64,000 nucleotides of DNA from Microbacterium suaedae (GTDB taxonomy: Bacteria > Actinomycetota > Actinomycetes > Actinomycetales > Microbacteriaceae), in NCBI RefSeq assembly GCF_003254645.1, contig NZ_PNFD01000006.1, forward strand, positions 1 to 64,000. The letters run 5' to 3'. The notes under the pieces were generated by a model. That model was not told the origin of the DNA and made no database searches. It saw only the letters and a list, made by a program, of their open reading frames with translations. A program made the position numbers and the translations under genes. Within the stretch, counting starts at the first letter, position 1; each line of letters starts with the position of its first letter. This document shows positions 1-64,000 of the stretch, in pieces.

Positions 1-72
1 CCGGAAGCTAAGCCTCTCAGCGCCGATGGTACTGCACCGGGGACGGTGTGGGAGAGTAGGTCGCCGCCGGAC
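1..72 (+). rRNA. rrf: 5S ribosomal RNA, 3' part (partial)
   Basis: The first ~72 bases match the 3' portion of an actinobacterial 5S rRNA, including the conserved GTGGGAGAGTAGGTCGCC segment and a GCCGCCGG end. The 5' part lies upstream of the window, so a 16S-23S-5S operon presumably ends here. A hairpin terminator follows 14 nt later. The exact 3' end is uncertain by a base or two. Confidence 0.93.
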
Positions 73-85
73 TTTACTTAGACGG

Positions 86-114
86 AAGGGTCGCCCATTG
101 TTGGGCGGCCCTTT
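86..114 (+). terminator. Rho-independent terminator of the rRNA operon
   Basis: AAGGGTCGCCC, a 6-nt loop and GGGCGGCCCTT form a GC-rich hairpin with one interior mismatch, followed by a short T run. Its place just after the 5S end fits rRNA operon termination. Confidence 0.85.
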
Positions 115-197
115 CGTGCGTTACGGGCAAGTTCTAGGCTCGACGCAGCAGGTTGACGAACGCGTGGGGGAGCCCCGCGCACAATAGGGGAGTGGAC

Positions 198-2423
198 ATG
201 GCCACCGACGACAGCAACGACAGGCGCGACCGCCGTGGCGGCGATGGTCGTCCTCCCCGCTCGGGCGGCTCCGGCTCGCACCGAGGCCGAGATGGCGGTT
301 CGCGTGACTCCGGTCGCTCCGGATCGGGCCGCGATCGATCCCGCGATGATCGCGGTGGATCCGATCGTGGGGGCTTCCGTGGGCGCGATGGTGGTTCGCG
401 CGACGGCGGGGACCGCCGCGGCTCCCACAGTGGTGCCCGAGACTCCGGCGGCTATCGCGGACGTGATGACGCATCCCGCGATGGCGGTCGCGGTGGGCCC
501 CGCGGTAACGCGGGGGGCGACCGGGGTGGCTACCGCGGTGGTGCCGGTGGTTCCCGCGATGGTGACCGTGGTGGATACCGCGACGGCGGCCGAGGTGGAT
601 ACCGTGACGGTGACCGTGGTGGATACCGCGGTGGTGCTGGTGGATCGCGCGACAGCGACCGTGGTGGATACCGCGGTGGTGCCGGTGGTTCGCGTGATGG
701 TGACCGTGGTGGTTACCGCGGTCGTGACGGTGGATCCCGCGACGGCGGCCGTGGCGGATATCGCGGCGGCGACGGTGGATCGCGCGACGGTGACCGTGGT
801 GGCTACCGCAGTGGTGCTGGTGGTTCGCGCGACGGCGATCGCGGTGGTTACCGCGGTCGCGATGGTGGTTCCCGTGACGGCGGCCGTGGCGGATATCGCG
901 GCGGCGACGGTGGATCCCGCGAGGGGGCCTTCCGTGGCGGGCCGCGCCGTGACGACCGAGGCGCAGGCCGGGACGATCGACGCGGATACGAATCACGCGG
1001 GCCGCGCCGCGACGACCGCGGCGGGCGCCGTGATGACCGCGGCTTCGACCGGCGCGATGACCGTCGCTCCGAGCGTGACGACGACCGCCGTTTCGACCGC
1101 ACCCCCGATCCGGTCCTTCCGGACGACATCACGCCGAAGGACCTGCTGCCGTCGGCGCGCAATGAACTGAAGACACTCAGCGACGACAACGCGGAGCGCG
1201 TCGCGCGCCACATGGCGATGGCGGCCCGCGCGATCGACGACGACCCGCAGCTCGCTCACGAGCATGCACAGGCGGCCATGCGCCATGCGGGACGCGTCGG
1301 CGTCGTCCGCGAGACGCTCGCGATCACGGCCTATGCCACGGGCGACTTCGCTCTCGCGCTTCGCGAGCTGCGCACGGTGCGGCGCATCACGGGGCGGAAC
1401 GATCACATTGCGATGATCGTCGACAGCGAGCGCGGTGTCGGCCGCCCCGAGAAGGCGCTCGAGGAAGGGCGTCACGTCGATCGCGACACCCTCGAGGTGT
1501 CGCAGCGCGTCGAACTCGCGATCGCGCTCTCCGGGGCACGACTCGATCTCGGCCAGGTCGAGCTCGCGCTGCACGAACTTGATATCCCCGAGGACGATCC
1601 GAATCGTGCCTTCGAGTGGAGCGCCGGGCTGTTCGCGGCTCGCGCGGCCGTGCTCGAGGATCTTGGGCGCACGGAGGAAGCCTCGGAGTGGCTGCGCCGC
1701 GCACAGATCGCGGAGGATGCGATCGCGTCGCGACTCGCCGAAGACGACACCGTGGTCATCGACGAGATCGTCATCGACCACCCCCGTGCCGGGGCCGAGG
1801 ACGCGCGCGAGGACACCGGGGCCTCCGTCGGCGACGGCGACCCTGAGCAGGCGACCGAACGCGGGGACGGCGGCGAGGCCTCGGCTGAGGCCGGTGCCGG
1901 AACCGCGTCGGAGTCCGACCTTTCCGCTGGTGGCGACGCCCAGACGTCCGGTGACTCCGCGGCCACGGTCGACGCGGGCACAGCAGACGCGGAAGCTGCA
2001 GCGGAAGCGGAGGAGCCTTCGGGCCGTGACGCGCCCTCCGAAGCGGAGGAACAGCGTGCCGCTGATGCGCCGGCCGACGGCGCCGCGCCCGTGCCGGGCG
2101 CAGCGACGCCGGAGGACAGCGCATCGGAGCCCCGGAGCGCGAACGACGTCTCCGTCGAGGACACCGCTCCCGTCGACGACGCGAGCATCGCGGACGAGGT
2201 CGCGGAGATCCTCGCCGAGGCGGGGATCGTCGACGATGAGGATGGCGCCTCGGGCGACCTCGGTGGCGCCGATGGCCCTGATTCCGGTGCCGACGATGGG
2301 ACCGGTGAGTCGGGAGCTGCTCGCGCCGATGAGCCCGTGGACGCGTCCGGTGACGCCCCTGCCACCTCGCGCCCCGCGACCGACGCACCGGAGGATGAAC
2401 GCCCCGATGGCGCTCTTTTCTAA
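198..2423 (+). CDS. RGG-rich protein with TPR-like core and acidic tail
   Basis: About 741 aa in three parts. Residues ~1-270 are an Arg/Gly/Asp/Ser low-complexity region built from GGYRGR, GGSRDG and GDRGGYR units, reminiscent of RGG RNA-binding segments. Residues ~290-500 are a helical, TPR-like domain (LALRELRTVRRITG, LELALHELDI-type helices). Residues ~510-741 are Ala/Glu/Asp-rich and acidic. The ATG at 198 is preferred over 153 because it directly precedes the conserved charged start MATDDSNDRR. The gene follows the rRNA operon and its stop overlaps the next gene by 17 bp. Similar TPR proteins occur at this spot in Microbacteriaceae. RNA or ribosome association is inference from composition and position. 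Confidence 0.8.
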   Translation: MATDDSNDRRDRRGGDGRPPRSGGSGSHRGRDGGSRDSGRSGSGRDRSRDDRGGSDRGGFRGRDGGSRDGGDRRGSHSGARDSGGYRGRDDASRDGGRGGPRGNAGGDRGGYRGGAGGSRDGDRGGYRDGGRGGYRDGDRGGYRGGAGGSRDSDRGGYRGGAGGSRDGDRGGYRGRDGGSRDGGRGGYRGGDGGSRDGDRGGYRSGAGGSRDGDRGGYRGRDGGSRDGGRGGYRGGDGGSREGAFRGGPRRDDRGAGRDDRRGYESRGPRRDDRGGRRDDRGFDRRDDRRSERDDDRRFDRTPDPVLPDDITPKDLLPSARNELKTLSDDNAERVARHMAMAARAIDDDPQLAHEHAQAAMRHAGRVGVVRETLAITAYATGDFALALRELRTVRRITGRNDHIAMIVDSERGVGRPEKALEEGRHVDRDTLEVSQRVELAIALSGARLDLGQVELALHELDIPEDDPNRAFEWSAGLFAARAAVLEDLGRTEEASEWLRRAQIAEDAIASRLAEDDTVVIDEIVIDHPRAGAEDAREDTGASVGDGDPEQATERGDGGEASAEAGAGTASESDLSAGGDAQTSGDSAATVDAGTADAEAAAEAEEPSGRDAPSEAEEQRAADAPADGAAPVPGAATPEDSASEPRSANDVSVEDTAPVDDASIADEVAEILAEAGIVDDEDGASGDLGGADGPDSGADDGTGESGAARADEPVDASGDAPATSRPATDAPEDERPDGALF
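500..930 (+). repeat. Coding repeats of the RGG region
   Basis: Imperfect tandem units of roughly 24-60 bp encode GGYRGGAGGSRDGDR-type motifs inside the preceding gene. Several units are near-identical at nucleotide level (for example GACCGTGGTGGATACCGCG), indicating recent expansion by slippage or unequal recombination. Confidence 0.85.
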
Positions 2424-3447
2424 GAAGACCAACCCGAGCCCGCTCGACGGCGTGGACGTCGTCTTCGCCGATCTCGACGGCATCGTCTACGCAGGGCCGG
2501 GCGCCGTTCCGCACGCGATCGAGAGCCTGAACCGGGCCGCCTCCGAGGGGCGTCGCCTCGGCTACATCACGAACAATGCCTCGCGCACCGATGCCGCCGT
2601 CGCGTCGCACCTCGCCGATCTCGGGCTTGGGACGCGAGCGGATGACGTCGTGACGAGCCCTCAGGCCGCCGCGCGCCTGCTGGCAGAGAAGGTTCCAGCC
2701 GGATCCACGATCCTCGTCGTGGGCGGTGAGGGGCTCGTCGTCGAGCTCGAGAAGGCCGGATACGTCGTCACGCGCAGCGCGGAGGACGCACCTGCCGCCG
2801 TCGTGCAGGGCTTCAACCCCGACGTCGCGTGGACAGATCTCGCTGAAGCGGCCTTCGCGCTCGCGACACCCGAGGACGAGGGCGGGATCCCGTGGATCGC
2901 GACGAACACCGACTGGACGATCCCGCGCGATCGCGGCGTCGCGCCCGGCAACGGCACGCTCGTGTCCGCGGTCCACACGGCTGTCGGCCGGCTTGCGACC
3001 GTCGCGGGCAAGCCGGAGGCTCCCATTTTCCACGCGGCCGTCGCCCGCTTCGGCGCGACGAAGCCCCTCATGCTCGGCGACCGGCTCGACACCGACATCC
3101 AGGGCGCGCAGGCCGCGGGCGTCGAGTCGGCGATCGTGCTCACGGGGATTGACCGGCCCAAGCACGTCCTCGCTGCCCCGACGCACGCGCGTCCGACGTA
3201 CATCCTGGGTGATCTGCGTGAGATGTTCGAGCCGTACCCGGCCGTCACGCGCCGCGGCGACGTGACGACGGTCGGCGATGCTCGCGTGCGTGTCGGCGAT
3301 GGGCCGGAGGTCGAGATCCTCAGCGAGGGATCCCGCGACATCGATCTGCTGCGGGCGGGCGCCCACGCGATCTGGGCGACGGGCCGGCAGATCTTCGGCT
3401 TCGACGTGCCCGAGCGGCTCTACCGCGACACGTTCCACCGCCCCTGA
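2407..3447 (+). CDS. HAD-IIA family phosphatase
   Basis: 346 aa. The HAD nucleophile motif is ADLDG (Asp22/Asp24), followed by YITNNASR, the HAD-IIA version of motif II, and the late metal site GDRLDTDIQGA. Members hydrolyse small phosphoesters such as 4-nitrophenyl phosphate, phosphoglycolate or nucleotides in the cytoplasm; the physiological substrate here cannot be read from sequence. ATG 2407 has a GGAGG 12 bp upstream and lies inside the end of the preceding gene. ATG 2395 (four residues longer) is possible but has no properly spaced ribosome site. Co-transcription with the upstream gene is likely. Confidence 0.9.
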   Translation: MALFSKKTNPSPLDGVDVVFADLDGIVYAGPGAVPHAIESLNRAASEGRRLGYITNNASRTDAAVASHLADLGLGTRADDVVTSPQAAARLLAEKVPAGSTILVVGGEGLVVELEKAGYVVTRSAEDAPAAVVQGFNPDVAWTDLAEAAFALATPEDEGGIPWIATNTDWTIPRDRGVAPGNGTLVSAVHTAVGRLATVAGKPEAPIFHAAVARFGATKPLMLGDRLDTDIQGAQAAGVESAIVLTGIDRPKHVLAAPTHARPTYILGDLREMFEPYPAVTRRGDVTTVGDARVRVGDGPEVEILSEGSRDIDLLRAGAHAIWATGRQIFGFDVPERLYRDTFHRP

Positions 3448-3516
3448 AGGCGAGCATCACGCGGTGCCGTGGGCGCGCCGCGCATTTCGCAGGCGGCCGT
3501 CGGGTCGGCCGCGACG

Positions 3517-3522
3517 TATCGT
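3517..3522 (+). promoter_or_regulatory. -10 element giving a leaderless mRNA
   Basis: TATCGT ends exactly 6 nt before the ATG of the small gene at 3529. That spacing puts the transcription start at or next to the start codon, as in actinobacterial leaderless genes. No ribosome-binding site is visible. Confidence 0.5.
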
Positions 3523-3528
3523 GGACGC

Positions 3529-3663
3529 ATGACCGACGACAGCCTGGTGGACCGGCTCGGCCTCATCGAGAAGCAGCCTCTCGCTGAGCGCACGGAGGCG
3601 TACCAGTCGCTGCACGATGAGCTCGCGCGCACGCTCGAACGGGCGCCCGAGTCCGAGGCGTGA
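3529..3663 (+). CDS. Small conserved protein upstream of TlyA (44 aa)
   Basis: 44 aa, acidic and predicted mostly helical (MTDDSLVDRLGLIEKQPL...). A start at 3469 would add 20 residues, but ATG 3529 is preferred because a TATCGT -10 element sits 6 nt upstream (leaderless start). The stop overlaps the GTG of tlyA in a GTGA junction, so the two are translationally coupled. I recall similar micro-proteins between the HAD phosphatase and tlyA in other actinobacteria. I do not know its function. Confidence 0.7.
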   Translation: MTDDSLVDRLGLIEKQPLAERTEAYQSLHDELARTLERAPESEA

Positions 3664-4451
3664 GCGGCCGGCTTGACGCCGAGCTCGCGGCGCGCGGGCT
3701 CGCCCGCTCGCGAACGCACGCCGCGCGTCTCATCGCCGAGGGGCGGGTGCGGCTCGGCGGCGAAATCGCTCGGAAGGCGTCGGTGAAGATCGGCTCCGGC
3801 GCGCACATCGAGGTAGAAGACGACCACTACGTCAGCCGCGCCGCTCACAAGCTCATCGCGGCTCTCGATGCGTTCGGCATCGATGTGTCCGGCCGCACGG
3901 CTCTCGATATGGGCGCGTCGACGGGCGGATTCACGCAGGTGCTGCGCGAGCGCGGCGCCGCTCCCGTCCTCGCCGTCGACGTCGGCCATGGGCAGATCGC
4001 CCCGGACGTGGCGGCGGACCCCGATGTGCGCGTCGTCGAGGGGATGAACGTGCGATTCATGACGCCCGCATCGCTCGCCGAGGCGACGGGGGTTGTGGAT
4101 CCGCCGACGATCGTCACGGGCGATCTCTCGTTCATCTCGCTCACGCAGGTCTTGCCTGCGGCGGTCTCGGTGGCCGATCCGTCGGCGGATCTCGTGCTGC
4201 TCGTCAAACCGCAGTTCGAAGTCGGCCGTGAGCGGATCCGCGCCGGCGTCGTCGAGGATCCGACGCTTCAGGCCGGCGCTGTGCGCGCCGTGCTCGACGC
4301 GGCGCAGGCCCTGGGGGTCGGCGCGGTCGACGCGATTCCGAGCCCTCTGGCGGGGACGCACGGCAATCGCGAGTTCGTCGTGCGCCTCGTGCGGAGCGAC
4401 TCGGCGCCGGGAGCGCTCGACGTCGACGCGCTCGTCCGGCGGGCGTCCTGA
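3660..4451 (+). CDS. tlyA: TlyA-family rRNA 2'-O-methyltransferase
   Basis: 263 aa. An N-terminal S4 RNA-binding domain (residues ~1-60, RLIAEGRVRLGG) precedes an FtsJ-like SAM methyltransferase domain with motif I ALDMGASTGGF (81-91). A K-D-K-E catalytic set can be placed at Lys64, Asp155 (TGDLSF), Lys183 and Glu187 (VKPQFE). TlyA methylates cytidines in 16S and 23S rRNA, and its loss gives capreomycin resistance in mycobacteria. GTG start at 3660 overlaps the upstream stop. Confidence 0.93.
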   Translation: MSGRLDAELAARGLARSRTHAARLIAEGRVRLGGEIARKASVKIGSGAHIEVEDDHYVSRAAHKLIAALDAFGIDVSGRTALDMGASTGGFTQVLRERGAAPVLAVDVGHGQIAPDVAADPDVRVVEGMNVRFMTPASLAEATGVVDPPTIVTGDLSFISLTQVLPAAVSVADPSADLVLLVKPQFEVGRERIRAGVVEDPTLQAGAVRAVLDAAQALGVGAVDAIPSPLAGTHGNREFVVRLVRSDSAPGALDVDALVRRAS

Positions 4452-4575
4452 TCCGGGTGCTGTGGTGACGATCGCGAGAAGCTGGCCCGCAAGTCGCCCG
4501 CGGCGGAGCGGATCCGACACAATGGAAGGACGAAGCCAGCCGTCCGGCGGTGGACCCAGCACTCAGAGGGAGACG

Positions 4576-5559
4576 ATGAACGCGCGCAGCATCCTGATCG
4601 TCGCTCACGCGTATCGAGACGACACGGTCGAGGCCGCAGCGCGCATCGCCTCCATCATTCGCCAGCAGGGTGCCACGCCCGTCTTCGATGCGGATGATCG
4701 CGCCGAACTTGCCGAGATCGTCCCTGAGCTCGCCGACGCGGCCGTGCTGGGCGTCGACGTGCCGCTGGAGCGCATCGACGCCGCGGTCGTCCTCGGCGGG
4801 GACGGCACGATCCTGCGCGCCGCCGAGCTCGTGCGCGGAGGAACGGCGCCCGTGCTCGGCATCAATATGGGGCACGTCGGCTTCCTTGCCGAGACCGAGC
4901 GCGACGACATGGATGAAGCCGTGCACCGCATCCTCGACGGAGACTTCGCTGTCGAAGAGCGCCTCGCCCTCTCGGTGAAGGTGCGAGATCAGTCGGGCGC
5001 GGTCGTCTACGAGACCTGGGCGCTCAACGAGGCCTCCATCGAGAAGGAGGCGCGCGAGCGGATGATCGAGCTCGTCGTCGAGATCGACGGCCGCCCCCTG
5101 TCGAGCTTCGGCGCTGATGGCTGCGTCATCGCGACACCGACAGGATCCACGGCGTACAACTTCTCTGCGGGCGGTCCGATCGTGTGGCCGAACGTGCAGG
5201 CGATGACCGTCGTGCCGATCTCGGCGCACGCGCTGTTCGCTCGCCCCCTCGTCGTCGGCCCCGAGCACGCGATCGCCGTCGAGGTCACGGGCGTCGCCGG
5301 ATCCCACGGTGTGCTCTGGTGCGACGGACGCCGCACCCATCCGCTTCCTCCCGGAGCGCGCGTCTCGGTCCGTCCCTCGGAAGACCCCGTACGCCTCGCC
5401 CGCCTCCACCCGGCGGCCTTCACCGATCGGCTGGTGCGCAAGTTTCAGCTGCCCGTGCACGGATGGCGCGGCCCGAGCGGAACCGTCATGACCGACGCCG
5501 TCGCCGTCATCCCGCCCGCCCCCCACACGAAATCCGACGAAGGGACCCCCACCGCGTGA
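4576..5559 (+). CDS. nadK: NAD kinase
   Basis: 327 aa cytoplasmic enzyme phosphorylating NAD to NADP. Hallmarks are VVLGGDGTILRAA (GGDG at 74-77), GINMGHVGFLAE, the NE of ALNEASIEK and GCVIATPTGSTAYNFSAGGP. Start ATG 4576 has AGAGGGAGA upstream. The stop overlaps recN (GTGA). The tlyA-nadK-recN order is standard for actinobacteria. The Pro-rich C-terminal tail is slightly longer than usual. Confidence 0.95.
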   Translation: MNARSILIVAHAYRDDTVEAAARIASIIRQQGATPVFDADDRAELAEIVPELADAAVLGVDVPLERIDAAVVLGGDGTILRAAELVRGGTAPVLGINMGHVGFLAETERDDMDEAVHRILDGDFAVEERLALSVKVRDQSGAVVYETWALNEASIEKEARERMIELVVEIDGRPLSSFGADGCVIATPTGSTAYNFSAGGPIVWPNVQAMTVVPISAHALFARPLVVGPEHAIAVEVTGVAGSHGVLWCDGRRTHPLPPGARVSVRPSEDPVRLARLHPAAFTDRLVRKFQLPVHGWRGPSGTVMTDAVAVIPPAPHTKSDEGTPTA

Positions 5560-7244
5560 TCGAGGAGATGCGCCTGCGCGACCTCGGCGTCATTGCCGAC
5601 GCCACCCTGCCCATGGGGCCGGGATTCACGGCGATCACGGGCGAGACCGGCGCCGGAAAGACGATGGTCGTCACGGGGCTCGGTCTGCTCATGGGGCAGC
5701 GCGCCGACAGCGGAACGGTCCGGTCCGGCGCGTCCCAGGCGGTGGTCGAGGGGGTCTGGAATGTGCCGAGCGCGGGCGCTGTCGCGGATCGCGTGCACGA
5801 CGCGGGCGGCGACCTGGAGCCGGCGGGCGACGAACGCGGTGAGCTGTATCTCTCGCGGACGATCGCCGCCGAGGGGCGCAGCCGCGCCGCCGTCGGCGGA
5901 CGCTCGGCCCCGGCCGGAGTGCTCGTGGACCTCGCTTCGCTCCTCGTCGCCGTGCACGGGCAGACCGATCAGCTGCGCCTGAAGTCTCAGGTGGCGCAGC
6001 GCGACGCTCTCGACCGCTTCGGCGGCGACCGGGTACGCGATGCGCTCGCCGTCTACCGCACGGCGTATGAGGAATGGACGACGACGGATCGCGAGCTCGG
6101 CAAGCTCGTCGCCGAGCGCGATGCCCGGGCAGACGAGGCGGAGCGCCTGCGTGCGGCCCTCAGCGAGATCGAGGCCGTCGCGCCGGAAGAGGGCGAGGAC
6201 ACCCGGCTCGCCGAGCGCGCGGAGCGGCTCGCCAACGCGGAGCAGCTGCGCGAGTCGGCTCTCGTCGCGCGCGAGGCTCTCTCGAGCGAGGAGGGCACCG
6301 CCGACGTGTCGGCGCTCCTGGGCGACGCAGCGCGTGCCCTCGACCGCGCCGCGGATCCCGCTCTCGAGCAGATCGGATCCCAGATCGCCGACCTCAGCTA
6401 CCGCGCGAGCGACCTCGCCGTCGAGCTGTCGAGCTACCTCGCCGACCTCGACGAGCAGGGCCCGCAGGAGCTTGCCGCCGTCGAGGAGCGCCGTGCGGCG
6501 ATCGCGGATCTTGTGCGTGCGCACGGATCCCTCGACGAGGCGCTCGCCTTGCTCGAGACCGGATCCGCGCGCCTTGCCGAGCTCGATGACGACGGCGAGC
6601 GCGTGACGCGCCTCGCGAATCGCCGCGACGCGGCCCGCACCGAGCTCGACGCGGCCGCGGAGCGGTTGAGCGCCGAACGGCGGTCGGCGGCCGAGAGTCT
6701 CGGTGCGCGGGTGACCGACGAGCTGCACGCGCTCGCGATGCCGGACGCGACGCTCGTCGTCGAGGTGACGAGCGGTGCGGAGTCGGCGCACGGACACGAC
6801 GAGATCTCGTTCCTCCTCGCGCCGCACCCCGGCGCCGCGCCACGGCCGGTCGCGAAGGGCGCCTCGGGAGGCGAGCTCAGCCGCGTCATGCTCGCGATCG
6901 AGGTCGTCGTCGCGGCGACGGATCCCGTGCCGACGTTCATCTTCGACGAGGTCGACGCGGGGATCGGCGGGGCGGCCGCCATCGAGGTCGGGCGTCGCCT
7001 CGCGAAGCTCGCCGAATCGTCGCAGGTGATCGCCGTCACCCACCTCGCGCAGGTCGCGGCTTTCGCATCGAACCACCTGAGCGTCGTCAAGTCGAGCGAC
7101 GGGTCCATCACGGCCTCCTCGGTCACGCGACTCGCGGGGGAGGCGAGGGAGGCCGAGATGGCGCGTCTGCTCTCCGGGCTCGCCGACAGCGACGCGGCCC
7201 TCAGCCACGCGCGCGAGCTGCTCTCGCTGCGTGCGGCGGAGTGA
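5556..7244 (+). CDS. recN: DNA repair ATPase RecN
   Basis: 562 aa SMC-like protein acting in double-strand break repair. Walker A is GETGAGKT near residue 30, a central coiled coil spans ~150-400 (Ala/Glu/Arg heptads), the ABC signature lies in KGASGGELSRVMLAIE, and Walker B is TFIFDEVDAGIGG followed by the H-loop VITVTHLAQVAAFA-type segment. The GTG start at 5556 couples translation to nadK; ATG 5568 is an alternative. Length is typical. Confidence 0.94.
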   Translation: MIEEMRLRDLGVIADATLPMGPGFTAITGETGAGKTMVVTGLGLLMGQRADSGTVRSGASQAVVEGVWNVPSAGAVADRVHDAGGDLEPAGDERGELYLSRTIAAEGRSRAAVGGRSAPAGVLVDLASLLVAVHGQTDQLRLKSQVAQRDALDRFGGDRVRDALAVYRTAYEEWTTTDRELGKLVAERDARADEAERLRAALSEIEAVAPEEGEDTRLAERAERLANAEQLRESALVAREALSSEEGTADVSALLGDAARALDRAADPALEQIGSQIADLSYRASDLAVELSSYLADLDEQGPQELAAVEERRAAIADLVRAHGSLDEALALLETGSARLAELDDDGERVTRLANRRDAARTELDAAAERLSAERRSAAESLGARVTDELHALAMPDATLVVEVTSGAESAHGHDEISFLLAPHPGAAPRPVAKGASGGELSRVMLAIEVVVAATDPVPTFIFDEVDAGIGGAAAIEVGRRLAKLAESSQVIAVTHLAQVAAFASNHLSVVKSSDGSITASSVTRLAGEAREAEMARLLSGLADSDAALSHARELLSLRAAE

Positions 7245-7331
7245 GTATGCTCGTCCACAGTCCATTCCCAGCGCGCCGACGAGCCGCACACACCTGGATC
7301 CCGAACCCGGGGGTTAGGATTGAAGCCCGTG

Positions 7332-9010
<1,679 letters not shown>

Positions 9011-9014
<4 letters not shown>

Positions 9015-9577
9015 CGGATCAGCTGCGCGATGAGCCGCACGAGGTCGAGATCACGCGCAGCGAGATCGTCTACAACGGCTATGTGTGGGACGTCCGCGAG
9101 GACCATTTCCGATACGGCGGCACGGAGCTCGTGCGGCACTATCTCGATCACACGGGCGCCGTCGCGGTCGTTGCAATGGACGAGGATGACCGCGTTCTGC
9201 TGATCCAGCAGTACCGTCACCCGATCCGTCTGCGCGACTGGGAGATCCCCGCGGGGCTCCTCGACATCGCGAACGAGGAGCCGCGGGCCGCGGCCGAGCG
9301 CGAGCTCGCCGAGGAGGCCGATCTCACGGCCGAGCATTGGGAGGATCTCGGCTCGTTCGCGATGTCGCCCGGCGGATCCGACGAGTTCATCCGGATCTTC
9401 CTCGCGACGGGCGTGCGCCCGACGGAGCAGTCTTTCGCGCGCGACGCGGAGGAGGCCGACATCCGTGCCGAATGGGTGCCGATCGCCGAAGCCGTGCGCG
9501 CGGTGACCGAGGGGCGCGTCCACAACGCGGCGATGACGATCGGGATCCTGCTCGCCGCGCGGCGCTGCGGCGCATGA
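9011..9577 (+). CDS. Nudix hydrolase, ADP-ribose pyrophosphatase type
   Basis: 188 aa. It follows pyrG by a GTGA overlap, as in many actinobacteria. The fold matches ADP-ribose pyrophosphatase: [17 protein letters not shown] leads into the Nudix helix, with RELAEEADL as the REUXEEXGU core. Two departures from the strict consensus are visible: one extra residue between the first Gly and Glu, and Asp in place of the late Gly. Members hydrolyse ADP-ribose or other NDP-sugars to AMP and a sugar phosphate. Confidence 0.88.
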
Positions 9578-9588
9578 TCGGCTGAACC

Positions 9589-10491
9589 GTGCAGTTCGGG
9601 CGCGCCGTCGACAGTTATCTGCGGCACCTCGCGATCGAGCGCGGCCTCAGCGACCACACGGTCTCGGCCTATCGGCGCGATCTCGGCGTGTACACCGCCT
9701 GGATCGAGGACCGAGGGATCGAGGATCCCGCATCGGTCACGCCCGATCTCGTCGCCGACTTCGCCGCCGAGCGGGCGCGCGCGGATCCGCCGCCCGCGTC
9801 GTCGTCGCTCGCGCGCCTGCAGTCCTCCGTGCGCGGGCTGCACCGGTTCCTCGCCCGCGAGGGGATCGTGGAACACGATCCCACGGCACGGCTCACCCCG
9901 CCGAAGCAGCCGCAGAAGCTGCCGAAGGCGCTCACGATCGAGCAGGTCGCGCAGCTGCTCGCGGCGCCGAGCGGAGAGGATCCGATCGGCATCCGCGACC
10001 GCGCCCTGCTCGAGCTGCTCTATGCGACGGGCGCGCGCGTGTCGGAGGCGATCGGGCTCGACGTCGACGACCTGCAGGCGGGGGAGGTGCTGCGTCTGCG
10101 CGGAAAGGGCGACAAGGAGCGGATCGTCCCCGTCGGGTCGTACGCCCGCGAGGCCGTCGACTCCTACCTCACGCGTGTGCGGCCGGCGCTCGCCGCGAAG
10201 GGACGGGCGACGTCCAAGCTGTTCCTCGGTGCGCGCGGCGCACCGCTGTCGCGGCAGAGCGCCTGGCTCGTGATCCAGAAGGCCGCCGAGCAGGCGCATC
10301 TCACGGCGCACGTCTCGCCGCACACGCTGCGGCACTCGTTCGCGACGCACCTGCTGCAGGGCGGCGCCGATGTGCGCGTCGTGCAGGAGCTGCTCGGCCA
10401 CGCGTCCGTCGCGACGACCCAGATCTACACGCACGTCTCGGCTGACACGCTCCGCGACATGTACCAGACGGCGCACCCGCGCGCGGTGTGA
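9589..10491 (+). CDS. xerD: Tyrosine recombinase XerD
   Basis: 300 aa, resolves chromosome dimers at dif. A SAM-like N-terminal core-binding domain (~1-95) is followed by the catalytic domain with Arg150 (ATGARVSEA), Lys173 (RGKGDKER), His245 and Arg248 ([10 protein letters not shown]), His271 (LLGHAS) and nucleophile Tyr280 (TQIYTHV). All six catalytic residues are present. GTG start; position between the pyrG-linked Nudix gene and parA-scpAB is the conserved actinobacterial place. Confidence 0.93.
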
Positions 10492-10564
10492 GGATAACCC
10501 CCTTCTCGGTGCGGAACCGTGCGCCTATCGTGGACGATGGAGCGATTCCGCAGGAAGGGGAGCC

Positions 10565-11566
10565 ATGACCGGAACCGCCGAGGAGGCCCTCGCTGTCGAG
10601 GCGCACGGGCTCGTCAAATCATTCGGCAGCAATCGGGCCGTCGATGGCATCGATCTCGCGATCCCGCGGGGCGGCATTTACGGTGTGCTGGGGCCGAACG
10701 GAGCTGGCAAGACGACGGCTCTGCGGATGCTCGCGACGCTGCTGCGCCCCGATTCCGGCGAGGCGCGCGTGCTCGGTCACGACGTGTTCACCGAGCCGAA
10801 GCGGATCCGCGAGCTCGTGGCGCTCACGGGCCAGTTCGCGTCGCTCGACGAGGATCTGACGGGCATCGAGAACCTCGTGCTTCTCGGGCGGCTGTACGGA
10901 TTCGCACCCGCCGCGGCGCGCCGCCGCGGAATGGACCTCCTCGACGCGTTCGGCCTGACCGATGCCGCGGGTCGCCAGGTGAAGAAGTTCTCGGGCGGCA
11001 TGCGTCGCCGGCTCGACATCGCCGGATCCCTCATCGTGACGCCGCGGCTGATGTTCCTCGACGAGCCGACGACGGGCATCGATCCGCGCAGCCGCAATCA
11101 GGTGTGGGACATCATCCGCACGCTCGTCGACGGCGGCACGACGATCCTCCTCACGACCCAGTACCTCGAAGAGGCCGACCAGCTCGCCGGCCGCCTCGCC
11201 GTCATCGACCACGGCCGCGTCATCGCCGAGGGCACGCCCGGCCAGCTCAAGGCGCAGATCGGTCAGGGCGCGCTCTCCGTGCGCGTGATCGATCCCGCCG
11301 ACCGGCCCGCCGCCGAGGAGATCCTCTCGGGCGTCCTCGGAACCGACATCACGCGCGAGGCCGATCCGGCCGCGCTCACCGCGAGCCTCGCCGAGAACCG
11401 AACAGCAGCCGAGGCGCTCGCCGCGCTCGATCGCTCCGGCATCGAGATCGAGACCTTCTCGATCGGGCAGCCGAGCCTCGACGAGGTGTTCCTCGCGCTG
11501 ACGGGAAAGCCCGCGGAGGAACACGATTCCGCTGACGAGCCCGAGACCGAGGAGGCGGCTCGATGA
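10565..11566 (+). CDS. ABC transporter ATPase, DrrA-like
   Basis: 333 aa. Walker A GPNGAGKT (43-50), signature [15 protein letters not shown], Walker [14 protein letters not shown] and H-loop TTQYLEEAD identify the drug-export (DrrA/NodI) subfamily. The C-terminal ~100 residues form the extra domain typical of DrrA. Start ATG 10565 follows GGAAGGGGAGCC. It overlaps the permease gene by 4 bp (ATGA). Exported substrate unknown; lipid-like or drug substrates are known for the family. Confidence 0.9.
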
Positions 11567-12393
11567 GCACCGACGTGCAGCAGCACACCGAGAAAGTCCG
11601 CACGGTCCTTCTGCCCGAGAGCGAGCGTCCGCGCCCGGCCGGCCCTCTCAGCTCGTCGATCACCTACGGCTGGCGCGCGCTGCTCAAGATCAAGCACATC
11701 CCCGAGCAGCTGTTCGACGTCACGATCTTCCCCGTCATGATGACCGTGATGTTCTCGACGATCTTCGGCGGGGCGCTCGCTGGGGGCATCGGCGACTACA
11801 TCCAGTGGCTCATCCCCGGGGTCTTCGTGCAGACCCTCATCATGATCACGATGTACACCGGGCTCACGCTCAATCGCGACATCTCGAAGGGCGTCTTCGA
11901 CCGCTTCCGCTCCCTTCCGGTCTGGCGCCCCTCGCAGCTCGTCGGCGCGCTCCTCGGCGATCAGGTGCGCTACACGATCGCGGGCGTGATCATCCTCATC
12001 GTCGGTTTCCTTATGGGCTTCCGGCCCGCCGGCGGAATCTCGGGGGTCGCCGCGTCGTTCGTCCTGCTGCTCGTGTTCAGCTTCTGCATGTCGTGGGTCT
12101 GGACGATGGTCGCCCTGATCATGCGGACGGAGCAGGCCGCCATGGGTGTGTCGATGTTCATCCTCATGCCGCTGACGTTCGTGTCGAACATCTTCGTGGA
12201 TCCGCGCACGATGCCCGGGTGGCTGCAGGCCTTCGTCGACGTGAACCCCGTGAGCGTCGTCGTCGCCACGATCCGCGATCTCATGAACGGCGTCTACGAC
12301 ATCGGGTCGATCGGCGTCGTGCTCGTGTACTGCGGCGTGCTCGTCGCGATCTTCGGACCGATCTCGATGTACATCTACAACCGAAAGAACTGA
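11563..12393 (+). CDS. ABC-2 type permease, DrrB-like
   Basis: 276 aa integral membrane protein with about six hydrophobic segments and a cytoplasmic N-terminus of ~50 residues. The ABC-2 motif region [24 protein letters not shown]-type lies near residues 105-130, typical of DrrB export permeases. Translationally coupled to the ATPase upstream, so the two genes make one exporter. Substrate not deducible. Confidence 0.9.
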
Positions 12394-12564
12394 TCTCCGG
12401 GGCGGATCCGACATGCCCGGTTGTCGGCGCGGCGGCGATCCTCCGGGCCGCGAGGTAACGATGCGGATACACTCGTCGGAGCAGGTCGGCGGCTGTCCGT
12501 CGACGAACAGGTACGGACGGATCCGGCGGCCCTCCGGCCGGCGTCTCCGTCAGGAGGATCATCG

Positions 12565-13443
<879 letters not shown>

Positions 13444-13447
13444 GGCC

Positions 13448-14269
13448 ATGTCGGCCGACGAACGGGCGTCGGGGGAGATCGACGAGAGCGGCTTCCGCGT
13501 CTCGCTGTCGAACTTCGACGGCCCGTTCGACCTGCTGCTGAACCTCATCACGAAGCGCGAGCTCGACATCACCGAGGTGTCGCTGTCGGCGGTGACCGAC
13601 GAGTTCATCGCGTACCTCGCCGAGCTCGGCCCCGAAGAGAACCTCGACGAGGCGAGCGAGTTCCTCGTCGTCGCCGCGACGCTTCTCGATATGAAGGTTG
13701 CCGGCCTCCTCCCGCAGGGGGAGCTCGTCGATGCCGAGGCCGTCGCGCTTCTCGAAGCGCGGGATCTCCTGTTCGCGCGGCTCCTGCAGTACCGGGCGTT
13801 CAAAGAGGTGGCGGGCAGCTGGTTCGCCGAGCACTTGGCGCGCGAGGACGCGCGGCATACGCGAGACGTTCCGCTCGACGAGAAGTATCGCGCGAAGACG
13901 CCGGAGCTGCAGTGGACGGTGTCGCTCGACGACTTCGCCGCCCTCGCGACGCTGGCCTTCGCGCCCCGCGAGATCCCGACCGTCGGCCTCGATCACCTGC
14001 ACGCGCCGCAGGTGTCGATCCGTGAGCAGGCGGCGATCGTCGTGTCGTCGCTGCGCACGCGCGGATCCGTGACCTTCCGCGAGCTTGCGGCGGGCGCCGA
14101 CGGGCCCGGCGTCATCGTGGCCCGCTTCATCTCGATCCTCGAGCTGTATCGGCATGCGGCCGTGTCGTTTGAGCAGCTCGAACCGCTCGGTGAGCTCACG
14201 GTGCGCTGGGTCGCCGAGACCTGGAGCGATGAGACCCTCGCGACACTGGGAGCCGACTATGACACTTGA
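13448..14269 (+). CDS. scpA: Segregation and condensation protein ScpA
   Basis: 273 aa kleisin that bridges SMC heads. The N-terminal signature FDGPFDLLLNLITKRELDI is followed by LVVAATLLDMK; the C-terminal winged helix binds the other SMC head. ATG 13448 lies 4 bp after the ParA stop. The 3' end overlaps scpB by 11 bp. Confidence 0.93.
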   Translation: MSADERASGEIDESGFRVSLSNFDGPFDLLLNLITKRELDITEVSLSAVTDEFIAYLAELGPEENLDEASEFLVVAATLLDMKVAGLLPQGELVDAEAVALLEARDLLFARLLQYRAFKEVAGSWFAEHLAREDARHTRDVPLDEKYRAKTPELQWTVSLDDFAALATLAFAPREIPTVGLDHLHAPQVSIREQAAIVVSSLRTRGSVTFRELAAGADGPGVIVARFISILELYRHAAVSFEQLEPLGELTVRWVAETWSDETLATLGADYDT

Positions 14270-14831
14270 CGATCGCCAGCTGATGAAGCGGCTCGAGGCG
14301 ATGCTCGTCATCGCCGACGAGCCGATGAGCGTCGTGAATCTCGCGACGGCCGTGGGCGCCCCCGTGACAGGCGTGCGCGCGGCGCTGAAGACGCTGCGCG
14401 CCGACTACGACGGTGAGGGCGACGGGCCCGAGCGCGGTTTCGAGCTGCGCGAGATCGCCGGAGGGTGGCGGATCTACGTCCGCGCGGATCTCGACGGCGT
14501 CGTCACCGACTTCATCGGCAGTCAGGCTCCCGCCCGGCTGTCGCAGGCCGCTCTCGAGACCCTCGCCGTCATCGCCTACAAGCAGCCCGTCACGCGGTCG
14601 CAGGTGGCGCAGATCCGTGCCGTCAACGTCGACTCCGTCGTGCGCACGCTCCTGGCGCGCGGTCTCATCACCGAGATGCACAGCGATCCCGAGACGGGCG
14701 CGATGCACTACGGCACGACCGATCTGCTGCTGCAGAAGCTCGGCATCAACTCAATCGACGAGCTGCCGCCCATCTCGCCGCTGCTCGACGACGGCGCCGA
14801 CGGTTTCGAGGGGATCGACGGCGTCGCCTGA
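14259..14831 (+). CDS. scpB: Segregation and condensation protein ScpB
   Basis: 190 aa, two winged-helix domains. ETLAVIAYKQPVTRSQV and RGVNVDSVVRTLL-like sequence (here IRAVNVDSVVRTLLARGLI) are diagnostic. It dimerises and binds ScpA in the SMC condensin. Start ATG 14259 inside the scpA end is chosen because it gives the conserved LMKRLEAMLVIADEPM start; coupling to scpA is clear. Confidence 0.93.
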   Translation: MTLDDRQLMKRLEAMLVIADEPMSVVNLATAVGAPVTGVRAALKTLRADYDGEGDGPERGFELREIAGGWRIYVRADLDGVVTDFIGSQAPARLSQAALETLAVIAYKQPVTRSQVAQIRAVNVDSVVRTLLARGLITEMHSDPETGAMHYGTTDLLLQKLGINSIDELPPISPLLDDGADGFEGIDGVA

Positions 14832-14894
14832 CGGCGGCTCGCGAGCTGAGCGCAGACGAGACGACTCTCAGCCCGGATCCGTCATGATAGAGGG

Positions 14895-15692
14895 ATGCCC
14901 GACACCTCCGAGACTCCTGCCGCCGAGGGCGTGCGCCTGCAGAAGGTTCTGGCGAACGCCGGCGTCGCGTCGCGTCGCGCGTCCGAGAACCTCATCGTCG
15001 CGGGGCGCGTGCGGGTGAACGGATCCGTCGTGAGCGAGCTCGGGGCCCGCATCGATCCCGATGTCGACCTCGTGGACGTCGACGGGCAGGCCGTGCAGCT
15101 CGACACGACCAAGCGCTACGTCATGCTCAACAAGCCGACGGGCGTCGTCAGCACGATGAAGGACGATCAGGGCCGCCGTGATCTGCGCGAGTTCACCCGC
15201 GACTGGGAAGAGCGTCTCTACAACGTCGGCCGGCTCGACACCGACACCTCGGGCCTGCTCGTGCTCACGAACGACGGTGACCTCGCGAATGTGCTCGCAC
15301 ATCCCCGGTACGGCGTCACCAAGGTCTACATCGCGAAGGTGACGGGCCGGGTCTCGGCCGCGACGGTCGCGCAGCTGACTCGTGGCATCGAACTCGACGA
15401 CGGCCCCATCGCGGCCGACAAGGCACGCGTGCTCGATTCGTCCGGCGGATCCAGCCTCGTCGAACTGACCCTGCACTCGGGGCGCAACCGCATCGTCCGG
15501 CGCATGATGTCGGCCGTCGGCCATCCCGTGACCGAGCTCGTGCGTCGCCAGTTCGGGCCGCTCCATCTCGGGACCCTGCCCGCGGGGCGCACCCGCGAAC
15601 TGGATAAGGTGGAGCGCGGCGCCCTGCTGACGCTCTCGCGCCAGGATGCCGAGGATCCGCCCGAGTCGGGCGACGAGAAGGAGACGACGTGA
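14895..15692 (+). CDS. rluB: RluB/RsuA-type pseudouridine synthase
   Basis: 265 aa. An S4 domain (residues ~12-60, RLQKVLANAGVASRR) precedes the RsuA/RluB catalytic domain with Asp115 in GRLDTDTSGLL, then LTNDGDLAN and GRNRIVRRM. It converts a uridine of rRNA to pseudouridine; following scpB, it is probably the 23S enzyme RluB. ATG 14895 lies 6 nt after a weak CATGAT -10, so it may be leaderless. It overlaps tyrA by 4 bp. Confidence 0.92.
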   Translation: MPDTSETPAAEGVRLQKVLANAGVASRRASENLIVAGRVRVNGSVVSELGARIDPDVDLVDVDGQAVQLDTTKRYVMLNKPTGVVSTMKDDQGRRDLREFTRDWEERLYNVGRLDTDTSGLLVLTNDGDLANVLAHPRYGVTKVYIAKVTGRVSAATVAQLTRGIELDDGPIAADKARVLDSSGGSSLVELTLHSGRNRIVRRMMSAVGHPVTELVRRQFGPLHLGTLPAGRTRELDKVERGALLTLSRQDAEDPPESGDEKETT

Positions 15693-16867
15693 CAGCTCGC
15701 GCAGCAGAGCGGCCCACGCCGCCCGCGTCGTCGAGCGCACCGTCGGAGGCGCGCGGAGACGCGGCGACTGTTCCGGGCCGACGTGCCCGCGTGACGGGAA
15801 CCGTGCGCATCGTCGGCGCGGGACTGCTCGGTTCGAGCATCGGACACGCGCTGCGGCAGAACGGCGTCGACGTCGCGCTCGCCGACACATCGCCCGCGCA
15901 GCTTCGGCTCGCGGTCGACTACGGCGCCGGCCGCGCCGCCGAGGAGGGCGACGATCCCGATCTCGTGGTCGTGTGCACGCCGCCCGATGTCGTCGCCGAC
16001 ACGATCGCCGACGCGCTGCGACGCTTTCCGCGCGCCGTCGTCACCGACGTCGCGTCGGTCAAGCTCGAGCCCCTGCGCGTCCTGCGCGAGCGGGACGTCG
16101 ACCTGACGAACTACATCGGATCGCACCCGATGGCGGGGCGCGAGCGCGGGGGAGCGATCTCGGCGCGCGCCGACATCTTCGCGGGGCGTCCGTGGGTGAT
16201 CTGCCGAGACGGCGAGACGCCGACGGCGGCGCTCGCGCTCGTCGAGGACCTGGCGCTCGACCTGGGCGCCGTGCCCGTGGAGATGACGCCCGACGAGCAC
16301 GACCGCTCCGTCGCGCTCGTCTCGCACGTGCCGCAGGTCGTCGCATCGCTCCTCGCGGCGCGATTCGCCGATGCGCCCGAGCAGTCGCTCGCCCTCGCGG
16401 GCCAGGGCGTGCGCGATACGACTCGTATCGCGGCATCGGCTCCGGAGCTGTGGGTGCAGATCCTCGCCGCGAACGCGGATCCGGTCGTCGCGCAGCTCGA
16501 CATGCTCGCGGCCGATCTGCAGCGCGTCGCCGACGCGCTTCGCGCACCCGATGAGCCGGGCGCGCGGCGGACCACGGCCGACGTGATCCGCTCGGGGAAC
16601 GTGGGCGTCGAGCGCCTGCCCGGCAAGCACGGGCAGCGGCGCCGCTTCGAGTCGTTCGTCGTCATGGTGGACGACGCGTCCGGTCAGCTCGGGCGCCTCT
16701 TCGGCGATCTGGGAGAGCTGGGCGTGAACGTGGAAGACTTCCGGCTGGAGCACTCTCCGGGTGCCCAGCTCGGGCTCGCCGAGATCTCCGTGGATCCGGC
16801 GACGTTGCAGGCCGCGGTCGACGGGATCACGTCGCGCGGCTGGCGGATTGCGGGGACGAGTGACTGA
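15689..16867 (+). CDS. tyrA: Prephenate dehydrogenase
   Basis: 392 aa. The NAD-binding fold starts GTVRIVGAGLLGSSIG near residue 36, followed by VVVCTPPDVV and TDVASVK; GSHPMAGRERGG is the prephenate-binding hallmark. The C-terminal ~80 residues (FVVMVDDASGQLGRLFGDLGELG) form an ACT-type regulatory domain, suggesting tyrosine feedback control. GTG 15689 overlaps rluB; GTG 15791, just before the nucleotide fold, is an alternative because the first ~34 residues are low complexity. Confidence 0.92.
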   Translation: MTARAAERPTPPASSSAPSEARGDAATVPGRRARVTGTVRIVGAGLLGSSIGHALRQNGVDVALADTSPAQLRLAVDYGAGRAAEEGDDPDLVVVCTPPDVVADTIADALRRFPRAVVTDVASVKLEPLRVLRERDVDLTNYIGSHPMAGRERGGAISARADIFAGRPWVICRDGETPTAALALVEDLALDLGAVPVEMTPDEHDRSVALVSHVPQVVASLLAARFADAPEQSLALAGQGVRDTTRIAASAPELWVQILAANADPVVAQLDMLAADLQRVADALRAPDEPGARRTTADVIRSGNVGVERLPGKHGQRRRFESFVVMVDDASGQLGRLFGDLGELGVNVEDFRLEHSPGAQLGLAEISVDPATLQAAVDGITSRGWRIAGTSD

Positions 16868-17546
16868 GACCTTCTTCGTCGGTATCGACGGGCCCGCCGG
16901 ATCCGGCAAATCGAGCGTGTCGAAGCAGGCCGCCAGGCGGCTGGGTTTCGGCTATCTCGACACCGGGGCCGTGTACCGCGCGCTCGCGTGGCACGTTCTG
17001 CACCGCGGCGACACGACCGATGATCCGGCTGCCGTCGAGGCGGGCTTCGACACCTTCGAGCCGCAGATCGGCCTCGACCCCGATGCGCGCACCGTGCGCG
17101 TCGGCGGCGAGGACGTCACCGACGCGATCCGCACGCCCGAGACGACGGCCGCCGTTGCGGGCGTCGCGAGGACGCTGCCCGTGCGCGAGCGGATCAATGC
17201 CCTGTTCCGCCGCATCGTGGCCGAGGCGCCGCAGCCCGGCGTCATCGTCGAAGGGCGCGACATCACGACCGTCGTCGCCCCCGACGCGCCCGTGCGGATC
17301 CTGCTCACCGCCCACCCGGACGTGCGGGCGGCGCGTCGGAGCGCCGAGATGGGCGCCGACGACATCGCCAAGGTTGCGGAGGCCATGCGCCGCCGCGACG
17401 CGAGCGACAGCACGGTCGTCGACTTCCTGAACGCCGCTGAAGGCGTGACGGCGATCGACACGACCCACCTGGATTTCGACCAGTCCGTCGACGCCGTTCT
17501 CGCGGCGATCGGCGAACGACGAGAAGGAGGCCTCGATGGCCGCTGA
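16860..17546 (+). CDS. cmk: Cytidylate kinase
   Basis: 228 aa; phosphorylates CMP/dCMP. P-loop [12 protein letters not shown] near the N-terminus, [12 protein letters not shown] for CMP binding, [16 protein letters not shown] and RRDASDS are all family motifs. The GTG start overlaps tyrA by 8 bp and the stop overlaps der by 11 bp. The cmk-der pairing is conserved. Confidence 0.94.
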
Positions 17547-19059
17547 CTACGAAGACTTCGAGCCCGAAGACGATCTTGCCGAGCGTCTTGAGGATCTCGA
17601 CGACGAACTCGTCGAGGCGCGCGCGGAGACGCTGCGCCGCAGCCTCGCCGACTACGACCTCGATGAGGAAGACGCGGAACTCCTGGAGGGGATCCGCGTC
17701 GATGACGACGGCAACGAGTTCCTGCCCGCGCTGCCTGTGGTGGCGATCGTGGGCCGCCCGAACGTGGGCAAGTCGGCGCTCGTGAACCGGATCCTCGGCC
17801 GCCGCGAGGCGGTCGTCGAGGACACCCCGGGTGTCACCCGTGACCGCGTGACGTACAAGGCTGAGTGGCTCGAGCGTCGCTTCTCACTTGTCGACACGGG
17901 TGGCTGGGAGCCGAGCGCGAAGGGCATCGACAAGTCGGTCGCCGCGCAGAGCGAGGTCGCGATCGACCTCGCCGATGTGATCCTCTTCGTCGTCGATGCG
18001 AAGGTCGGCGCGACGTCGACCGACGAGCACGTCGTGCGGCTGCTGCGCAAGTCGAACAAGCCCGTGTTCCTCGTCGCGAACAAGATCGACGACGCCTCGC
18101 ACGAGGCGGAGGCGGCGGTGCTGTGGAACCTCGGCCTCGGCGAGCCGCACCCCGTCTCGGCCATCCACGGCCGCGGAGTCGCCGATCTGCTCGACGCCGT
18201 CATGGCGAAGACCCCGAAGATCTCGGCCGTCGCGAAGCACGAGATCGGTGGGCCGCGCCGCGTCGCGATCCTCGGGCGCCCGAACGTCGGCAAGTCGTCG
18301 CTGCTGAACAAGGCCGCGGGGGAGGAGCGCGTCGTCGTCAACGACCTCGCGGGCACCACCCGCGATCCCGTCGACGAGGTCGTCGAGCTCGGCGGCAAGC
18401 TGTGGACGCTCGTCGACACCGCCGGCATCCGCCGCCGCGTGCACATGCAGCAGGGCGCCGACTTCTACGCGAGCCTGCGCACCTCGACCGCTCTCGAGAA
18501 GGCCGAGGTCGCGGTCGTCGTGCTCGACGTGACCGAGCCGATCAGCGAGCAGGACGTGCGCATCATCGAGCTCGTGCTCGAATCGGGCCGCGCCCTCGTG
18601 CTCGCCTTCAACAAGTGGGACATGCTCGACGAGCCCGAGATGGAAGAGAAGGAGCGCCGTCGCTTCCTCGAGCGCGAGATCGAACAAGACCTCGCCCACG
18701 TGGCCTGGGCGCCGCGCGTGAACATCTCGGCGAAGACGGGGCGCCGCCTCGACAAGCTCGTGCCCGCGCTCGAGACGGCCCTCGAGAACTGGGATCGACG
18801 GATCCCGACGGGCAAGTTCAACGCGTTCCTCACCGAGCTCGTCGCGGAGCACCCGCACCCCCTGCGCGGCGGCAAGCAGCCGCGGATCCTCTTCGGGACG
18901 CAGGCGTCGACCCGCCCGCCGACCTTCGTGCTGTTCACGACGGGGTTCCTCGACCCCGGGTACCGGCGCTTCATCCAGCGCCGGTTGCGGGAGCTGTACC
19001 CGTTCGAGGGCACCCCGATCGTCGTGAACATGCGCGTGCGGGAGAAGCGGAAGCGGTAG
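17536..19059 (+). CDS. der: Ribosome biogenesis GTPase Der (EngA)
   Basis: 507 aa with two tandem GTPase domains, P-loops [10 protein letters not shown] and [10 protein letters not shown]. Each has DTPG-like switch sequence (VDTGGWE and VDTAGIRR) and NKxD-type motifs (NKID, NKWD). A C-terminal KH-like domain ends in Arg/Lys. Acts in 50S subunit assembly. The N-terminal acidic extension of ~65 residues is typical of actinobacterial Der. Start ATG 17536 is backed by GAGAAGGAGG. Confidence 0.95.
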
Positions 19060-19088
19060 CGCTCGCGCTGAGGTACTGACATCGCGCT

Positions 19089-19144
19089 GAGATTCTGACG
19101 GATTCGCGAGATCCGTGGATATCTCGCGCGATTGTCAGATTCTC
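19089..19144 (+). repeat. Imperfect palindrome after der
   Basis: GAGATTCTGAC...CGCGAGAT pairs with ATCTCGCG...GTCAGATTCTC around a short centre. Just upstream, CGCGCTGAGGTACTGAC is followed by CGCGCTGAGATTCTGAC as a near-perfect tandem. The structure could terminate the der transcript or be a regulator site; no T run follows, so a terminator is not certain. Confidence 0.6.
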
Positions 19145-19163
19145 GGCGCCGCCCGCGCCGCGA

Positions 19164-19169
19164 TAGCGT
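19164..19169 (+). promoter_or_regulatory. -10 element giving a leaderless mRNA
   Basis: TAGCGT ends 6 nt before the GTG at 19176, the same spacing seen at 3517 and 21191, and there is no Shine-Dalgarno sequence. Confidence 0.45.
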
Positions 19170-19175
19170 GACAGC

Positions 19176-19775
19176 GTGAGCCGAGCGCGTCCGCTGTACG
19201 TCGAGACGCTGATCCGCGCGCCCATCGAACGGGTGTGGGAGCTGACGCAGGATCCCGAGCTGCACGCCCGGTGGGACGCGCGCTTCACGCGGATCGTGCC
19301 GACGGGCGTGCGCGCCGACGGGGCGCAGGAGTTCCGATACGAGCTCGAACTGCCATTGCACACGATCCGCGGGACCGGGGCGTCGCTCGGCGAGAGGGAA
19401 TCCTCCGGCGGCGCACGCACATCGGCGCTTCTGTTCGACACTGCCGACCGCCTCTCGCCGGTCGGTGCCGGGCGCGGATACTGGAGGTACGTGCCGCACC
19501 CCGATGGCGTGCGGTTCCTCACGGGCTATGACTATGAGCCGGGGCTCGGCGGGGTGGGGCGGATGCTCGACCGACTGATCGTGCGCCGGGTCATGTGGTG
19601 GCTCACGGCCTGGAGCTTCGATCGGCTGCGGATCTGGGCGGAGGAGGGCGTCCCGCCCGAGCGCGCCCGGCTACGCGCGCGGGCCGGGCGGTGCCGGGAT
19701 CGTCCGATGCGACCCGCACGGGACGTCATGGCCGATGCGCCGGAGTCGCTCGGGAGGATCACCGCGAATGAGTAG
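19176..19775 (+). CDS. SRPBCC-family protein
   Basis: 199 aa. It begins with the START/polyketide-cyclase-like strand LYVETLIRAPIERVWELTQDPELHARWD, the usual opening of SRPBCC (Bet v1-like) ligand-binding domains. The C-terminus is Arg-rich and seems disordered. Leaderless GTG start is likely. Its end overlaps the next gene by 8 bp, so the three genes from here to 21,059 form one operon. Ligand unknown. Confidence 0.78.
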   Translation: MSRARPLYVETLIRAPIERVWELTQDPELHARWDARFTRIVPTGVRADGAQEFRYELELPLHTIRGTGASLGERESSGGARTSALLFDTADRLSPVGAGRGYWRYVPHPDGVRFLTGYDYEPGLGGVGRMLDRLIVRRVMWWLTAWSFDRLRIWAEEGVPPERARLRARAGRCRDRPMRPARDVMADAPESLGRITANE

Positions 19776-20448
19776 CGGCGTGTTCGAGCGCGCCCTCGGT
19801 GCGGACTTCGCGCGCCTGCATCCGATGATGCGGCGCCGCTTCGGCGTGAGCATCGCGGCCGGGCACGGCTGTGTGGGTACGGGCACGATGCACGAGATCC
19901 GGCGCGGTCCGTGGTGGGTGCGCCCTTTCCTGCGATTCGGCACGCTGCGGAACATCATGTTTCCCGAGGCCGGGAGGAATGTGCCGTTTCGAATCGACAA
20001 TCACGCCTACGTCGACGACTTCGGGCGCGAGACCGTCACGTTCGTGCGCACGATGGGGACGCGTCCGGGGCGGCGGCGGCGCTTCGACGCGACGATGATC
20101 TACAGCGAGCGTCGCGGGCGCGTTGTTGACTATCTCGGCACGCACCAGCACCTCGCCGTGGACCTCGATCTCTCGGTCACGGACGATGGCGGGCTGCGCC
20201 TGGTCTCGGGCGAGCAGCGCTTCTACGAGGGTCCGGTCGCGTTCCGCTTCCCGATGCTGTTCAGCGGGCGTGCTTACCTGAGCGAGCACTATGACGACGA
20301 GCGCGAGCGCTATGTCATCGACCTCGAAGTGCGGAACCGACTGGTCGGGCTGCTGTTCGGGTATCGGGGCGAGTTCACGTGCGAATTCCCTCTCACCACC
20401 GACGTTCCCGTCTCTCTGAAGCCGTACCGCGAGGAACGTCGCGAGTGA
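19768..20448 (+). CDS. DUF4166-like protein, copy 1
   Basis: 226 aa. Features such as GHGCVGTGTMHEIRRGPWWVRPFLRFG, RNVPFRIDN and YEGPVAFRFPMLFSGRA agree with DUF4166 proteins as I recall them. No signal peptide. GGAGGATC lies upstream of ATG 19768; the first 11 residues of a longer reading (19735) are within the preceding gene and unlikely. GTGA overlap with the following gene. Function unknown. Confidence 0.75.
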   Translation: MSSGVFERALGADFARLHPMMRRRFGVSIAAGHGCVGTGTMHEIRRGPWWVRPFLRFGTLRNIMFPEAGRNVPFRIDNHAYVDDFGRETVTFVRTMGTRPGRRRRFDATMIYSERRGRVVDYLGTHQHLAVDLDLSVTDDGGLRLVSGEQRFYEGPVAFRFPMLFSGRAYLSEHYDDERERYVIDLEVRNRLVGLLFGYRGEFTCEFPLTTDVPVSLKPYREERRE

Positions 20449-21059
20449 CATCCGTGTTCCTCACCGCGCTCGGAGATGCAGCTGGGCGGCTTCGCCCGGA
20501 GGTGGCGCGCTACGCCGCCGCCGAGGGCGACGTGATCGGCGAGGGGATCTTCGAGGTCGCGGGGAGCCGCTTCGGGCGACTCGGGCTCCTGCTGCGTCCC
20601 TTCGTCGGGCCACGCTTGGTGCTGACGTCATCGGGGCGGGGCGTCCCGTTCCGCGTGGAGAATCGCCGGCGAGAAGGGCCGGTCGGCGGCGAGGTGCATG
20701 CCACGCGGATCTTCGACTTCGTCGGCGGGCGGCAGGTCTTCGCCGACGTGCTGCGCCCCGGGTCGGCGCCGGGGACCCTCGTGAATCTGCTGGGCGACGC
20801 GCATCGCGTTGAGTTGCGTCTGCGGTGCACGGTCACTGGCGAAGGGCACCTGCGGCTGGCCTCGGACGGATGCTGGGTTCGGATGGGCCGGTTGCGTGTG
20901 CGCCTGCCGGGCGTGCTCGCCGTGCACGTCGAGGTCGAGGATGGCTACGACGACACCACGGGGCGCCAGACGGTGCGGGCGCGCGCTGGGAACCCGCTCC
21001 TCGGCACGGTCACCGAGTACCGCGGTTCGTTCGAATGGCGCGTCGAGCCTGGCATCTGA
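20445..21059 (+). CDS. DUF4166-like protein, copy 2
   Basis: 204 aa and a paralogue of the gene before it: shared landmarks are an early GEGIFEVAGS-like strand, RGVPFRVEN versus RNVPFRIDN, and a final GTVTEYRGSFEW versus GLLFGYRGEFTC. GTG start overlaps the upstream stop. The pair probably arose by tandem duplication and diverged strongly. Function unknown; linkage with an SRPBCC protein hints at a common hydrophobic ligand. Confidence 0.72.
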   Translation: MTSVFLTALGDAAGRLRPEVARYAAAEGDVIGEGIFEVAGSRFGRLGLLLRPFVGPRLVLTSSGRGVPFRVENRRREGPVGGEVHATRIFDFVGGRQVFADVLRPGSAPGTLVNLLGDAHRVELRLRCTVTGEGHLRLASDGCWVRMGRLRVRLPGVLAVHVEVEDGYDDTTGRQTVRARAGNPLLGTVTEYRGSFEWRVEPGI

Positions 21060-21132
21060 CAGGGAACGGTGCTTTCCGAGATGAGGCCGATGCGTCGGCG
21101 GGAGGCGGATCTTCGGCGAGGGGACATCTCTC

Positions 21133-21161
21133 GGCGATTCTGCCGCGTCTCGGCAATCGCC
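21133..21161 (+). terminator. Probable terminator hairpin
   Basis: GGCGATT...AATCGCC encloses a second short stem GCCG/CGGC with a 5-nt loop, followed by GTTTCG. It lies 74 nt after the DUF4166 operon; weak T tract. Confidence 0.5.
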
Positions 21162-21190
21162 GTTTCGACTCCGGGCCCCTCGGGATCTCC

Positions 21191-21196
21191 TAGGCT
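21191..21196 (+). promoter_or_regulatory. -10 element giving a leaderless mRNA
   Basis: TAGGCT ends exactly 6 nt before GTG 21203, with no Shine-Dalgarno sequence between them. Confidence 0.5.
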
Positions 21197-21202
21197 GGGC
21201 GC

Positions 21203-22174
21203 GTGACTGATTCGCGCCCGCCGATGCCGAGGAACTCCGGGGACGCGTGGGTTGAGACGCCGGACGGTCGGCGCTTTTGGGGGAGCTTCGGGGCAGCTGG
21301 GCTGCTGGCGTTCGACCCAGCGCGCGGTGTGCTGATGCAGCATCGCGTGGGGTGGAGTCACTTCGGTGGAACCTGGGGACTTCCGGGCGGCGCGTTGCAC
21401 GAAGGAGAAGCGCCGGTCGCGGGCGCTCTGCGCGAGGCGCAGGAGGAGGCCGGCGTGCCCGATGGGGCGGTCGTGCCGCGCGCGGAGCATGTGCTCGATC
21501 TCGACGTGTGGCGGTACACGACCGTGATCGCCGACGTCGCGGACCCGTTCGAGCCGGTGATCAGCGACCCCGAGTCGCTCGAGCTGGCGTGGGTTCCCGT
21601 GGACGAGGTGGGGCGGCTTGAGCTGCATCCCGGGTTCAAAGCGGCGTGGCCGCAGCTGCGCGCGGCGCTCGACGTGCGCCCGATCCTGCTCGTGGACGCC
21701 GCGAACGTCGTGGGGTCCGTGCCCGACGGATGGTGGAAGGACCGGGCGGGGGCAACAGGCCGGCTCCGCGGTCGCCTCGAGTCGCTGGCAGGCACGGGCG
21801 TCGACTCGAACGAGCTCGGACTCGACCTGTACTGGTGGCGCCCGATCATCGCGATGGTCGTCGAGGGGGCGGCGCGCTCGGTCGAGAATGGCACAGGATC
21901 CGTCGCGGTGTTCCGTGCGGAGCGATCTGGCGACGACGAGATCGTCACGCGCGCCGACGCGATGGTGCGCTCCGGGTTGCGGGTGACCGCGGTGACCTCC
22001 GACCGGGAACTGTGCGGACGCCTCGAGCAGATCGGCGCGGAGGTGCGGGGTGCGCGTTGGCTGCGCGATCAGCTGCCGACCGGCGCTGACGCGGGCGTGT
22101 GGGACACAACCGCTGAGGTCGGCGCGTGGGGCGTCACGGGCGTCATGGCGATGTTGAGCGCGTTCCTGCAGTAG
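21203..22174 (+). CDS. Nudix hydrolase fused to NYN/PIN-like domain
   Basis: 323 aa. The N-terminal half is a Nudix domain with a complete box: Gly63, Glu69, then R77-EAQEEAGV. The C-terminal half (~158-310) begins ILLVDAANVVGSVPDGWW and continues with a conserved acidic GDDEIV and VTSDREL, the pattern of NYN/YacP-like (PIN-fold) nuclease domains. The fusion suggests coupled hydrolysis of a nucleotide and of RNA; that is inference. Leaderless GTG start. Confidence 0.82.
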   Translation: MTDSRPPMPRNSGDAWVETPDGRRFWGSFGAAGLLAFDPARGVLMQHRVGWSHFGGTWGLPGGALHEGEAPVAGALREAQEEAGVPDGAVVPRAEHVLDLDVWRYTTVIADVADPFEPVISDPESLELAWVPVDEVGRLELHPGFKAAWPQLRAALDVRPILLVDAANVVGSVPDGWWKDRAGATGRLRGRLESLAGTGVDSNELGLDLYWWRPIIAMVVEGAARSVENGTGSVAVFRAERSGDDEIVTRADAMVRSGLRVTAVTSDRELCGRLEQIGAEVRGARWLRDQLPTGADAGVWDTTAEVGAWGVTGVMAMLSAFLQ

Positions 22175-22286
22175 CGCGCCGCGTACTGGGCGTCCGCGAG
22201 GCCGTACGCGTTCGTTCGCGGGTGCGGAATGGTTGTTCCGAGGGGGCGAACTGACCACGCGGCACCCGCGAAACGCGGCAGGGACG

Positions 22287-22673
22287 TCAGTAGCTGCGCG
22301 GATCCCGCCCGTGCAGCCGGTCGATCTCGCGACGCTCGCGCTTCGTCGGGCGGCCGGATCCGCGGTCGCGCGTGACGATCGGCGCGACGAACTCGCGCGG
22401 AGGCGGGGGAGGAGTGCGATCCTCGAACGCCTCCTTTGCGACCGGGGCGCCGACGCGCTTGAGCAGCAGCTTCTTCACGCCGAGGATCCGATCGAAGCCC
22501 TGGATTCGCGCCCGCACCTCGTCGCCCACCTTGAGCGAGTACGAGGCCTTGACGGGATCCCCGTTGACGCGCACATGGCCGCCACGGATCGCGGTGGTCG
22601 CGGCCGATCGAGTCTTGTAGACGCGCACGGCCCACAGCCACACGTCCACGCGTACGGATGCCGGTTCGGTCAT
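22287..22673 (-). CDS. S4-domain RNA-binding protein (HslR-like)
   Basis: 128 aa. An S4 domain at residues ~5-70 (VRVDVWLWAVRVYKTRSAATTAIRGGHVRVNG) is followed by a basic Lys/Arg-rich tail. HslR-type proteins bind stalled 50S subunits carrying nascent chains. ATG at 22,673 is chosen; an upstream in-frame start at 22,853 would run into tRNA-Pro. Divergent from the tRNA gene. Confidence 0.88.
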   Translation of the reverse strand: MTEPASVRVDVWLWAVRVYKTRSAATTAIRGGHVRVNGDPVKASYSLKVGDEVRARIQGFDRILGVKKLLLKRVGAPVAKEAFEDRTPPPPPREFVAPIVTRDRGSGRPTKRERREIDRLHGRDPRSY

Positions 22674-22825
22674 CCGTCCATTGTGGCGCAGAGGGTGGGG
22701 CGCAGCCCCTGCTTCGTGATTCCGCGCGGTGTGCCGGACGCGCCCGGCGGCGCCCGTGATTCGCACCGTCGTGAGGCGTCGGGTAGACTTGTGGAGTTGC
22801 CCGCGCGGCAGCATGAAGTGAACAA

Positions 22826-22899
22826 CGGGATGTGGCGCAGCTTGGTAGCGCACCTGACTGGGGGTCAGGGGGTCGCAGGTTCAAATCCTGTCATCCCGA
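22826..22899 (+). tRNA. tRNA-Pro (GGG)
   Basis: A 74-nt cloverleaf: acceptor CGGGATG pairs with CATCCCG, D arm GCGC..GCGC, anticodon stem CCTGA/TCAGG with loop CTGGGGG (anticodon GGG), and T loop TTCAAAT. No encoded CCA. It marks the junction between the housekeeping block and accessory DNA. Confidence 0.96.
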
Positions 22900-22906
22900 C
22901 AGTGAG

Positions 22907-22946
22907 CGTGAGGGGCAGGGATGCATTTCTCTGCCCCTCACGTTTT
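22907..22946 (+). terminator. Rho-independent terminator of tRNA-Pro
   Basis: CGTGAGGGGCAG and CTGCCCCTCACG form a perfect 12-bp stem, followed by TTTT. It lies 8 nt after the tRNA. Confidence 0.92.
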
Positions 22947-22952
22947 GTGTCG

Positions 22953-23123
22953 ACGAACGGACGTCGCGATCGCCGTGTCTACACGGCGGATGAGATCGAC
23001 GACTTCTTCATCATCGACGGCGACTTCACGTTCTATCTGATCCCGCTCGAGGCGATGCGCGGAATGCACTACGTCCATCTCAGGGCGTACGAGCAGTACC
23101 GGGTGAGGAATGGGGGAGGGTGA
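22953..23123 (+). pseudogene. Remnant of a PD-(D/E)XK endonuclease-like gene
   Basis: An in-frame stretch ending at TGA 23,121-23,123 encodes RRVYTADEIDDFFIIDGD, then FTFYLIPLEAMRGMHYVHL and an AYEQYRV segment. This resembles the C-terminal part of group I intron-associated PD-(D/E)XK proteins, which in my recollection end with a similar YTxDEID...IPL...LxxY.Q.R block. No start codon or N-terminal catalytic part is present between the terminator and this stretch, so it is a 3' fragment. Confidence 0.5.
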
Positions 23124-23200
23124 AGCTGGCGGAGCTGGAGTTGTAGATCATCAGCGAGTGGATGCACGGCTCGCTCGGCCACCTCGCGACGTGGTCAAGT

Positions 23201-23227
23201 CCGGGTCTGCTCAACGAATGGGTGACA
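23201..23227 (+). repeat. IS3-family left inverted repeat
   Basis: Begins CCGGGTCTGCTCAACG and ends GGTGACA; 24 of 27 bases match the reverse complement of the right end. Confidence 0.82.
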
Positions 23228-23271
23228 TCTGAGATGGCGTGCCCGGAGGGCGCGCCTGGAAGGAAGACACC

Positions 23272-23591
23272 ATGCCCGCTCCCTACCCTCTGGAGTTCCG
23301 CGACAACGTCGTTCGCGACGCGGAGAACCGTGAGCCCGGCGTCACGATCGAGCAGATCGCGACGGACTTCGCGTTCACCCCATGACGCTGCAGAAGTGGC
23401 TCCAACGCGCTCGCATCGACCGCGGCGACACGGATCCGACCGCCGCGATGCCGACCACGGCGCAGACCGAGCAGCTGCGGGAGGCGAACAAGCGGATCCG
23501 TCTCCTCGAGCAGGAGAACGAGGTCCTCCGCCGAGCGACCGCGTGTCTGTCCCAGGCGCATCTGCCGGGAAATGGCTCTACCCGCTCGTGA
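23272..23591 (+). pseudogene. IS3-family orfA, frameshifted
   Basis: ATG 23,272 opens MPAPYPLEFRDNVVRDAENR and VTIEQIATDFAFTP, then hits TGA. One base is missing near 23,378; in the shifted frame the protein resumes at MTLQKWLQRARIDRG with the leucine-zipper segment RIRLLEQENEVLRRATACLS and ends at 23,591. The helix-turn-helix DNA-binding protein is thus split and presumably inactive. Confidence 0.85.
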
Positions 23592-24452
23592 CGGAGCTCG
23601 CCGTCGACGGGATCCCCGTCGCGGTGACGTGCCGGGTACTGAAGCTCGCTCGCCAGCCGTACTGCCGCTGGCTGAAGAGCCCAATCACCGAGGCTGAGCT
23701 GACCGAGGCGTATCGCGCGAGCGCGCTGTTCGGCGCCCACCGGGACGATCCCGAGTTAGGGCACCGATCCCTCCCTGACGAAGCCCGTAACGCCGGGGGA
23801 GGCGATGTCGGACCGGACGGCGTGGAAGATCACCTCGCAGAATGGCTGGTGGTCGGCGTTCGGGAAGAAGAAGGCCCGCGGGGCGGGCAAGAGGCCTGGT
23901 CCGCCCGTGCACGACGATCTCGTGCAACGAGAGTTCGTCGCCGATGCGCCGAACCGGCTGTGGCTGACGGACATCACCGAGCACAAGACCGGCGAGGGCA
24001 AGCTCTACCTCTGCGCGATCAAGGACGCCTTCTCCGGCAAGATCGTCGGCTACTCGATCGACTCGAGGATGAAGTCCCGCCTGGTCGTGAACGCCATCGA
24101 TAACGCGGTCGCGCTGCGCGGCAACGTCGCCGGCTGTGTCGTTCACAGCGATAGAGGCAGTCAGTTTCGCGCTCGGAAGACCGTGCGCGCGCTGGCCCGT
24201 CACAGCCTGGTCGGATCGATGGGCAGAGTTGGCGCGGCCGGCGACAACGCTGCGATGGAATCGTTCTTCAGCCTCCTGCAGAAGAATGTCCTCAACCGGC
24301 GCTCCTGGGCGACGCGCGAGGAACTGCGCATCGCGATCGTGACGTGGATCGAACGCACCTACCACCGCCGCAGGCGACAGGCCCGTCTGGAGAAGTTGAC
24401 CCCGGTCGAGTTCGAGGCCACGATGAGACCGTCCATGGCCCTCGCGGCCTGA
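23570..24452 (+). pseudogene. IS3-family orfB transposase, frameshifted
   Basis: The frame KWLYPLVTELAVDGIPVAV is the start of the DDE transposase. One extra G in the G run near 23,795 shifts the frame; it resumes as MSDRTAWKITSQNGWW and continues to 24,452. The catalytic triad survives in the second piece: Asp in WLTDITEHK, Asp in VHSDRGSQF and Glu in NAAMESFF. No full-length enzyme can be made without correction of the frameshift. Confidence 0.87.
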
Positions 24453-24460
24453 CTAACCCC

Positions 24461-24487
24461 TGTCACCTATCCGTTCAGCAGACCCGG
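24461..24487 (+). repeat. IS3-family right inverted repeat
   Basis: Starts TGTCACCTATCCG and ends AGCAGACCCGG, complementary to the left end with three mismatches. Confidence 0.82.
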
Positions 24488-24527
24488 CTGCCACCAGCGT
24501 GTCCTAGCTACATGGTTGGGTTGGGGC

Positions 24528-26978
24528 ATGGCTAATCGAAAATCCCGGCGGCAGAAGGCGAGAACTCGTACGGCTCGTGTTCGGCGAGTCCCGCTCGATC
24601 CGCACAGTCAGACCATCATGCGGTCGGTCGACCGCCACGTGTCACTGGTAGAAGAGTTGGATGGATTCGAGTCGCCGCTTGACGAGCTTGACCGTCGTAT
24701 CGAGGCTGAGCTGTCTATGCTCGACAATGAGCTGATCTCACACAGACCTGAGCGAGTTGTCGAACTCGCGCGTATCGCTTGCCTGCCCTGGTCAGTGGGC
24801 GGGAAGGTCAAACCGGACACCGAGGGCGGGGTCACTAAAGCCGAGATCCTCGCATTGCTCGCTCAAGCCCTGAGCATGGGTGAGGGTGATGGGTCTGCGG
24901 TCGACGAGCAACCAAACTCGCTCTATCAAGCAGCCCATGAGTGGGCTGAGTCGGTGGGGCGGCTGATCGAGTTGGCGCAGACGCGGGAGCTGATCGAGGT
25001 GCGTAGCCGCCCGGTGGACAGCCTGGACTTCCTCGCCTTCTCCGCTCGCTCTAATTCGATCTGGATCAGAAGCAGTTCGTACCCCGACATGGTGCGAACA
25101 ACCTATGAATCATTGTTTGGGAAGCAGGAGGTGAGAACTGCGCTGACGAAACACCTCGGCTTCGACGCCGTCGACGCTATCGAGGTTCTCACGCGACTCC
25201 ATGAGTTGCAGGTCGATGCCATGAATGAACGTTGGGAGGCCGGATTCCGTGCTTTGCATGACGAATACGAGACGTCGAACCGTGGACAGATTCCGACTGA
25301 TGAAGAGACTCGAAATCGACTTCGCGCACTGCACAATCGCGGTTGGCAGCCGACCGCAGACTTGGTCGCCATCCCAGCTGCGGAGGTCGCAACTTCGCTC
25401 GGACAGGACGTAGCGAGAGTAGAAGCGGTACTGAGCCGCTTCGCCGTCGACACCGCGCACGCAAGCGCTCGCGACATCTTGGATGCGTTCATCGGTGGCG
25501 ACAACTCGCTGCGCACGAACCCGGTGATTGCCACCGACCGAGGCACATTCATGCTCGTACATGATGCTTTGGTCCTGCCAGCGATCCGAGAGAACCTTGA
25601 GCAAGAACTCAAGGCGCTGCCCGAATGGGAGCAATACCAGAAGTGGCGTGGCACCCTTCTGGAGGACTTGGGGAAGGCGGTGCTCGAGAGCATGCTCCCC
25701 GGAGCGAGCACATATGCGTCATTCGACTATTTCGTTCCGGTGAATGAGAAGGAAGCCGAGGGCGACCCGGTCGGATACACGAAGAAGGTCGAAGGAGACA
25801 TTCTGGTAGTGCTCGATGACGTGGCAATCATCGTCGAGGCCAAAGCGGTCGCCATCACTCCAGAGTCCAGAGCGGGGCAGACACGACGATTGCGTCGAGA
25901 TCTGACGGGCATCATCAGCAAAGCATCTGAGCAGGCATCTCGGTTGCAGAAGCGCATAGAGGGTGACGGCGGTGTGAGGCTCCACCAAACCGGATGGCTA
26001 GATCTGTCTCACATTCGGGAGATCCACACAGTCGCTCTCAGCTTGGAAGACCTGTCCGGCGTGGCAACCGCTACGAGTGACCTTGTCGCTGCAGGCCTCC
26101 TCGAGGCTGAACGGATCCCATGGGTCGTGTCTATCCACGACCTTCAGCTCATCGCCCGCCTCGTCGACAGACCGGCAGAGTTCCTCCTCTACCTTCGTCG
26201 TCGCCGTGATCCGGAAGTATCGCTCGCCTACGCTGCGCCAGACGAACTCGACCTATTCCTCTACTTCTACGAAGCGGGACTGTACGTCGCACCTGATCCA
26301 GAAGTCATGGCGGCCGAGTTGCCCTACATTACCGCTCCCAGCGCTAAGGATGTTCGACGACGCAAGCAGCAGGGGCGGAGCATCATCGCGAGCCGAACTG
26401 ATCCTCTCGACGCTTGGCACTACTCTGAGCTTGACCCTGAACGGCCCCGCACCGAAAAGCCGACACTGACCGGCTCACCGATGATCGCGTTCGTGGACGA
26501 GCTGCGGACTCGTGGAGCCTTCGGCTGGCTCAGTACGGGTGCGACGCTGCTGTCAGCGTCAACGAAATCACAGGCGGATATGGCCCGCATCCCCGGCAAG
26601 CTGCTTGCCTCGCCTGATCCTAACGGTCGGGAACGCACCCAGGCTGTGCCGATCGGTACCAGGCTCAGCAACGCCTGGCTGCTCGTGTGGATTACTAAGC
26701 CGGCACATCACACGCTCACTGATATCGCTGAGCTCGCCAGCAACTACTTGCGCGCGAAAAAATATCAGTTGAAGTTCAGTCGGGGTGCCGCCTTCATCTT
26801 CGACCAGGAGACCAAGGAACTCGTCGAGGTCGTCTATGACGGCACTATCCCGGCACCGGACCCGGAGATGGACCGGGCAATCGCGGGACTCTTCCCGCCT
26901 GACAAGGTGTCACCCCCGCGACCTTCGGAACGAAAGCCAGCGACTCGCCGCAAGAACAAGAAGCGTAGGCGGAGGTAG
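24528..26978 (+). CDS. Large protein with PD-(D/E)XK (NERD-like) nuclease motif
   Basis: 816 aa. The N-terminal ~350 residues are basic then helical with no recognised domain. Residues ~395-480 hold a nuclease-like core: Glu422-Gly-Asp424-Ile-Leu-Val-Val and, 13 residues on, Glu437-Ala-Lys439 (IIVEAKA), the D...ExK pattern of PD-(D/E)XK/NERD folds. The tail (last ~30) is Lys/Arg/Pro-rich. Base composition is clearly A/T richer than the housekeeping genes, a sign of transfer. ATG 24,528 is preferred to 24,516 (ATGGGTTGGGGC) because GTTGGG precedes it; either is possible. It precedes a defence-like module by 172 bp, so a defence role is inferred. Confidence 0.72.
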   Translation: MANRKSRRQKARTRTARVRRVPLDPHSQTIMRSVDRHVSLVEELDGFESPLDELDRRIEAELSMLDNELISHRPERVVELARIACLPWSVGGKVKPDTEGGVTKAEILALLAQALSMGEGDGSAVDEQPNSLYQAAHEWAESVGRLIELAQTRELIEVRSRPVDSLDFLAFSARSNSIWIRSSSYPDMVRTTYESLFGKQEVRTALTKHLGFDAVDAIEVLTRLHELQVDAMNERWEAGFRALHDEYETSNRGQIPTDEETRNRLRALHNRGWQPTADLVAIPAAEVATSLGQDVARVEAVLSRFAVDTAHASARDILDAFIGGDNSLRTNPVIATDRGTFMLVHDALVLPAIRENLEQELKALPEWEQYQKWRGTLLEDLGKAVLESMLPGASTYASFDYFVPVNEKEAEGDPVGYTKKVEGDILVVLDDVAIIVEAKAVAITPESRAGQTRRLRRDLTGIISKASEQASRLQKRIEGDGGVRLHQTGWLDLSHIREIHTVALSLEDLSGVATATSDLVAAGLLEAERIPWVVSIHDLQLIARLVDRPAEFLLYLRRRRDPEVSLAYAAPDELDLFLYFYEAGLYVAPDPEVMAAELPYITAPSAKDVRRRKQQGRSIIASRTDPLDAWHYSELDPERPRTEKPTLTGSPMIAFVDELRTRGAFGWLSTGATLLSASTKSQADMARIPGKLLASPDPNGRERTQAVPIGTRLSNAWLLVWITKPAHHTLTDIAELASNYLRAKKYQLKFSRGAAFIFDQETKELVEVVYDGTIPAPDPEMDRAIAGLFPPDKVSPPRPSERKPATRRKNKKRRRR

Positions 26979-27150
26979 AGCCTCGATACCAAACGCCCTG
27001 TCGTCAATGTCAGGCCCCGACTGTCATGCGCCGGATCGCCGAACGGCGAGCACTTTGAGCGCGTCTAAACGTCGGTGGCGTCGGATACGCTCCTAGTGAG
27101 TCTGGTGCGATCGACAGCGGTCGCGGCTCGAACAGTGAGGAGAGCCGCAC

Positions 27151-27522
27151 ATGGCTGAGAAGAAGATCATTTTCGTTGCGTTCGCCATCGAGGATGAACG
27201 ACAGCGGGACTTCCTGAAGGGGCAGTCCCTCGGTCCTCGCGCACCGTACGAGTTCATCGACATGTCAGTGAAGGAGCGGTACGAGTCCGGCTGGAAAGAG
27301 AAGGTCCGTACACGGATTCGCCGCTCTCATGGTGTGATCGCCCTCGTGGGCAAGAGCTCGCTCACCTCCGAGGGTCAGAAGTGGGAAATCCAGTGTGCCA
27401 AGGACGAGAACAAGCCGCTCCTTGGAATCTGGGCATACTCCAACGACCGTACTGTGCTTGCTGGTGTCCGAACGGTTGCTTGGAGCGACGCGAACATCTC
27501 CGGCTTCATCGACTCCCTCTGA
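27151..27522 (+). CDS. TIR-like protein, ThsB type
   Basis: 123 aa. It matches the MTH538 TIR-like/DUF1863 pattern of Thoeris ThsB proteins: opening strand [12 protein letters not shown], a Trp-centred helix [38 protein letters not shown] with Glu79 in the usual catalytic place, and KPLLGIWA. ThsB enzymes make an NAD-derived signal on phage sensing. GAGGAG 8 bp upstream supports ATG 27,151. The next gene starts 1 bp after the stop. Assignment to Thoeris is inference from fold pattern and neighbours. Confidence 0.78.
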
Positions 27523-27523
27523 C

Positions 27524-28513
27524 ATGTCCGACGTACGCAAGGCCCTCATCGTCGGGATCGACCACTACGACCACATCCCATCGCTCCAGGGCGCAGTGAA
27601 CGACGCCTACAGCGTCAAGAGCGTGCTCGAACGCCACGCGGACGGTACCCTCAACTTCCCTCAGCCGCGGTTGATGACCGGCACCGGCCCCGGGGCGGCA
27701 GTCACGAGAACCGAACTGCGCGAGGCTGTCGAGGAGCTCTTCCGGGATGACGCCGAGATCTCAGTGCTCTATTTCTCCGGTCACGGCTATGTCGACGGGG
27801 CAGGCGGCTTCTTGTGCGCAAGTGACTGCACCGCCGGGCACGACGGACTCTCGCTGCTCGACGTGATGACCTTCGCCAACAACTCGCCGGCGAAGAACAA
27901 GGTGATTATCCTCGACAGCTGCCACAGCGGTGTAGCGGGTGGCAATCCAGCCGCTGCGCAGGTTGCCGAGATCAAAGAGGGCGTCACGATTCTTACTGCG
28001 TCGACCGCCGACCAGTACGCGATGGAGACGGGCGGCTCGGGAGTGTTTACGAAGCTCCTCGTGGATGCGCTGAATGGCGCGGCAGCCAACCTTGTAGGTG
28101 ACGTGACTCCTGGTAGCGTCTACGCGCACATTGACCAATCGCTCGGCAGTTGGGCGCAGCGTCCCGTGTTCAAGACGAATGTGAAGCGGTTCGTCTCACT
28201 TCGGGAGACAGACGCGCCAATCGAGCTCGCCCACCTCCAGAAGCTCACGGTCCTGTTCAAGGATCCCACCACCCAGCTCCAGCTCGACCCCAGCTATGAG
28301 CCCGAGCGTTCCGGCAGCGAAGCCGAGTCGATTCCGGGTCCGGACCCGGTCAGGAATGCCGACTTCGCAGTGCTGCAGTCGTTGGCGCGCGTGAATCTGG
28401 TCCGCCCGGTCGGAGCCCCGCATATGTGGCATGCCGCGATGGAGTCGAAGGGATGCGAGTTGACCGTCCTCGGCCAGCACTACTGGGCGCTCGTGAAGCA
28501 GGACTTGATCTAA
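27524..28513 (+). CDS. Caspase-like protease (C14 fold)
   Basis: 329 aa. The N-terminal ~230 residues are a caspase-type domain: start [20 protein letters not shown], catalytic His87 in YFSGHGY, catalytic Cys133 in ILDSCHSG, and VTILTAS plus [12 protein letters not shown]. The C-terminal ~100 residues ([13 protein letters not shown]-like, ending [15 protein letters not shown]) look like a separate small alpha/beta or winged-helix domain that could sense a signal. Directly after a TIR-like gene, it fits the effector of caspase-type (type IV) Thoeris. It overlaps the next gene by 1 bp (TAATG). Confidence 0.82.
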
Positions 28514-28794
28514 TGTCGTCGCCCGATGAGATCCGTGAGGTGCTGGAGGATGAGCAGACCGTTGAGCGGCTCGCTGCGATCGAGCATGAGCGCTGGGCGC
28601 ACTGGCAGCAGTTCGTTCACGACCAGTGCGAGCGTCAAGAGGATGGAACCCTATTAGTACCGGCCGAGTTGGCGGCACGCTGGCAGACCCAGATCGAGAC
28701 CCCATACGCAGAGCTGCCCGAGCAAGAGCGGGAGAGTGACCGTGAGCAGGTGCGCAGGTATCTGCCCACCATAATCGACGCGCTCACTCGGTGA
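28513..28794 (+). CDS. RyR-domain-like small protein
   Basis: 93 aa. The pattern LAAIEHERWAHWQQF...PYAELPEQERESDREQVRRY is that of the RyR domain: EHxRW near the start, then a PYxELxExEKxxDR-like motif and a final helix. RyR domains in prokaryotes occur in phage and nucleotide-signal contexts and are thought to bind nucleotide-like ligands. TAATG coupling to the caspase gene strongly suggests a joint system. The role as a sensor or regulator of the TIR signal is my inference. Confidence 0.65.
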   Translation: MSSPDEIREVLEDEQTVERLAAIEHERWAHWQQFVHDQCERQEDGTLLVPAELAARWQTQIETPYAELPEQERESDREQVRRYLPTIIDALTR

Positions 28795-28831
28795 TATTTT
28801 GTCTCGACCTCGGCGTTCTACCGAAGTAGCC

Positions 28832-30417
28832 CTACACGAACTCCTCTTCGGCTGGGCCGCGCAGCCCTAGCTTGGCGATCTCCGGGCGAAGCTCGACGCG
28901 GATGTCGTCCGGGTTCGGCCCGATGAGTACACGATCCATCAACGCGTTGTTCAGCTGCTTGCGGTCTGCGGGAGCCGCTGCGAGGTAGCGGTCGCGGGCG
29001 TCTTCGAGGAGATCGAGCGGATTCCGTTAAGTGCTTTCTCTGGAACGCGACGTCGTCGCTCAGGCGCTCCTGCTCGGCCTCGGTACGGGAGAGCGAATCG
29101 GCTAACTTGCGCTGCTCTTTGATGAACAGGTCGCGAGGCAGGGCGTCGGAGTAGTAGGCCTCGAGGAGCTTCTCTTGGCGCAGTCGGATCTCTTGGGCCT
29201 GTACGGCGAGGTCTGACCGCTTCTGCTTGGAGCCACATGCTTCATCCGCGAGCCGATCCTGCCAACGCATCTCGATCTCGGTGCGTCGGTGAGTGGAAAC
29301 CTGGATCCGTTCGTAGGCATCCTCGACGCGACGCTCCACGTCGCCGATGCGCAGTGCGCTCTGCGTGCATCGCGGTGTGCCGTTCTGGCGGCCGGAGCAG
29401 ACGAAGTAATCGTAGACGCGCCCGCTCTTCGACCGAGCTTTGTGGACCAGCAGCCGGCGTTGGCAGTTGAAGCAGCAGGCCGTGCTCTTGAGGTAGTTCG
29501 TGTGGATGCGGCTTCGTTCACCTTGACGCCGAGAGGCGAGGAGACGTTGAACGGTATCCCAGGTCTTCGCCGGGACCAGCGGCTCGTGGTTTCCTGCATG
29601 CTGCACGCCGTTCAGCGTGACGGATGCCCTTGTAGTAGGGATTCGTCAGCACACGATGAAGGCTCGCGACTGTCAGCGCCGCGGGGGAGCGGGAAGCGGT
29701 CGCCCGAGTTCGGAGTCCTCTGCCACTGAGCGCCGTGGCAAGCTGAGCGACGCTCCAATCGCCGATGGCATAGGTGTCGAACGACCAGGTGATGTGCGGC
29801 GCTCGTTCGCGGTCGAGTTGGATCGCTCGATACTCGCGTCCGTCCGCGGTCTGGCAGCGGACGTTGAGATAGCCGATCGGCGCCCGTCCTGGAGAGCCGC
29901 CCTGGATGGCTTCCTGCCGCATGCCTTTCATGACCTCTTGCGCGAGGTTGCGCGAGTAGAACTCCGCGATCGACGCCATGATCCCGTGCAGAAGCACATC
30001 GTTCGGCGTCGTATCGATCCCCTCTGTGCTTGAGATGAGACGCGCGCCAGAGGCACGAACCGCCTGGGTGATCGCGATGTCGTCGGCACGTGATCGAGCC
30101 AGCCGGTCGAGCTTGTGGACGATGACATAGTCGACGGAGAGCTCCCGCAGATAGGTGAGCATCCGTTGGAGCTCTGGACGGTTCGTGCTTCGTCCCGACT
30201 GGCCGCGGTCAATGAACTCGGCGGAGATGAGCGCGCCCAGTCTGTGCGCTTGCTTTCTGTTCGCCTCGCGCTGGGCTGGGATGGAGAAGCCGTCTCGCTC
30301 GCCACCCATATCTACTTGCTGAGTAGTCGAGACACGGACGTACGAGACGGCCGATAGCGGCGAAAACGAGACAGAGGCAGGGGAGCGGTGTTGGGATTTT
30401 TGAAGGGCGTGATTCAC
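28832..30417 (-). pseudogene. Large serine recombinase, two frameshifts
   Basis: Reading from 30,417: an intact N-terminal resolvase domain (SYVRVSTTQQ with catalytic Ser, GQSGRSTNRPELQRML, HKLDRLARS), then a recombinase domain to NPYYKGI. A single extra base near 29,620 shifts the frame; the next frame holds the zinc ribbon (CCFNCQRRLL...YFVCSGRQ) and coiled coil to AFQRKHLTES. A second shift near 29,030 leads to the frame of LDLLEDARDRYLAAAP, ending EEEFV-stop at 28,832. The intact protein would be ~520 aa, a normal integrase size. Probably inactive. Confidence 0.85.
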
Positions 30418-30855
30418 TTCAGCAAGAATGACGGCTGCGATGCCTTATCACGGATCGGCCAAGGGTCGACCCAACCAAGGTGGACTCACGGTGTGGACTA
30501 AGGAGACAATCCGGGACCTTCTCGACAGACGTTGGCACGGCTCCGCCGCGAGTTGCACCTGAAGACACTCACGGAGCCCCAACAGTGGTGCTCGCCTATG
30601 TCTATCGGGGTGAGCGTGCGCAGATCCGTACCAGATCATCTGGCGAGAATGACGCCCGTCGGGGCGCAGCGCTCGACCAGAACACGCCTCGCCGTCGGTC
30701 GCAGCTTGGCTGGCTATGCTGCGAGCTCAATCAGCTCGTTGGAGGCTCCTCTTGCGGGCACTGCGCGTTGAACGGGCCGCTTCGCGCAGGCCAGATCTGA
30801 TGACACCCACTCGCGCAGCAGTCACTCTCATATCTCCTGGTTGTAGCGCCGCTCT
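30418..30855 (-). other. Gene-free stretch upstream of the recombinase
   Basis: 438 bp with no supported gene; short frames here lack ribosome sites and family resemblance. Serine-integrase attachment sites usually lie next to the int gene, so this is where an attP-derived site could be, but I see no clear inverted core. Confidence 0.4.
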
Positions 30856-32004
30856 TCACCGTCCCCGACTATTGCGAGAGTACGCGACTGACGTTGCAAT
30901 CTGGCCCTCTGTGCCCTCCCCTGGGGACGGAGAAAGGAGCATCAAGGGAAGCGTCGCCGCCTCAAAATCGAAATCGTGGGGGATTAGAGTGATGAGAGTA
31001 CCGGGCTCGACGTCGATGTCGAGGGCAACCGCACCGCTGTCGCTGGTGGTCTGATACTCGAACATCCGGGAGTACATCGAGGCTAACGTGCCTAGCAGTT
31101 CTTTCCCGCCGTCGTGTGTCTCGTCTGGTGTGAACCGCCACCGTACCTCGACGAGCTCACCATCGACGATGAGTGGAACCTCCTCTTCGTTCCAAGGGCC
31201 GTAGAGCATGAAGAACTGGATGATGCGCCGCTCCTGAGGGTCGGTGATCGGTACGCCTCCAGCGAGCAGTTCGACCGCGCCCACTCGGAACTGGACGCTT
31301 TGGTGCCCCTCCTGATCGAACCCCACCGTTGAGGATTCCGAGGGATCGCGACGCAAGACAAACTCGAGTGGGTAGGCCGTACCGACATACCGGTCGCCGA
31401 GTGAGGCGAGCTGATTGCGCAACAAAGCTTGATGAATAGTGATCCGTTTGCCGCCGCCCGGTCCGTCGGCGAGGTCGGCGAGGTCAACCAGTGACCAGGT
31501 AGCCATCGCTGGGATGTACAAAGCGAGGAACACCTCAGCGCCGAAGCGGTCGCCGAAGACACGTAGCCGAGCGACTTCGGAAGAAGAGAACTTGATAGGC
31601 ATCTCGAGTGGATCATCGCGTCGCAAATCGACGTTCTTCACGTCGACGAGGATCCGCCGGCCGGAGCGCAAGTGTAGGAAATAGTCCGGTGCCTTCACGC
31701 TCTCGTCGGCGTAGTAGATCTCCCCAGTGTCGACGAGAGTCATCAGATCGCACTCATCCAGCGCGGCCACCAGCGACGCGAACAGTGCCTGAGCCCGCCA
31801 TCCATCTACGGTCGAAGGTGTGCCTAGGCTCTGCGTCAGGTTGGTGCGCAGCTCTTTCACGAACGCGTCGATACGGGCGGGATCGGACAGGCCCGAGCCG
31901 TCTGTGGGAACGTCGATCCTGCGGTACAGGTCGACGCCGTCCATCGCTGCATTTCGAGGCAACTTCTTCAACACCATGCGCTGACAGTATCCGCAAACGG
32001 GCAT
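30856..32004 (-). CDS. Protein with PD-(D/E)XK nuclease motif
   Basis: 382 aa. The motif Pro106-Asp107 (KAPDYFLHLRSGRRILVDVKN) followed by Asp121-Val-Lys123 is a PD-(D/E)XK core with spacing typical of restriction-like nucleases. The rest is unrecognised and mixed alpha/beta. Starts at 32,004, 31,977 (MVLKKL) or 31,944 (MDGVDL) are possible; the first includes a CxxC (CGYC) that may be chance. Base composition is less GC-rich than the core genome. It is the last of three same-strand genes and may be a defence effector; this is inference. Confidence 0.65.
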   Translation of the reverse strand: MPVCGYCQRMVLKKLPRNAAMDGVDLYRRIDVPTDGSGLSDPARIDAFVKELRTNLTQSLGTPSTVDGWRAQALFASLVAALDECDLMTLVDTGEIYYADESVKAPDYFLHLRSGRRILVDVKNVDLRRDDPLEMPIKFSSSEVARLRVFGDRFGAEVFLALYIPAMATWSLVDLADLADGPGGGKRITIHQALLRNQLASLGDRYVGTAYPLEFVLRRDPSESSTVGFDQEGHQSVQFRVGAVELLAGGVPITDPQERRIIQFFMLYGPWNEEEVPLIVDGELVEVRWRFTPDETHDGGKELLGTLASMYSRMFEYQTTSDSGAVALDIDVEPGTLITLIPHDFDFEAATLPLMLLSPSPGEGTEGQIATSVAYSRNSRGR

Positions 32005-32175
32005 TGGCCGCTGAGCGGAGGCTCGCGTGCATCACGAACGCTGTGCGACCGCAGCCGGCATCGGCGTAGATCAATCTGACTGCGTCAACTCACTGACCGC
32101 GCACACGATCGTGCTGCTCGGCGGTGTGGGAGTCGGCGTGGGCGTCGACTTCACGATGTTCACGCTACTGGCTCG

Positions 32176-33123
32176 TCAAGCCGTGCGCGCAGTTGCACGC
32201 GCCCACCATTCATCGACGGGCGGATTCTCATTGCTCGCCAGGATCTCCGAGTACTGGTTCGCATAGAGGCTATTCACAGGCGGCAGGTTGTGGACGCTCT
32301 TCGCGTCAACCAGCCAGCGGTCGTGCCATTCGCGGGTCCCATCGACGCGCCACTCGACCGTGATGCCCTTGAGCTTCATCTCCTCGCGGACGCGCTCGTA
32401 ATCTTTGAAGCTCCTGGGGGATACGACACTCGAGGCGTTCCCGGAGATGATCCGAACCTCAGTGACCTTGATGGGGTCGAGCTCGTCGACCAGTTCCTCG
32501 AATGCCCGTGCGCCGAAGTGTTGGTCTGCCCAGGTGACGACGCTGGTCATTGTGCGGAGGAGCCTCCGGAGCCGGGCTACGTTCGAGTAGGGAGTGCGCG
32601 GCGAGATCATCGCGCTCAGGTTCGCGACCTCGCCCGCCTTGGCAGCGCCGGGGTCGTCCGGAAGAAATCGGACGGTCTTTTTCTGACGCGAGTAGACGAT
32701 CACCCCGAGGTCGTTCATCCACCTAAAGGTCGGGCGCGCGAGGTCGGCGGTGAACTCGGGACCGACGACGCGATGGAGGGCGAGAAGGCTGACCGCGCCC
32801 TCCTCGGGGATCGCGGGATAGTTTCCAAGTTCCTGCGCAAGAACCTGGATCGGGAGGAGTGCGCGCAGCGCCTGGCCGAGGAGGCGGTTCGTCGCCTCAG
32901 CATCCCGGACGATGAATGCGGCGCGGTAGAGATCAACCCCGGCTTCCGACAGTTCGGCGTCGTTGCCGTCATCCGCTTTGAACAGGCCGGCAAGTTCGAG
33001 CACCGTCTTCGTGTCGTTGCCGCTGTCGACGTAGCCACCCGTGCCGACGTTCTTGATCCCGTCGAGGAGTACCTCCTGTGTCACGCTGAACAGGAGGTAC
33101 CCCTCATTTTCAGACGGACTCAC
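32176..33123 (-). CDS. PLD-like protein with HDRW motif
   Basis: 315 aa. The N-terminal ~150 residues look helical/winged-helix (YLLFSVTQEVLLDGI...). The C-terminal part carries VTEVRIISGNASSVV and WHDRWLVDAKSVHNLPPVN, resembling non-canonical PLD-like domains whose HDRFLI-type strand replaces HxK. GTG 33,123 is chosen because GAGGG lies 8 bp before it; ATG 33,150 would overlap the upstream gene by 41 bp. It overlaps the partner upstream by 14 bp, so they are co-translated. Function not recognised with certainty. Confidence 0.6.
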   Translation of the reverse strand: MSPSENEGYLLFSVTQEVLLDGIKNVGTGGYVDSGNDTKTVLELAGLFKADDGNDAELSEAGVDLYRAAFIVRDAEATNRLLGQALRALLPIQVLAQELGNYPAIPEEGAVSLLALHRVVGPEFTADLARPTFRWMNDLGVIVYSRQKKTVRFLPDDPGAAKAGEVANLSAMISPRTPYSNVARLRRLLRTMTSVVTWADQHFGARAFEELVDELDPIKVTEVRIISGNASSVVSPRSFKDYERVREEMKLKGITVEWRVDGTREWHDRWLVDAKSVHNLPPVNSLYANQYSEILASNENPPVDEWWARATARTA

Positions 33124-33970
33124 GCGAAGTGCCCTCGTAGCCGAGGGCATCGAGCACCCGCAGGACGTCTTCGACGGCCCAGCCGCTCATGTCAAGCTTC
33201 ACGCTCAGTGCAACGGGTGCTGCACCAGCGGGCAGGGGCTGCACCGCCGGTGTCGGGGGCACGTTCTGGACGCTCGGGGTGGTGTCCACGTTCACCCGAG
33301 GCATTTGGGGCGCTGCAGGAGGGGTGGCAGGGGCAGCGGGTGACGCACCCGGCGCGCCGTTGTTCGACGGCGGGGTGATCTCACCGGCGGGCTGTTCAAG
33401 ATCGGGAAGAGTCACGCCCGCGAGGTTCACCTGTCCGTCGTCGTTGACGAGGCCGGCGTACTTCGCACTGTCGACGAAGGTCTTCGCCGCTTCTGCGGCA
33501 TCCTTCTTGGACAGTTCGTACGCATACTCGTACTCGCTCGCGACGATGCTCGTCTCGGGGAGTGACCCGCCGTCGTAGCGAGTGAGCACCTGCGCATAGG
33601 CGGCGACGCCGAGCACCGCGTCCTTCAGCGCCCTTGAGTGCGCGGCCTCGTCGGTGGTGTTCGAGAGGGCGATGCCGAGAGGGGAGAGCTTGACGGTAAC
33701 TCCGTCAGCACCCTTGTCGACGACGTTGTACAGGCGCAGCGCACCGAGGCGCTTTGCCCAGGTGCCGCCGCTTGCCATCGAGTCATCCCTGCCCGTGATC
33801 GCGCGAGCGATAATCACGGGGGCCACGTCGGCCTTGCGCGCCGCACCCCAGATCTTCTGCGCGTACGAATCGATCGTGACGAGGCCGAGCTTCGGTACGC
33901 CGTTTTTGGAGCGCAGCCGCGCGGCTGCTTCGGCGGTGTCTTTCTGGTCAGTCGTCGTTGCATCAGTCAT
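33110..33970 (-). CDS. Unknown protein, partner of the PLD-like gene
   Basis: 286 aa. Residues ~20-185 are compact and mixed, with a winged-helix look (KLGLVTIDSYAQKIWGAARK, TWAKRLGALRLYNVV). Residues ~190-250 are a Pro/Ala/Gly linker, and the last ~30 residues (SVKLDMSGWAVEDVLRVLDAL) form a separate small helix-rich end. ATG 33,970 has CTGGAG 7 bp upstream. First gene of the minus-strand trio. I do not recognise the family. Confidence 0.6.
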   Translation of the reverse strand: MTDATTTDQKDTAEAAARLRSKNGVPKLGLVTIDSYAQKIWGAARKADVAPVIIARAITGRDDSMASGGTWAKRLGALRLYNVVDKGADGVTVKLSPLGIALSNTTDEAAHSRALKDAVLGVAAYAQVLTRYDGGSLPETSIVASEYEYAYELSKKDAAEAAKTFVDSAKYAGLVNDDGQVNLAGVTLPDLEQPAGEITPPSNNGAPGASPAAPATPPAAPQMPRVNVDTTPSVQNVPPTPAVQPLPAGAAPVALSVKLDMSGWAVEDVLRVLDALGYEGTSRESV

Positions 33971-34033
33971 GTATAAACTCCAGTCCCAGCTGAATTCCCA
34001 GCGATGCGTGAGAAGGCGTCATCGCCTTGCCAG

Positions 34034-34067
34034 TTTTACCGGTATTATGCTCGGTATTCCCGGTAGT
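34034..34067 (-). promoter_or_regulatory. Putative promoter/operator of the minus-strand trio
   Basis: On the minus strand a CATAAT -10-like hexamer (34,044-34,049) is embedded in repeats of CGGTATT (34,040 and 34,052) and CGGTA (34,061). No good -35 is seen. Repeats overlapping the -10 suggest repressor binding. A perfect 6-bp hairpin AAGGCG/CGCCTT follows in the leader at 34,013-34,028. Confidence 0.4.
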
Positions 34068-34462
34068 TCGCTCCTGGCGTACAAGGTGGGTTCCGCTATG
34101 ACTGCTACCGCTTAGGACAAGGCTCCTTTGCGAGGGCGTCATGGTAGGAGTAACCTCTGGTCAGTGGTTGAAACAGTGGGCGTAGGTGGCGGCGGATGTG
34201 AGAAACCCACACGTGAGACCTACGGCGAGACCCTTGGCAAGGAAGTCGGGAGCTTCGCGGTTTTCAACGGTAAACCTTCGAGCGGCGAGAATCCCAAGGG
34301 TGATCTTCGTTGAGTTGCGATGCCCCGGACGACAGGAACCGGGCGCGGTTCCGTCGACCGCGTGGCGCGGACGAGCCTTTAGCGGTCGGCATTCGGTCGC
34401 CACGAGTAGGGCCATGTACCTGTGAGCGGGACCTCCGTGGCTCCGATCTCCGCCCCTTCGAT
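34068..34462. other. Gene-free stretch between accessory genes
   Basis: 395 bp. Short frames exist on both strands (e.g. 34,161-34,415 minus) but none has a ribosome site or a recognisable product. Possibly decayed coding sequence. Confidence 0.4.
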
Positions 34463-35203
34463 CTAGGTCAAGGTAGGTGGCTCCGCGGCGATGTGGTCAG
34501 GCTCGTTAATGAACTCGAGGAAGCGTGCTCCCTTTGGCGAGGTGCGGGACTGGAAGATCCCGCTCCGGCTCATCATCGTGGTCAGCGGGATGGAAGCAAG
34601 CCCGGCACGGTCGAGGTCCGCGACAGCTTGAGTGACTGATTCCCGCCACACGCTCTGTCGCATGCCAAGCGCCGCACCGAGCGGGCCATCGATGCCGCCC
34701 GAGGAAACCCGGGAATGCGCCTCGTACAAGCCGCGGGCCTGAAGCCACTCCGCTGGGTTCTGGAAGTAGTGGAGCAGCCACACGTGCAACTCGTCGAAGT
34801 CTTCGACGAGGCGGACGAACTGCGCTCGCTCACTTGCGGAGAAGAGCGCCCACCCCCCGCCATTCGCAACGGCAGCGGCCAGCCGTCGCCGTTTGGATGA
34901 ACTCGCGGTCTCCGCGGCAGCTCGCTGAGCACGCGTGACCCCAGCTATGAAGTCTTCCGAGCTAACGACATCCTCAAGAGTTGCGGAGGCGTCGAGGCGC
35001 TGCATCGTATCCGTGAGTGCGCGGGCGATCTGAACGTTGAAGTCGTGCTGTCGCTGGGCCTGGCGAGCTTCCAGGGCGTATGCGAGCGACTCCGATGCGA
35101 GCGGCCCGACGGCAGGGATTAGCGACAGAGCTGCGCGCCCAGCGAATGCGATCGCGTCCTCTGCGGGCTCATGTGGAGGGACGAGGCCTTCGAGATCATT
35201 CAC
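34463..35203 (-). CDS. Hypothetical protein, DUF4393-like pattern
   Basis: 246 aa. N-terminal hydrophobic segment AIAFAGRAALSLIPAVGPLASESLAYALEA-type, then a long amphipathic helix region (RQAQRQHDFNVQIARALTD) and FIAGVTRAQRAAAETASSSKRR. This order recalls DUF4393/abortive-infection-like proteins that have an IPxxGG/GPL hydrophobic start followed by a helical FIxAxxxA-ExxxxKRxxLxxA segment. GTG 35,203 is used; the extra 34 residues of a longer frame (35,305) are low quality. Function unknown. Confidence 0.55.
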   Translation of the reverse strand: MNDLEGLVPPHEPAEDAIAFAGRAALSLIPAVGPLASESLAYALEARQAQRQHDFNVQIARALTDTMQRLDASATLEDVVSSEDFIAGVTRAQRAAAETASSSKRRRLAAAVANGGGWALFSASERAQFVRLVEDFDELHVWLLHYFQNPAEWLQARGLYEAHSRVSSGGIDGPLGAALGMRQSVWRESVTQAVADLDRAGLASIPLTTMMSRSGIFQSRTSPKGARFLEFINEPDHIAAEPPTLT

Positions 35204-35925
35204 ACGCTTATCTTGCCTCACGACATCCGTGCGCGTTCGGCATGTGTGACCGGTAGCCGGTGGCTGAACGTGCGTGGAATCGCGTCGTGAGCCCTGGGCT
35301 GTCATTGCGCGGACAGGACGAGTCGTGCGTGGCGTCTAGTGCGCGTCTGCACCGCCAGCTGCTTTGCGCGATAGCGGCTCCCTATGCGCACGACCACCGA
35401 TGCTTCGTCGGGTCGAGGCTTCCAAACGCGCCGAGCCGTTCGTCAACCTCCTGAATCCGAACGACACCACGCAGCTGGACATCGTGGGCGCTGGCCACCG
35501 ATCAGCGATCCGCCAGTCCATCCGGATCCCGTGCGAGCCCGTCAATTGTTCTTGGCGTGAGTCTGGCCTGACCCATCAGGAACCCACCTTAATCACCCGC
35601 CACGACCCGCCACCAACCGGCTACACTCGTACCAAGCGAACCGCCCGGTTCCCTGTGAACACAAGGGGATCCGCGAGTTCCCGAGACGATCGGCGAAGAC
35701 CGGAAATCGACCGGATCCTCCAAGGGGTCGCAGGCTCAAATCCCGTCAGGCCAGTCGCTCAGCGAGCCACCTCCAGCTGCCACACCACGGCGGTTGAACG
35801 ACCACGCGGATCCCTCCCCGTCCGTGTCAGGGCGCTTGACCGTGCTACTCGATACATCGCCGCCGATTGCGTACCGTCCCCGGATCCGAGATCCCCGTCG
35901 CGTCCGGCGCCCCGGACCTCCGTGG
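35204..35925. other. Gene-free junction DNA with tRNA-like remnant
   Basis: 722 bp with no supportable gene. Near 35,440-35,520 both strands hold short degenerate frames. At 35,724-35,748 lies a near-copy of the tRNA-Pro T-arm region. Beyond it the heme oxygenase gene begins, so the accessory region seems to end here. Confidence 0.5.
35724..35748 (+). repeat. Near-copy of tRNA-Pro 3' part (possible att remnant)
   Basis: GGGGTCGCAGG-C-TCAAATCC-C-GTCA matches positions 22,869-22,893 of tRNA-Pro at 23 of 25 bases in the same orientation. The T stem would carry a mismatch and no acceptor or anticodon part is present, so it is not a tRNA gene. Confidence 0.55.
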
Positions 35926-36594
35926 TCAGCCGACAACCACACCGCCCGGGCTGTGTGCTTCGGCGAGCTGCTCAAATACTTCGGTGTTGAACCGATAGGC
36001 GCACAGGACCTCCGCGATGACGCGCTCACGTTCGTCCTCAGCCCAGGGCGCGTCGTCCAGCTGCTCGCGGTAGGCGTTCTTGAACTCGGTCGGGTCGGCG
36101 ACATCGTCGAAGACATAGAAGCGGGCGCCGTTGGTGTCGAATCCGAATTGGCGCTTGATCACTCTGCCGATGTGGAGGCCGCCGGAGAGGTCGCCGAGGT
36201 AGCGCGTGTAGTGGTGCGCGACGAACCCGCCCGGCCACGTTTCCGCAACCTGCTCGATCCGCGTCGCGTAGCGTGCCGTCGCGTCGAGGGCGGTGATCCG
36301 GTCGCGCCAATCGGGTCCGAGCAGGAACTCCAGATCGGCTTCGATGGCGGGCAGGCGGGTGAGGCGGTTCGTGATGAATCGCGCCGCGATGGGATCCTCG
36401 CGCATCCGGTCCGCGCCGGACTCGAGGGCGGCGTAGATGAAGAAGTGCTGGGCGACGAGCGCGATGTAGTCGTCGCGCGAGCGCTCACCGCGCAGCAGAG
36501 ACGACATGAACCCGGCGCCCTCGCTGGAGGAGTGCGCGTCCTTCGTGCGCTCGCGGATCAGGGCCGAGAGGGGGAGGGGAGTCGTGTCTGTCAT
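35926..36594 (-). CDS. hmuO: Heme oxygenase, biliverdin-producing
   Basis: 222 aa. Proximal heme ligand His21 in RTKDAHSSSEG and the distal helix motif RYLGDLSGG (131-139) are the HO-1/HmuO hallmarks. It splits heme into biliverdin, CO and Fe2+ in the cytoplasm, freeing iron from imported heme. It lies downstream of a DUF2470 gene and divergent from the heme-uptake operon; iron boxes in the shared promoter region suggest iron repression. Confidence 0.94.
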   Translation of the reverse strand: MTDTTPLPLSALIRERTKDAHSSSEGAGFMSSLLRGERSRDDYIALVAQHFFIYAALESGADRMREDPIAARFITNRLTRLPAIEADLEFLLGPDWRDRITALDATARYATRIEQVAETWPGGFVAHHYTRYLGDLSGGLHIGRVIKRQFGFDTNGARFYVFDDVADPTEFKNAYREQLDDAPWAEDERERVIAEVLCAYRFNTEVFEQLAEAHSPGGVVVG

Positions 36595-36653
36595 GGTGTG
36601 GGTCTGTCGTCCTCACCGCCGCACGCAGGTGCGGCGTTCTACGGCTGATGTGG

Positions 36654-36959
36654 TCAGTGCGGCCTGGGCGTGACGTCGAGTTTCACGCAGGCGGCGTCGT
36701 ACAGGGCGACGACTTCGCGGCGGACGGACGGCCGATCCGTGATCGAACCGCCAGGCCACGACACACGGGCCGTCGTCGTCGACCCGTCGCTGGCGACGAT
36801 GCTCCATTCGCCCCCGTCGCCATCGAAGCCGGTCATCGTCGCACTCGCGGCGGATGAATCGACGAACGCTCGAACGATCAGGGCATTGTCGTCTCGATGG
36901 TCGTCGTTCATATGCCGGAGCACGGCATCGACGACGTCCGCAGGGAACTGATGTGTCAT
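36654..36959 (-). CDS. DUF2470 protein
   Basis: 101 aa. FPADVVDAVLRHMNDDHRDDNALIVRAF is the DUF2470 signature (HMNxDHxxD). Such domains are often found with heme-utilisation and flavin split-barrel (HugZ-like) proteins. GAGGTGCC precedes the ATG. First gene of the operon with hmuO (59 bp apart). Likely assists heme handling. Confidence 0.88.
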   Translation of the reverse strand: MTHQFPADVVDAVLRHMNDDHRDDNALIVRAFVDSSAASATMTGFDGDGGEWSIVASDGSTTTARVSWPGGSITDRPSVRREVVALYDAACVKLDVTPRPH

Positions 36960-37001
36960 GGCCTGGCACCTCTTTTTCGTTCTCCGACACAGTCGCGCCA
37001 G

Positions 37002-37021
37002 ATAGGTTAGCCAAACCTTAC
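37002..37021 (-). promoter_or_regulatory. DtxR/IdeR-type iron box upstream of DUF2470-hmuO
   Basis: ATAGGTTAGCCAAACCTTAC closely fits the TTAGGTTAGCCTAACCTAA iron-box consensus. On the minus strand it contains a TAACCT -10-like hexamer ~40 nt before the DUF2470 start, so bound repressor would block transcription when iron is sufficient. Confidence 0.7.
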
Positions 37022-37094
37022 TCGATCTGATCGGCGCGTGAGTGTCGAGGTTGCAGTGCCCCGAGAAGAGGGTTGCGGGTGATCCAGGGGTCGC

Positions 37095-37123
37095 TTAGGG
37101 TGACCTTAGTTAGGTTCACCTGA
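37095..37123 (+). promoter_or_regulatory. Second iron-box-like palindrome, heme operon side
   Basis: GGTGACCT and AGGTTCACC form an inverted repeat around TAGTT, within TTAGGG...CACCTGA. TAGGTT could serve as the plus-strand -10 for the operon starting at 37,341. Weaker match to the DtxR consensus than the box at 37,002. Confidence 0.5.
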
Positions 37124-37168
37124 GTAGCGATTCGCCCACGGGCGCATCGGGGCTCGGAAGCAGAACTG

Positions 37169-37258
37169 CCTGAGGCCGGGTATCGGCCGAACCGAGTTGG
37201 CGGAGCGAGCGCCCTCCCTACCAAGAAGCAGCGCCCGCTCCCAGCCGCCGGCCTCAGG
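37169..37258 (+). promoter_or_regulatory. Structured 5' leader of the heme-uptake operon
   Basis: CCTGAGGCCGG (37,169) pairs perfectly with CCGGCCTCAGG (37,248), closing a 90-nt domain. Inside, GAGCGAGCGC (37,203) pairs with GCGCCCGCTC (37,231) with one mismatch, and ATCGGCCGA forms a small hairpin. A further palindrome CGCGCCAGTGGCGCG follows at ~37,265. The leader before ATG 37,341 is about 200 nt. It does not match cobalamin or other riboswitch consensus I know. Confidence 0.5.
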
Positions 37259-37340
37259 CTGACACGCGCCAGTGGCGCGCCTGAAAACAGCGGGGCCGCG
37301 CGGCCACGCTGATTCTACCTTTCGGAGGAAACGGAATCGC

Positions 37341-38960
37341 ATGGCAGAGACAGCATCGATCACACCGCCGTCCGTGCGCGGCGCACAGCGCAGGAGGCGA
37401 GCGGTCGGCCTGCTGGCCACCGCTACATTGGCGCTCGGAGGGGCGATCCTCGCCCCGATGGCCGCGCACGCGGCCACGCAGCCAGAATTCACGGCCGACG
37501 TGACCGAGATCGCGAACGAGCGGATCGATATCGCGATCGAAGGTGACGGCTACGGCGACGTCCAGGCGCTGCCGGGGCAGACCGAGCCGCACGTGTACTT
37601 CACTCTGACGGAGAAGGGATCGGATCTGTCGGAGGTGGGTCAGGCGGACACCGCGATCTCCGCGGAGGTCGCGCCTGACGGCACGGTCAGCGATGTCCTC
37701 TCGGTCCCGGGAGCCGAGCTGGAGGAGGGCACGGCGTACGAGGTGATCTCGTGGCCGTCCCGCTCGTTCCCGACGGAGGCAAACCTCTATGCCCGTGCAG
37801 ACGTCACGATCGACTGGACGGCACTCTTCCCCGCGGAAGCGCAGCCGCAGCCGGCGCAGCCGAGTTTCACGGCGGATGTAACGGAGGCCCCGAACGAGGG
37901 GATCGACATCGCGATCGAAGGCGCGGGATACGACGACGTGCAGGTGCTGCCGGGGCAGACCGAGCCGCACGCGTACTTCACGGTGGTGGAGAAGGGCTCT
38001 GAACTCTCGGACGTGAGCCAGACGGACACGGCGATCTCGGCATCGATCGAGGCTGACGGAACGCTCAGCGATGTTCTGTCGGTTCCGGCTGACGAACTGG
38101 TGGAGGGCGCCTCGTATGAGGTGATCTCGTGGCCGTCGCGATCCAATCCGAGCGAAGAGAACCTGTACGCCCGGACCGACATCACTATCGACTGGGCTGC
38201 TCTCTTCCCCGGCGCGGAGATCCCGGGTGGGGAGATCCCCGGTGAGGAGACCCCGGGGGAGGAAACTCCCGGAAACGAGACCCCGGGCGAGGAGATCCCC
38301 GGTGGGGAAGAGCCCGGTGAGGAGACTCCCGGCGAGGAGACTCCGGGGGAGGAGACTCCCGGAAACGAGACCCCGGGCGAGGAGATCCCCGGTGGGGAAG
38401 AGCCCGGTGAGGAGACTCCGGGGGAGGAAACTCCCGGCGAGGAGACCCCCAGCAACGAGACCCCCGTCACCGTCACGATCACCGGCGCCGACGGCGAGGC
38501 CGTCTCGTCTGTGACGCAGGGCGACGCCATCGAGTTCGCCGCCGGGCCGGTTGCAGCGGGATCGCAGTTCACCGTGACCGTCGAATCTGATCCTGTCGTG
38601 CTGGAGGCCGCGACGGCGGGAGCGGACGGCGTCGCTTCGACGACGTGGACCGTCCCCGACGACTTCGAAACGGGCGAGCACACGGTCACCTTTGCATCTG
38701 CGGACGGCTCAGATTCGTACAGCGCCGCTTTCGAGGTTCGCGCGGACGGAAGCCCGGACGACGATGCTCAGAATGACGGTGCCGCCGGTGGCGTCGCCAC
38801 CCCGAGCGCGGCGACGAATGGCGGCGGAGGGAGCGGATCCCTTGCCGCGACCGGCACGGACGCCACCAACGTCCTTGTGGGGATCGCGGGTGTTCTGACG
38901 CTGCTGGGAGCCGCCGTCCTGGTGGCGAGCCGCCGCGCGAGCGCCGGCAGCGTTCGCTGA
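37341..38960 (+). CDS. LAxTG-anchored surface protein of the heme locus
   Basis: 539 aa. Signal peptide (RRRR then LLATATLALGGAILAPMAAHAA, cleavage ~45). Two copies of a ~115-residue repeat (49-164 and 175-290) ending SYEVISWPSRS..NLYAR...TIDWxALFP. A PGEET/PGNET/PGGEE linker (291-373), an Ig-like domain (374-470), a Gly/Ser region, LAATGT (501-506), a transmembrane segment and Arg-rich tail; LAxTG is the class E sortase motif. ATG 37,341 follows TTCGGAGGAA. First gene of the operon. The repeat also occurs in the next gene. Likely passes heme from outside; direct heme binding is not shown. Confidence 0.82.
   Translation: MAETASITPPSVRGAQRRRRAVGLLATATLALGGAILAPMAAHAATQPEFTADVTEIANERIDIAIEGDGYGDVQALPGQTEPHVYFTLTEKGSDLSEVGQADTAISAEVAPDGTVSDVLSVPGAELEEGTAYEVISWPSRSFPTEANLYARADVTIDWTALFPAEAQPQPAQPSFTADVTEAPNEGIDIAIEGAGYDDVQVLPGQTEPHAYFTVVEKGSELSDVSQTDTAISASIEADGTLSDVLSVPADELVEGASYEVISWPSRSNPSEENLYARTDITIDWAALFPGAEIPGGEIPGEETPGEETPGNETPGEEIPGGEEPGEETPGEETPGEETPGNETPGEEIPGGEEPGEETPGEETPGEETPSNETPVTVTITGADGEAVSSVTQGDAIEFAAGPVAAGSQFTVTVESDPVVLEAATAGADGVASTTWTVPDDFETGEHTVTFASADGSDSYSAAFEVRADGSPDDDAQNDGAAGGVATPSAATNGGGGSGSLAATGTDATNVLVGIAGVLTLLGAAVLVASRRASAGSVR
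38246..38425 (+). repeat. 90-bp tandem duplication in the PGEET linker
   Basis: 38,246-38,335 and 38,336-38,425 are near-identical (a few substitutions such as CCCC/CTCC), each coding 30 residues of PGEET/PGNET/PGGEE units. High nucleotide identity points to a recent duplication. Confidence 0.85.
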
Positions 38961-38999
38961 CGACAGCACCTGCTGCATCGGCTCGCGATCCGATCCGTT

Positions 39000-39025
39000 C
39001 TCCGGCGGCGACACCGCCGCCGGAG
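39000..39025 (+). terminator. Intercistronic hairpin (attenuator?)
   Basis: CTCCGGCGGCG and CGCCGCCGGAG form a perfect 11-bp stem with a 4-nt loop between the two surface-protein genes, 40 nt after the first stop. No T run follows, so it may reduce rather than stop read-through or stabilise the upstream mRNA. Confidence 0.5.
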
Positions 39026-39134
39026 GACGGGCCGTGTCGTGCGGCAGCCGACGCGAAGGTCCGCGGCCGATCCGCGGATCCGCGATGAACGTATGAACGA
39101 CGACCGACTGAGAACAACCGGGAAGTGATGCACT

Positions 39135-41588
39135 GTGGCGAGATCCGTGTCCGTGCGCGGGGCTGTCAGCGTGCTGGCCACCGCGGCGTTGGTTTTCGGA
39201 GGGATGCTTCTTGCCCCGCTGGCCGCGCACGCGACGACCGCAGCGGATCCCTCGGTCGAGCCGGCGGAGGTCGCGAACGAGACGACACCTCCCTCATTCA
39301 CGACGGCGGTGACCGAGATCCCCGATGAACGCATCGAAATCGCGATCGACGGCGCGGGCTTTGGCGACGTTCAGGCGCTGCCCGGCCAGGACGGTCCCCA
39401 TGCATACTTCACGGTGATCGAAAAGGACTCGGATCTGGCGGCCGTGGAAGACACGCAGGCATCGATCTCTGCGAGCATCGACGACGACGGCAGGATCAGC
39501 GACGTTCTGTCGATCCCTGCCGAAGACCTGGAAGCATCCGGCAGCTACGAAGTCATCTCGTGGCCGTCGCGATCCTTCCCGACGGAGGCGAACCTCTACG
39601 CCCGCACCAACATCACCATCGACTGGGCCACACTCTTCCCGGCTGGCGAGCCGGAAAGGGCGGCTGTCTCCCTCTCCGCGAGCTCCTCCTCTGCGTATAT
39701 CGGTGAGGAGATCACGCTGAGGGCGAAGATCGCCCCCGACATCGCCGGCATCGTCACGTTCTGGAACGGAGAGGATCAGCTCGGCCACTCGGTGCAGACA
39801 GTCCACGGCACCGCCGAGATGACGACGAAGAAACTGCCGCTCGGCGAACACAGCATCACCGCCCGTTTCGTCCCGGAGGCCGAAGACGCTGCGGAGTCCG
39901 CCTCCGAGAGCGTGTCGATCACGATCAGCGAACGCTCGGCGGAAGGCAGTCTGCAATGGGGCGTGAAGAGCAACTTCCGCAGCTACGTGACCGGCGATAT
40001 CGCGGGCGGCAGGATCACCGTCGCCGGGGGAGCGGAGCAGGCTGACGGCAACGGGGTGCTCACCTTCCCGCAGGCTTCCTCCGGCAGCACCTGGGACGGC
40101 GAGTTGGGAACAGTCCAGTACGCGGGCCAGGTGACATTCTTCGGCCACAGTGGCGCCCTGAACCACACCATCGCGAACCCGTCGATCCGGATCACGGGCC
40201 CGGAGAGCGCGGAACTGCGGATCGACTACGACGGCAGCACGATCGAATTCGCGAGCATCGATCTCTCATCGGCCACGCGACTCGAACTCGATGGCGGAGC
40301 GGTGCGCTTCCGCAGCGCGCCCGCGACACTCACGCGCGCGGGTGCGCAGTTCTTCTCCTACCAGGGGCACGAGTTCTACAGCGCCGGAGAGCCCCTCGAC
40401 CGGGTGACGTTCACGATCGGGCAGGCCAGCGATACCGGCGTCGCCGACTCTCCGAATACCCAGGATCATCGCGCCGACGAAGCCCCGAATCCGCCTCAGG
40501 ATCCTCCGGTGCCTGCGACGGCGGAGAGCTCGGCGACGGCCGGCTCATTGCGGTGGAGCGTGTCGAGCGCGTTCGTCGCCTACACCACCTGCGAGGGCAA
40601 GGAACGCTTCGGATACAGCCACTGCGCCCAGGGCAGCGTCTCGACCAGCGGCGTCGGCGAGGGGTATCTCTTCCCGCAGGCGACCGGGAGCGACTGGGAC
40701 GACGAGAATCACACGGGAACGATCCGCTACTCGGGGGTGGTGAGCTTCCAGGGATACGGCATGACGATGTTCTCCGTGTCGAACCCGGCCATCACCGTCC
40801 ACAGCCCGGCATCCGCCACGCTGCACACGGGGAACACCGCGAGTTTCGGGGCCTCCTCGTATCCGCTCGACCTCTCCTCCGCGTCGAAGACCGAGGGGGA
40901 GAACGGGGCGGTCACCTGGACGGGCGTCCGTATCGAAGGCTCGCTCACGGGAGGCCCCGGGGTCGGCAGCTCGAACAGCGTCGGCTTTGACGAGCTGACG
41001 TTCACGGTTGGCGCGGCGAGCGCCGAGATGTTCGGCTCGACGTCGGCTGGCGACGAGGACAGGAACTACTCGGCTGCGGATACCGCTCCGAGCGTGACGG
41101 GGCTGGAAGTCCTCACCTCCGCCGAGCGGATCCACTCGGGCGGCCGCATCCAGGTGCAGGCAACCGGGTTCGAAGCGGATGACACCGGGGTCCTCGTCGT
41201 GCTCTACGGCAACGGTGACGACACGGGGCCGATCGTGCTCGATGAGGATGCGAGCGCCGACGCCGACGGTCTCGTGCGCTGGTCCGGCACCCTTCCCGAC
41301 GACGTCACGGGTGACCACGTCATCACCCTGCAGGGCAGCATCGATGCCGGTGCCGAGATCACGATCCTCGAGCCGGAAGGATCCCTCTTCGCAGGTACGG
41401 CGGATCTTGCTCCGCCCGCAGGCGGGGACGTGACGCCTGTCGCACCGGGGCAGCTGGCTCCGGCGGGCGGCATGGGGCTGTGGGAGTGGTGGACGATCGC
41501 CGCGAGCCTCGTCGCGATCGCCGGATGCACGTCGATCCTCGCGATTCGGCAGCGGCGCGCCGACCGGCCCGTTGTTGCGGCTGCGTAG
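39135..41588 (+). CDS. htaA: Surface protein with two HtaA heme-binding domains
   Basis: 817 aa. Signal peptide (~1-33), one copy of the SYEVISWPSRS repeat (53-170), an Ig-like segment (175-265), HtaA domain 1 (271-430, GSLQWGVKSNFRSYV) and HtaA domain 2 (470-630, GSLRWSVSSAFVAYT), a second Ig-like part, C-terminal membrane anchor (WWTIAASLVAIAG) and Arg tail. HtaA domains bind heme by a Tyr and a His. Domain 1 keeps both (Tyr284, His338 in GHSG); domain 2 keeps Tyr483 but has FQGYGM where GHxG is expected, so it may not bind heme. GTG start. Confidence 0.87.
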   Translation: MARSVSVRGAVSVLATAALVFGGMLLAPLAAHATTAADPSVEPAEVANETTPPSFTTAVTEIPDERIEIAIDGAGFGDVQALPGQDGPHAYFTVIEKDSDLAAVEDTQASISASIDDDGRISDVLSIPAEDLEASGSYEVISWPSRSFPTEANLYARTNITIDWATLFPAGEPERAAVSLSASSSSAYIGEEITLRAKIAPDIAGIVTFWNGEDQLGHSVQTVHGTAEMTTKKLPLGEHSITARFVPEAEDAAESASESVSITISERSAEGSLQWGVKSNFRSYVTGDIAGGRITVAGGAEQADGNGVLTFPQASSGSTWDGELGTVQYAGQVTFFGHSGALNHTIANPSIRITGPESAELRIDYDGSTIEFASIDLSSATRLELDGGAVRFRSAPATLTRAGAQFFSYQGHEFYSAGEPLDRVTFTIGQASDTGVADSPNTQDHRADEAPNPPQDPPVPATAESSATAGSLRWSVSSAFVAYTTCEGKERFGYSHCAQGSVSTSGVGEGYLFPQATGSDWDDENHTGTIRYSGVVSFQGYGMTMFSVSNPAITVHSPASATLHTGNTASFGASSYPLDLSSASKTEGENGAVTWTGVRIEGSLTGGPGVGSSNSVGFDELTFTVGAASAEMFGSTSAGDEDRNYSAADTAPSVTGLEVLTSAERIHSGGRIQVQATGFEADDTGVLVVLYGNGDDTGPIVLDEDASADADGLVRWSGTLPDDVTGDHVITLQGSIDAGAEITILEPEGSLFAGTADLAPPAGGDVTPVAPGQLAPAGGMGLWEWWTIAASLVAIAGCTSILAIRQRRADRPVVAAA

Positions 41589-41626
41589 CCCCCATGTCCG
41601 TCAAACCTCGGAGAGAGAAGGACCCC

Positions 41627-42487
41627 GTGAATCCTCGTTTCCTCATGCGCGCCGGCGCGGTGGCGACCGCTCTATCAATCGGTGCCGTGCTCGCGCCGCC
41701 CGCCGCGCCCGCAGTCGCGGACGCGGCGACCGGCTGCGAGGTCACCGGCGGCACTCTCGCCTGGGGCGTGAAAGAGAGCTTCCGAGCGTACATCAGCGGG
41801 ACGATCGCCAATGGTTCGTGGGAGACCTCGGGCGGCGCCGAGTACGACACGCCGCAGTTCCGCTGGAGCGGCGCGACGGGGAGTTTCGACCCCGAGACAG
41901 GAGTCGGCGCCGCGTCATTCGTCGGGACGGTGCATTTCACCGGCCACGACGGAGTGCTCGACCTCACGCTCGCGAACCCGACGATCGAGTTCGACGGGCA
42001 GGGCGATGCCGCGCTGCTTCTCGACGCGCGGAGCAACGATATGGAGGGCGAGATCGCCGTCGACGCAGAGCAGGAATGGGTCGGCGACATCAGCGCCGAC
42101 CCGGATCTTCCGCCGGGTGGCGGGGAACTGGTCATCGACGATGCGCCGGTCACCCTGACGAACTCTGGAGCGGGAGCCTTCGCCGGATTCTATGAGGCAG
42201 GGGCGGATCTCGATCCGCTCGCGCTCACGCTCGAGCTCGGCGCCTGCGATGCCGCCGCTCCCGCCGCGTCGGTGGACGACGGCGTGCAGGCAGAGGCTGA
42301 TCAGCCGCAGGCACAGTCCCTCGCCACCGCGCCGAGTGACGTTCCGTGGTTTCCGATCGGTGTGGGCGGCGCCGCGCTGCTCATCATCGGTCTCACTGCC
42401 GGCCTGCTGATCGGAGGCCGCCTTCCCCGCTCCGGTGTCGCATCGCGCGACGCGAGCGGCGGGGAGCAGTCGGGAGATGCCCCATGA
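41627..42487 (+). CDS. HtaA-domain heme-binding membrane protein
   Basis: 286 aa. Signal peptide, one HtaA domain (42-235) with GTLAWGVKESFRAYI (Tyr55) and GHDG (His107), then a linker and C-terminal transmembrane helix (FPIGVGGAALLIIGLTAGLL). GTG 41,627 is preferred over ATG 41,594 because AGAGAGAAGGA ends 5 nt before it. ATGA overlap with hmuT. By analogy to HtaB/HtaC it would relay heme to HmuT. Confidence 0.85.
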   Translation: MNPRFLMRAGAVATALSIGAVLAPPAAPAVADAATGCEVTGGTLAWGVKESFRAYISGTIANGSWETSGGAEYDTPQFRWSGATGSFDPETGVGAASFVGTVHFTGHDGVLDLTLANPTIEFDGQGDAALLLDARSNDMEGEIAVDAEQEWVGDISADPDLPPGGGELVIDDAPVTLTNSGAGAFAGFYEAGADLDPLALTLELGACDAAAPAASVDDGVQAEADQPQAQSLATAPSDVPWFPIGVGGAALLIIGLTAGLLIGGRLPRSGVASRDASGGEQSGDAP

Positions 42488-43611
42488 GCGCGGGATTGCC
42501 CCGGCGGCTCTTCACCATCGTCGCGGCTCTCGCCGTCGCCATGGCGTTCCTGGCCGGATGTGCCGAGAGTGGCACCGGCGACGAGGCGACGGAGTCCGAG
42601 CCCCGCCCCGACTTGAGTGAGCTCAACGCTCTCGACGACCCCCGCGAATATGAGGGAGCATCGACCGCGACGCTCACGCAGAACGAGATCCATCCGGTTG
42701 CGGAGAACCCAGAGCAATCGCTCCCCGCCACGGTCACCTCGTATCGCCAGGACGGCACCGAGGAGCAGATCCAGATCACCGACGCGAGCCGCGTCGTCGC
42801 CGTCGACCTCGCGGGCTCGATCGCTGCCAGCATCTGGGCGCTCGGCTTCGGCGACACTCTGGTCGGACGCGATCAGTCCACCACCTTCCCCGGGACCGAG
42901 GGCATCGAGGCGGTCACCTCGGGCGGGCATACGGTAAACGCGGAGACGGTCATTGGCCTGGCGCCAGACGTCGTGATCACCGACGGCACGGTGGGCCCGC
43001 GCGATGTCATCGAACAATTGCGCGACGTGGGCATCGCCGTCGTGTTCGTGAAGAACGACGCATCGTTCCGGGGGGCCGAGGAACTGGCCCGACAGGTCGC
43101 CGCGGTCTACGGGGCCGCCGAGGCGGGCGAGCTGCTCGCCGACCGCATCCGCCACGAGGTCGCCAGCACTGTCGATGAGGTTGCGGCACTGGCACCCGCG
43201 CAGGACGAGGATCGCGTGCGCATGCTGTTCCTCTACCTGCGCGGCGGCGCAGGCGTCTACTACATGTTCGGCTCGGAATCCGGCGCGGACGAGCTGATCG
43301 ATGCGCTCGGCGGGGTGGATGTGGCGGGCGAACTCGGCTGGGAAGGAATGAGGCCCATGACCGATGAAGCGCTCGTCGCTGCCGACCCCGATCTGATCCT
43401 CACCATGACTGGCGGCATCGAATCGGTCGGCGGCGTCGAGGGCCTTCTTGAGGAGAAGCCGGCGATCGCGCTCACTACCGCGGGGGAGCACCATCGCATC
43501 GTCGACATGGATGACGGCGCTGTTCTCTCCTTCGGGCCGCGGTCTGCCGAGGTGATCGATGCGCTCGCCCGCGCCGTGTACGCGCCACAGGTCACGGACG
43601 GTGACGGGTGA
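42484..43611 (+). CDS. hmuT: Heme ABC transporter substrate-binding lipoprotein HmuT
   Basis: 375 aa. Lipobox LAGC with Cys26. The periplasmic-binding fold of the BtuF/HmuT class: RVVAVDLAGSIAASIWALGFGDTLVGRDQS, LAPDVVITDG, GGVDVAGELGWEGMRPMTDEALVAADPDLIL. In known HmuT proteins His and Tyr bind heme; candidate ligands cannot be fixed here. Overlaps the genes before and after by 4 bp. Confidence 0.92.
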   Translation: MSAGLPRRLFTIVAALAVAMAFLAGCAESGTGDEATESEPRPDLSELNALDDPREYEGASTATLTQNEIHPVAENPEQSLPATVTSYRQDGTEEQIQITDASRVVAVDLAGSIAASIWALGFGDTLVGRDQSTTFPGTEGIEAVTSGGHTVNAETVIGLAPDVVITDGTVGPRDVIEQLRDVGIAVVFVKNDASFRGAEELARQVAAVYGAAEAGELLADRIRHEVASTVDEVAALAPAQDEDRVRMLFLYLRGGAGVYYMFGSESGADELIDALGGVDVAGELGWEGMRPMTDEALVAADPDLILTMTGGIESVGGVEGLLEEKPAIALTTAGEHHRIVDMDDGAVLSFGPRSAEVIDALARAVYAPQVTDGDG

Positions 43612-44690
43612 CGATATCCGAAACCACGACGCCTCCGAGTCCGCAGCTCAACGATTGCGCCGGGCGCGGCGTGCCCGTGATCGCGGTGACCTCCGTGCTG
43701 CTCGTCGTCGGCGCGGTCCTGGCAGCGAGCCTGGGACAACTCCCCATCGGTCCTGGGGAGATCGTCGGATCGATCGTGCGCGCCGTCGGGATCGACAACG
43801 ACGCGGCTCCGGACGACCGCCTCATCGAGCAGACGCTGTGGCAGATCCGCTTCCCGCGGGTCGCGATGTCGCTGCTCGTGGGCGCGACTCTCGCGGTCGC
43901 GGGCGGCGTGATGCAGGCCATCTTCGGCAACCCCCTGGCAGAGCCGGGCGTCGTCGGCGTCTCTTCGGGAGCCGCGCTCGGCGCGTCCGCCGCGATCGCC
44001 TTCGGTCTGTCGGGATTCGGGGGCTGGACGGTCGCCACCTTCGCCTTCCTCGGCGGGCTCGTCGCCACCCTCATCGTGTACGGAACGGCCCGCGCCCAGG
44101 GCAGAACCGAGATGGTCACCCTGCTCCTCACCGGGATCGCGATCAACGCGTTCGCCGGGGCGGGGCTCGCCCTGATCATGTTCCTGGGAGACACGCAGAG
44201 CCGGGAGCAGATCATGTTCTGGCAGCTGGGATCCATCAACGGTTCGCGCTGGAACGAAGTGTTCGTCGTCGCCCTCGTGGGGCTCGTCGCCGCGGCGATC
44301 GCGATCCGCCTTGCGCCGCAGTACGACCTCCTCGCCCTCGGCGACCGCACCGCAGCGCACCTCGGCGTCGGAGTGGAGCGTCTGCGCATTCTGTCGGTCG
44401 TGCTGGTGGCGCTCTTGACCGGCGTCGGCGTCGCCTTCGTCGGCATCATCGCCTTCGTCGGTCTGGTCGTCCCGCACCTGGTGCGCATGATCCTCGGTCC
44501 CTCGCACCGCAGGCTGCTGCTCGTCTCGGCGCTGGGCGGAGCGACTCTGCTCGTCTACGCCGATCTGCTGGCCCGCACACTCGTGGCGGCGTCCGATCTG
44601 CCGATCGGCATGCTCACCTCGCTGGTGGGCGGCCCGTTCTTCTACTGGCTTATTCGCCGCAACCGCCGCAAAGCAGGAGGGTGGGCATGA
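43608..44690 (+). CDS. hmuU: Heme ABC transporter permease HmuU
   Basis: 360 aa, FecCD/BtuC type with about ten transmembrane helices. Motifs: IRFPRVAMSLLVGATLAVAGGVMQ, NPLAEPGVVGVSSGAALGA and FVGLVVPHLVRMILGPSHR, the loop that contacts the ATPase. GTG start coupled to hmuT. Confidence 0.93.
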   Translation: MTISETTTPPSPQLNDCAGRGVPVIAVTSVLLVVGAVLAASLGQLPIGPGEIVGSIVRAVGIDNDAAPDDRLIEQTLWQIRFPRVAMSLLVGATLAVAGGVMQAIFGNPLAEPGVVGVSSGAALGASAAIAFGLSGFGGWTVATFAFLGGLVATLIVYGTARAQGRTEMVTLLLTGIAINAFAGAGLALIMFLGDTQSREQIMFWQLGSINGSRWNEVFVVALVGLVAAAIAIRLAPQYDLLALGDRTAAHLGVGVERLRILSVVLVALLTGVGVAFVGIIAFVGLVVPHLVRMILGPSHRRLLLVSALGGATLLVYADLLARTLVAASDLPIGMLTSLVGGPFFYWLIRRNRRKAGGWA

Positions 44691-45475
44691 GCAGCATGAT
44701 GCGGCCCAGCGCGCTGAAGGCGGAACAGGTGATGTACGGGATCGGCGGATCGCGCATCGTCGCGGGCGTCGATCTCGACGTGCGCTACGGCGAGGTGCTC
44801 GCGCTCGTCGGACCGAATGGTGCAGGGAAGTCCACGCTCCTCGGCTTGCTCGCCGGGGACATCCCGCCGACATCAGGGATGGTCGTGGCGGGCGGGCGAC
44901 CGTTGCCAAAGTGGTCTCCGAGGGAGCTCGCGCGAACGCGTGCCGTTCTGCTGCAGGCCAACCAGGTGGCGTTCTCCTTCACCGCACGGCAGGTGGTCGA
45001 GATGGGGCGGGCGCCGTGGGGCGGTACGGATCATGCCGCCGACGAGCGCGCCATCGCCGCGGCGATCGCTGTCACCGACACCGCCCACCTGGCCCGCAGG
45101 ATGTTCCCGACGCTCTCCGGAGGGGAGAAGGCGCGTGTGTCGCTCGCGCGTGTGCTGGCGCAGAACACTGCGGTCGTGCTGCTCGACGAACCGACCGCCG
45201 CACTAGATCTGCAGCATCAGGAACAGGTACTGCGCATCGCCCGAGACCTCGCGTCCCGCGGGCGTGCCGTGGTCGTGGTTCTGCACGACCTCTCGCTGGC
45301 CGCGGCCTACGCGGATGAGATCGCCATGCTGCACGGCGGGCGCCTCGTCGCCCGAGATGCACCTCGCGCGGTGCTCACATCCGAGCGCATCGAAGCCGTC
45401 TACGGAACGCCGGTGAACATCCTCGACGACCCCGGGACGGGGGCGCCGGTCGTCCTGCCACGACGCGGACTCTGA
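44687..45475 (+). CDS. hmuV: Heme ABC transporter ATPase HmuV
   Basis: 262 aa. Walker A GPNGAGKST, Q-loop VLLQANQ, signature LSGGEKARVSLARVL, Walker B VVLLDEPTAALD and H-loop VLHDLSLA are complete. It powers HmuU. ATGA overlap with hmuU; last gene of the operon, convergent with the VWA gene. Confidence 0.94.
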   Translation: MSSMMRPSALKAEQVMYGIGGSRIVAGVDLDVRYGEVLALVGPNGAGKSTLLGLLAGDIPPTSGMVVAGGRPLPKWSPRELARTRAVLLQANQVAFSFTARQVVEMGRAPWGGTDHAADERAIAAAIAVTDTAHLARRMFPTLSGGEKARVSLARVLAQNTAVVLLDEPTAALDLQHQEQVLRIARDLASRGRAVVVVLHDLSLAAAYADEIAMLHGGRLVARDAPRAVLTSERIEAVYGTPVNILDDPGTGAPVVLPRRGL

Positions 45476-45559
45476 CACCTCGCCGCACCGCCCCTCGGCT
45501 GCTCAGCCTCCGATTCTCATCGGTGCAGAACAGTCGAGAGGCGGGATCCGGAACCGTGG

Positions 45560-48217
45560 TCAGTGCGATCCGTCTCGCGAACGGCGTGCCCGCGCCATCA
45601 TCGAGAGCACCAGGCCGATCATCAGGAGCGCCGCTCCGACGGGCAGAAGTGCGATGCCATCCGTTCCGGTGCTCGGAAGGGGCTCTCCGGTCGGTTCGTC
45701 GGACCCTGGACCGGCAGTCGGGTCTCCGGGACACGGCGCCGGCGTCGGCTCTTCGGGACACGTTGTCGGCGTCGGCGTCGGCGTCGGCGTGGGATCCGAC
45801 GTGGGCGTTGCCGTGGGGTCCGGTGTCGGGTCGGGCGTCGGCGTGGGGTCCGGTGTCGGGTCCGGTGTCGGCGTGGGATCCGGTGTCGGGTCGGGCGTCG
45901 GTGTCGGGTCCGGTGTCGGCGTGGGGTCCGGTGTCGGAGTTGGCGTGACCACAGGACGGTCGTCGTTGGTGACAGTGCACGTTGTGCTGCTGCCGCGGCT
46001 CAGGTTCACGGTGTCCTGATCGACGGTGACAGGCTGGCCAGCATCGTCGACGCAGCTCCACCCGAGACTGTCGTATCCTTCGGGTCCTGACTCACCCAGG
46101 GTGTACACCCCGGGAGTTACCGCGATGTCCTCAACCAGGGGCGACTCTGCGGCGCCTTCGAACGACGTCGGACCGTCGGCGGTCAGCTGGAAATCGGAAG
46201 CTTCCGCGACGCCGCCGTCGTCATTGATGACAACCTTGACGAGTGAGAGGAAGGTCGGGCATGACACTTCGTTCGTCATTTCGACCTGCGTGAACGGGAG
46301 GCCCGCGGTCGTCGAGTACGGCAGCTCCGCGTCGATGGGCGCGCCGTCGACCTCCGTTACTCGCGCCTGCGTGACGGAGCATTCTGCGGGTAGCTCCCAT
46401 GTCTCGTCGATCATGAGACTCTCGTCGACGTCGTAGCCTTCTCGGGCTTCGCCCCACGGCTGTGTGCTCAGGACCGTCTCACCGGGGCCGGTCAGCTCGG
46501 CCCGGGCCAGGAACTCTGCGGGCTGGGAGCCCTCGGGGTATGTTTCGCCATCGATCACCCAGACCTTGTCGACCACGACTCCGGCGGATGGCTGGTTGTA
46601 GATGGTGCAGGAGACATGCGCGGCATTCGGCACGTCGACGATGAAGCCGGGATTCGTCGGGTCGTCGACGTTCGTGACCCCCACTCGGTCCCGGGTTGTC
46701 GGATCGGTGCAGATGGCGTTCTGTCCCCCGGGGGAGACCATCGTGAAACCTGGCTGTTGCGACTCGGTGATCGCGATGGGTGCTGTCTCGACGCCAGAGG
46801 GGTACCCCACATTGAAGCTGACGCCACCGGTCCCGTCCGCAGTCGTTGTGGCCGTCGGCGGTTCGACGACCGCTCCCGTCACATCGGTGGTCGCGGCGAA
46901 CTGCCATCCTTCTCCCGCGGGTACGGAACCCGTGATGTCGTCGCCCGTGTTCTGCGCCGGAACGATTTCTTTGAAGACGCTGACCGAGCCCTCACACTGC
47001 GAGAGGACAAGATCGCGGAGGGCCTCACCGGCTGCTTCGTAGTCCACGGCATCCATGTAGTCCGCCTCGAGGATGTTGCTTCCGACGAAGCGGGTGGGGC
47101 CGGAGAGCGCTCGCAGATTGAGACGCGTCGTGTCGTCGACGCCGCTCCCGACGCCGACGGCGAGAAGGCGGGTTCCCTGCGCCTTGACAGCGTTCGCTGA
47201 GTAGATGCCGTTCTCAACGTCTCGGAAGTGGGTGGTAGACCCGCTTCCGAGAAGGGGGTCGTCGCTGAACCGTGTGGGGTTTCCGTCGGTAATGACAACG
47301 GCGATCTCGTAGTGAGGATCGGCCTGCGCGACCGCCCAGATGCCTTGATCCCAGTTCGTCCCGCTTCCCGTGGACCAGCCGGCATACGCCGACTTGAACT
47401 CATCGGCGGCCTGTTGAGTCGAGACGTTCTTCAACTCGGGCAGATTCGATCCGACGCTGGAGCTTGGCGAGGACCGGTCGAATGAGAACACAGCCATTCG
47501 GGACGGCGTACCAACGAGGGAATCCGTGAAGGTGTCCGCAGCACCCTTGAGCTCGGCCAGTTCGCTCGTGCTGACCGACGCGGACAGATCGAACACGAGG
47601 GCGATATCCAGGCCACACCGCTCGGGCAGTGGGGGGTTGGTGCGAGATTGCTGCCAGACTCCCTCAGAAGAAGTCTGCGCGCTACCGCTCGCCCCGGTCC
47701 CGAACATGAAGTCCGACGTCGAGCTATACGTCTGGCCCGCTTGGAGCTGCGGAGTCTGGAACCTATAGGGGTTGTTGACCGACCCTGATCCCGACCCCGC
47801 ACCCGTGCGCAACGAGGGATTCGTGTACCAGCCGGTGGGCGCATCGATCTGCCGTACCCAGAACCGGGAACCGTTGTTGTCGCCTCCGGATGTGGTGCCC
47901 GGAACGACGAAACTGCAGTCACCGTCGGCGTCGGATTCGCACACGCCCCAAACCGGGTCGACAGGGTCGGCCGCGTCGGCAGTCGCGAAGAGTCCGAGCG
48001 TCACTCCTGCAAGAGGGGTCACCGTGCGGGTGCCGCTGCGGTCTGCTCCCACATCGACCGTGACGACCGACTCGTCAGACGTGGGTGTGGGAACGCTCGC
48101 GGGAGCGATGTCGACATCCGCCTGTACGGGGGCAACCCCTCCGCCGATCCCCAACCCGACGCCTGCCACAAGAAGGGCCGCGAACGCTCGGCCGTATGCG
48201 CCCCGAAGGATTCTCAT
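45560..48217 (-). CDS. LPSTG-anchored VWA surface protein (pilus-tip-like)
   Basis: 885 aa. Signal peptide (~1-33); a SpaA/Cna-B-like start ([12 protein letters not shown]); a von Willebrand A domain from ~203 with MIDAS Asp210-Leu-Ser212-Ala-Ser214 (DLSAS); several immunoglobulin/Cna-B-like repeats (~430-760, each ending in a TNVDDP, NQPSAG or TNDDRP strand); a PTPDPT-repeat wall-spanning region; and LPSTG at 847-851 with membrane anchor and Arg tail. This layout is that of sortase-dependent adhesins or pilus-tip proteins. ATG 48,217 follows AGGGGGGAAA. No pilin or sortase gene is in the window. GC and codon use are somewhat less biased than the flanks. Confidence 0.85.
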
Positions 48218-48431
48218 CGATGTTTCCCCCCTGAATCCTCCACTAGCTGGTGGACTCAGATAACAGGTTTTCACAGTTTCCTTCAAGTGTCGATGCTTGC
48301 GTTAGAGCCGCGATGCAGACCCCGGAACGAAGCCTCCGGGAGACTGAAGGATCCTCCCCGTCGAGCAGGGAAAAACCTGCCACTGCCTCCTCGACTGTGG
48401 TGCTCGGAACGGATCCGCGGGAAGCTGAAGT

Positions 48432-50321
48432 ATGCGAATCTTCCGCCTCCTCTGGCGATACCCGGTGATCACGCTCGCCGTCGTCGTTCTCGCGGGGGTG
48501 CTGATCCTGCACGGCGTCGGCGCGGCGGATGCCGGGCGATGGATCGCCACCGGCTTCGTCGCGGTGATCGTCGCCTGGACCGTGGTCGGCATGGTCAGGG
48601 ACGTCATCCGCGGGCATGTCGGGCTCGACATCCTGGCGGTGGTGGCGATGGTCGCGACATTGGCTGTCGGGGAGTACATCGCCTCGCTGATCATCGTTCT
48701 GATGCTGTCTGGCGGAGAAGCTCTCGAGGACTTCGCCGGACGTCGGGCCAAGCGAGATCTGTCGGCGCTGCTCGACCGGTCGCCGCGTACGGCGCATGTG
48801 CTCCGGGATCCGCAGGCTGAGGGATCGGACGAGGTGCGCGACATTCCCGTGGATGAGGTCTCGGTCGGAGACCTCCTGCTCGTGCGCCCGTCGGAGATCG
48901 TTCCGGTGGATGGGACGCTCCTCACCGACACGGCGAGCTTCGACGAATCCTCTCTGACGGGCGAGAGCATGCCCGTCACGCGCGAGGCCGGGGGAGAGGT
49001 GCTGTCCGGTGCGGTCAACGGTAGCCGCGCGGTGCGTATCCGGGCGGTCCGCACGAGCGCGGACAGTCAGTATCAGCAGATCGTCGAGCTCGTGCGGGAG
49101 GCAGAGGATTCCCACGCGCCCATCGTGCGTCTGGCCGACCGCTTCGCAATTCCGTTCACCGCCGTCTCTCTCGTGCTCGCAGGTGCGGCTTGGGCGGTGT
49201 CGGGAGACTCGACGCGATTCGCGGAGGTGCTCGTGCTCGCGACGCCCTGCCCGCTGCTGATCGCCGCGCCCGTCGCCTTCCTCGGGGGGCTCTCTCGCGC
49301 CGCGAAGTCCGGGGTGATCATGAAGGGAGGCGCGGTCATCGAGCGGATCGCGCGCGTGCGTTCGGCTGCCTTCGACAAGACCGGAACGCTCACCCAGGGG
49401 CGCCCCGAACTCGTCGACGTCCGGCCTGCGGCCGGCTTCGACGCAGACGAGATCCTTCAGCTCGCCGCCTCGGCCGAACAGTACTCCTCGCACGTGCTCG
49501 CCGACGGGATCCGGCGCGCGGCCGGATCACGTGGGCTCGCTGTGCACGCCGCCGACGAGGCACGGGAAGAGGCAACGAACGGCGTGGTCGCGAGTATCGA
49601 TGGTCGGGACGTGGTCGTCGGGAAGCCCGCATACGTCGCCTCGCTCGCCCCCGACACGGTGCGTGCGACGCTCGATGTGAGCGAAGCGGCGGCCTACGTC
49701 GCGGTGGACGGACGATTCGCCGGTGTGCTCGTGCTCGCCGATCCGCCGAGGCCCGAGGCGGCCGATGTCGTCTCCTGGTTGCGGGCGCACGATGTCACGC
49801 GGCTGGCCATGCTCACCGGCGATGTCGAATCGACGGCGGATTCGGTCGCGCGCCAAGTGGGGATCGCGGAAGTGCATGCCGAACTGCTGCCGCCGGACAA
49901 GGTGCGGCTCGCCGCGGAGATCGAGCCGAGGCCGGTGATGATGGTCGGTGACGGGGTCAATGACGCGCCGGCGCTCGCCGCCGCCGACATCGGCGTCGCG
50001 ATGGGGGCGAAGGGCGCGACGGCCGCCGGTGACGCAGCCGAGGTCGTGATCCTGGTGGACTCGCTGGCGAAGGTCGTCGATGCCGTATCGATCGGTCGGC
50101 ATACGCTCCGCGTCGCCCTCACGGCGATCTGGATCGGGATCGCGCTGAGCCTGGGGCTCATGTTCGTCGCGATGACCGGCGCCATCCCCGCCGTCGTCGG
50201 CGCACTCGTCCAGGAGCTCGTCGACCTCGCGACCATCCTGTACGCGCTCCGGGCGCTCAAGGGGCCCGCTGCGGGGCTTTCGGCTCAGAAATCGGCAACG
50301 GCTGCGCCGGCTTCTCGGTGA
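48432..50321 (+). CDS. P1B-type heavy-metal ATPase with TPCP motif
   Basis: 629 aa. Actuator TGES, membrane motif TPCP (271-274), phosphorylation site Asp315 in DKTGTL, MLTGD and MVGDGVND hinge. There is no N-terminal metal-binding domain or CPC. TPC(P) is the P1B-5-type signature; the usual hemerythrin tail is absent. The N-domain His-Pro pair is replaced by His-Val (YSSHVLADG). Exports a transition metal from the cytoplasm; which one cannot be told. No metalloregulator gene adjoins it. ATG 48,432. Confidence 0.88.
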   Translation: MRIFRLLWRYPVITLAVVVLAGVLILHGVGAADAGRWIATGFVAVIVAWTVVGMVRDVIRGHVGLDILAVVAMVATLAVGEYIASLIIVLMLSGGEALEDFAGRRAKRDLSALLDRSPRTAHVLRDPQAEGSDEVRDIPVDEVSVGDLLLVRPSEIVPVDGTLLTDTASFDESSLTGESMPVTREAGGEVLSGAVNGSRAVRIRAVRTSADSQYQQIVELVREAEDSHAPIVRLADRFAIPFTAVSLVLAGAAWAVSGDSTRFAEVLVLATPCPLLIAAPVAFLGGLSRAAKSGVIMKGGAVIERIARVRSAAFDKTGTLTQGRPELVDVRPAAGFDADEILQLAASAEQYSSHVLADGIRRAAGSRGLAVHAADEAREEATNGVVASIDGRDVVVGKPAYVASLAPDTVRATLDVSEAAAYVAVDGRFAGVLVLADPPRPEAADVVSWLRAHDVTRLAMLTGDVESTADSVARQVGIAEVHAELLPPDKVRLAAEIEPRPVMMVGDGVNDAPALAAADIGVAMGAKGATAAGDAAEVVILVDSLAKVVDAVSIGRHTLRVALTAIWIGIALSLGLMFVAMTGAIPAVVGALVQELVDLATILYALRALKGPAAGLSAQKSATAAPASR

Positions 50322-50412
50322 GGCCCCGCTGGCGGTATCTCAGCGTCGGGACTCCGCTCGGATCTGCTCCGCAACTCTTGACGCTTGTCGGCGATGAGCG
50401 ATAGCTTGCGAT

Positions 50413-50439
50413 TTGCAACGTTGTAATTGCAACGTTGTA
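50413..50439 (+). promoter_or_regulatory. Tandem LacI-type operators
   Basis: Two identical 13-mers TTGCAACGTTGTA (50,413 and 50,427), each centred on the palindrome CAACGTTG, 14 bp apart, ~75 bp before the GH43 gene. This is the usual LacI/GalR half-site layout for sugar-inducible genes. The regulator gene is not in the window. Confidence 0.7.
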
Positions 50440-50511
50440 GGACTCACCGAGGAGTCCGGGAGCACACCTGCTCCGCCGACATCGCCGTCGGTTGATCTCT
50501 GGAGGATCATC

Positions 50512-53001
50512 ATGTCGACATCACGGCTTCGCAGATCGGGGGTGGCCCTGCTCGCCGCCCTCTCGTTGGGGGCGGCGCTCCTCGCCGCCCCTGCGTATGC
50601 AGACACAGAAGAAGAACCCGCCGAGCAGCCATCGGGGCAGCTCGCCCTGACCGGCGACGTCGGAGTGCACGATCCGACGATGGCCTACGACGAAGAGGCC
50701 GGGCTCTACGTCGTCGCCTCGAGCCATAACTCGATCCGCACCGCCCCGACGATGGAAGGCCCCTGGACGGTCCGCGGGAACGTCCCGCGCGCCGATTGGA
50801 CCCACGACGTCCCGAACTCCGGCACCCTCTGGGCGCCGCATCTGCAGAAGATCGGCGACACGTTCTACTACTACTATTCGCAGTCAAGCTTCGGTTCCGA
50901 CGCTTCGGCCATCGGTGTGAAGACCACCAAGACGCCCGCCGATCCGAGCAGCTACGTCGACGTCGGGCACCCCGTCGTCGAATCGGGTGCACTCGCAGAT
51001 GCCGGGCTTCCGATCGCCTACAACGCGATCGATCCTGCGGTTGTCCAAGACGCCGACGGCGATTGGTGGATGGTCTGGGGATCGTTCTGGGCCGGCATCG
51101 TCGTGCAGCAGCTCGGCGACGACCTCGTCAGCGTGGTCGGCGAGCCGAGCCTCATCGCGTCGCGCCAGGCCGACGACAACCCCGTCGAGGGCCCCGCGCT
51201 GTTCCACCGCGACGGGTACTACTACCTCGTGCTGAGCTGGGACAAGTGCTGCTCTGGTGCAGACTCGACATACAAGGTGGCCGTCGGTCGATCGGTCGAC
51301 ATCACCGGCCCTTACGTTGACCAGGCGGGCGTGCGCCTCGACGAGGGCGGCGGAACCGTCATCCTCGACTCCCGGTACGCGGTCGACGGCGTCACGCCGG
51401 ATGGTCTCTATCGCGCGCCGGCCGGAGGCGACGTCTACACCGAAGACGGCGTGAACTACTTCGTTTATCACGCGTATCGCGGCGCCGGCAGCGACATGGG
51501 GATCCGCCCGATGGAATGGCGCGACGGCTGGCCGTCCTTCAGCGATTCCGACGGCGGCGCCTACGACATCGGTGACGGCAGCCACATCCGGCTCGTGAGC
51601 GAAGCCGCGCCCTTCGATATGCCGGAGATCGAGCGCGTCCCCGGCCCCGACGGCTTCGGCACCTCGGTGCAGCTGGGCGGAGACAGTCCGATCTCGTACG
51701 TCGAGATGCCCGACGGCATCGTCAGCGAGCTTGACGGTGATTTCACGATCTCTACATGGCTCAAGCGCGGTACGACGTTCGGAAACGACTGGGCGCGGCT
51801 TTTCGACTTCGGCGACAGCACAGACAACTTCCTGTTCCTGACGCCCAGTGCGGCGGCCACGCCGCGCAATCTCCGGATGGAGTTGCGCACCGCGGATGGT
51901 CGAAACGAGCTTCTTCCCGGGGCCGGCGACAGCGTCACCGTCGGTACAGACTGGACGCACGTCGCCGTGTCGGCCTCCGGAACCACGGCGAAGCTGTGGG
52001 TCGACGGCGAGGTCGTTCGCACGAACGAGAACTTCACCCTGCGGCCCGCAGACCTCGGGTTCACGACCAACAACTGGATCGGGCGTTCGCAGTTCTCCGC
52101 CGATCCGGGGCTGAACGGGGCCGTGGACGACTTCAACATCTTCAGCCGCGAGCTGTCCGCCGAGGAGATGCTGGCGATGACCGAGGCTCCCGGCGGCGGT
52201 CCGTCGGTTGGGGGCGGCGACGTGGCGTGGTACCAGTTCGACGAAGGCAGCGGATCCGAGGTCGTCGACTCGTCCGCGTCGAGCAGCACGGCCACCGCCG
52301 TGGTGCCGGTGACGACAGAGGATGAGCTGCAGAACCCTGTTGCAGGAACGCAGTGCCTCTCGGCTGTCGACGGCTCTCTCACCCAGACGGCGTGCCTCGA
52401 CGGCGAAGCCGGACAGGTGTGGCGCCTGGACGCGGCCGAGGACAACTCCTACCGTCTCGTCGGCGAGCTTGCCACCGGGAACGAACAGTGCGTGGCCCTC
52501 GCCGACGCATCGGGCGCGCCGGGCACACCGGTGCTGCTGTCCGAGTGCGACGCCGACGCTGAGCTGCAGCGCTGGTTCATCGAGGACACCGGTCACGGCT
52601 TCCTGCGCTTCTCGTCACCCGCGGCGAACCTGGCGCTCGAGATCGCGAACGACTCCGGTGCCGTCGGTGCCGAGATCGTGGGCGCCGTGCGCGCGATCCG
52701 TCCGATCGCGAACATGGATCCGCCGCAGCAGTGGATGCCGCAGCACGTCACCGACGAGGTCGCGCCCGTCGTGAGCGCGTCGCTGGACCAGCGTCAGCGC
52801 ATCGTCGCGCACGCGGAAGACGACCTCTCGGGTGTCTCGCTCATCGAGTACGCGATCGACAAGCACGGCAACGAAGGCGAGTGGCGGGAGGTCGAGGGGC
52901 CGATCCAGGTCGACGCGGCGAGCACAGTCCGCCTGCGAGCCGTCGACGGTCTCGGCAATGAGAGCGACGTGATCGTCGTGAGCAAGAAGTCACTGCGGTA
53001 G
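50512..53001 (+). CDS. Secreted GH43 arabinan endo-1,5-alpha-L-arabinanase, multi-domain
   Basis: 829 aa. Signal peptide (~1-30). GH43 five-blade propeller (~45-390) with the catalytic trio Asp54 (VHDPT), Asp174 (NAIDPAVV) and Glu227 (VEGPALF). Then a LamG/concanavalin-like domain (~400-570, FTISTWLKRG), a ricin-type/CBM13-like segment (~610-745) and an Ig-like end. It degrades arabinan side chains of pectin outside the cell. ATG 50,512 follows TGGAGGATCATC. LacI-type operators upstream. Confidence 0.9.
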   Translation: MSTSRLRRSGVALLAALSLGAALLAAPAYADTEEEPAEQPSGQLALTGDVGVHDPTMAYDEEAGLYVVASSHNSIRTAPTMEGPWTVRGNVPRADWTHDVPNSGTLWAPHLQKIGDTFYYYYSQSSFGSDASAIGVKTTKTPADPSSYVDVGHPVVESGALADAGLPIAYNAIDPAVVQDADGDWWMVWGSFWAGIVVQQLGDDLVSVVGEPSLIASRQADDNPVEGPALFHRDGYYYLVLSWDKCCSGADSTYKVAVGRSVDITGPYVDQAGVRLDEGGGTVILDSRYAVDGVTPDGLYRAPAGGDVYTEDGVNYFVYHAYRGAGSDMGIRPMEWRDGWPSFSDSDGGAYDIGDGSHIRLVSEAAPFDMPEIERVPGPDGFGTSVQLGGDSPISYVEMPDGIVSELDGDFTISTWLKRGTTFGNDWARLFDFGDSTDNFLFLTPSAAATPRNLRMELRTADGRNELLPGAGDSVTVGTDWTHVAVSASGTTAKLWVDGEVVRTNENFTLRPADLGFTTNNWIGRSQFSADPGLNGAVDDFNIFSRELSAEEMLAMTEAPGGGPSVGGGDVAWYQFDEGSGSEVVDSSASSSTATAVVPVTTEDELQNPVAGTQCLSAVDGSLTQTACLDGEAGQVWRLDAAEDNSYRLVGELATGNEQCVALADASGAPGTPVLLSECDADAELQRWFIEDTGHGFLRFSSPAANLALEIANDSGAVGAEIVGAVRAIRPIANMDPPQQWMPQHVTDEVAPVVSASLDQRQRIVAHAEDDLSGVSLIEYAIDKHGNEGEWREVEGPIQVDAASTVRLRAVDGLGNESDVIVVSKKSLR

Positions 53002-53013
53002 ACCGCTTCAGCG

Positions 53014-53043
53014 GATGGGGGCGGCGCGACCGCCGCCCCCATC
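53014..53043 (+). terminator. Terminator of the GH43 gene
   Basis: GATGGGGGCGGC and GCCGCCCCCATC form a perfect 12-bp stem with a 6-nt loop, 12 nt after the stop. No T tract, as often in GC-rich actinobacteria. Confidence 0.75.
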
Positions 53044-53303
53044 GTCTGCGCGGACCGGGTCCGCCCGTCGGGCAGCATCCACAAGCTGCGCCGGGGGCGC
53101 CCGCCCCGCACTCACGCATGCAAAGACGTGAGCACACCGGAGCGACTCGCGCGCCATCCCTGCAACGGCGTGGATGACCGAGAACTCTGCGTCGCCGACG
53201 GGTAGCGGTACGCACCGACCTGGTCCATGCTGTTGTGCAACTCGCGGTCGCTCTGCTTGTGCGCGGACGACCATCCGTCGTCGGGCCAGGGAGGATCACC
53301 GGA

Positions 53304-54995
53304 ATGAACAGGCTGACTGAGCGGCTCGGGCTGCGCACCAATCCGCACATCTTCTTCATCTCGGCGGCGCTCATCATCGGGTTGCTCGTCGTGTTCCTCG
53401 TGTTCAGCGACGAGGTCGGGATCGTCTTCGGCGCGGCGCGGGAGTGGATCGTCACGCAGCTGGGGTGGTTCTTCATCATCGGCGTGACCGTGTGGCTGGG
53501 ATTCCTCATCTGGGTGGCCGTCAGCCGCTACGGCAAGCTGCGGCTCGGCAAGGAAGACGAGCGCCCGGCGTATTCGAATGTCTCGTGGTTCGCGATGCTG
53601 TTCGCGGGCGGGATCGGCACCGTGCTGATGTTCTGGGGCGTCGCCGAGCCGATCTCGCACTTCTCGAACCCGCCGTTCGCGGGCGTGGAACCGTACAGCC
53701 AGGAAGCGGCCGAGGGCGCGATGAACCTCGCGCTCTACCACCTGAGCCTCCACACGTGGGCGATCTTCGCCGTGCCTGGGCTCGCGTTCGGGTTCTTCAT
53801 CTACAGGTACAACCTGCCGATGCGCGTCTCGTCGGTGTTCTACCCGCTGCTGAAGGACCGGATCTACGGCGGCATCGGCAAGGCGATCGACATCTTCGCG
53901 GTGCTCGGCACGGTGTTCGGGCTCGCGGTCTCGCTCGGCCTTGGCACCTCGCAGATTAACTCCGGGCTCACCGCGCTGACGGGGATCCCCGACGCCGTCG
54001 GCCCCAAGGTCGCCATCATCGCCGTGCTCACCCTCGTCGCGACGATCTCGGTCATGGTCGGCCTCGACAAGGGCGTGCGGATCCTGTCGAACGTGAACAT
54101 CCTGGCCGCTGTCGGGCTGATGATCTTCGTGCTCATCTTTTCTGACACCGTGTTCCTGCTGCGTCAGATCATCGAGAGCGCCGGAAACTACCTGGGCAGC
54201 CTCATCGAGCTGTCGTTCTGGAACGACGCCATGTCCGAGTTCACCCCCGAAGGCTGGGGATGGCAGGCGGGCTGGACGGTCTTCTATTGGGCGTGGACGG
54301 TGACGTGGGCCCCCTTTATGGGCGTGTTCCTCGCGCGGATCTCGCGCGGCCGCACCGTGCGGCAGTTCGTCATCGGAGTGCTCGTTGCTCCGTCGCTGTT
54401 CACGCTCGTCTGGTTCGTGATCTTCGGCTGGTCGGCGATGGAGCGGGACGGCATCGGCGGCGACGGCGGGCCGATCTCGGCCGCGGTCGCGGAGAACGTG
54501 CCGCTCGCGCTGTTCGAGTATCTCGACCAGTTCCCCCTCACCACTGTGCTGCAGGGCCTGGCCGTCGTGATCGTCGCGCTGTTCTTCGCGACATCGTCCG
54601 ACTCGGCGTCGCTCGTGGTCGACATGCTGTGCTCGGGGGAGCCGGAGGGCGGCCCCGTGCGCCAGCGCGTGTTCTGGGCCATCACCGAGGGTGCCGTCGC
54701 CTGCAGCCTCATCGTGCTGGGCGGCGCTTCCGGGTTGGAGGCCCTCCGGCAGGTCATCACCGTGATCGGCCTTCCCATCTTCGTCCTGGTCTGCCTGATG
54801 CTCGTCTCGCTCATCATCGGCCTGCGCCGACAGCGCCGCCAGGTCGAGCCCATGGCGCGCCAGGATTTCCTCGCCGAGTATCGGCATCGGCTGCTGCCCG
54901 CGAAGTCGCTGCCGGGCAGCACGAGCGGCCGGCTCCGTCGGAGCACGCTGAAGAAGAACAGCGCCGACGATGACCCGGCGACGGACAGCGAATGA
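53304..54995 (+). CDS. BCCT-family compatible-solute transporter
   Basis: 563 aa with about 12 transmembrane helices. BCCT hallmarks: MLFAGGIGTVLMFWGVAEP, the Trp-rich WTVFYWAWTVTWAPFMGVFLARISRGRTVRQF and FFATSSDSASLVVDML. Moves betaine, choline or ectoine by Na+ or H+ symport. Placed before an ectoine-degradation set, ectoine is the likely substrate. ATG 53,304 follows GGGAGGATCACC. Basic C-terminal tail may sense osmolarity. Confidence 0.92.
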   Translation: MNRLTERLGLRTNPHIFFISAALIIGLLVVFLVFSDEVGIVFGAAREWIVTQLGWFFIIGVTVWLGFLIWVAVSRYGKLRLGKEDERPAYSNVSWFAMLFAGGIGTVLMFWGVAEPISHFSNPPFAGVEPYSQEAAEGAMNLALYHLSLHTWAIFAVPGLAFGFFIYRYNLPMRVSSVFYPLLKDRIYGGIGKAIDIFAVLGTVFGLAVSLGLGTSQINSGLTALTGIPDAVGPKVAIIAVLTLVATISVMVGLDKGVRILSNVNILAAVGLMIFVLIFSDTVFLLRQIIESAGNYLGSLIELSFWNDAMSEFTPEGWGWQAGWTVFYWAWTVTWAPFMGVFLARISRGRTVRQFVIGVLVAPSLFTLVWFVIFGWSAMERDGIGGDGGPISAAVAENVPLALFEYLDQFPLTTVLQGLAVVIVALFFATSSDSASLVVDMLCSGEPEGGPVRQRVFWAITEGAVACSLIVLGGASGLEALRQVITVIGLPIFVLVCLMLVSLIIGLRRQRRQVEPMARQDFLAEYRHRLLPAKSLPGSTSGRLRRSTLKKNSADDDPATDSE

Positions 54996-55060
54996 GACCT
55001 GCTGACAAACCATCACTCGAGGGTTAGGCTCCTCGCACGACAAACGGGATCGGAGGCGAG

Positions 55061-56302
55061 TTGTCGGCAGCGCGGATCCTCGGCGCCGGAATCGACGCCC
55101 TGCAGAGCATCTCAGACTCTGCGTCCGCATTGCGCCGCGACCTGCACCGCGCGCCCGAGCTCGCGTGGGACGAGCACGGGACGGCCCGCCGCATCCGCGA
55201 CGAGCTCGACGCGCTCGGGATCCCGTGGCGTGCGTGCGCGACGACCGGCACCGTCTCGCGCCTGGCCCCGGACGCGCCGGGACGGCACGTGGCCCTCCGC
55301 GGCGACATCGACGCCATGCCGATCGTCGAGGACACGGGGGCATCATGGGCCTCCCGCCACGAGGGCATCATGCACGCATGCGGCCACGACGGCCACACCG
55401 CCACCCTGATCGGTGCGGCCCGGTGGCTCGTCGCGCACGAGAGCTTTCTGCCCGGCCCCGTGACGCTGGTGTTCCAGCCCGCCGAAGAGGGCGGCCACGG
55501 CGCGAGGGGGATGATCGACGACGGCGCCCTCGACGGCGTCGACGTCATCTTTGGGTGGCACAACTGGCCGGCGCTCGGACGCGGCCGGATGGCGTGCCCC
55601 GATGGGCCCGTCATGTCGGCGAACGGCACATTCGAGATCGACATCGCGGGCATCGGCGGGCACGGAAGCCAGCCCGAGGCGACCCGGGATCCCGTTCTCG
55701 CCGCCGCCGCGATCACGGTCGCGCTCCAGCAGCTCGTCGCCCGCCGCCTTCCGCCCCAGACGCCGGCCGTCGTCGCCGTGACGTGGATCGACGCGCCGAG
55801 CGCCCCGACCGTCACGCCCGCCGCGGCGCGGATCGGCGGGAGCGTCCGCGTGCCCGACACTCGCCTGCGCGCGGAGGTCGATCGCCTCATCGCCGAGATC
55901 GCCGAGGCGACGGCTCGCGCGCACGGCGTCACGGCCGAGACGACGAGCACGCCGCGCTATGCGGCGACCGTCAACGATCCGGCCGCGGCGGTGCAGATGC
56001 GTGAGGCGCTCGCGCCCGCACTGCGCGACGCGTTCGGAACGCGGGATCCCTCGCCGGACATCCCGATCCCCGTGATGGCGTCGGAGGACTTCAGTGACTA
56101 TCTGTCGGAGATCCCCGGTGCCTTCGCTCTTGTCGGCGCGGGCAGCCCGCACTCGTGCCACAGCCCGCACTACGACTTCGACGACGCGCTCATCGCGCCC
56201 GTCGTCCGCGCCTACGCGCGCCTCGCGGGCGCTCCCGAACTCCCCGCCGCGACGCGGCGTGGGGAAGCAGAAGAAGACACACACAGGGTGAGTGATACCT
56301 AG
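55061..56302 (+). CDS. M20-family deacetylase, DoeB-position
   Basis: 413 aa. Metal ligands fit the M20D amidohydrolase pattern: RGDIDAMP, HACGHDGHTA, FQPAEEGGHGA, and the dimerisation domain GGHGSQPEATRDP. TTG start with GGAGG 4 bp before; TAGGCT at 55,025 may be its promoter. In the ectoine pathway N-alpha-acetyl-diaminobutyrate must be deacetylated; the classic DoeB is of the AspA/AstE fold, while this M20 enzyme probably fills that step. That assignment is inferred from the neighbours. Confidence 0.85.
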   Translation: MSAARILGAGIDALQSISDSASALRRDLHRAPELAWDEHGTARRIRDELDALGIPWRACATTGTVSRLAPDAPGRHVALRGDIDAMPIVEDTGASWASRHEGIMHACGHDGHTATLIGAARWLVAHESFLPGPVTLVFQPAEEGGHGARGMIDDGALDGVDVIFGWHNWPALGRGRMACPDGPVMSANGTFEIDIAGIGGHGSQPEATRDPVLAAAAITVALQQLVARRLPPQTPAVVAVTWIDAPSAPTVTPAAARIGGSVRVPDTRLRAEVDRLIAEIAEATARAHGVTAETTSTPRYAATVNDPAAAVQMREALAPALRDAFGTRDPSPDIPIPVMASEDFSDYLSEIPGAFALVGAGSPHSCHSPHYDFDDALIAPVVRAYARLAGAPELPAATRRGEAEEDTHRVSDT

Positions 56303-56326
56303 CCGGGAACGAGAGAGGAGCCGATC

Positions 56327-57592
56327 ATGGACATGAGTCCGTTCGAGCAGTGGGAATCAGAGATCCGTGGCTATTGCCGCGCCTATCCGACGGTCTTCTC
56401 TCATGCGTCCAACGCGCGCCAGGTGGCGGAGGACGGCACCAGCTACATCGACTTCTTCGGCGGGGCGGGCGTGCTCAACTTCGGGCACAACAACCCGAAG
56501 ATGAAGAAGGCGATGATCGCGTTCCTCGAGGCCGATGGCATCGCGCACAGCCTCGACACCTACACGACGACCAAGCGAGACTTCGTCACGAAGTTCCACG
56601 ACGTGATCCTCGCTCCGCGCGGCATGGACCACCGGATGCAGTTCATGGGCCCCACGGGGACGAACGCCGTCGAGGCGGCGCTGAAGCTCGCCCGTCTCGC
56701 GACCGGACGGCAGGACGTCGTGGCCTTCTCGCACGGATTCCACGGAATGACGCTCGGCGCGCTCGCCGCGACCGCCAACGAGGCCTTCCGTCGCTGGGCC
56801 GGGGTGCCGCTGGATCACGTCGTGCGGCTCCCGAACGAGTTCGCGCCGGGAGGCGGGCTTGCCAGCCTCGACGCCTATCGCGCCGCGCTCGACGACGCCT
56901 CGTCGGGCCTGCGTCCGCCCGCGGCGTTCCTCGTCGAAGCGGTGCAGGCCGAGGGCGGCGTGTGGGTGCACAGCGAGGAGTGGCTCCGCGCCGTCGAGCG
57001 CCTCGCTCGGGATGTCGGCGCGCTCTTCATCGTCGACGACATCCAGGCCGGCTGCGGGAGGACCGGATCTTATTTCAGCTTCGACGGAATGGGCCTCGAC
57101 CCCGACATCATCACTCTCGCGAAGGGGCTCGGCGGGTACGGGACGCCGATCGCGATGAACCTCAACAAGCCTGAGATCGACGCCCACTGGAGCCCCGGTG
57201 CGCATACGGGGACCTTCCGAGGCCAGGGGCTGTCCTTCGTCGCCGGCGCGGTCGCGCTCGATTACTTCACGGACGACGACCTCATGGAAGAGGTCGCCGC
57301 GAAGGGTGCGCGGATGGCGGAGCGCCTCCGGGCGCTCGCCGCGGCGCACTCCGAACGCGCTTGGGAGGTGCGCGGCGTCGGGATGATGCAGGGTCTCGAC
57401 GTCGTGGACGGCGCATTCGCGAAGCGCGTGCAGGCAGAGTCGTTCGCGAACGGCCTGCTGATCGGGCCGTGCGGCACGGACGGTCGCGTCGTGAAGCTGA
57501 TCCCGCCGCTGACGACCCCGGATGACGACCTCGCCGAGGGCCTCGAGATCCTCGAACGGGCCGTGGCGCGCGTCGCCGAGGGAGGTGCCTGA
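56327..57592 (+). CDS. doeD: Diaminobutyrate-2-oxoglutarate aminotransferase (DoeD/EctB-like)
   Basis: 421 aa, class III PLP aminotransferase. FFGGAGVLNFGHNNPKMKKAM at ~45 is the EctB/DoeD signature; GPTGTNAVEAALKLAR binds phosphate; IVDDIQAGCGRTG and TLAKGLGGYG hold the PLP Asp and Lys. In this setting it converts diaminobutyrate to aspartate semialdehyde (catabolic direction). No ectA or ectC is near, so biosynthesis is unlikely. GAGAGAGGAG precedes ATG 56,327. Confidence 0.9.
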   Translation: MDMSPFEQWESEIRGYCRAYPTVFSHASNARQVAEDGTSYIDFFGGAGVLNFGHNNPKMKKAMIAFLEADGIAHSLDTYTTTKRDFVTKFHDVILAPRGMDHRMQFMGPTGTNAVEAALKLARLATGRQDVVAFSHGFHGMTLGALAATANEAFRRWAGVPLDHVVRLPNEFAPGGGLASLDAYRAALDDASSGLRPPAAFLVEAVQAEGGVWVHSEEWLRAVERLARDVGALFIVDDIQAGCGRTGSYFSFDGMGLDPDIITLAKGLGGYGTPIAMNLNKPEIDAHWSPGAHTGTFRGQGLSFVAGAVALDYFTDDDLMEEVAAKGARMAERLRALAAAHSERAWEVRGVGMMQGLDVVDGAFAKRVQAESFANGLLIGPCGTDGRVVKLIPPLTTPDDDLAEGLEILERAVARVAEGGA

Positions 57593-57593
57593 A

Positions 57594-58802
57594 ATGCGGA
57601 TGCGCGAGGACATGACCTTCCCGGCCGAGGAATACGAGCGCCGGATCGACGAGCTGCGCCACCGGATGCAGCAGCGCCTGCTCGACGCCGTCGTGATCAC
57701 GGACCCCGAGAACCTGATGTATCTCACCGACTATCAGACGACGGGGTACTCCTTCTTCCAGGCCCTCGTGGTTCCGCTCGAGTCGGAGCCGTTCATGATC
57801 ACCCGCCAGATGGAGGAGTCGAACGTCCTCGAGCGCACCTGGGTCGAGATCACCCGTCCCTATCCCGACACGGGAGACGCGATCCAGCAGCTCGTCACCA
57901 CGCTGAAGGAATTCGGGCTCGACACCAAGAGCGTCGGCTATGAGCGCAACAGCTATTTCTTCCCTGCGTACCAACAGGACCGGATCCACACCTCGTTCCG
58001 TGCGGGGCATCTGATGGACTGCTTCGGCATCGTGGAGCAGGGGCGGGTGCGCAAGTCGTCGTACGAGATCGACGTGATGCGCCGCGCGGCCCACGCGACC
58101 GAGGCGGGCATGCGGGCGGGGCTCGCGGCGATCGAGCCGGGGGTGACGGAGAACGATGTGGCCGCCGAGATCGCGCGGGGGATGTTCACGGCGGGAGGCG
58201 AGTACCCGGCGGTGATGCCGTACGTGACGAGCGGGCCGCGCACGATGATCGGCCACGCCACGTGGGAGGGGCGGGAGCTGCAGTCGGGCGACGCCGTCTT
58301 CCTCGAGATCGCCGGCTGCTATCGGCGCTATCACACGGCGATGATGCGCACGGCGCTGCTGCACGAGATGACGCCCGCGATGGCGCACGCCGAGGAGCGG
58401 ATGAAGACGGCGCTGCGCGAGTTGAAGGCCGTGCTGCGCCCCGGTCTCACGGTCTCCGACGCCGACTCGATCGTGCGCACGATCATCTCGGACAACAACG
58501 TGGGGGCCGAGCTCGTGACGCGGGCCGGCTATTCGATCGGCATCGCCTTCCCGCCGAGCTGGGACGAGGGGTACATCCTCAGCCTCATGCCCGGCGGCTA
58601 CACGGTGCTCGAGGAGGGGATGACGTTCCACGTGATCCCGTGGATGTGGGGAGTAGAAGGGCGGCGCACCGTCGGAATCTCCGACACGATCCGGATCACC
58701 GACACGGGATGCGCGTCGTTCTTCGAGCTCGACGAAGACTTCACGGTGAAGGGGATGGGCGACGTCGCCGGCGACGAGACTGCCGGCCTGAGAGCGGTGT
58801 GA
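57594..58802 (+). CDS. doeA: Ectoine hydrolase DoeA-like (M24 fold)
   Basis: 402 aa. Creatinase-like N domain (VVITDPENLMYLTDYQTTGYSFFQALVV) and a pita-bread C domain (PAVMPYVTSGPRTMIGHATWEG, VFLEIAGCYRRYHTAMMRT, FHVIPWMWGVEG). The latter lacks the full set of M24 metal ligands, as in DoeA/EutD, which opens the ectoine ring. Starts 2 bp after the aminotransferase; GGAGGTG upstream. Hydroxyectoine may also be a substrate. Confidence 0.87.
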   Translation: MRMREDMTFPAEEYERRIDELRHRMQQRLLDAVVITDPENLMYLTDYQTTGYSFFQALVVPLESEPFMITRQMEESNVLERTWVEITRPYPDTGDAIQQLVTTLKEFGLDTKSVGYERNSYFFPAYQQDRIHTSFRAGHLMDCFGIVEQGRVRKSSYEIDVMRRAAHATEAGMRAGLAAIEPGVTENDVAAEIARGMFTAGGEYPAVMPYVTSGPRTMIGHATWEGRELQSGDAVFLEIAGCYRRYHTAMMRTALLHEMTPAMAHAEERMKTALRELKAVLRPGLTVSDADSIVRTIISDNNVGAELVTRAGYSIGIAFPPSWDEGYILSLMPGGYTVLEEGMTFHVIPWMWGVEGRRTVGISDTIRITDTGCASFFELDEDFTVKGMGDVAGDETAGLRAV

Positions 58803-58822
58803 GCCGCGAGAGGAGGACGACG

Positions 58823-60217
58823 ATGACGACGATGTTCACGGCGACGGATCCGGTGACGGGGCGGATCGTGCGCGAGGTCCCGGTGCTCGACGAGGCGGGT
58901 CTCGAAGACGTGCTTGAGCGCGCCGAGCGGGCGTACGAGGCATGGCGACGGCGACCGATCGCCGAGCGCGCCGGGGTGCTGCGGGCCATCGCGGCTGCGA
59001 TGCGCGAGGACGCGCTGCATCTCGCGACGCTGATGACGGAGGAGATGGGCAAGCCGATCACGGAGGCGCGCGGCGAGGTCGCGAAGGCGGCCTGGGCCGC
59101 CGAGCACTACGCGGAGCACGCCGAGGCGTACCTCGCGCCGGAGGTTCTTGTGAGCGATGCGAGCCGCTCCTACGTTCAGAACCTCCCGCTCGGGCCTGTG
59201 CTCGGCGTGCTGCCGTGGAATGCGCCGTTCTGGCTCGCGTTCCGCTTCTGCGCCCCCGCGCTCATGGCCGGCAACACCTGCGTGATGAAGCACGACCGGC
59301 ACGTGCCGGGGTGCGCCGCGGCGATCGCCGAGGTGATCGCCCGCGTCGCGGAGGCGCACGGGGCGCCGCGAGACATCCTCCAGAACGCGCCGATGGAGCA
59401 CGATCTCGCCGAGCGGGCGCTGCGGGATCGCCGGATCCGCGCGGTGTCCCTCACGGGATCCGAACGCGCGGGCGCCGCTGTCGCCCAGGCCGCGGCCCGC
59501 GAGATCAAGCCGGCCGTGCTGGAGCTCGGCGGATCCGATCCCGCGATCGTGCTGGCCGATGCCGACCTCGAGCAGGCGGCGAGCGTGATCACCACGATGC
59601 GGATCATCAACGCGGGGCAGAGCTGCATCGCCGCCAAGCGGGTGATCGTCGAGGAAGCGGTGTACGACGAGTTCGTGGCGCTGTTCGCCGAGCGGCTCGC
59701 GGCGGTGCGGGTTGGCGATCCGCGTTCGGAGGACACGCAGATCGGACCGATCGCGCGAGCGGATCTGCGGGAGAACCTCCATCGCCAGGTCACCGAGTCC
59801 GTCGCCCAGGGGGCGCGGCTCCACTTCGGCGGCGAGATTCCGGATGGGGAGGGGTTCTTCTACCCCGTGACACTGTTGACCGACGTCGAGCCGGGCATGA
59901 CGGCGTGCTCGGAGGAGACCTTCGGCCCGGTCGCCGTCGTCCTCCCGGCGGCGAACGCCGACGCCGCGGTGGCGATGGCGAACGACACGCCCTATGGTCT
60001 CGCCGCAAGCGTGTGGACGGGATCCGCCGAGCGCGGCGAGGCACTGGCGCGCGAGATCGTCGCAGGCCAGGTCGCGGTCAACGGCATCGTGAAGACGGAT
60101 CCGCGGCTTCCCAGCGGGGGAGTGAAGCGCTCGGGCTACGGGCGCGAGCTCGGCCCCGACGGCATCCGCGAATTCGTGAATCGCCAGCAGGTCTGGGTGG
60201 GGCCCGCGACCGGGTGA
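58823..60217 (+). CDS. doeC: Aldehyde dehydrogenase, DoeC/Ssd-like
   Basis: 464 aa NAD(P)-dependent enzyme. Asn133 (PWNAPFW), Glu234 (LELGGSDP) and catalytic Cys268 (NAGQSCIAAKR) are present. In this operon it should oxidise aspartate semialdehyde to aspartate, completing ectoine breakdown; succinate-semialdehyde activity is the alternative. AGGAGG 6 bp before ATG 58,823. Last gene of the cassette. Confidence 0.88.
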   Translation: MTTMFTATDPVTGRIVREVPVLDEAGLEDVLERAERAYEAWRRRPIAERAGVLRAIAAAMREDALHLATLMTEEMGKPITEARGEVAKAAWAAEHYAEHAEAYLAPEVLVSDASRSYVQNLPLGPVLGVLPWNAPFWLAFRFCAPALMAGNTCVMKHDRHVPGCAAAIAEVIARVAEAHGAPRDILQNAPMEHDLAERALRDRRIRAVSLTGSERAGAAVAQAAAREIKPAVLELGGSDPAIVLADADLEQAASVITTMRIINAGQSCIAAKRVIVEEAVYDEFVALFAERLAAVRVGDPRSEDTQIGPIARADLRENLHRQVTESVAQGARLHFGGEIPDGEGFFYPVTLLTDVEPGMTACSEETFGPVAVVLPAANADAAVAMANDTPYGLAASVWTGSAERGEALAREIVAGQVAVNGIVKTDPRLPSGGVKRSGYGRELGPDGIREFVNRQQVWVGPATG

Positions 60218-60257
60218 CGTGAAGCGGGCGGCCGCGGGCAGCCGTCATGAAACCTCG

Positions 60258-60278
60258 TCAGGATAGGCTACCCTTATT
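60258..60278 (+). promoter_or_regulatory. DtxR/IdeR-type iron box of the siderophore importer
   Basis: TCAGGATAGGCTACCCTTATT fits the iron-box consensus around AGG..TAGGCTA..CCTTA. It contains a TAGGCT -10-like hexamer ~50 nt before the gene, so a bound repressor would block initiation under iron-rich conditions. Confidence 0.72.
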
Positions 60279-60319
60279 CTTTTGGGTATGCCGAAAACTG
60301 CCGAGGAGAGGCGTCTGCC

Positions 60320-61381
60320 GTGAAGTCTGTGAAGGGAATCTCCGGTCTGGCGGCCGCGTCGCTCGTCGTCACGCTGCTGACTGGATGCGGTGCTTCGGAG
60401 GTCGTCGAGCAGGATGAGGCGGTCGCGCAGGGAGAGGGAGCGACAGAGTATCCGCTCACGATCGAGAACTGCGGTCGCGAGATCACGTTCGACAGTGCGC
60501 CTCGCCGGGCGGTGTCCCTCGACCAGAACTCGACGGAGCTCCTGCTGTCGCTCGGACTCGAGGAGTACATGGTCGGCACGGCCTCCTGGACGGACCCCGT
60601 CCTGGACTCCCTGGCCGACGCGAATGCTCACGTACCGCGCCTCGCAGACGATGCGCCGACCTACGAAGTGCTGCTCGGTGCCGATCCCGATTTCGTGACG
60701 GCGTCGTTTGGCCGCCACTTCCGGGAGGAGGGCGGCGTCGTCTCGCGGGACCGGCTGAACGAGACCGATATCGCCTCCTACCTATCGCCGACGGACTGCG
60801 AAGGCGGAACGAGCATCAACGGCGGCGGCACCCGTACGCAGCCGCTCACACTCGAATCGCTGTATCAGGAGATCCGCGATCTGGCGGCGATCTTCGATGT
60901 TCCGGCGCGAGGCGAGGAACTCGTCTCGGAGCTCGAGACGCGAACCGACGCGGCTCTCGAGGGCGTCGACCTTGACGGCAAGAGCGTGCTGTTCTGGTTC
61001 GCCGACACGCGTACGCCGTATGTCGCGGGCGGGCTCGGATCCGCCTCTCTCCTCGCGACGCTGACCGGGATGGAGAACGTCCTCGCGGATACCCGCGACG
61101 ATTGGCCCGCCATCGGGTGGGAGTCGGTCGTCGACGCCGATCCGCAGATCCTCGTGCTGGGCGATCTCCAGCGAGACCGCTTCCCGGGGGATCGACTCGA
61201 CGACAAGATCGACTTCCTGACGACCGATCCGCTGACCCGCACGCTCGAGGCCGTGCAGAACGAGTGCTTCATCTCGCTGCACGGCGCCGAGATGAACCCG
61301 AGTATCCGGTACGTCGACGGGCTCGAGAAGATCCAGGACTGGGTCCGGGACGCCGATGCCTGTGCCGTCAGTGACCGCTGA
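60320..61381 (+). CDS. Siderophore-type ABC substrate-binding lipoprotein
   Basis: 353 aa. Lipobox LTGC with Cys23. PBP III fold: RRAVSLDQNSTELLLSLGLEEYMVGT, YEVLLGADPDFV, WESVVDADPQILVLGD. Family members bind ferric siderophores, or sometimes heme or B12. GTG 60,320 with GAGGAG ~11 nt upstream. Under an iron box, so iron-siderophore uptake is most likely. Overlaps the permease by 26 bp (or 11 with a later start). Confidence 0.9.
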   Translation: MKSVKGISGLAAASLVVTLLTGCGASEVVEQDEAVAQGEGATEYPLTIENCGREITFDSAPRRAVSLDQNSTELLLSLGLEEYMVGTASWTDPVLDSLADANAHVPRLADDAPTYEVLLGADPDFVTASFGRHFREEGGVVSRDRLNETDIASYLSPTDCEGGTSINGGGTRTQPLTLESLYQEIRDLAAIFDVPARGEELVSELETRTDAALEGVDLDGKSVLFWFADTRTPYVAGGLGSASLLATLTGMENVLADTRDDWPAIGWESVVDADPQILVLGDLQRDRFPGDRLDDKIDFLTTDPLTRTLEAVQNECFISLHGAEMNPSIRYVDGLEKIQDWVRDADACAVSDR

Positions 61382-62465
61382 GACCGTCGAGCGCCGCCCG
61401 GAGGCGCCGCTCCGTGACGCAGCGGCGCGAGCGCCGCGCACAAGCCGACCGCGCGCCGTGCCGGCGCTCCTCTTCGCGGTGGCGGGCGCCTTGGTGTTCC
61501 TCTTCTCGGTCGGGGTGGCGATGACGCTCGGGCCGGCCGATGTGTCACTCGTGAACGTGCGCGACATCGTCGGGAACCACCTCGGCCTGACGGATATCCC
61601 CGTGCGCATGTCGGAGGACGCGATCGTCTGGGAGGAGCGATTGCCCCGCGCGCTCGTCGCGGCGGCGTGCGGAGCCGGGCTCGGAGTGTGCGGTGCGATC
61701 CTGCAGTCCCTCCTGCGCAACCCACTCGCCGACCCGTTCATCCTCGGCGTCTCCTCCGGGGCGTCGACCGGCGCCGTGCTGGTGGGCGTCCTCGGGCTCG
61801 GCGGCGCGGCCATCGGGCTGTCGGGCGGCGCGTTCCTCGGCGCGCTCGTCGCGTTCGGTTTCGTGCTGCTGCTCGCCCGATATGCGAGCGGCGGCTCCGC
61901 GGGCATCGTGCTCGCCGGCGTCGCGAGCACCCAGCTGTTCTCGGCGCTCACCTCGCTCGTGATCTTCGCCTTCGCCGACTCGGACGCGACGCGCGGGGTG
62001 ATGTTCTGGCTGCTGGGATCCCTCGAGGGAATGCGCTGGGATGATGTGGCGCTTGCGGGCGCGATGTCGACGGTCGGTGTCGTCGTCGCCCTCCTCCACC
62101 TGCGCTCGCTCGACGCGTTCGCCTTCGGTGAGGACGTCGCCGCTTCGCTGGGGATCCACGTCGCTCGCACCCGCATCGTCCTCCTCGTGCTGACGGCGCT
62201 CCTCACTGCGACGCTCGTGAGTATCGCGGGGGCGATCGGCTTCGTCGGTCTCGTGCTGCCGCACGCTGCCCGCCTGATGTTCGGGCAGCGCCATTCCCGC
62301 ATCATTCCCGCCACGGCAGTGCTCGGCGCGATCTTCATGGTGTGGGTGGACGCCGCCTCTCGGGTCGCGTTCGCGCCGACCCCGCTGCCGGTCGGTGTCG
62401 GCACGGCGCTCGTCGGGGTTCCTGTCTTCGTGTTCCTCCTGGTGCGACGGGGGGCGCGCGCATGA
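61356..62465 (+). CDS. FecCD-type iron-siderophore permease
   Basis: 369 aa, about ten transmembrane helices. EERLPRALVAAACGAGLGVCGAILQSLLRNPLADPFILGVSSGA and FVGLVLPHAARLMFGQRH are FecCD hallmarks. The ~40-residue N-terminus is soluble and Arg/Ala-rich; GTG 61,371 is an alternative start. ATGA overlap with the ATPase gene. Confidence 0.92.
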   Translation: MPVPSVTAETVERRPEAPLRDAAARAPRTSRPRAVPALLFAVAGALVFLFSVGVAMTLGPADVSLVNVRDIVGNHLGLTDIPVRMSEDAIVWEERLPRALVAAACGAGLGVCGAILQSLLRNPLADPFILGVSSGASTGAVLVGVLGLGGAAIGLSGGAFLGALVAFGFVLLLARYASGGSAGIVLAGVASTQLFSALTSLVIFAFADSDATRGVMFWLLGSLEGMRWDDVALAGAMSTVGVVVALLHLRSLDAFAFGEDVAASLGIHVARTRIVLLVLTALLTATLVSIAGAIGFVGLVLPHAARLMFGQRHSRIIPATAVLGAIFMVWVDAASRVAFAPTPLPVGVGTALVGVPVFVFLLVRRGARA

Positions 62466-63256
62466 CGCTCCACGCCGAGGGCGTCTCGTGGCGGCGCGGC
62501 GGTTCGCTCGTCGTCGACGGGGTCACTCTTACGCCGCGCCCCGGCGAGACCGTCGGGCTGCTCGGTCCGAACGGATCCGGCAAGTCCTCCTTGCTGCGCC
62601 TGCTGCAGGGCGTCGCTCGACCCGATGCGGGCGTCGTCTCGCTCGACGGAGAGCCGATCGAGGCCCAGGGGAGACGCGCCGTCGCCCGGAAGGTCGCTGC
62701 GGTCACCCAGCACGCCGAGACCGACACCGACATCACGGTCTACGACGTCGTCCGTCTCGGCCGCACGCCGCACCGGACGCTGTGGGGAGGGGGCTCTCAC
62801 GCGGATGAGCGCGCGATCCGCGACGCGCTTGATCGTGTGGACCTCGCCGACAGGGCCGACCGCCTGTGGCGCTCCCTGTCGGGAGGGGAGCGCCAGCGTG
62901 CGCACATCGCGCGGGCGCTCGCGCAGCAGCCGCACGAGCTTCTCCTGGACGAGCCGACGAATCACCTCGACATCCGACACCAGCTTGAGCTGCTTCACCT
63001 CGTCGCGAACCTGGACGTGACGAGCATCGTCGCCATCCACGACCTGAATCTGGCGGCGATGTTCTGCGACTCCGTCCTCGTCCTCGACCGCGGCCGCGCG
63101 GTCGCCGCGGGCTCGCCGCGGGAGGTCCTGACACCGCAGCTGATCAGGGACGTCTACGAGGTCGAAGCCGTGGTCTCGTGCGACGAGGCGACGGGCCGGG
63201 TCGCGATCTCCTTCGCGGCGCCGGCCCGCCTCCGAGCCGCGGCTCAGCCCACCTGA
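62462..63256 (+). CDS. Iron-siderophore ABC transporter ATPase
   Basis: 264 aa. Walker A GPNGSGKSS, signature LSGGERQRAHIARAL, Walker B LLLDEPTNHLD and H-loop AIHDLNLAA match FecE/FepC. Powers the permease upstream. The 3' end overlaps the convergent carboxyltransferase gene by 13 bp. Confidence 0.93.
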   Translation: MTLHAEGVSWRRGGSLVVDGVTLTPRPGETVGLLGPNGSGKSSLLRLLQGVARPDAGVVSLDGEPIEAQGRRAVARKVAAVTQHAETDTDITVYDVVRLGRTPHRTLWGGGSHADERAIRDALDRVDLADRADRLWRSLSGGERQRAHIARALAQQPHELLLDEPTNHLDIRHQLELLHLVANLDVTSIVAIHDLNLAAMFCDSVLVLDRGRAVAAGSPREVLTPQLIRDVYEVEAVVSCDEATGRVAISFAAPARLRAAAQPT

Positions 63257-64000
63257 CCCAGCCGCCGGTACCGCTCGTGGCGCAGCACGCGGCGGCGGTC
63301 GGCATGCATCAGCTGCAGCGACGCGAGCTCCTGGGCGATTGCATCGCCCAGGCGGATGCTGAACGCCTCCCGCTCCTCGGCCGCGTCAGGGCGCTCCGCG
63401 ACGATCCGGTCGACGATGCCGGCGGCCTTGAGCCGTGCGGAGGAGACGCCCTGCTGTTCGGCGAGCTCCGGGGCGTGGGCCGTATCGCGGTGCACGATCG
63501 CGGAGGCTCCCTCGGGCGGAAGCGGCGACAGCCACGCGTGCTCGGCGGCGAGAGTGCGGTCGGCCGGCAGGATCGCGAGCGCTCCGCCGCCCGTGCCTTC
63601 GCCGAGGAGCACCGAGAGCGTGGCGCCCTGGTGCGTGGTGAGATCCGCGAGACAGCGCGCGATCTCACTCGCGAGCCCGCCCTCCTCGGCCTCCTTCGAG
63701 AGCGCCGCGCCCGGAGTGTCGATCACCGTGACGAGGGGCAGTTTGAGCTCCTCAGAGAGGTGCATGGCGCGCCGGGCTGCACGAAGACCGCCGGGGCCAA
63801 GGGGCGCGTGGGCGCGCTGCGTGCGGCGATCCTGGCCGACGACGACGCACGGGATTCCGCCGAAGCGGGCGAGGCAGAGGGCGAGGCCCGGATCGCGCTC
63901 GCCCTGACCCGTGCCGGACAGCGGCACGACGTCTGTCGCGGCATGGCGCAGCAGCTGCCGCAGCCCGGGGCGACGCCGATCGCGCGTGCGCGTGATCGAG
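63244..64000 (-). CDS. Acyl-CoA carboxylase carboxyltransferase, C-terminal part (partial)
   Basis: Runs off the right edge; the visible ~251 aa are the C-terminal part. The frame is open upstream to the edge (LRQLLRHAATDVVPLSG). GGIPCVVVGQD, MHLSEELKLPLVTVIDTPGA and LLGEGTGGGAL match the alpha half of acetyl-CoA carboxylase carboxyltransferase, the oxyanion-hole motifs included. In Microbacteriaceae this is often a fused AccDA-like protein. Transfers CO2 from biotin to acyl-CoA. Confidence 0.87.
   Translation of the reverse strand, partial: SITRTRDRRRPGLRQLLRHAATDVVPLSGTGQGERDPGLALCLARFGGIPCVVVGQDRRTQRAHAPLGPGGLRAARRAMHLSEELKLPLVTVIDTPGAALSKEAEEGGLASEIARCLADLTTHQGATLSVLLGEGTGGGALAILPADRTLAAEHAWLSPLPPEGASAIVHRDTAHAPELAEQQGVSSARLKAAGIVDRIVAERPDAAEEREAFSIRLGDAIAQELASLQLMHADRRRVLRHERYRRLGQVG

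Follow-up and report, generated by a model that had tools for sequence, protein, structure and literature searches.

We conclude that a repeat unit in two surface proteins encoded beside heme-import genes is very probably a divergent, cysteine-free neocarzinostatin-like domain. A conserved leader RNA that matches no catalogued family precedes the first of the two genes. In the whole explanation that we favor, with somewhat better than even confidence, the unit is neocarzinostatin-like, serves as a surface repeat in heme uptake and acts as the outermost docking module.

The unit is about 115 residues long and occurs three times in the window, by which we mean the whole 64,000-nucleotide stretch of Microbacterium suaedae DNA that was analyzed:

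37341..38960, + strand: protein 1, 539 aa, with a signal region, two units, PGEETP repeats, an Ig-like stretch and a LAATG anchor
37482..37835, + strand: unit copy 1, subtype A, residues 48-165 of protein 1
37860..38213, + strand: unit copy 2, subtype A, residues 174-291 of protein 1
39135..41588, + strand: protein 2, 817 aa, with one unit, Big_3_5, two HtaA domains and a C-terminal membrane stretch (judged by eye)
39291..39644, + strand: unit copy 3, subtype A, residues 53-170 of protein 2

The original prediction had placed two copies in protein 1 and one in protein 2, and the alignments bore this out. The pairwise local alignment scores of the three copies (449, 398 and 413) were far above the maxima of 500 shuffles per pair (55, 60 and 61, respectively), and the predicted limits (49-164, 175-290 and 53-170) were correct to within 2 residues, the unit extending over roughly residues 50-164 and 176-290 in protein 1 and 55-169 in protein 2. 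Identical residues numbered 86, 75 and 79 over 115-117 columns, and identity to copy 1 among the window copies was 64-74%. The sequence SYEVISWPSRS is common to all three copies (as AYEVISWPSRS in copy 1), and the TIDWxxLFP motif is present in 3/3. These are the only full copies that a search of the organism's own genome returned; a fourth match (E 0.26) is interrupted by a stop and is not a full copy. That the unit is not a named domain held for the library look-up, in which no Pfam or NCBIfam model named it, but not for its ancestry, since it is distantly related to neocarzinostatin, whose family is known. A profile of the three copies gave a single, unusable row against the PDB, the ATP synthase OSCP subunit at E 0.058.

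The AlphaFold2 model of unit copy 1 is a confident beta-sandwich (pLDDT 93.5). With VIA-align, the model matched macromomycin at Z 8.3 (90 residues) and neocarzinostatin at Z 8.0 (96 residues), second and third among 997 chains. However, the top match, at Z 9.1, was DR_0644, a copper-only SOD, and a spliceosome chain with no relation to the family scored 8.0 as well; a Z near 8 may reflect no more than a common arrangement. Foldseek gave no match at E <= 1e-3 with the unit model (best 3.8e-3). The kinship is carried instead by a chain of hhalign comparisons, in which subtype A was linked to B at 99.7% (110 columns), B to D at 97.7%, D to E at 97.3% and E to four stretches chosen by PF00960 alone at 96.4%. 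As controls, HtaA and three further Ig-like stretches of the window gave no more than 4.4% with any of subtypes A to E. Two other control pairs reached 25-28%, in which the C-terminal stretch of protein 2 was compared with the pooled neocarzinostatin set and with the Ig-like stretch of protein 1. Direct pairs were not significant (A-C 28%, A-E 4%, B-C 5%, B-E 35%, D against the four neocarzinostatin stretches 9.5%), nor was subtype A against those four stretches alone (1.7%, E 0.029), and therefore the neocarzinostatin claim depends on the chain. Against the linking members, subtype A reached 50%, likewise not significant. With a 61-row profile, A3, the top PDB match was neocarzinostatin (E 4.8e-4), and the PDB matches extended over profile positions 1-71 only. 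Profiles A2 and A3 include subtypes C to E, so that their strong hhalign match to neocarzinostatin is not evidence for subtype A by itself. Sequence kinship with neocarzinostatin was thus found through intermediates, by the hhalign chain with its controls and by A3 against the PDB.

The PF00960 model itself (cut-off 25 bits) gave no row at E <= 5 with proteins 1 and 2 and no match at E <= 1 in the organism's own genome. In four other genomes (G195, G644, G698 and G775), PF00960 is above cut-off on stretches that the unit profile also matches. At locus L101, a 154-aa one-domain protein directly upstream of an HtaA gene scores 47.2 bits with PF00960 and has PDB matches. In the protein 1 orthologues of G141 and G033, a subtype E unit is flanked by subtype A units; its PF00960 scores (17.3 and 21.9 bits) are sub-cut-off. 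It is conceivable that the unit is instead an ordinary Ig-like surface domain of bacteria whose sandwich came to resemble that of neocarzinostatin by an independent route, as the weak direct profile match and the best structural match, which belongs to another family, would allow. Such convergence is improbable in view of the stepwise profile links with low controls, the PDB matches, PF00960 on identical stretches and the mixing of subtype E with A in these orthologues, even with E sub-cut-off there. In the favored explanation, heme-type uptake systems of actinobacteria would use this neocarzinostatin-like beta-sandwich as a surface module repeated in tandem.

The remaining features of the locus are the following:

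35926..36594, - strand: heme oxygenase, divergent upstream (PF01126, 193.5 bits)
36654..36959, - strand: DUF2470 protein, divergent upstream (PF10615, 52.8 bits)
38841..38957, + strand: sortase-type anchor of protein 1, residues 501-539 (TIGR01167, 16.0 bits, cut-off 15.9)
39672..39926, + strand: Big_3_5 domain of protein 2, residues 180-264 (44.3 bits)
39945..40415, + strand: HtaA (CR) domain 1 of protein 2 (116.2 bits)
40542..41033, + strand: HtaA (CR) domain 2 of protein 2, weaker (35.4 bits)
41594..42487, + strand: protein 3, with one HtaA domain (41747-42226) and a membrane stretch
42484..43611, + strand: Peripla_BP_2 lipoprotein, HmuT-like
43608..44690, + strand: FecCD permease
44687..45475, + strand: ABC ATPase

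Surface display, as predicted, is upheld for protein 1 by a signal peptide, PGEETP repeats, an LPXTG-like LAATG signal just over its cut-off, a hydrophobic stretch and a basic tail, the signal peptide, stretch and tail being judged by eye; NF058582 scored 19.2 bits on the anchor, below its cut-off of 27. One sortase was found in the genome, of class E (NF033747, 221 bits). A hairpin between proteins 1 and 2 includes G-T pairs. A reading of the neighboring low-GC genes as a defense system was unsupported.

The linkage with heme uptake is seen in the window (HtaA, FecCD, heme oxygenase) and well beyond this locus, and the unit very probably serves heme or iron uptake at the cell surface. HtaA occurs in 41/42 unit-bearing Microbacterium genomes versus 24/107 others (p 1.5e-18, not corrected for relatedness). 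Unit and HtaA share one frame in 19/20 Microbacterium loci, although in L055 only a weak unit (25 bits) does so; the one exception, L063, is cut short by the end of its contig. The unit was to lose its connection with heme if it proved to be a known, heme-unrelated domain widespread elsewhere. The superfamily is indeed known, but HtaA or a FecCD permease lies in 77/91 unit-bearing loci in the stretches examined, a raw share; neither was present in 14/91, and HtaA was absent from 34/91. This "without HtaA" status depends on the profile, because a home-made HtaA profile added CR-like stretches in G280, G332, G533, G749 and G808, where Pfam gave none. The locus sets were chosen from match lists, not at random, with two loci each from G644, G672, G398 and G305, and counts from the genome surveys with the unit profile are lower bounds (at most 15 or at most 11 candidates scored per genome). 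The class-level HtaA test took in 80 of the 81 remaining genomes, leaving out G807.

Several kinds of substrate are handled by FecCD permeases and PF01497 lipoproteins, and the transporter and surface proteins here might import something other than heme, such as a siderophore or cobalamin, with the units serving that substrate. The NCBIfam vitamin B12 and heme equivalogs, all far under cut-off at the window locus, and the 34 loci without HtaA could be taken this way. However, the heme-ligand tyrosine is kept in all three CR domains of the window (positions 280 and 479 of protein 2 and 62 of protein 3), the helper His is kept in two of the three, and a heme oxygenase lies divergent, which makes another substrate very improbable. 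The role of the CR-domain tyrosine as heme ligand is taken from the available part of PMC12494546.

The role of the unit within such a system was considered from its conserved residues. In 28 subtype A copies, Y86, W91-S95, P97, R105, W112, L115 and P117 are invariant; there is no invariant His, Cys or Met, no Cys at all and few Met. Subtype E has a mean of two Cys per copy. Position 94, in the WPSRS loop, is Arg in 28/28 subtype A copies and His in 24/24 B, 14/14 D and 11/11 E copies. His37 is found in 23/28 subtype A copies and is absent from other subtypes. Tyr39 (94/95 unit copies) and Tyr86 (78/95) are both strand residues.

The units might be pure spacers, rigid beads that push HtaA domains or another surface element outward and bind nothing. 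Arrays of 1-7 matches per protein with shuffled subtypes, mostly N-terminal to HtaA (the order is reversed in L041), would suit this role, as would protein 1, which consists of units, stalk and anchor without HtaA. However, a spacer needs no strictly conserved loop such as W91-S95, nor a His at position 94 of every B, D and E copy, and the one-domain version at L101 could space nothing. We therefore regard pure spacing as unlikely.

Neocarzinostatin holds its chromophore in a cleft. A cleft of the unit could similarly hold heme or porphyrin, with the loop His a possible axial ligand in subtypes B, D and E. Kinship with a small-molecule carrier family, the recurrence of units at heme-type loci and the uniform His94 of these subtypes speak for such binding. 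Direct heme binding is conceivable because this invariant His replaces the Arg of subtype A, and for subtypes B, D and E it fits direct binding at least as well as docking. Against it, the subtype A of the window has Arg94 throughout and His37 in part of its copies only, Tyr39 and Tyr86 lie in strands, Cys is lacking and Met is scarce, and the HtaA domains of the same proteins already provide tyrosine ligands. Direct binding is thus also doubtful.

We tentatively prefer docking, at slightly less than even confidence, to spacing or iron ligation as the role of the unit; the sole hint of docking is the strict conservation of the WPSRS loop. In the docking explanation, protein 1 would be fixed by the class E sortase and display its two copies on a stalk that spans the wall, and protein 2 would hold one copy outside its two HtaA domains. 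The unit in the window would most likely be the outermost presenting or docking module, touching a hemoprotein or heme aggregate as the source of heme without ligating iron. Heme taken up by the tyrosines of the HtaA domains would then go on to the binding lipoprotein and the FecCD importer.

Upstream of protein 1 lie two candidate regulatory features:

37002..37020, + strand: DtxR-like site, differing from the consensus at 3 positions (1 match versus 0 in 100 shuffles)
37160..37343, + strand: leader RNA, structured and conserved, ending with the three bases of the protein 1 start codon

A looser DtxR pattern gave no site at 37002..37020, and 2 in the window versus 2.6 expected. The leader was found in at least 6/366 Microbacterium genomes and, in another genus, upstream of an HtaA gene; the searches used strict filters and scored 6-7 candidates, so the counts are lower bounds. 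Window positions 36900-37400 gave no match at E <= 1 to the 4227 Rfam covariance models, and the leader homologue at L096 matched only CC0196, on the opposite strand and at 17.5 bits versus a gathering score of 35. Structure counts on alignment A6 are biased toward the model that aligned it, and A7 is an independent alignment. No literature match to a heme riboswitch was found in the PubMed Central subset. If this reading is right, the leader is a candidate for a cis-regulatory RNA, without an Rfam entry, that acts on surface proteins of heme uptake.

Other explanations and relatives of the leader were tried and rejected. A protein extension or leader peptide was set aside because single-base gaps in the conserved loop of L096 would shift any frame, and six leaders compared had no short frame with a common start. 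Neither leader nor unit matched known plasmids, and the exact 24-base loop pattern of the leader is in no viral contig. A hairpin upstream of the L101 neocarzinostatin gene was too weak to count as a relative (17 bits, E 0.029), and matches in G112, G051 and G422 (20.9-21.9 bits) were treated as chance.

A joint reading would unite these elements, and as a whole it is distinctly unlikely. Actinobacteria would have made the neocarzinostatin chromophore-carrier fold into a second heme-capture domain beside HtaA (CR), whose tandem units, placed on the cell wall, grip heme, porphyrin or hemoprotein via the His/Arg loop and pass it to the CR domains. The leader RNA of this clade, of a class not in Rfam, would fold before the start codon, set the synthesis of the unit protein and sense iron or heme.

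The neocarzinostatin family is known for holding small hydrophobic molecules. If our preferred explanation is right, the uncharacterized repeats in many HtaA surface proteins of actinobacteria gain an identity and a tie to that family, and the parts outside the CR domains of heme relays become directly testable, first at residue 94 (Arg or His).

Among known systems, the NEAT domains of Bacillota (Isd systems) likewise form small repeats in surface proteins that relay heme. The likeness, for which we draw on the available part of PMC7815599, is an analogy of working only; Pfam gave no NEAT row for proteins 1 and 2, and none was among the Foldseek and VIA-align matches listed. According to the part of PMC13251363 available, CwpG of Actinoplanes missouriensis is a substrate of a class E sortase and contains a neocarzinostatin-like domain, and so resembles protein 1 in bearing such a domain on a sortase-dependent actinomycete surface protein; it differs in that one such domain is named and that part mentions no heme context. 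The HtaA/CR domains (PF04213) of the Corynebacterium Hta/Cht proteins are found in the same proteins and operon as the unit. The unit is nevertheless not a CR domain, as the five subtypes gave 0.2-4.4% with hhalign and the three PF04213 matches of the genome lie outside the units. By term counts, "neocarzinostatin" and "immunoglobulin" are absent from the main text of PMC12494546 as available, and literature linking neocarzinostatin with HtaA was not found in the PubMed Central subset. The unit resembles the neocarzinostatin family (PF00960; the neocarzinostatin, macromomycin, actinoxanthin, kedarcidin and C-1027 apoproteins) in length, in its predicted beta-sandwich and through the profile chain. 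Conserved disulfides are typical of that family. They are absent from subtype A of the window, whose units have neither cysteines nor a PF00960 match and stand in tandem within large surface proteins that a heme-type uptake locus encodes.

The repeat unit of about 115 residues occurs twice in protein 1 (37341-38960) and once in protein 2 (39135-41588), where the original prediction had placed it. Identity to copy 1 is 74% for copy 2 and 64% for copy 3, with alignments far above those of shuffled sequences, and a search of the organism's own genome returned a single remaining match (E 0.26) with a stop inside. In protein 1 the units are followed by PGEETP repeats, an Ig-like stretch and an LAATG anchor; a class E sortase is the sole sortase found in this genome. 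In protein 2 the unit precedes Big_3_5 and two HtaA domains (CR domains, PF04213). Downstream of protein 2 lie genes for a protein with a single HtaA domain, a PF01497 lipoprotein, a FecCD permease and an ATPase, and the divergent genes upstream of the heme locus encode heme oxygenase and DUF2470. A single DtxR-like site lies between the divergent genes, with three mismatches to the consensus (none in 100 shuffles).

Several other features surround these genes. The gap between the genes for proteins 1 and 2 contains a predicted 17-pair hairpin (38994-39031), and the corresponding gap in L037 and L038, two loci from relatives' genomes, has hairpins of similar length. Convergent with the heme importer is a gene for a 908-aa surface protein (45560-48286, minus strand) with a SpaA_2 match of 76.9 bits, VWA regions below threshold and an LPSTG-like end. 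GC content is 60-64% in positions 24001-36000 versus 67-72% in the preceding 24 kb, and this low-GC stretch is probably an island adjoining the heme locus. It includes the following feature, as well as four genes (30856-35305) with no Pfam or PADLOC match:
29518-30417, serine recombinase, within the low-GC stretch 24001-36000

The original prediction proposed a check on co-occurrence with HtaA domains, and linkage was indeed found. Of 149 Microbacterium genomes, 42 carry the unit by the three-copy profile (E <= 0.01) and 65 have HtaA (E <= 0.001). HtaA was found in 41/42 unit-positive versus 24/107 unit-negative genomes (Fisher p 1.5e-18, kinship ignored); in the sole unit-positive genome without it (G065), the frame of the unit leaves the contig end. 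Units and HtaA share one frame, with the units ahead, in 19 of 20 loci taken from the matches. At L055, it is the weak unit that shares a frame with HtaA.

At the family level, the 61-row profile matched 78 of 299 genomes, spanning 37 of the 85 genera, and HtaA was present in 71 of 77 retested genomes. At the class level it matched 89 of 394, spanning 36 of the 138 genera, and HtaA was present in 50 of 80 retested. Gene context was assessed in 101 stretches including the window, 91 of them with the unit, at loci chosen from the matches. Among these 91, HtaA was found in 57, FecCD permease in 70, a PF01497-type lipoprotein in 71, either HtaA or FecCD in 77 and heme oxygenase in 24. FecCD permease was present in 20 of the 34 unit-bearing stretches that lack HtaA. 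By Pfam, L072 has a FecCD permease and a PF01497 protein near its unit genes, L077 has neocarzinostatin-like genes near a PF01497 lipoprotein, and HtaA was not found in the genomes of either. These contexts suggest that it may be the importer, not HtaA, to which the unit is tied, as far as loci chosen from matches can indicate.

Over the 145 nt preceding the start codon of protein 1, identity is 95-96% with L037 and L038 and 81% with L039; in unit copy 1, third codon positions are 59-66% identical in the same comparisons. A leader model (37160-37343) built from four sequences was found in 6 of 366 Microbacterium genomes (G000, G026, G141, G033, G840 and G850), at one place each and with E <= 1e-36; two further matches (E 0.03-0.05) were set aside. 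In the window and in L037, L038, L039, L090 and L091, the leader stops at the unit gene's start codon. Among 398 family genomes it occurred in a single further genus (G305, E 4.5e-15); there, at locus L096, it stops at the start codon of a gene for an HtaA protein. Seven sequences, aligned by fitting them to the model, pair in 93.2% of cells; both sides change in four pairs (a count reached by 41 of 500 shuffles), and none of 500 shuffles matched the covariation score. When the leaders were aligned independently, helices one to five held and five pairs differed on both sides, but the final stem ahead of the start codon was lost and the covariation term was not favourable (0.19). Covariation was weaker in six leader sequences alone (18 of 500 shuffles), and the window's leader folds only moderately better than shuffles (z -2.2). 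Rfam gave no match to the leader. We consider it quite probable that the leader is a real cis-acting RNA; that it is a riboswitch is doubtful, and a heme riboswitch is more improbable still. Just upstream of the leader, a 30-base run of repeated TTAGG/CCTTA-like half-sites (37094-37123) shows conservation in L037, L038 and, in part, L039; by eye, these half-sites look like overlapping iron-regulator sites. A TrwC relaxase frame (904-1845, minus strand) lies near the leader and close to the contig end in L090 (from G033), and may reflect transfer of the heme locus.

AlphaFold2, given 28 sequences, modeled the unit as a domain that is all-beta apart from two short helices (mean pLDDT 93.5). Foldseek found no match to this model at E <= 1e-3, and the VIA-align Z was highest for the copper-only SOD DR_0644 (9.1), followed by macromomycin (8.3), with neocarzinostatin and a spliceosome chain both at 8.0. 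Comparison of the predicted structure alone thus does not decide a neocarzinostatin identity, for which the sequence evidence is better. In a PDB search with the 61-row profile, the first six matches were neocarzinostatin and macromomycin (E 4.8e-4 to 4.8e-3), spanning profile positions 1-71 only. PF00960, the neocarzinostatin family, was above cut-off in 19 of 45 chosen genomes, and its matches coincide with unit-profile matches in G195, G644, G698 and G775. Iterating the three-copy profile yielded 95 distinct copies, and sorting them by motif gave subtypes A (28, the window's own), B (24), C (16), D (14) and E (11), with two unsorted. By hhalign, A-B scored 99.7%, B-D 97.7%, D-E 97.3%, C-E 98.1% and subtype E against four stretches chosen by PF00960 alone 96.4%; in the controls, none of the five subtypes exceeded 4.4% against HtaA or any of three other Ig-like stretches. 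The case is a stepwise chain, since the direct match of A to the PF00960-chosen stretches (1.7%) and the pairs A-C, A-E, B-C and B-E were not significant. In another genus, a 154-aa one-domain protein (L101:6010-6471, plus strand; PF00960, 47.2 bits) is encoded directly before an HtaA gene, and its single-sequence PDB matches include neocarzinostatin, C-1027, kedarcidin, macromomycin and actinoxanthin.

Subtype E has a mean of two cysteines, and in the protein 1 orthologues of L037, L038 and L040 a subtype E unit is flanked by A units. Tyr39, present in 94 of the 95 copies and aligned with a neocarzinostatin Tyr, reads as a fold residue. In subtype A the W91-P-S-R-S95 loop and the tail are invariant. 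Position 94 is Arg in A (28/28), His in B (24/24), D (14/14) and E (11/11) and a gap in C, a sharp subtype switch at a single loop residue across the aligned copies. From this invariance and the His/Arg pattern, the W91-S95 loop is likely to be the working site. In subtypes B, D and E it is perhaps a heme ligand, and in subtype A it is more likely a docking surface. HtaA domains are described as binding heme through a helix tyrosine and a helper His or Tyr (PMC12494546). All three HtaA domains of the window keep the tyrosine, with GH at the helper place in two and GY in one; in the second domain of protein 2 (40542-41033) a Tyr occupies the usual helper-His place, as described for ChtA. In the reading we favour, the unit would face outward and meet the heme source, and the CR domains, lipoprotein and importer would then carry out the remaining steps; its main rivals are that the unit is a plain spacer or that it binds directly.

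The neocarzinostatin superfamily and the CR system are each already known. In the literature searched, a PubMed Central subset covering few subscription journals, no paper joined the two. The nearest known case is CwpG, which is described as having a neocarzinostatin-like domain and being a substrate of a class E sortase (PMC13251363).
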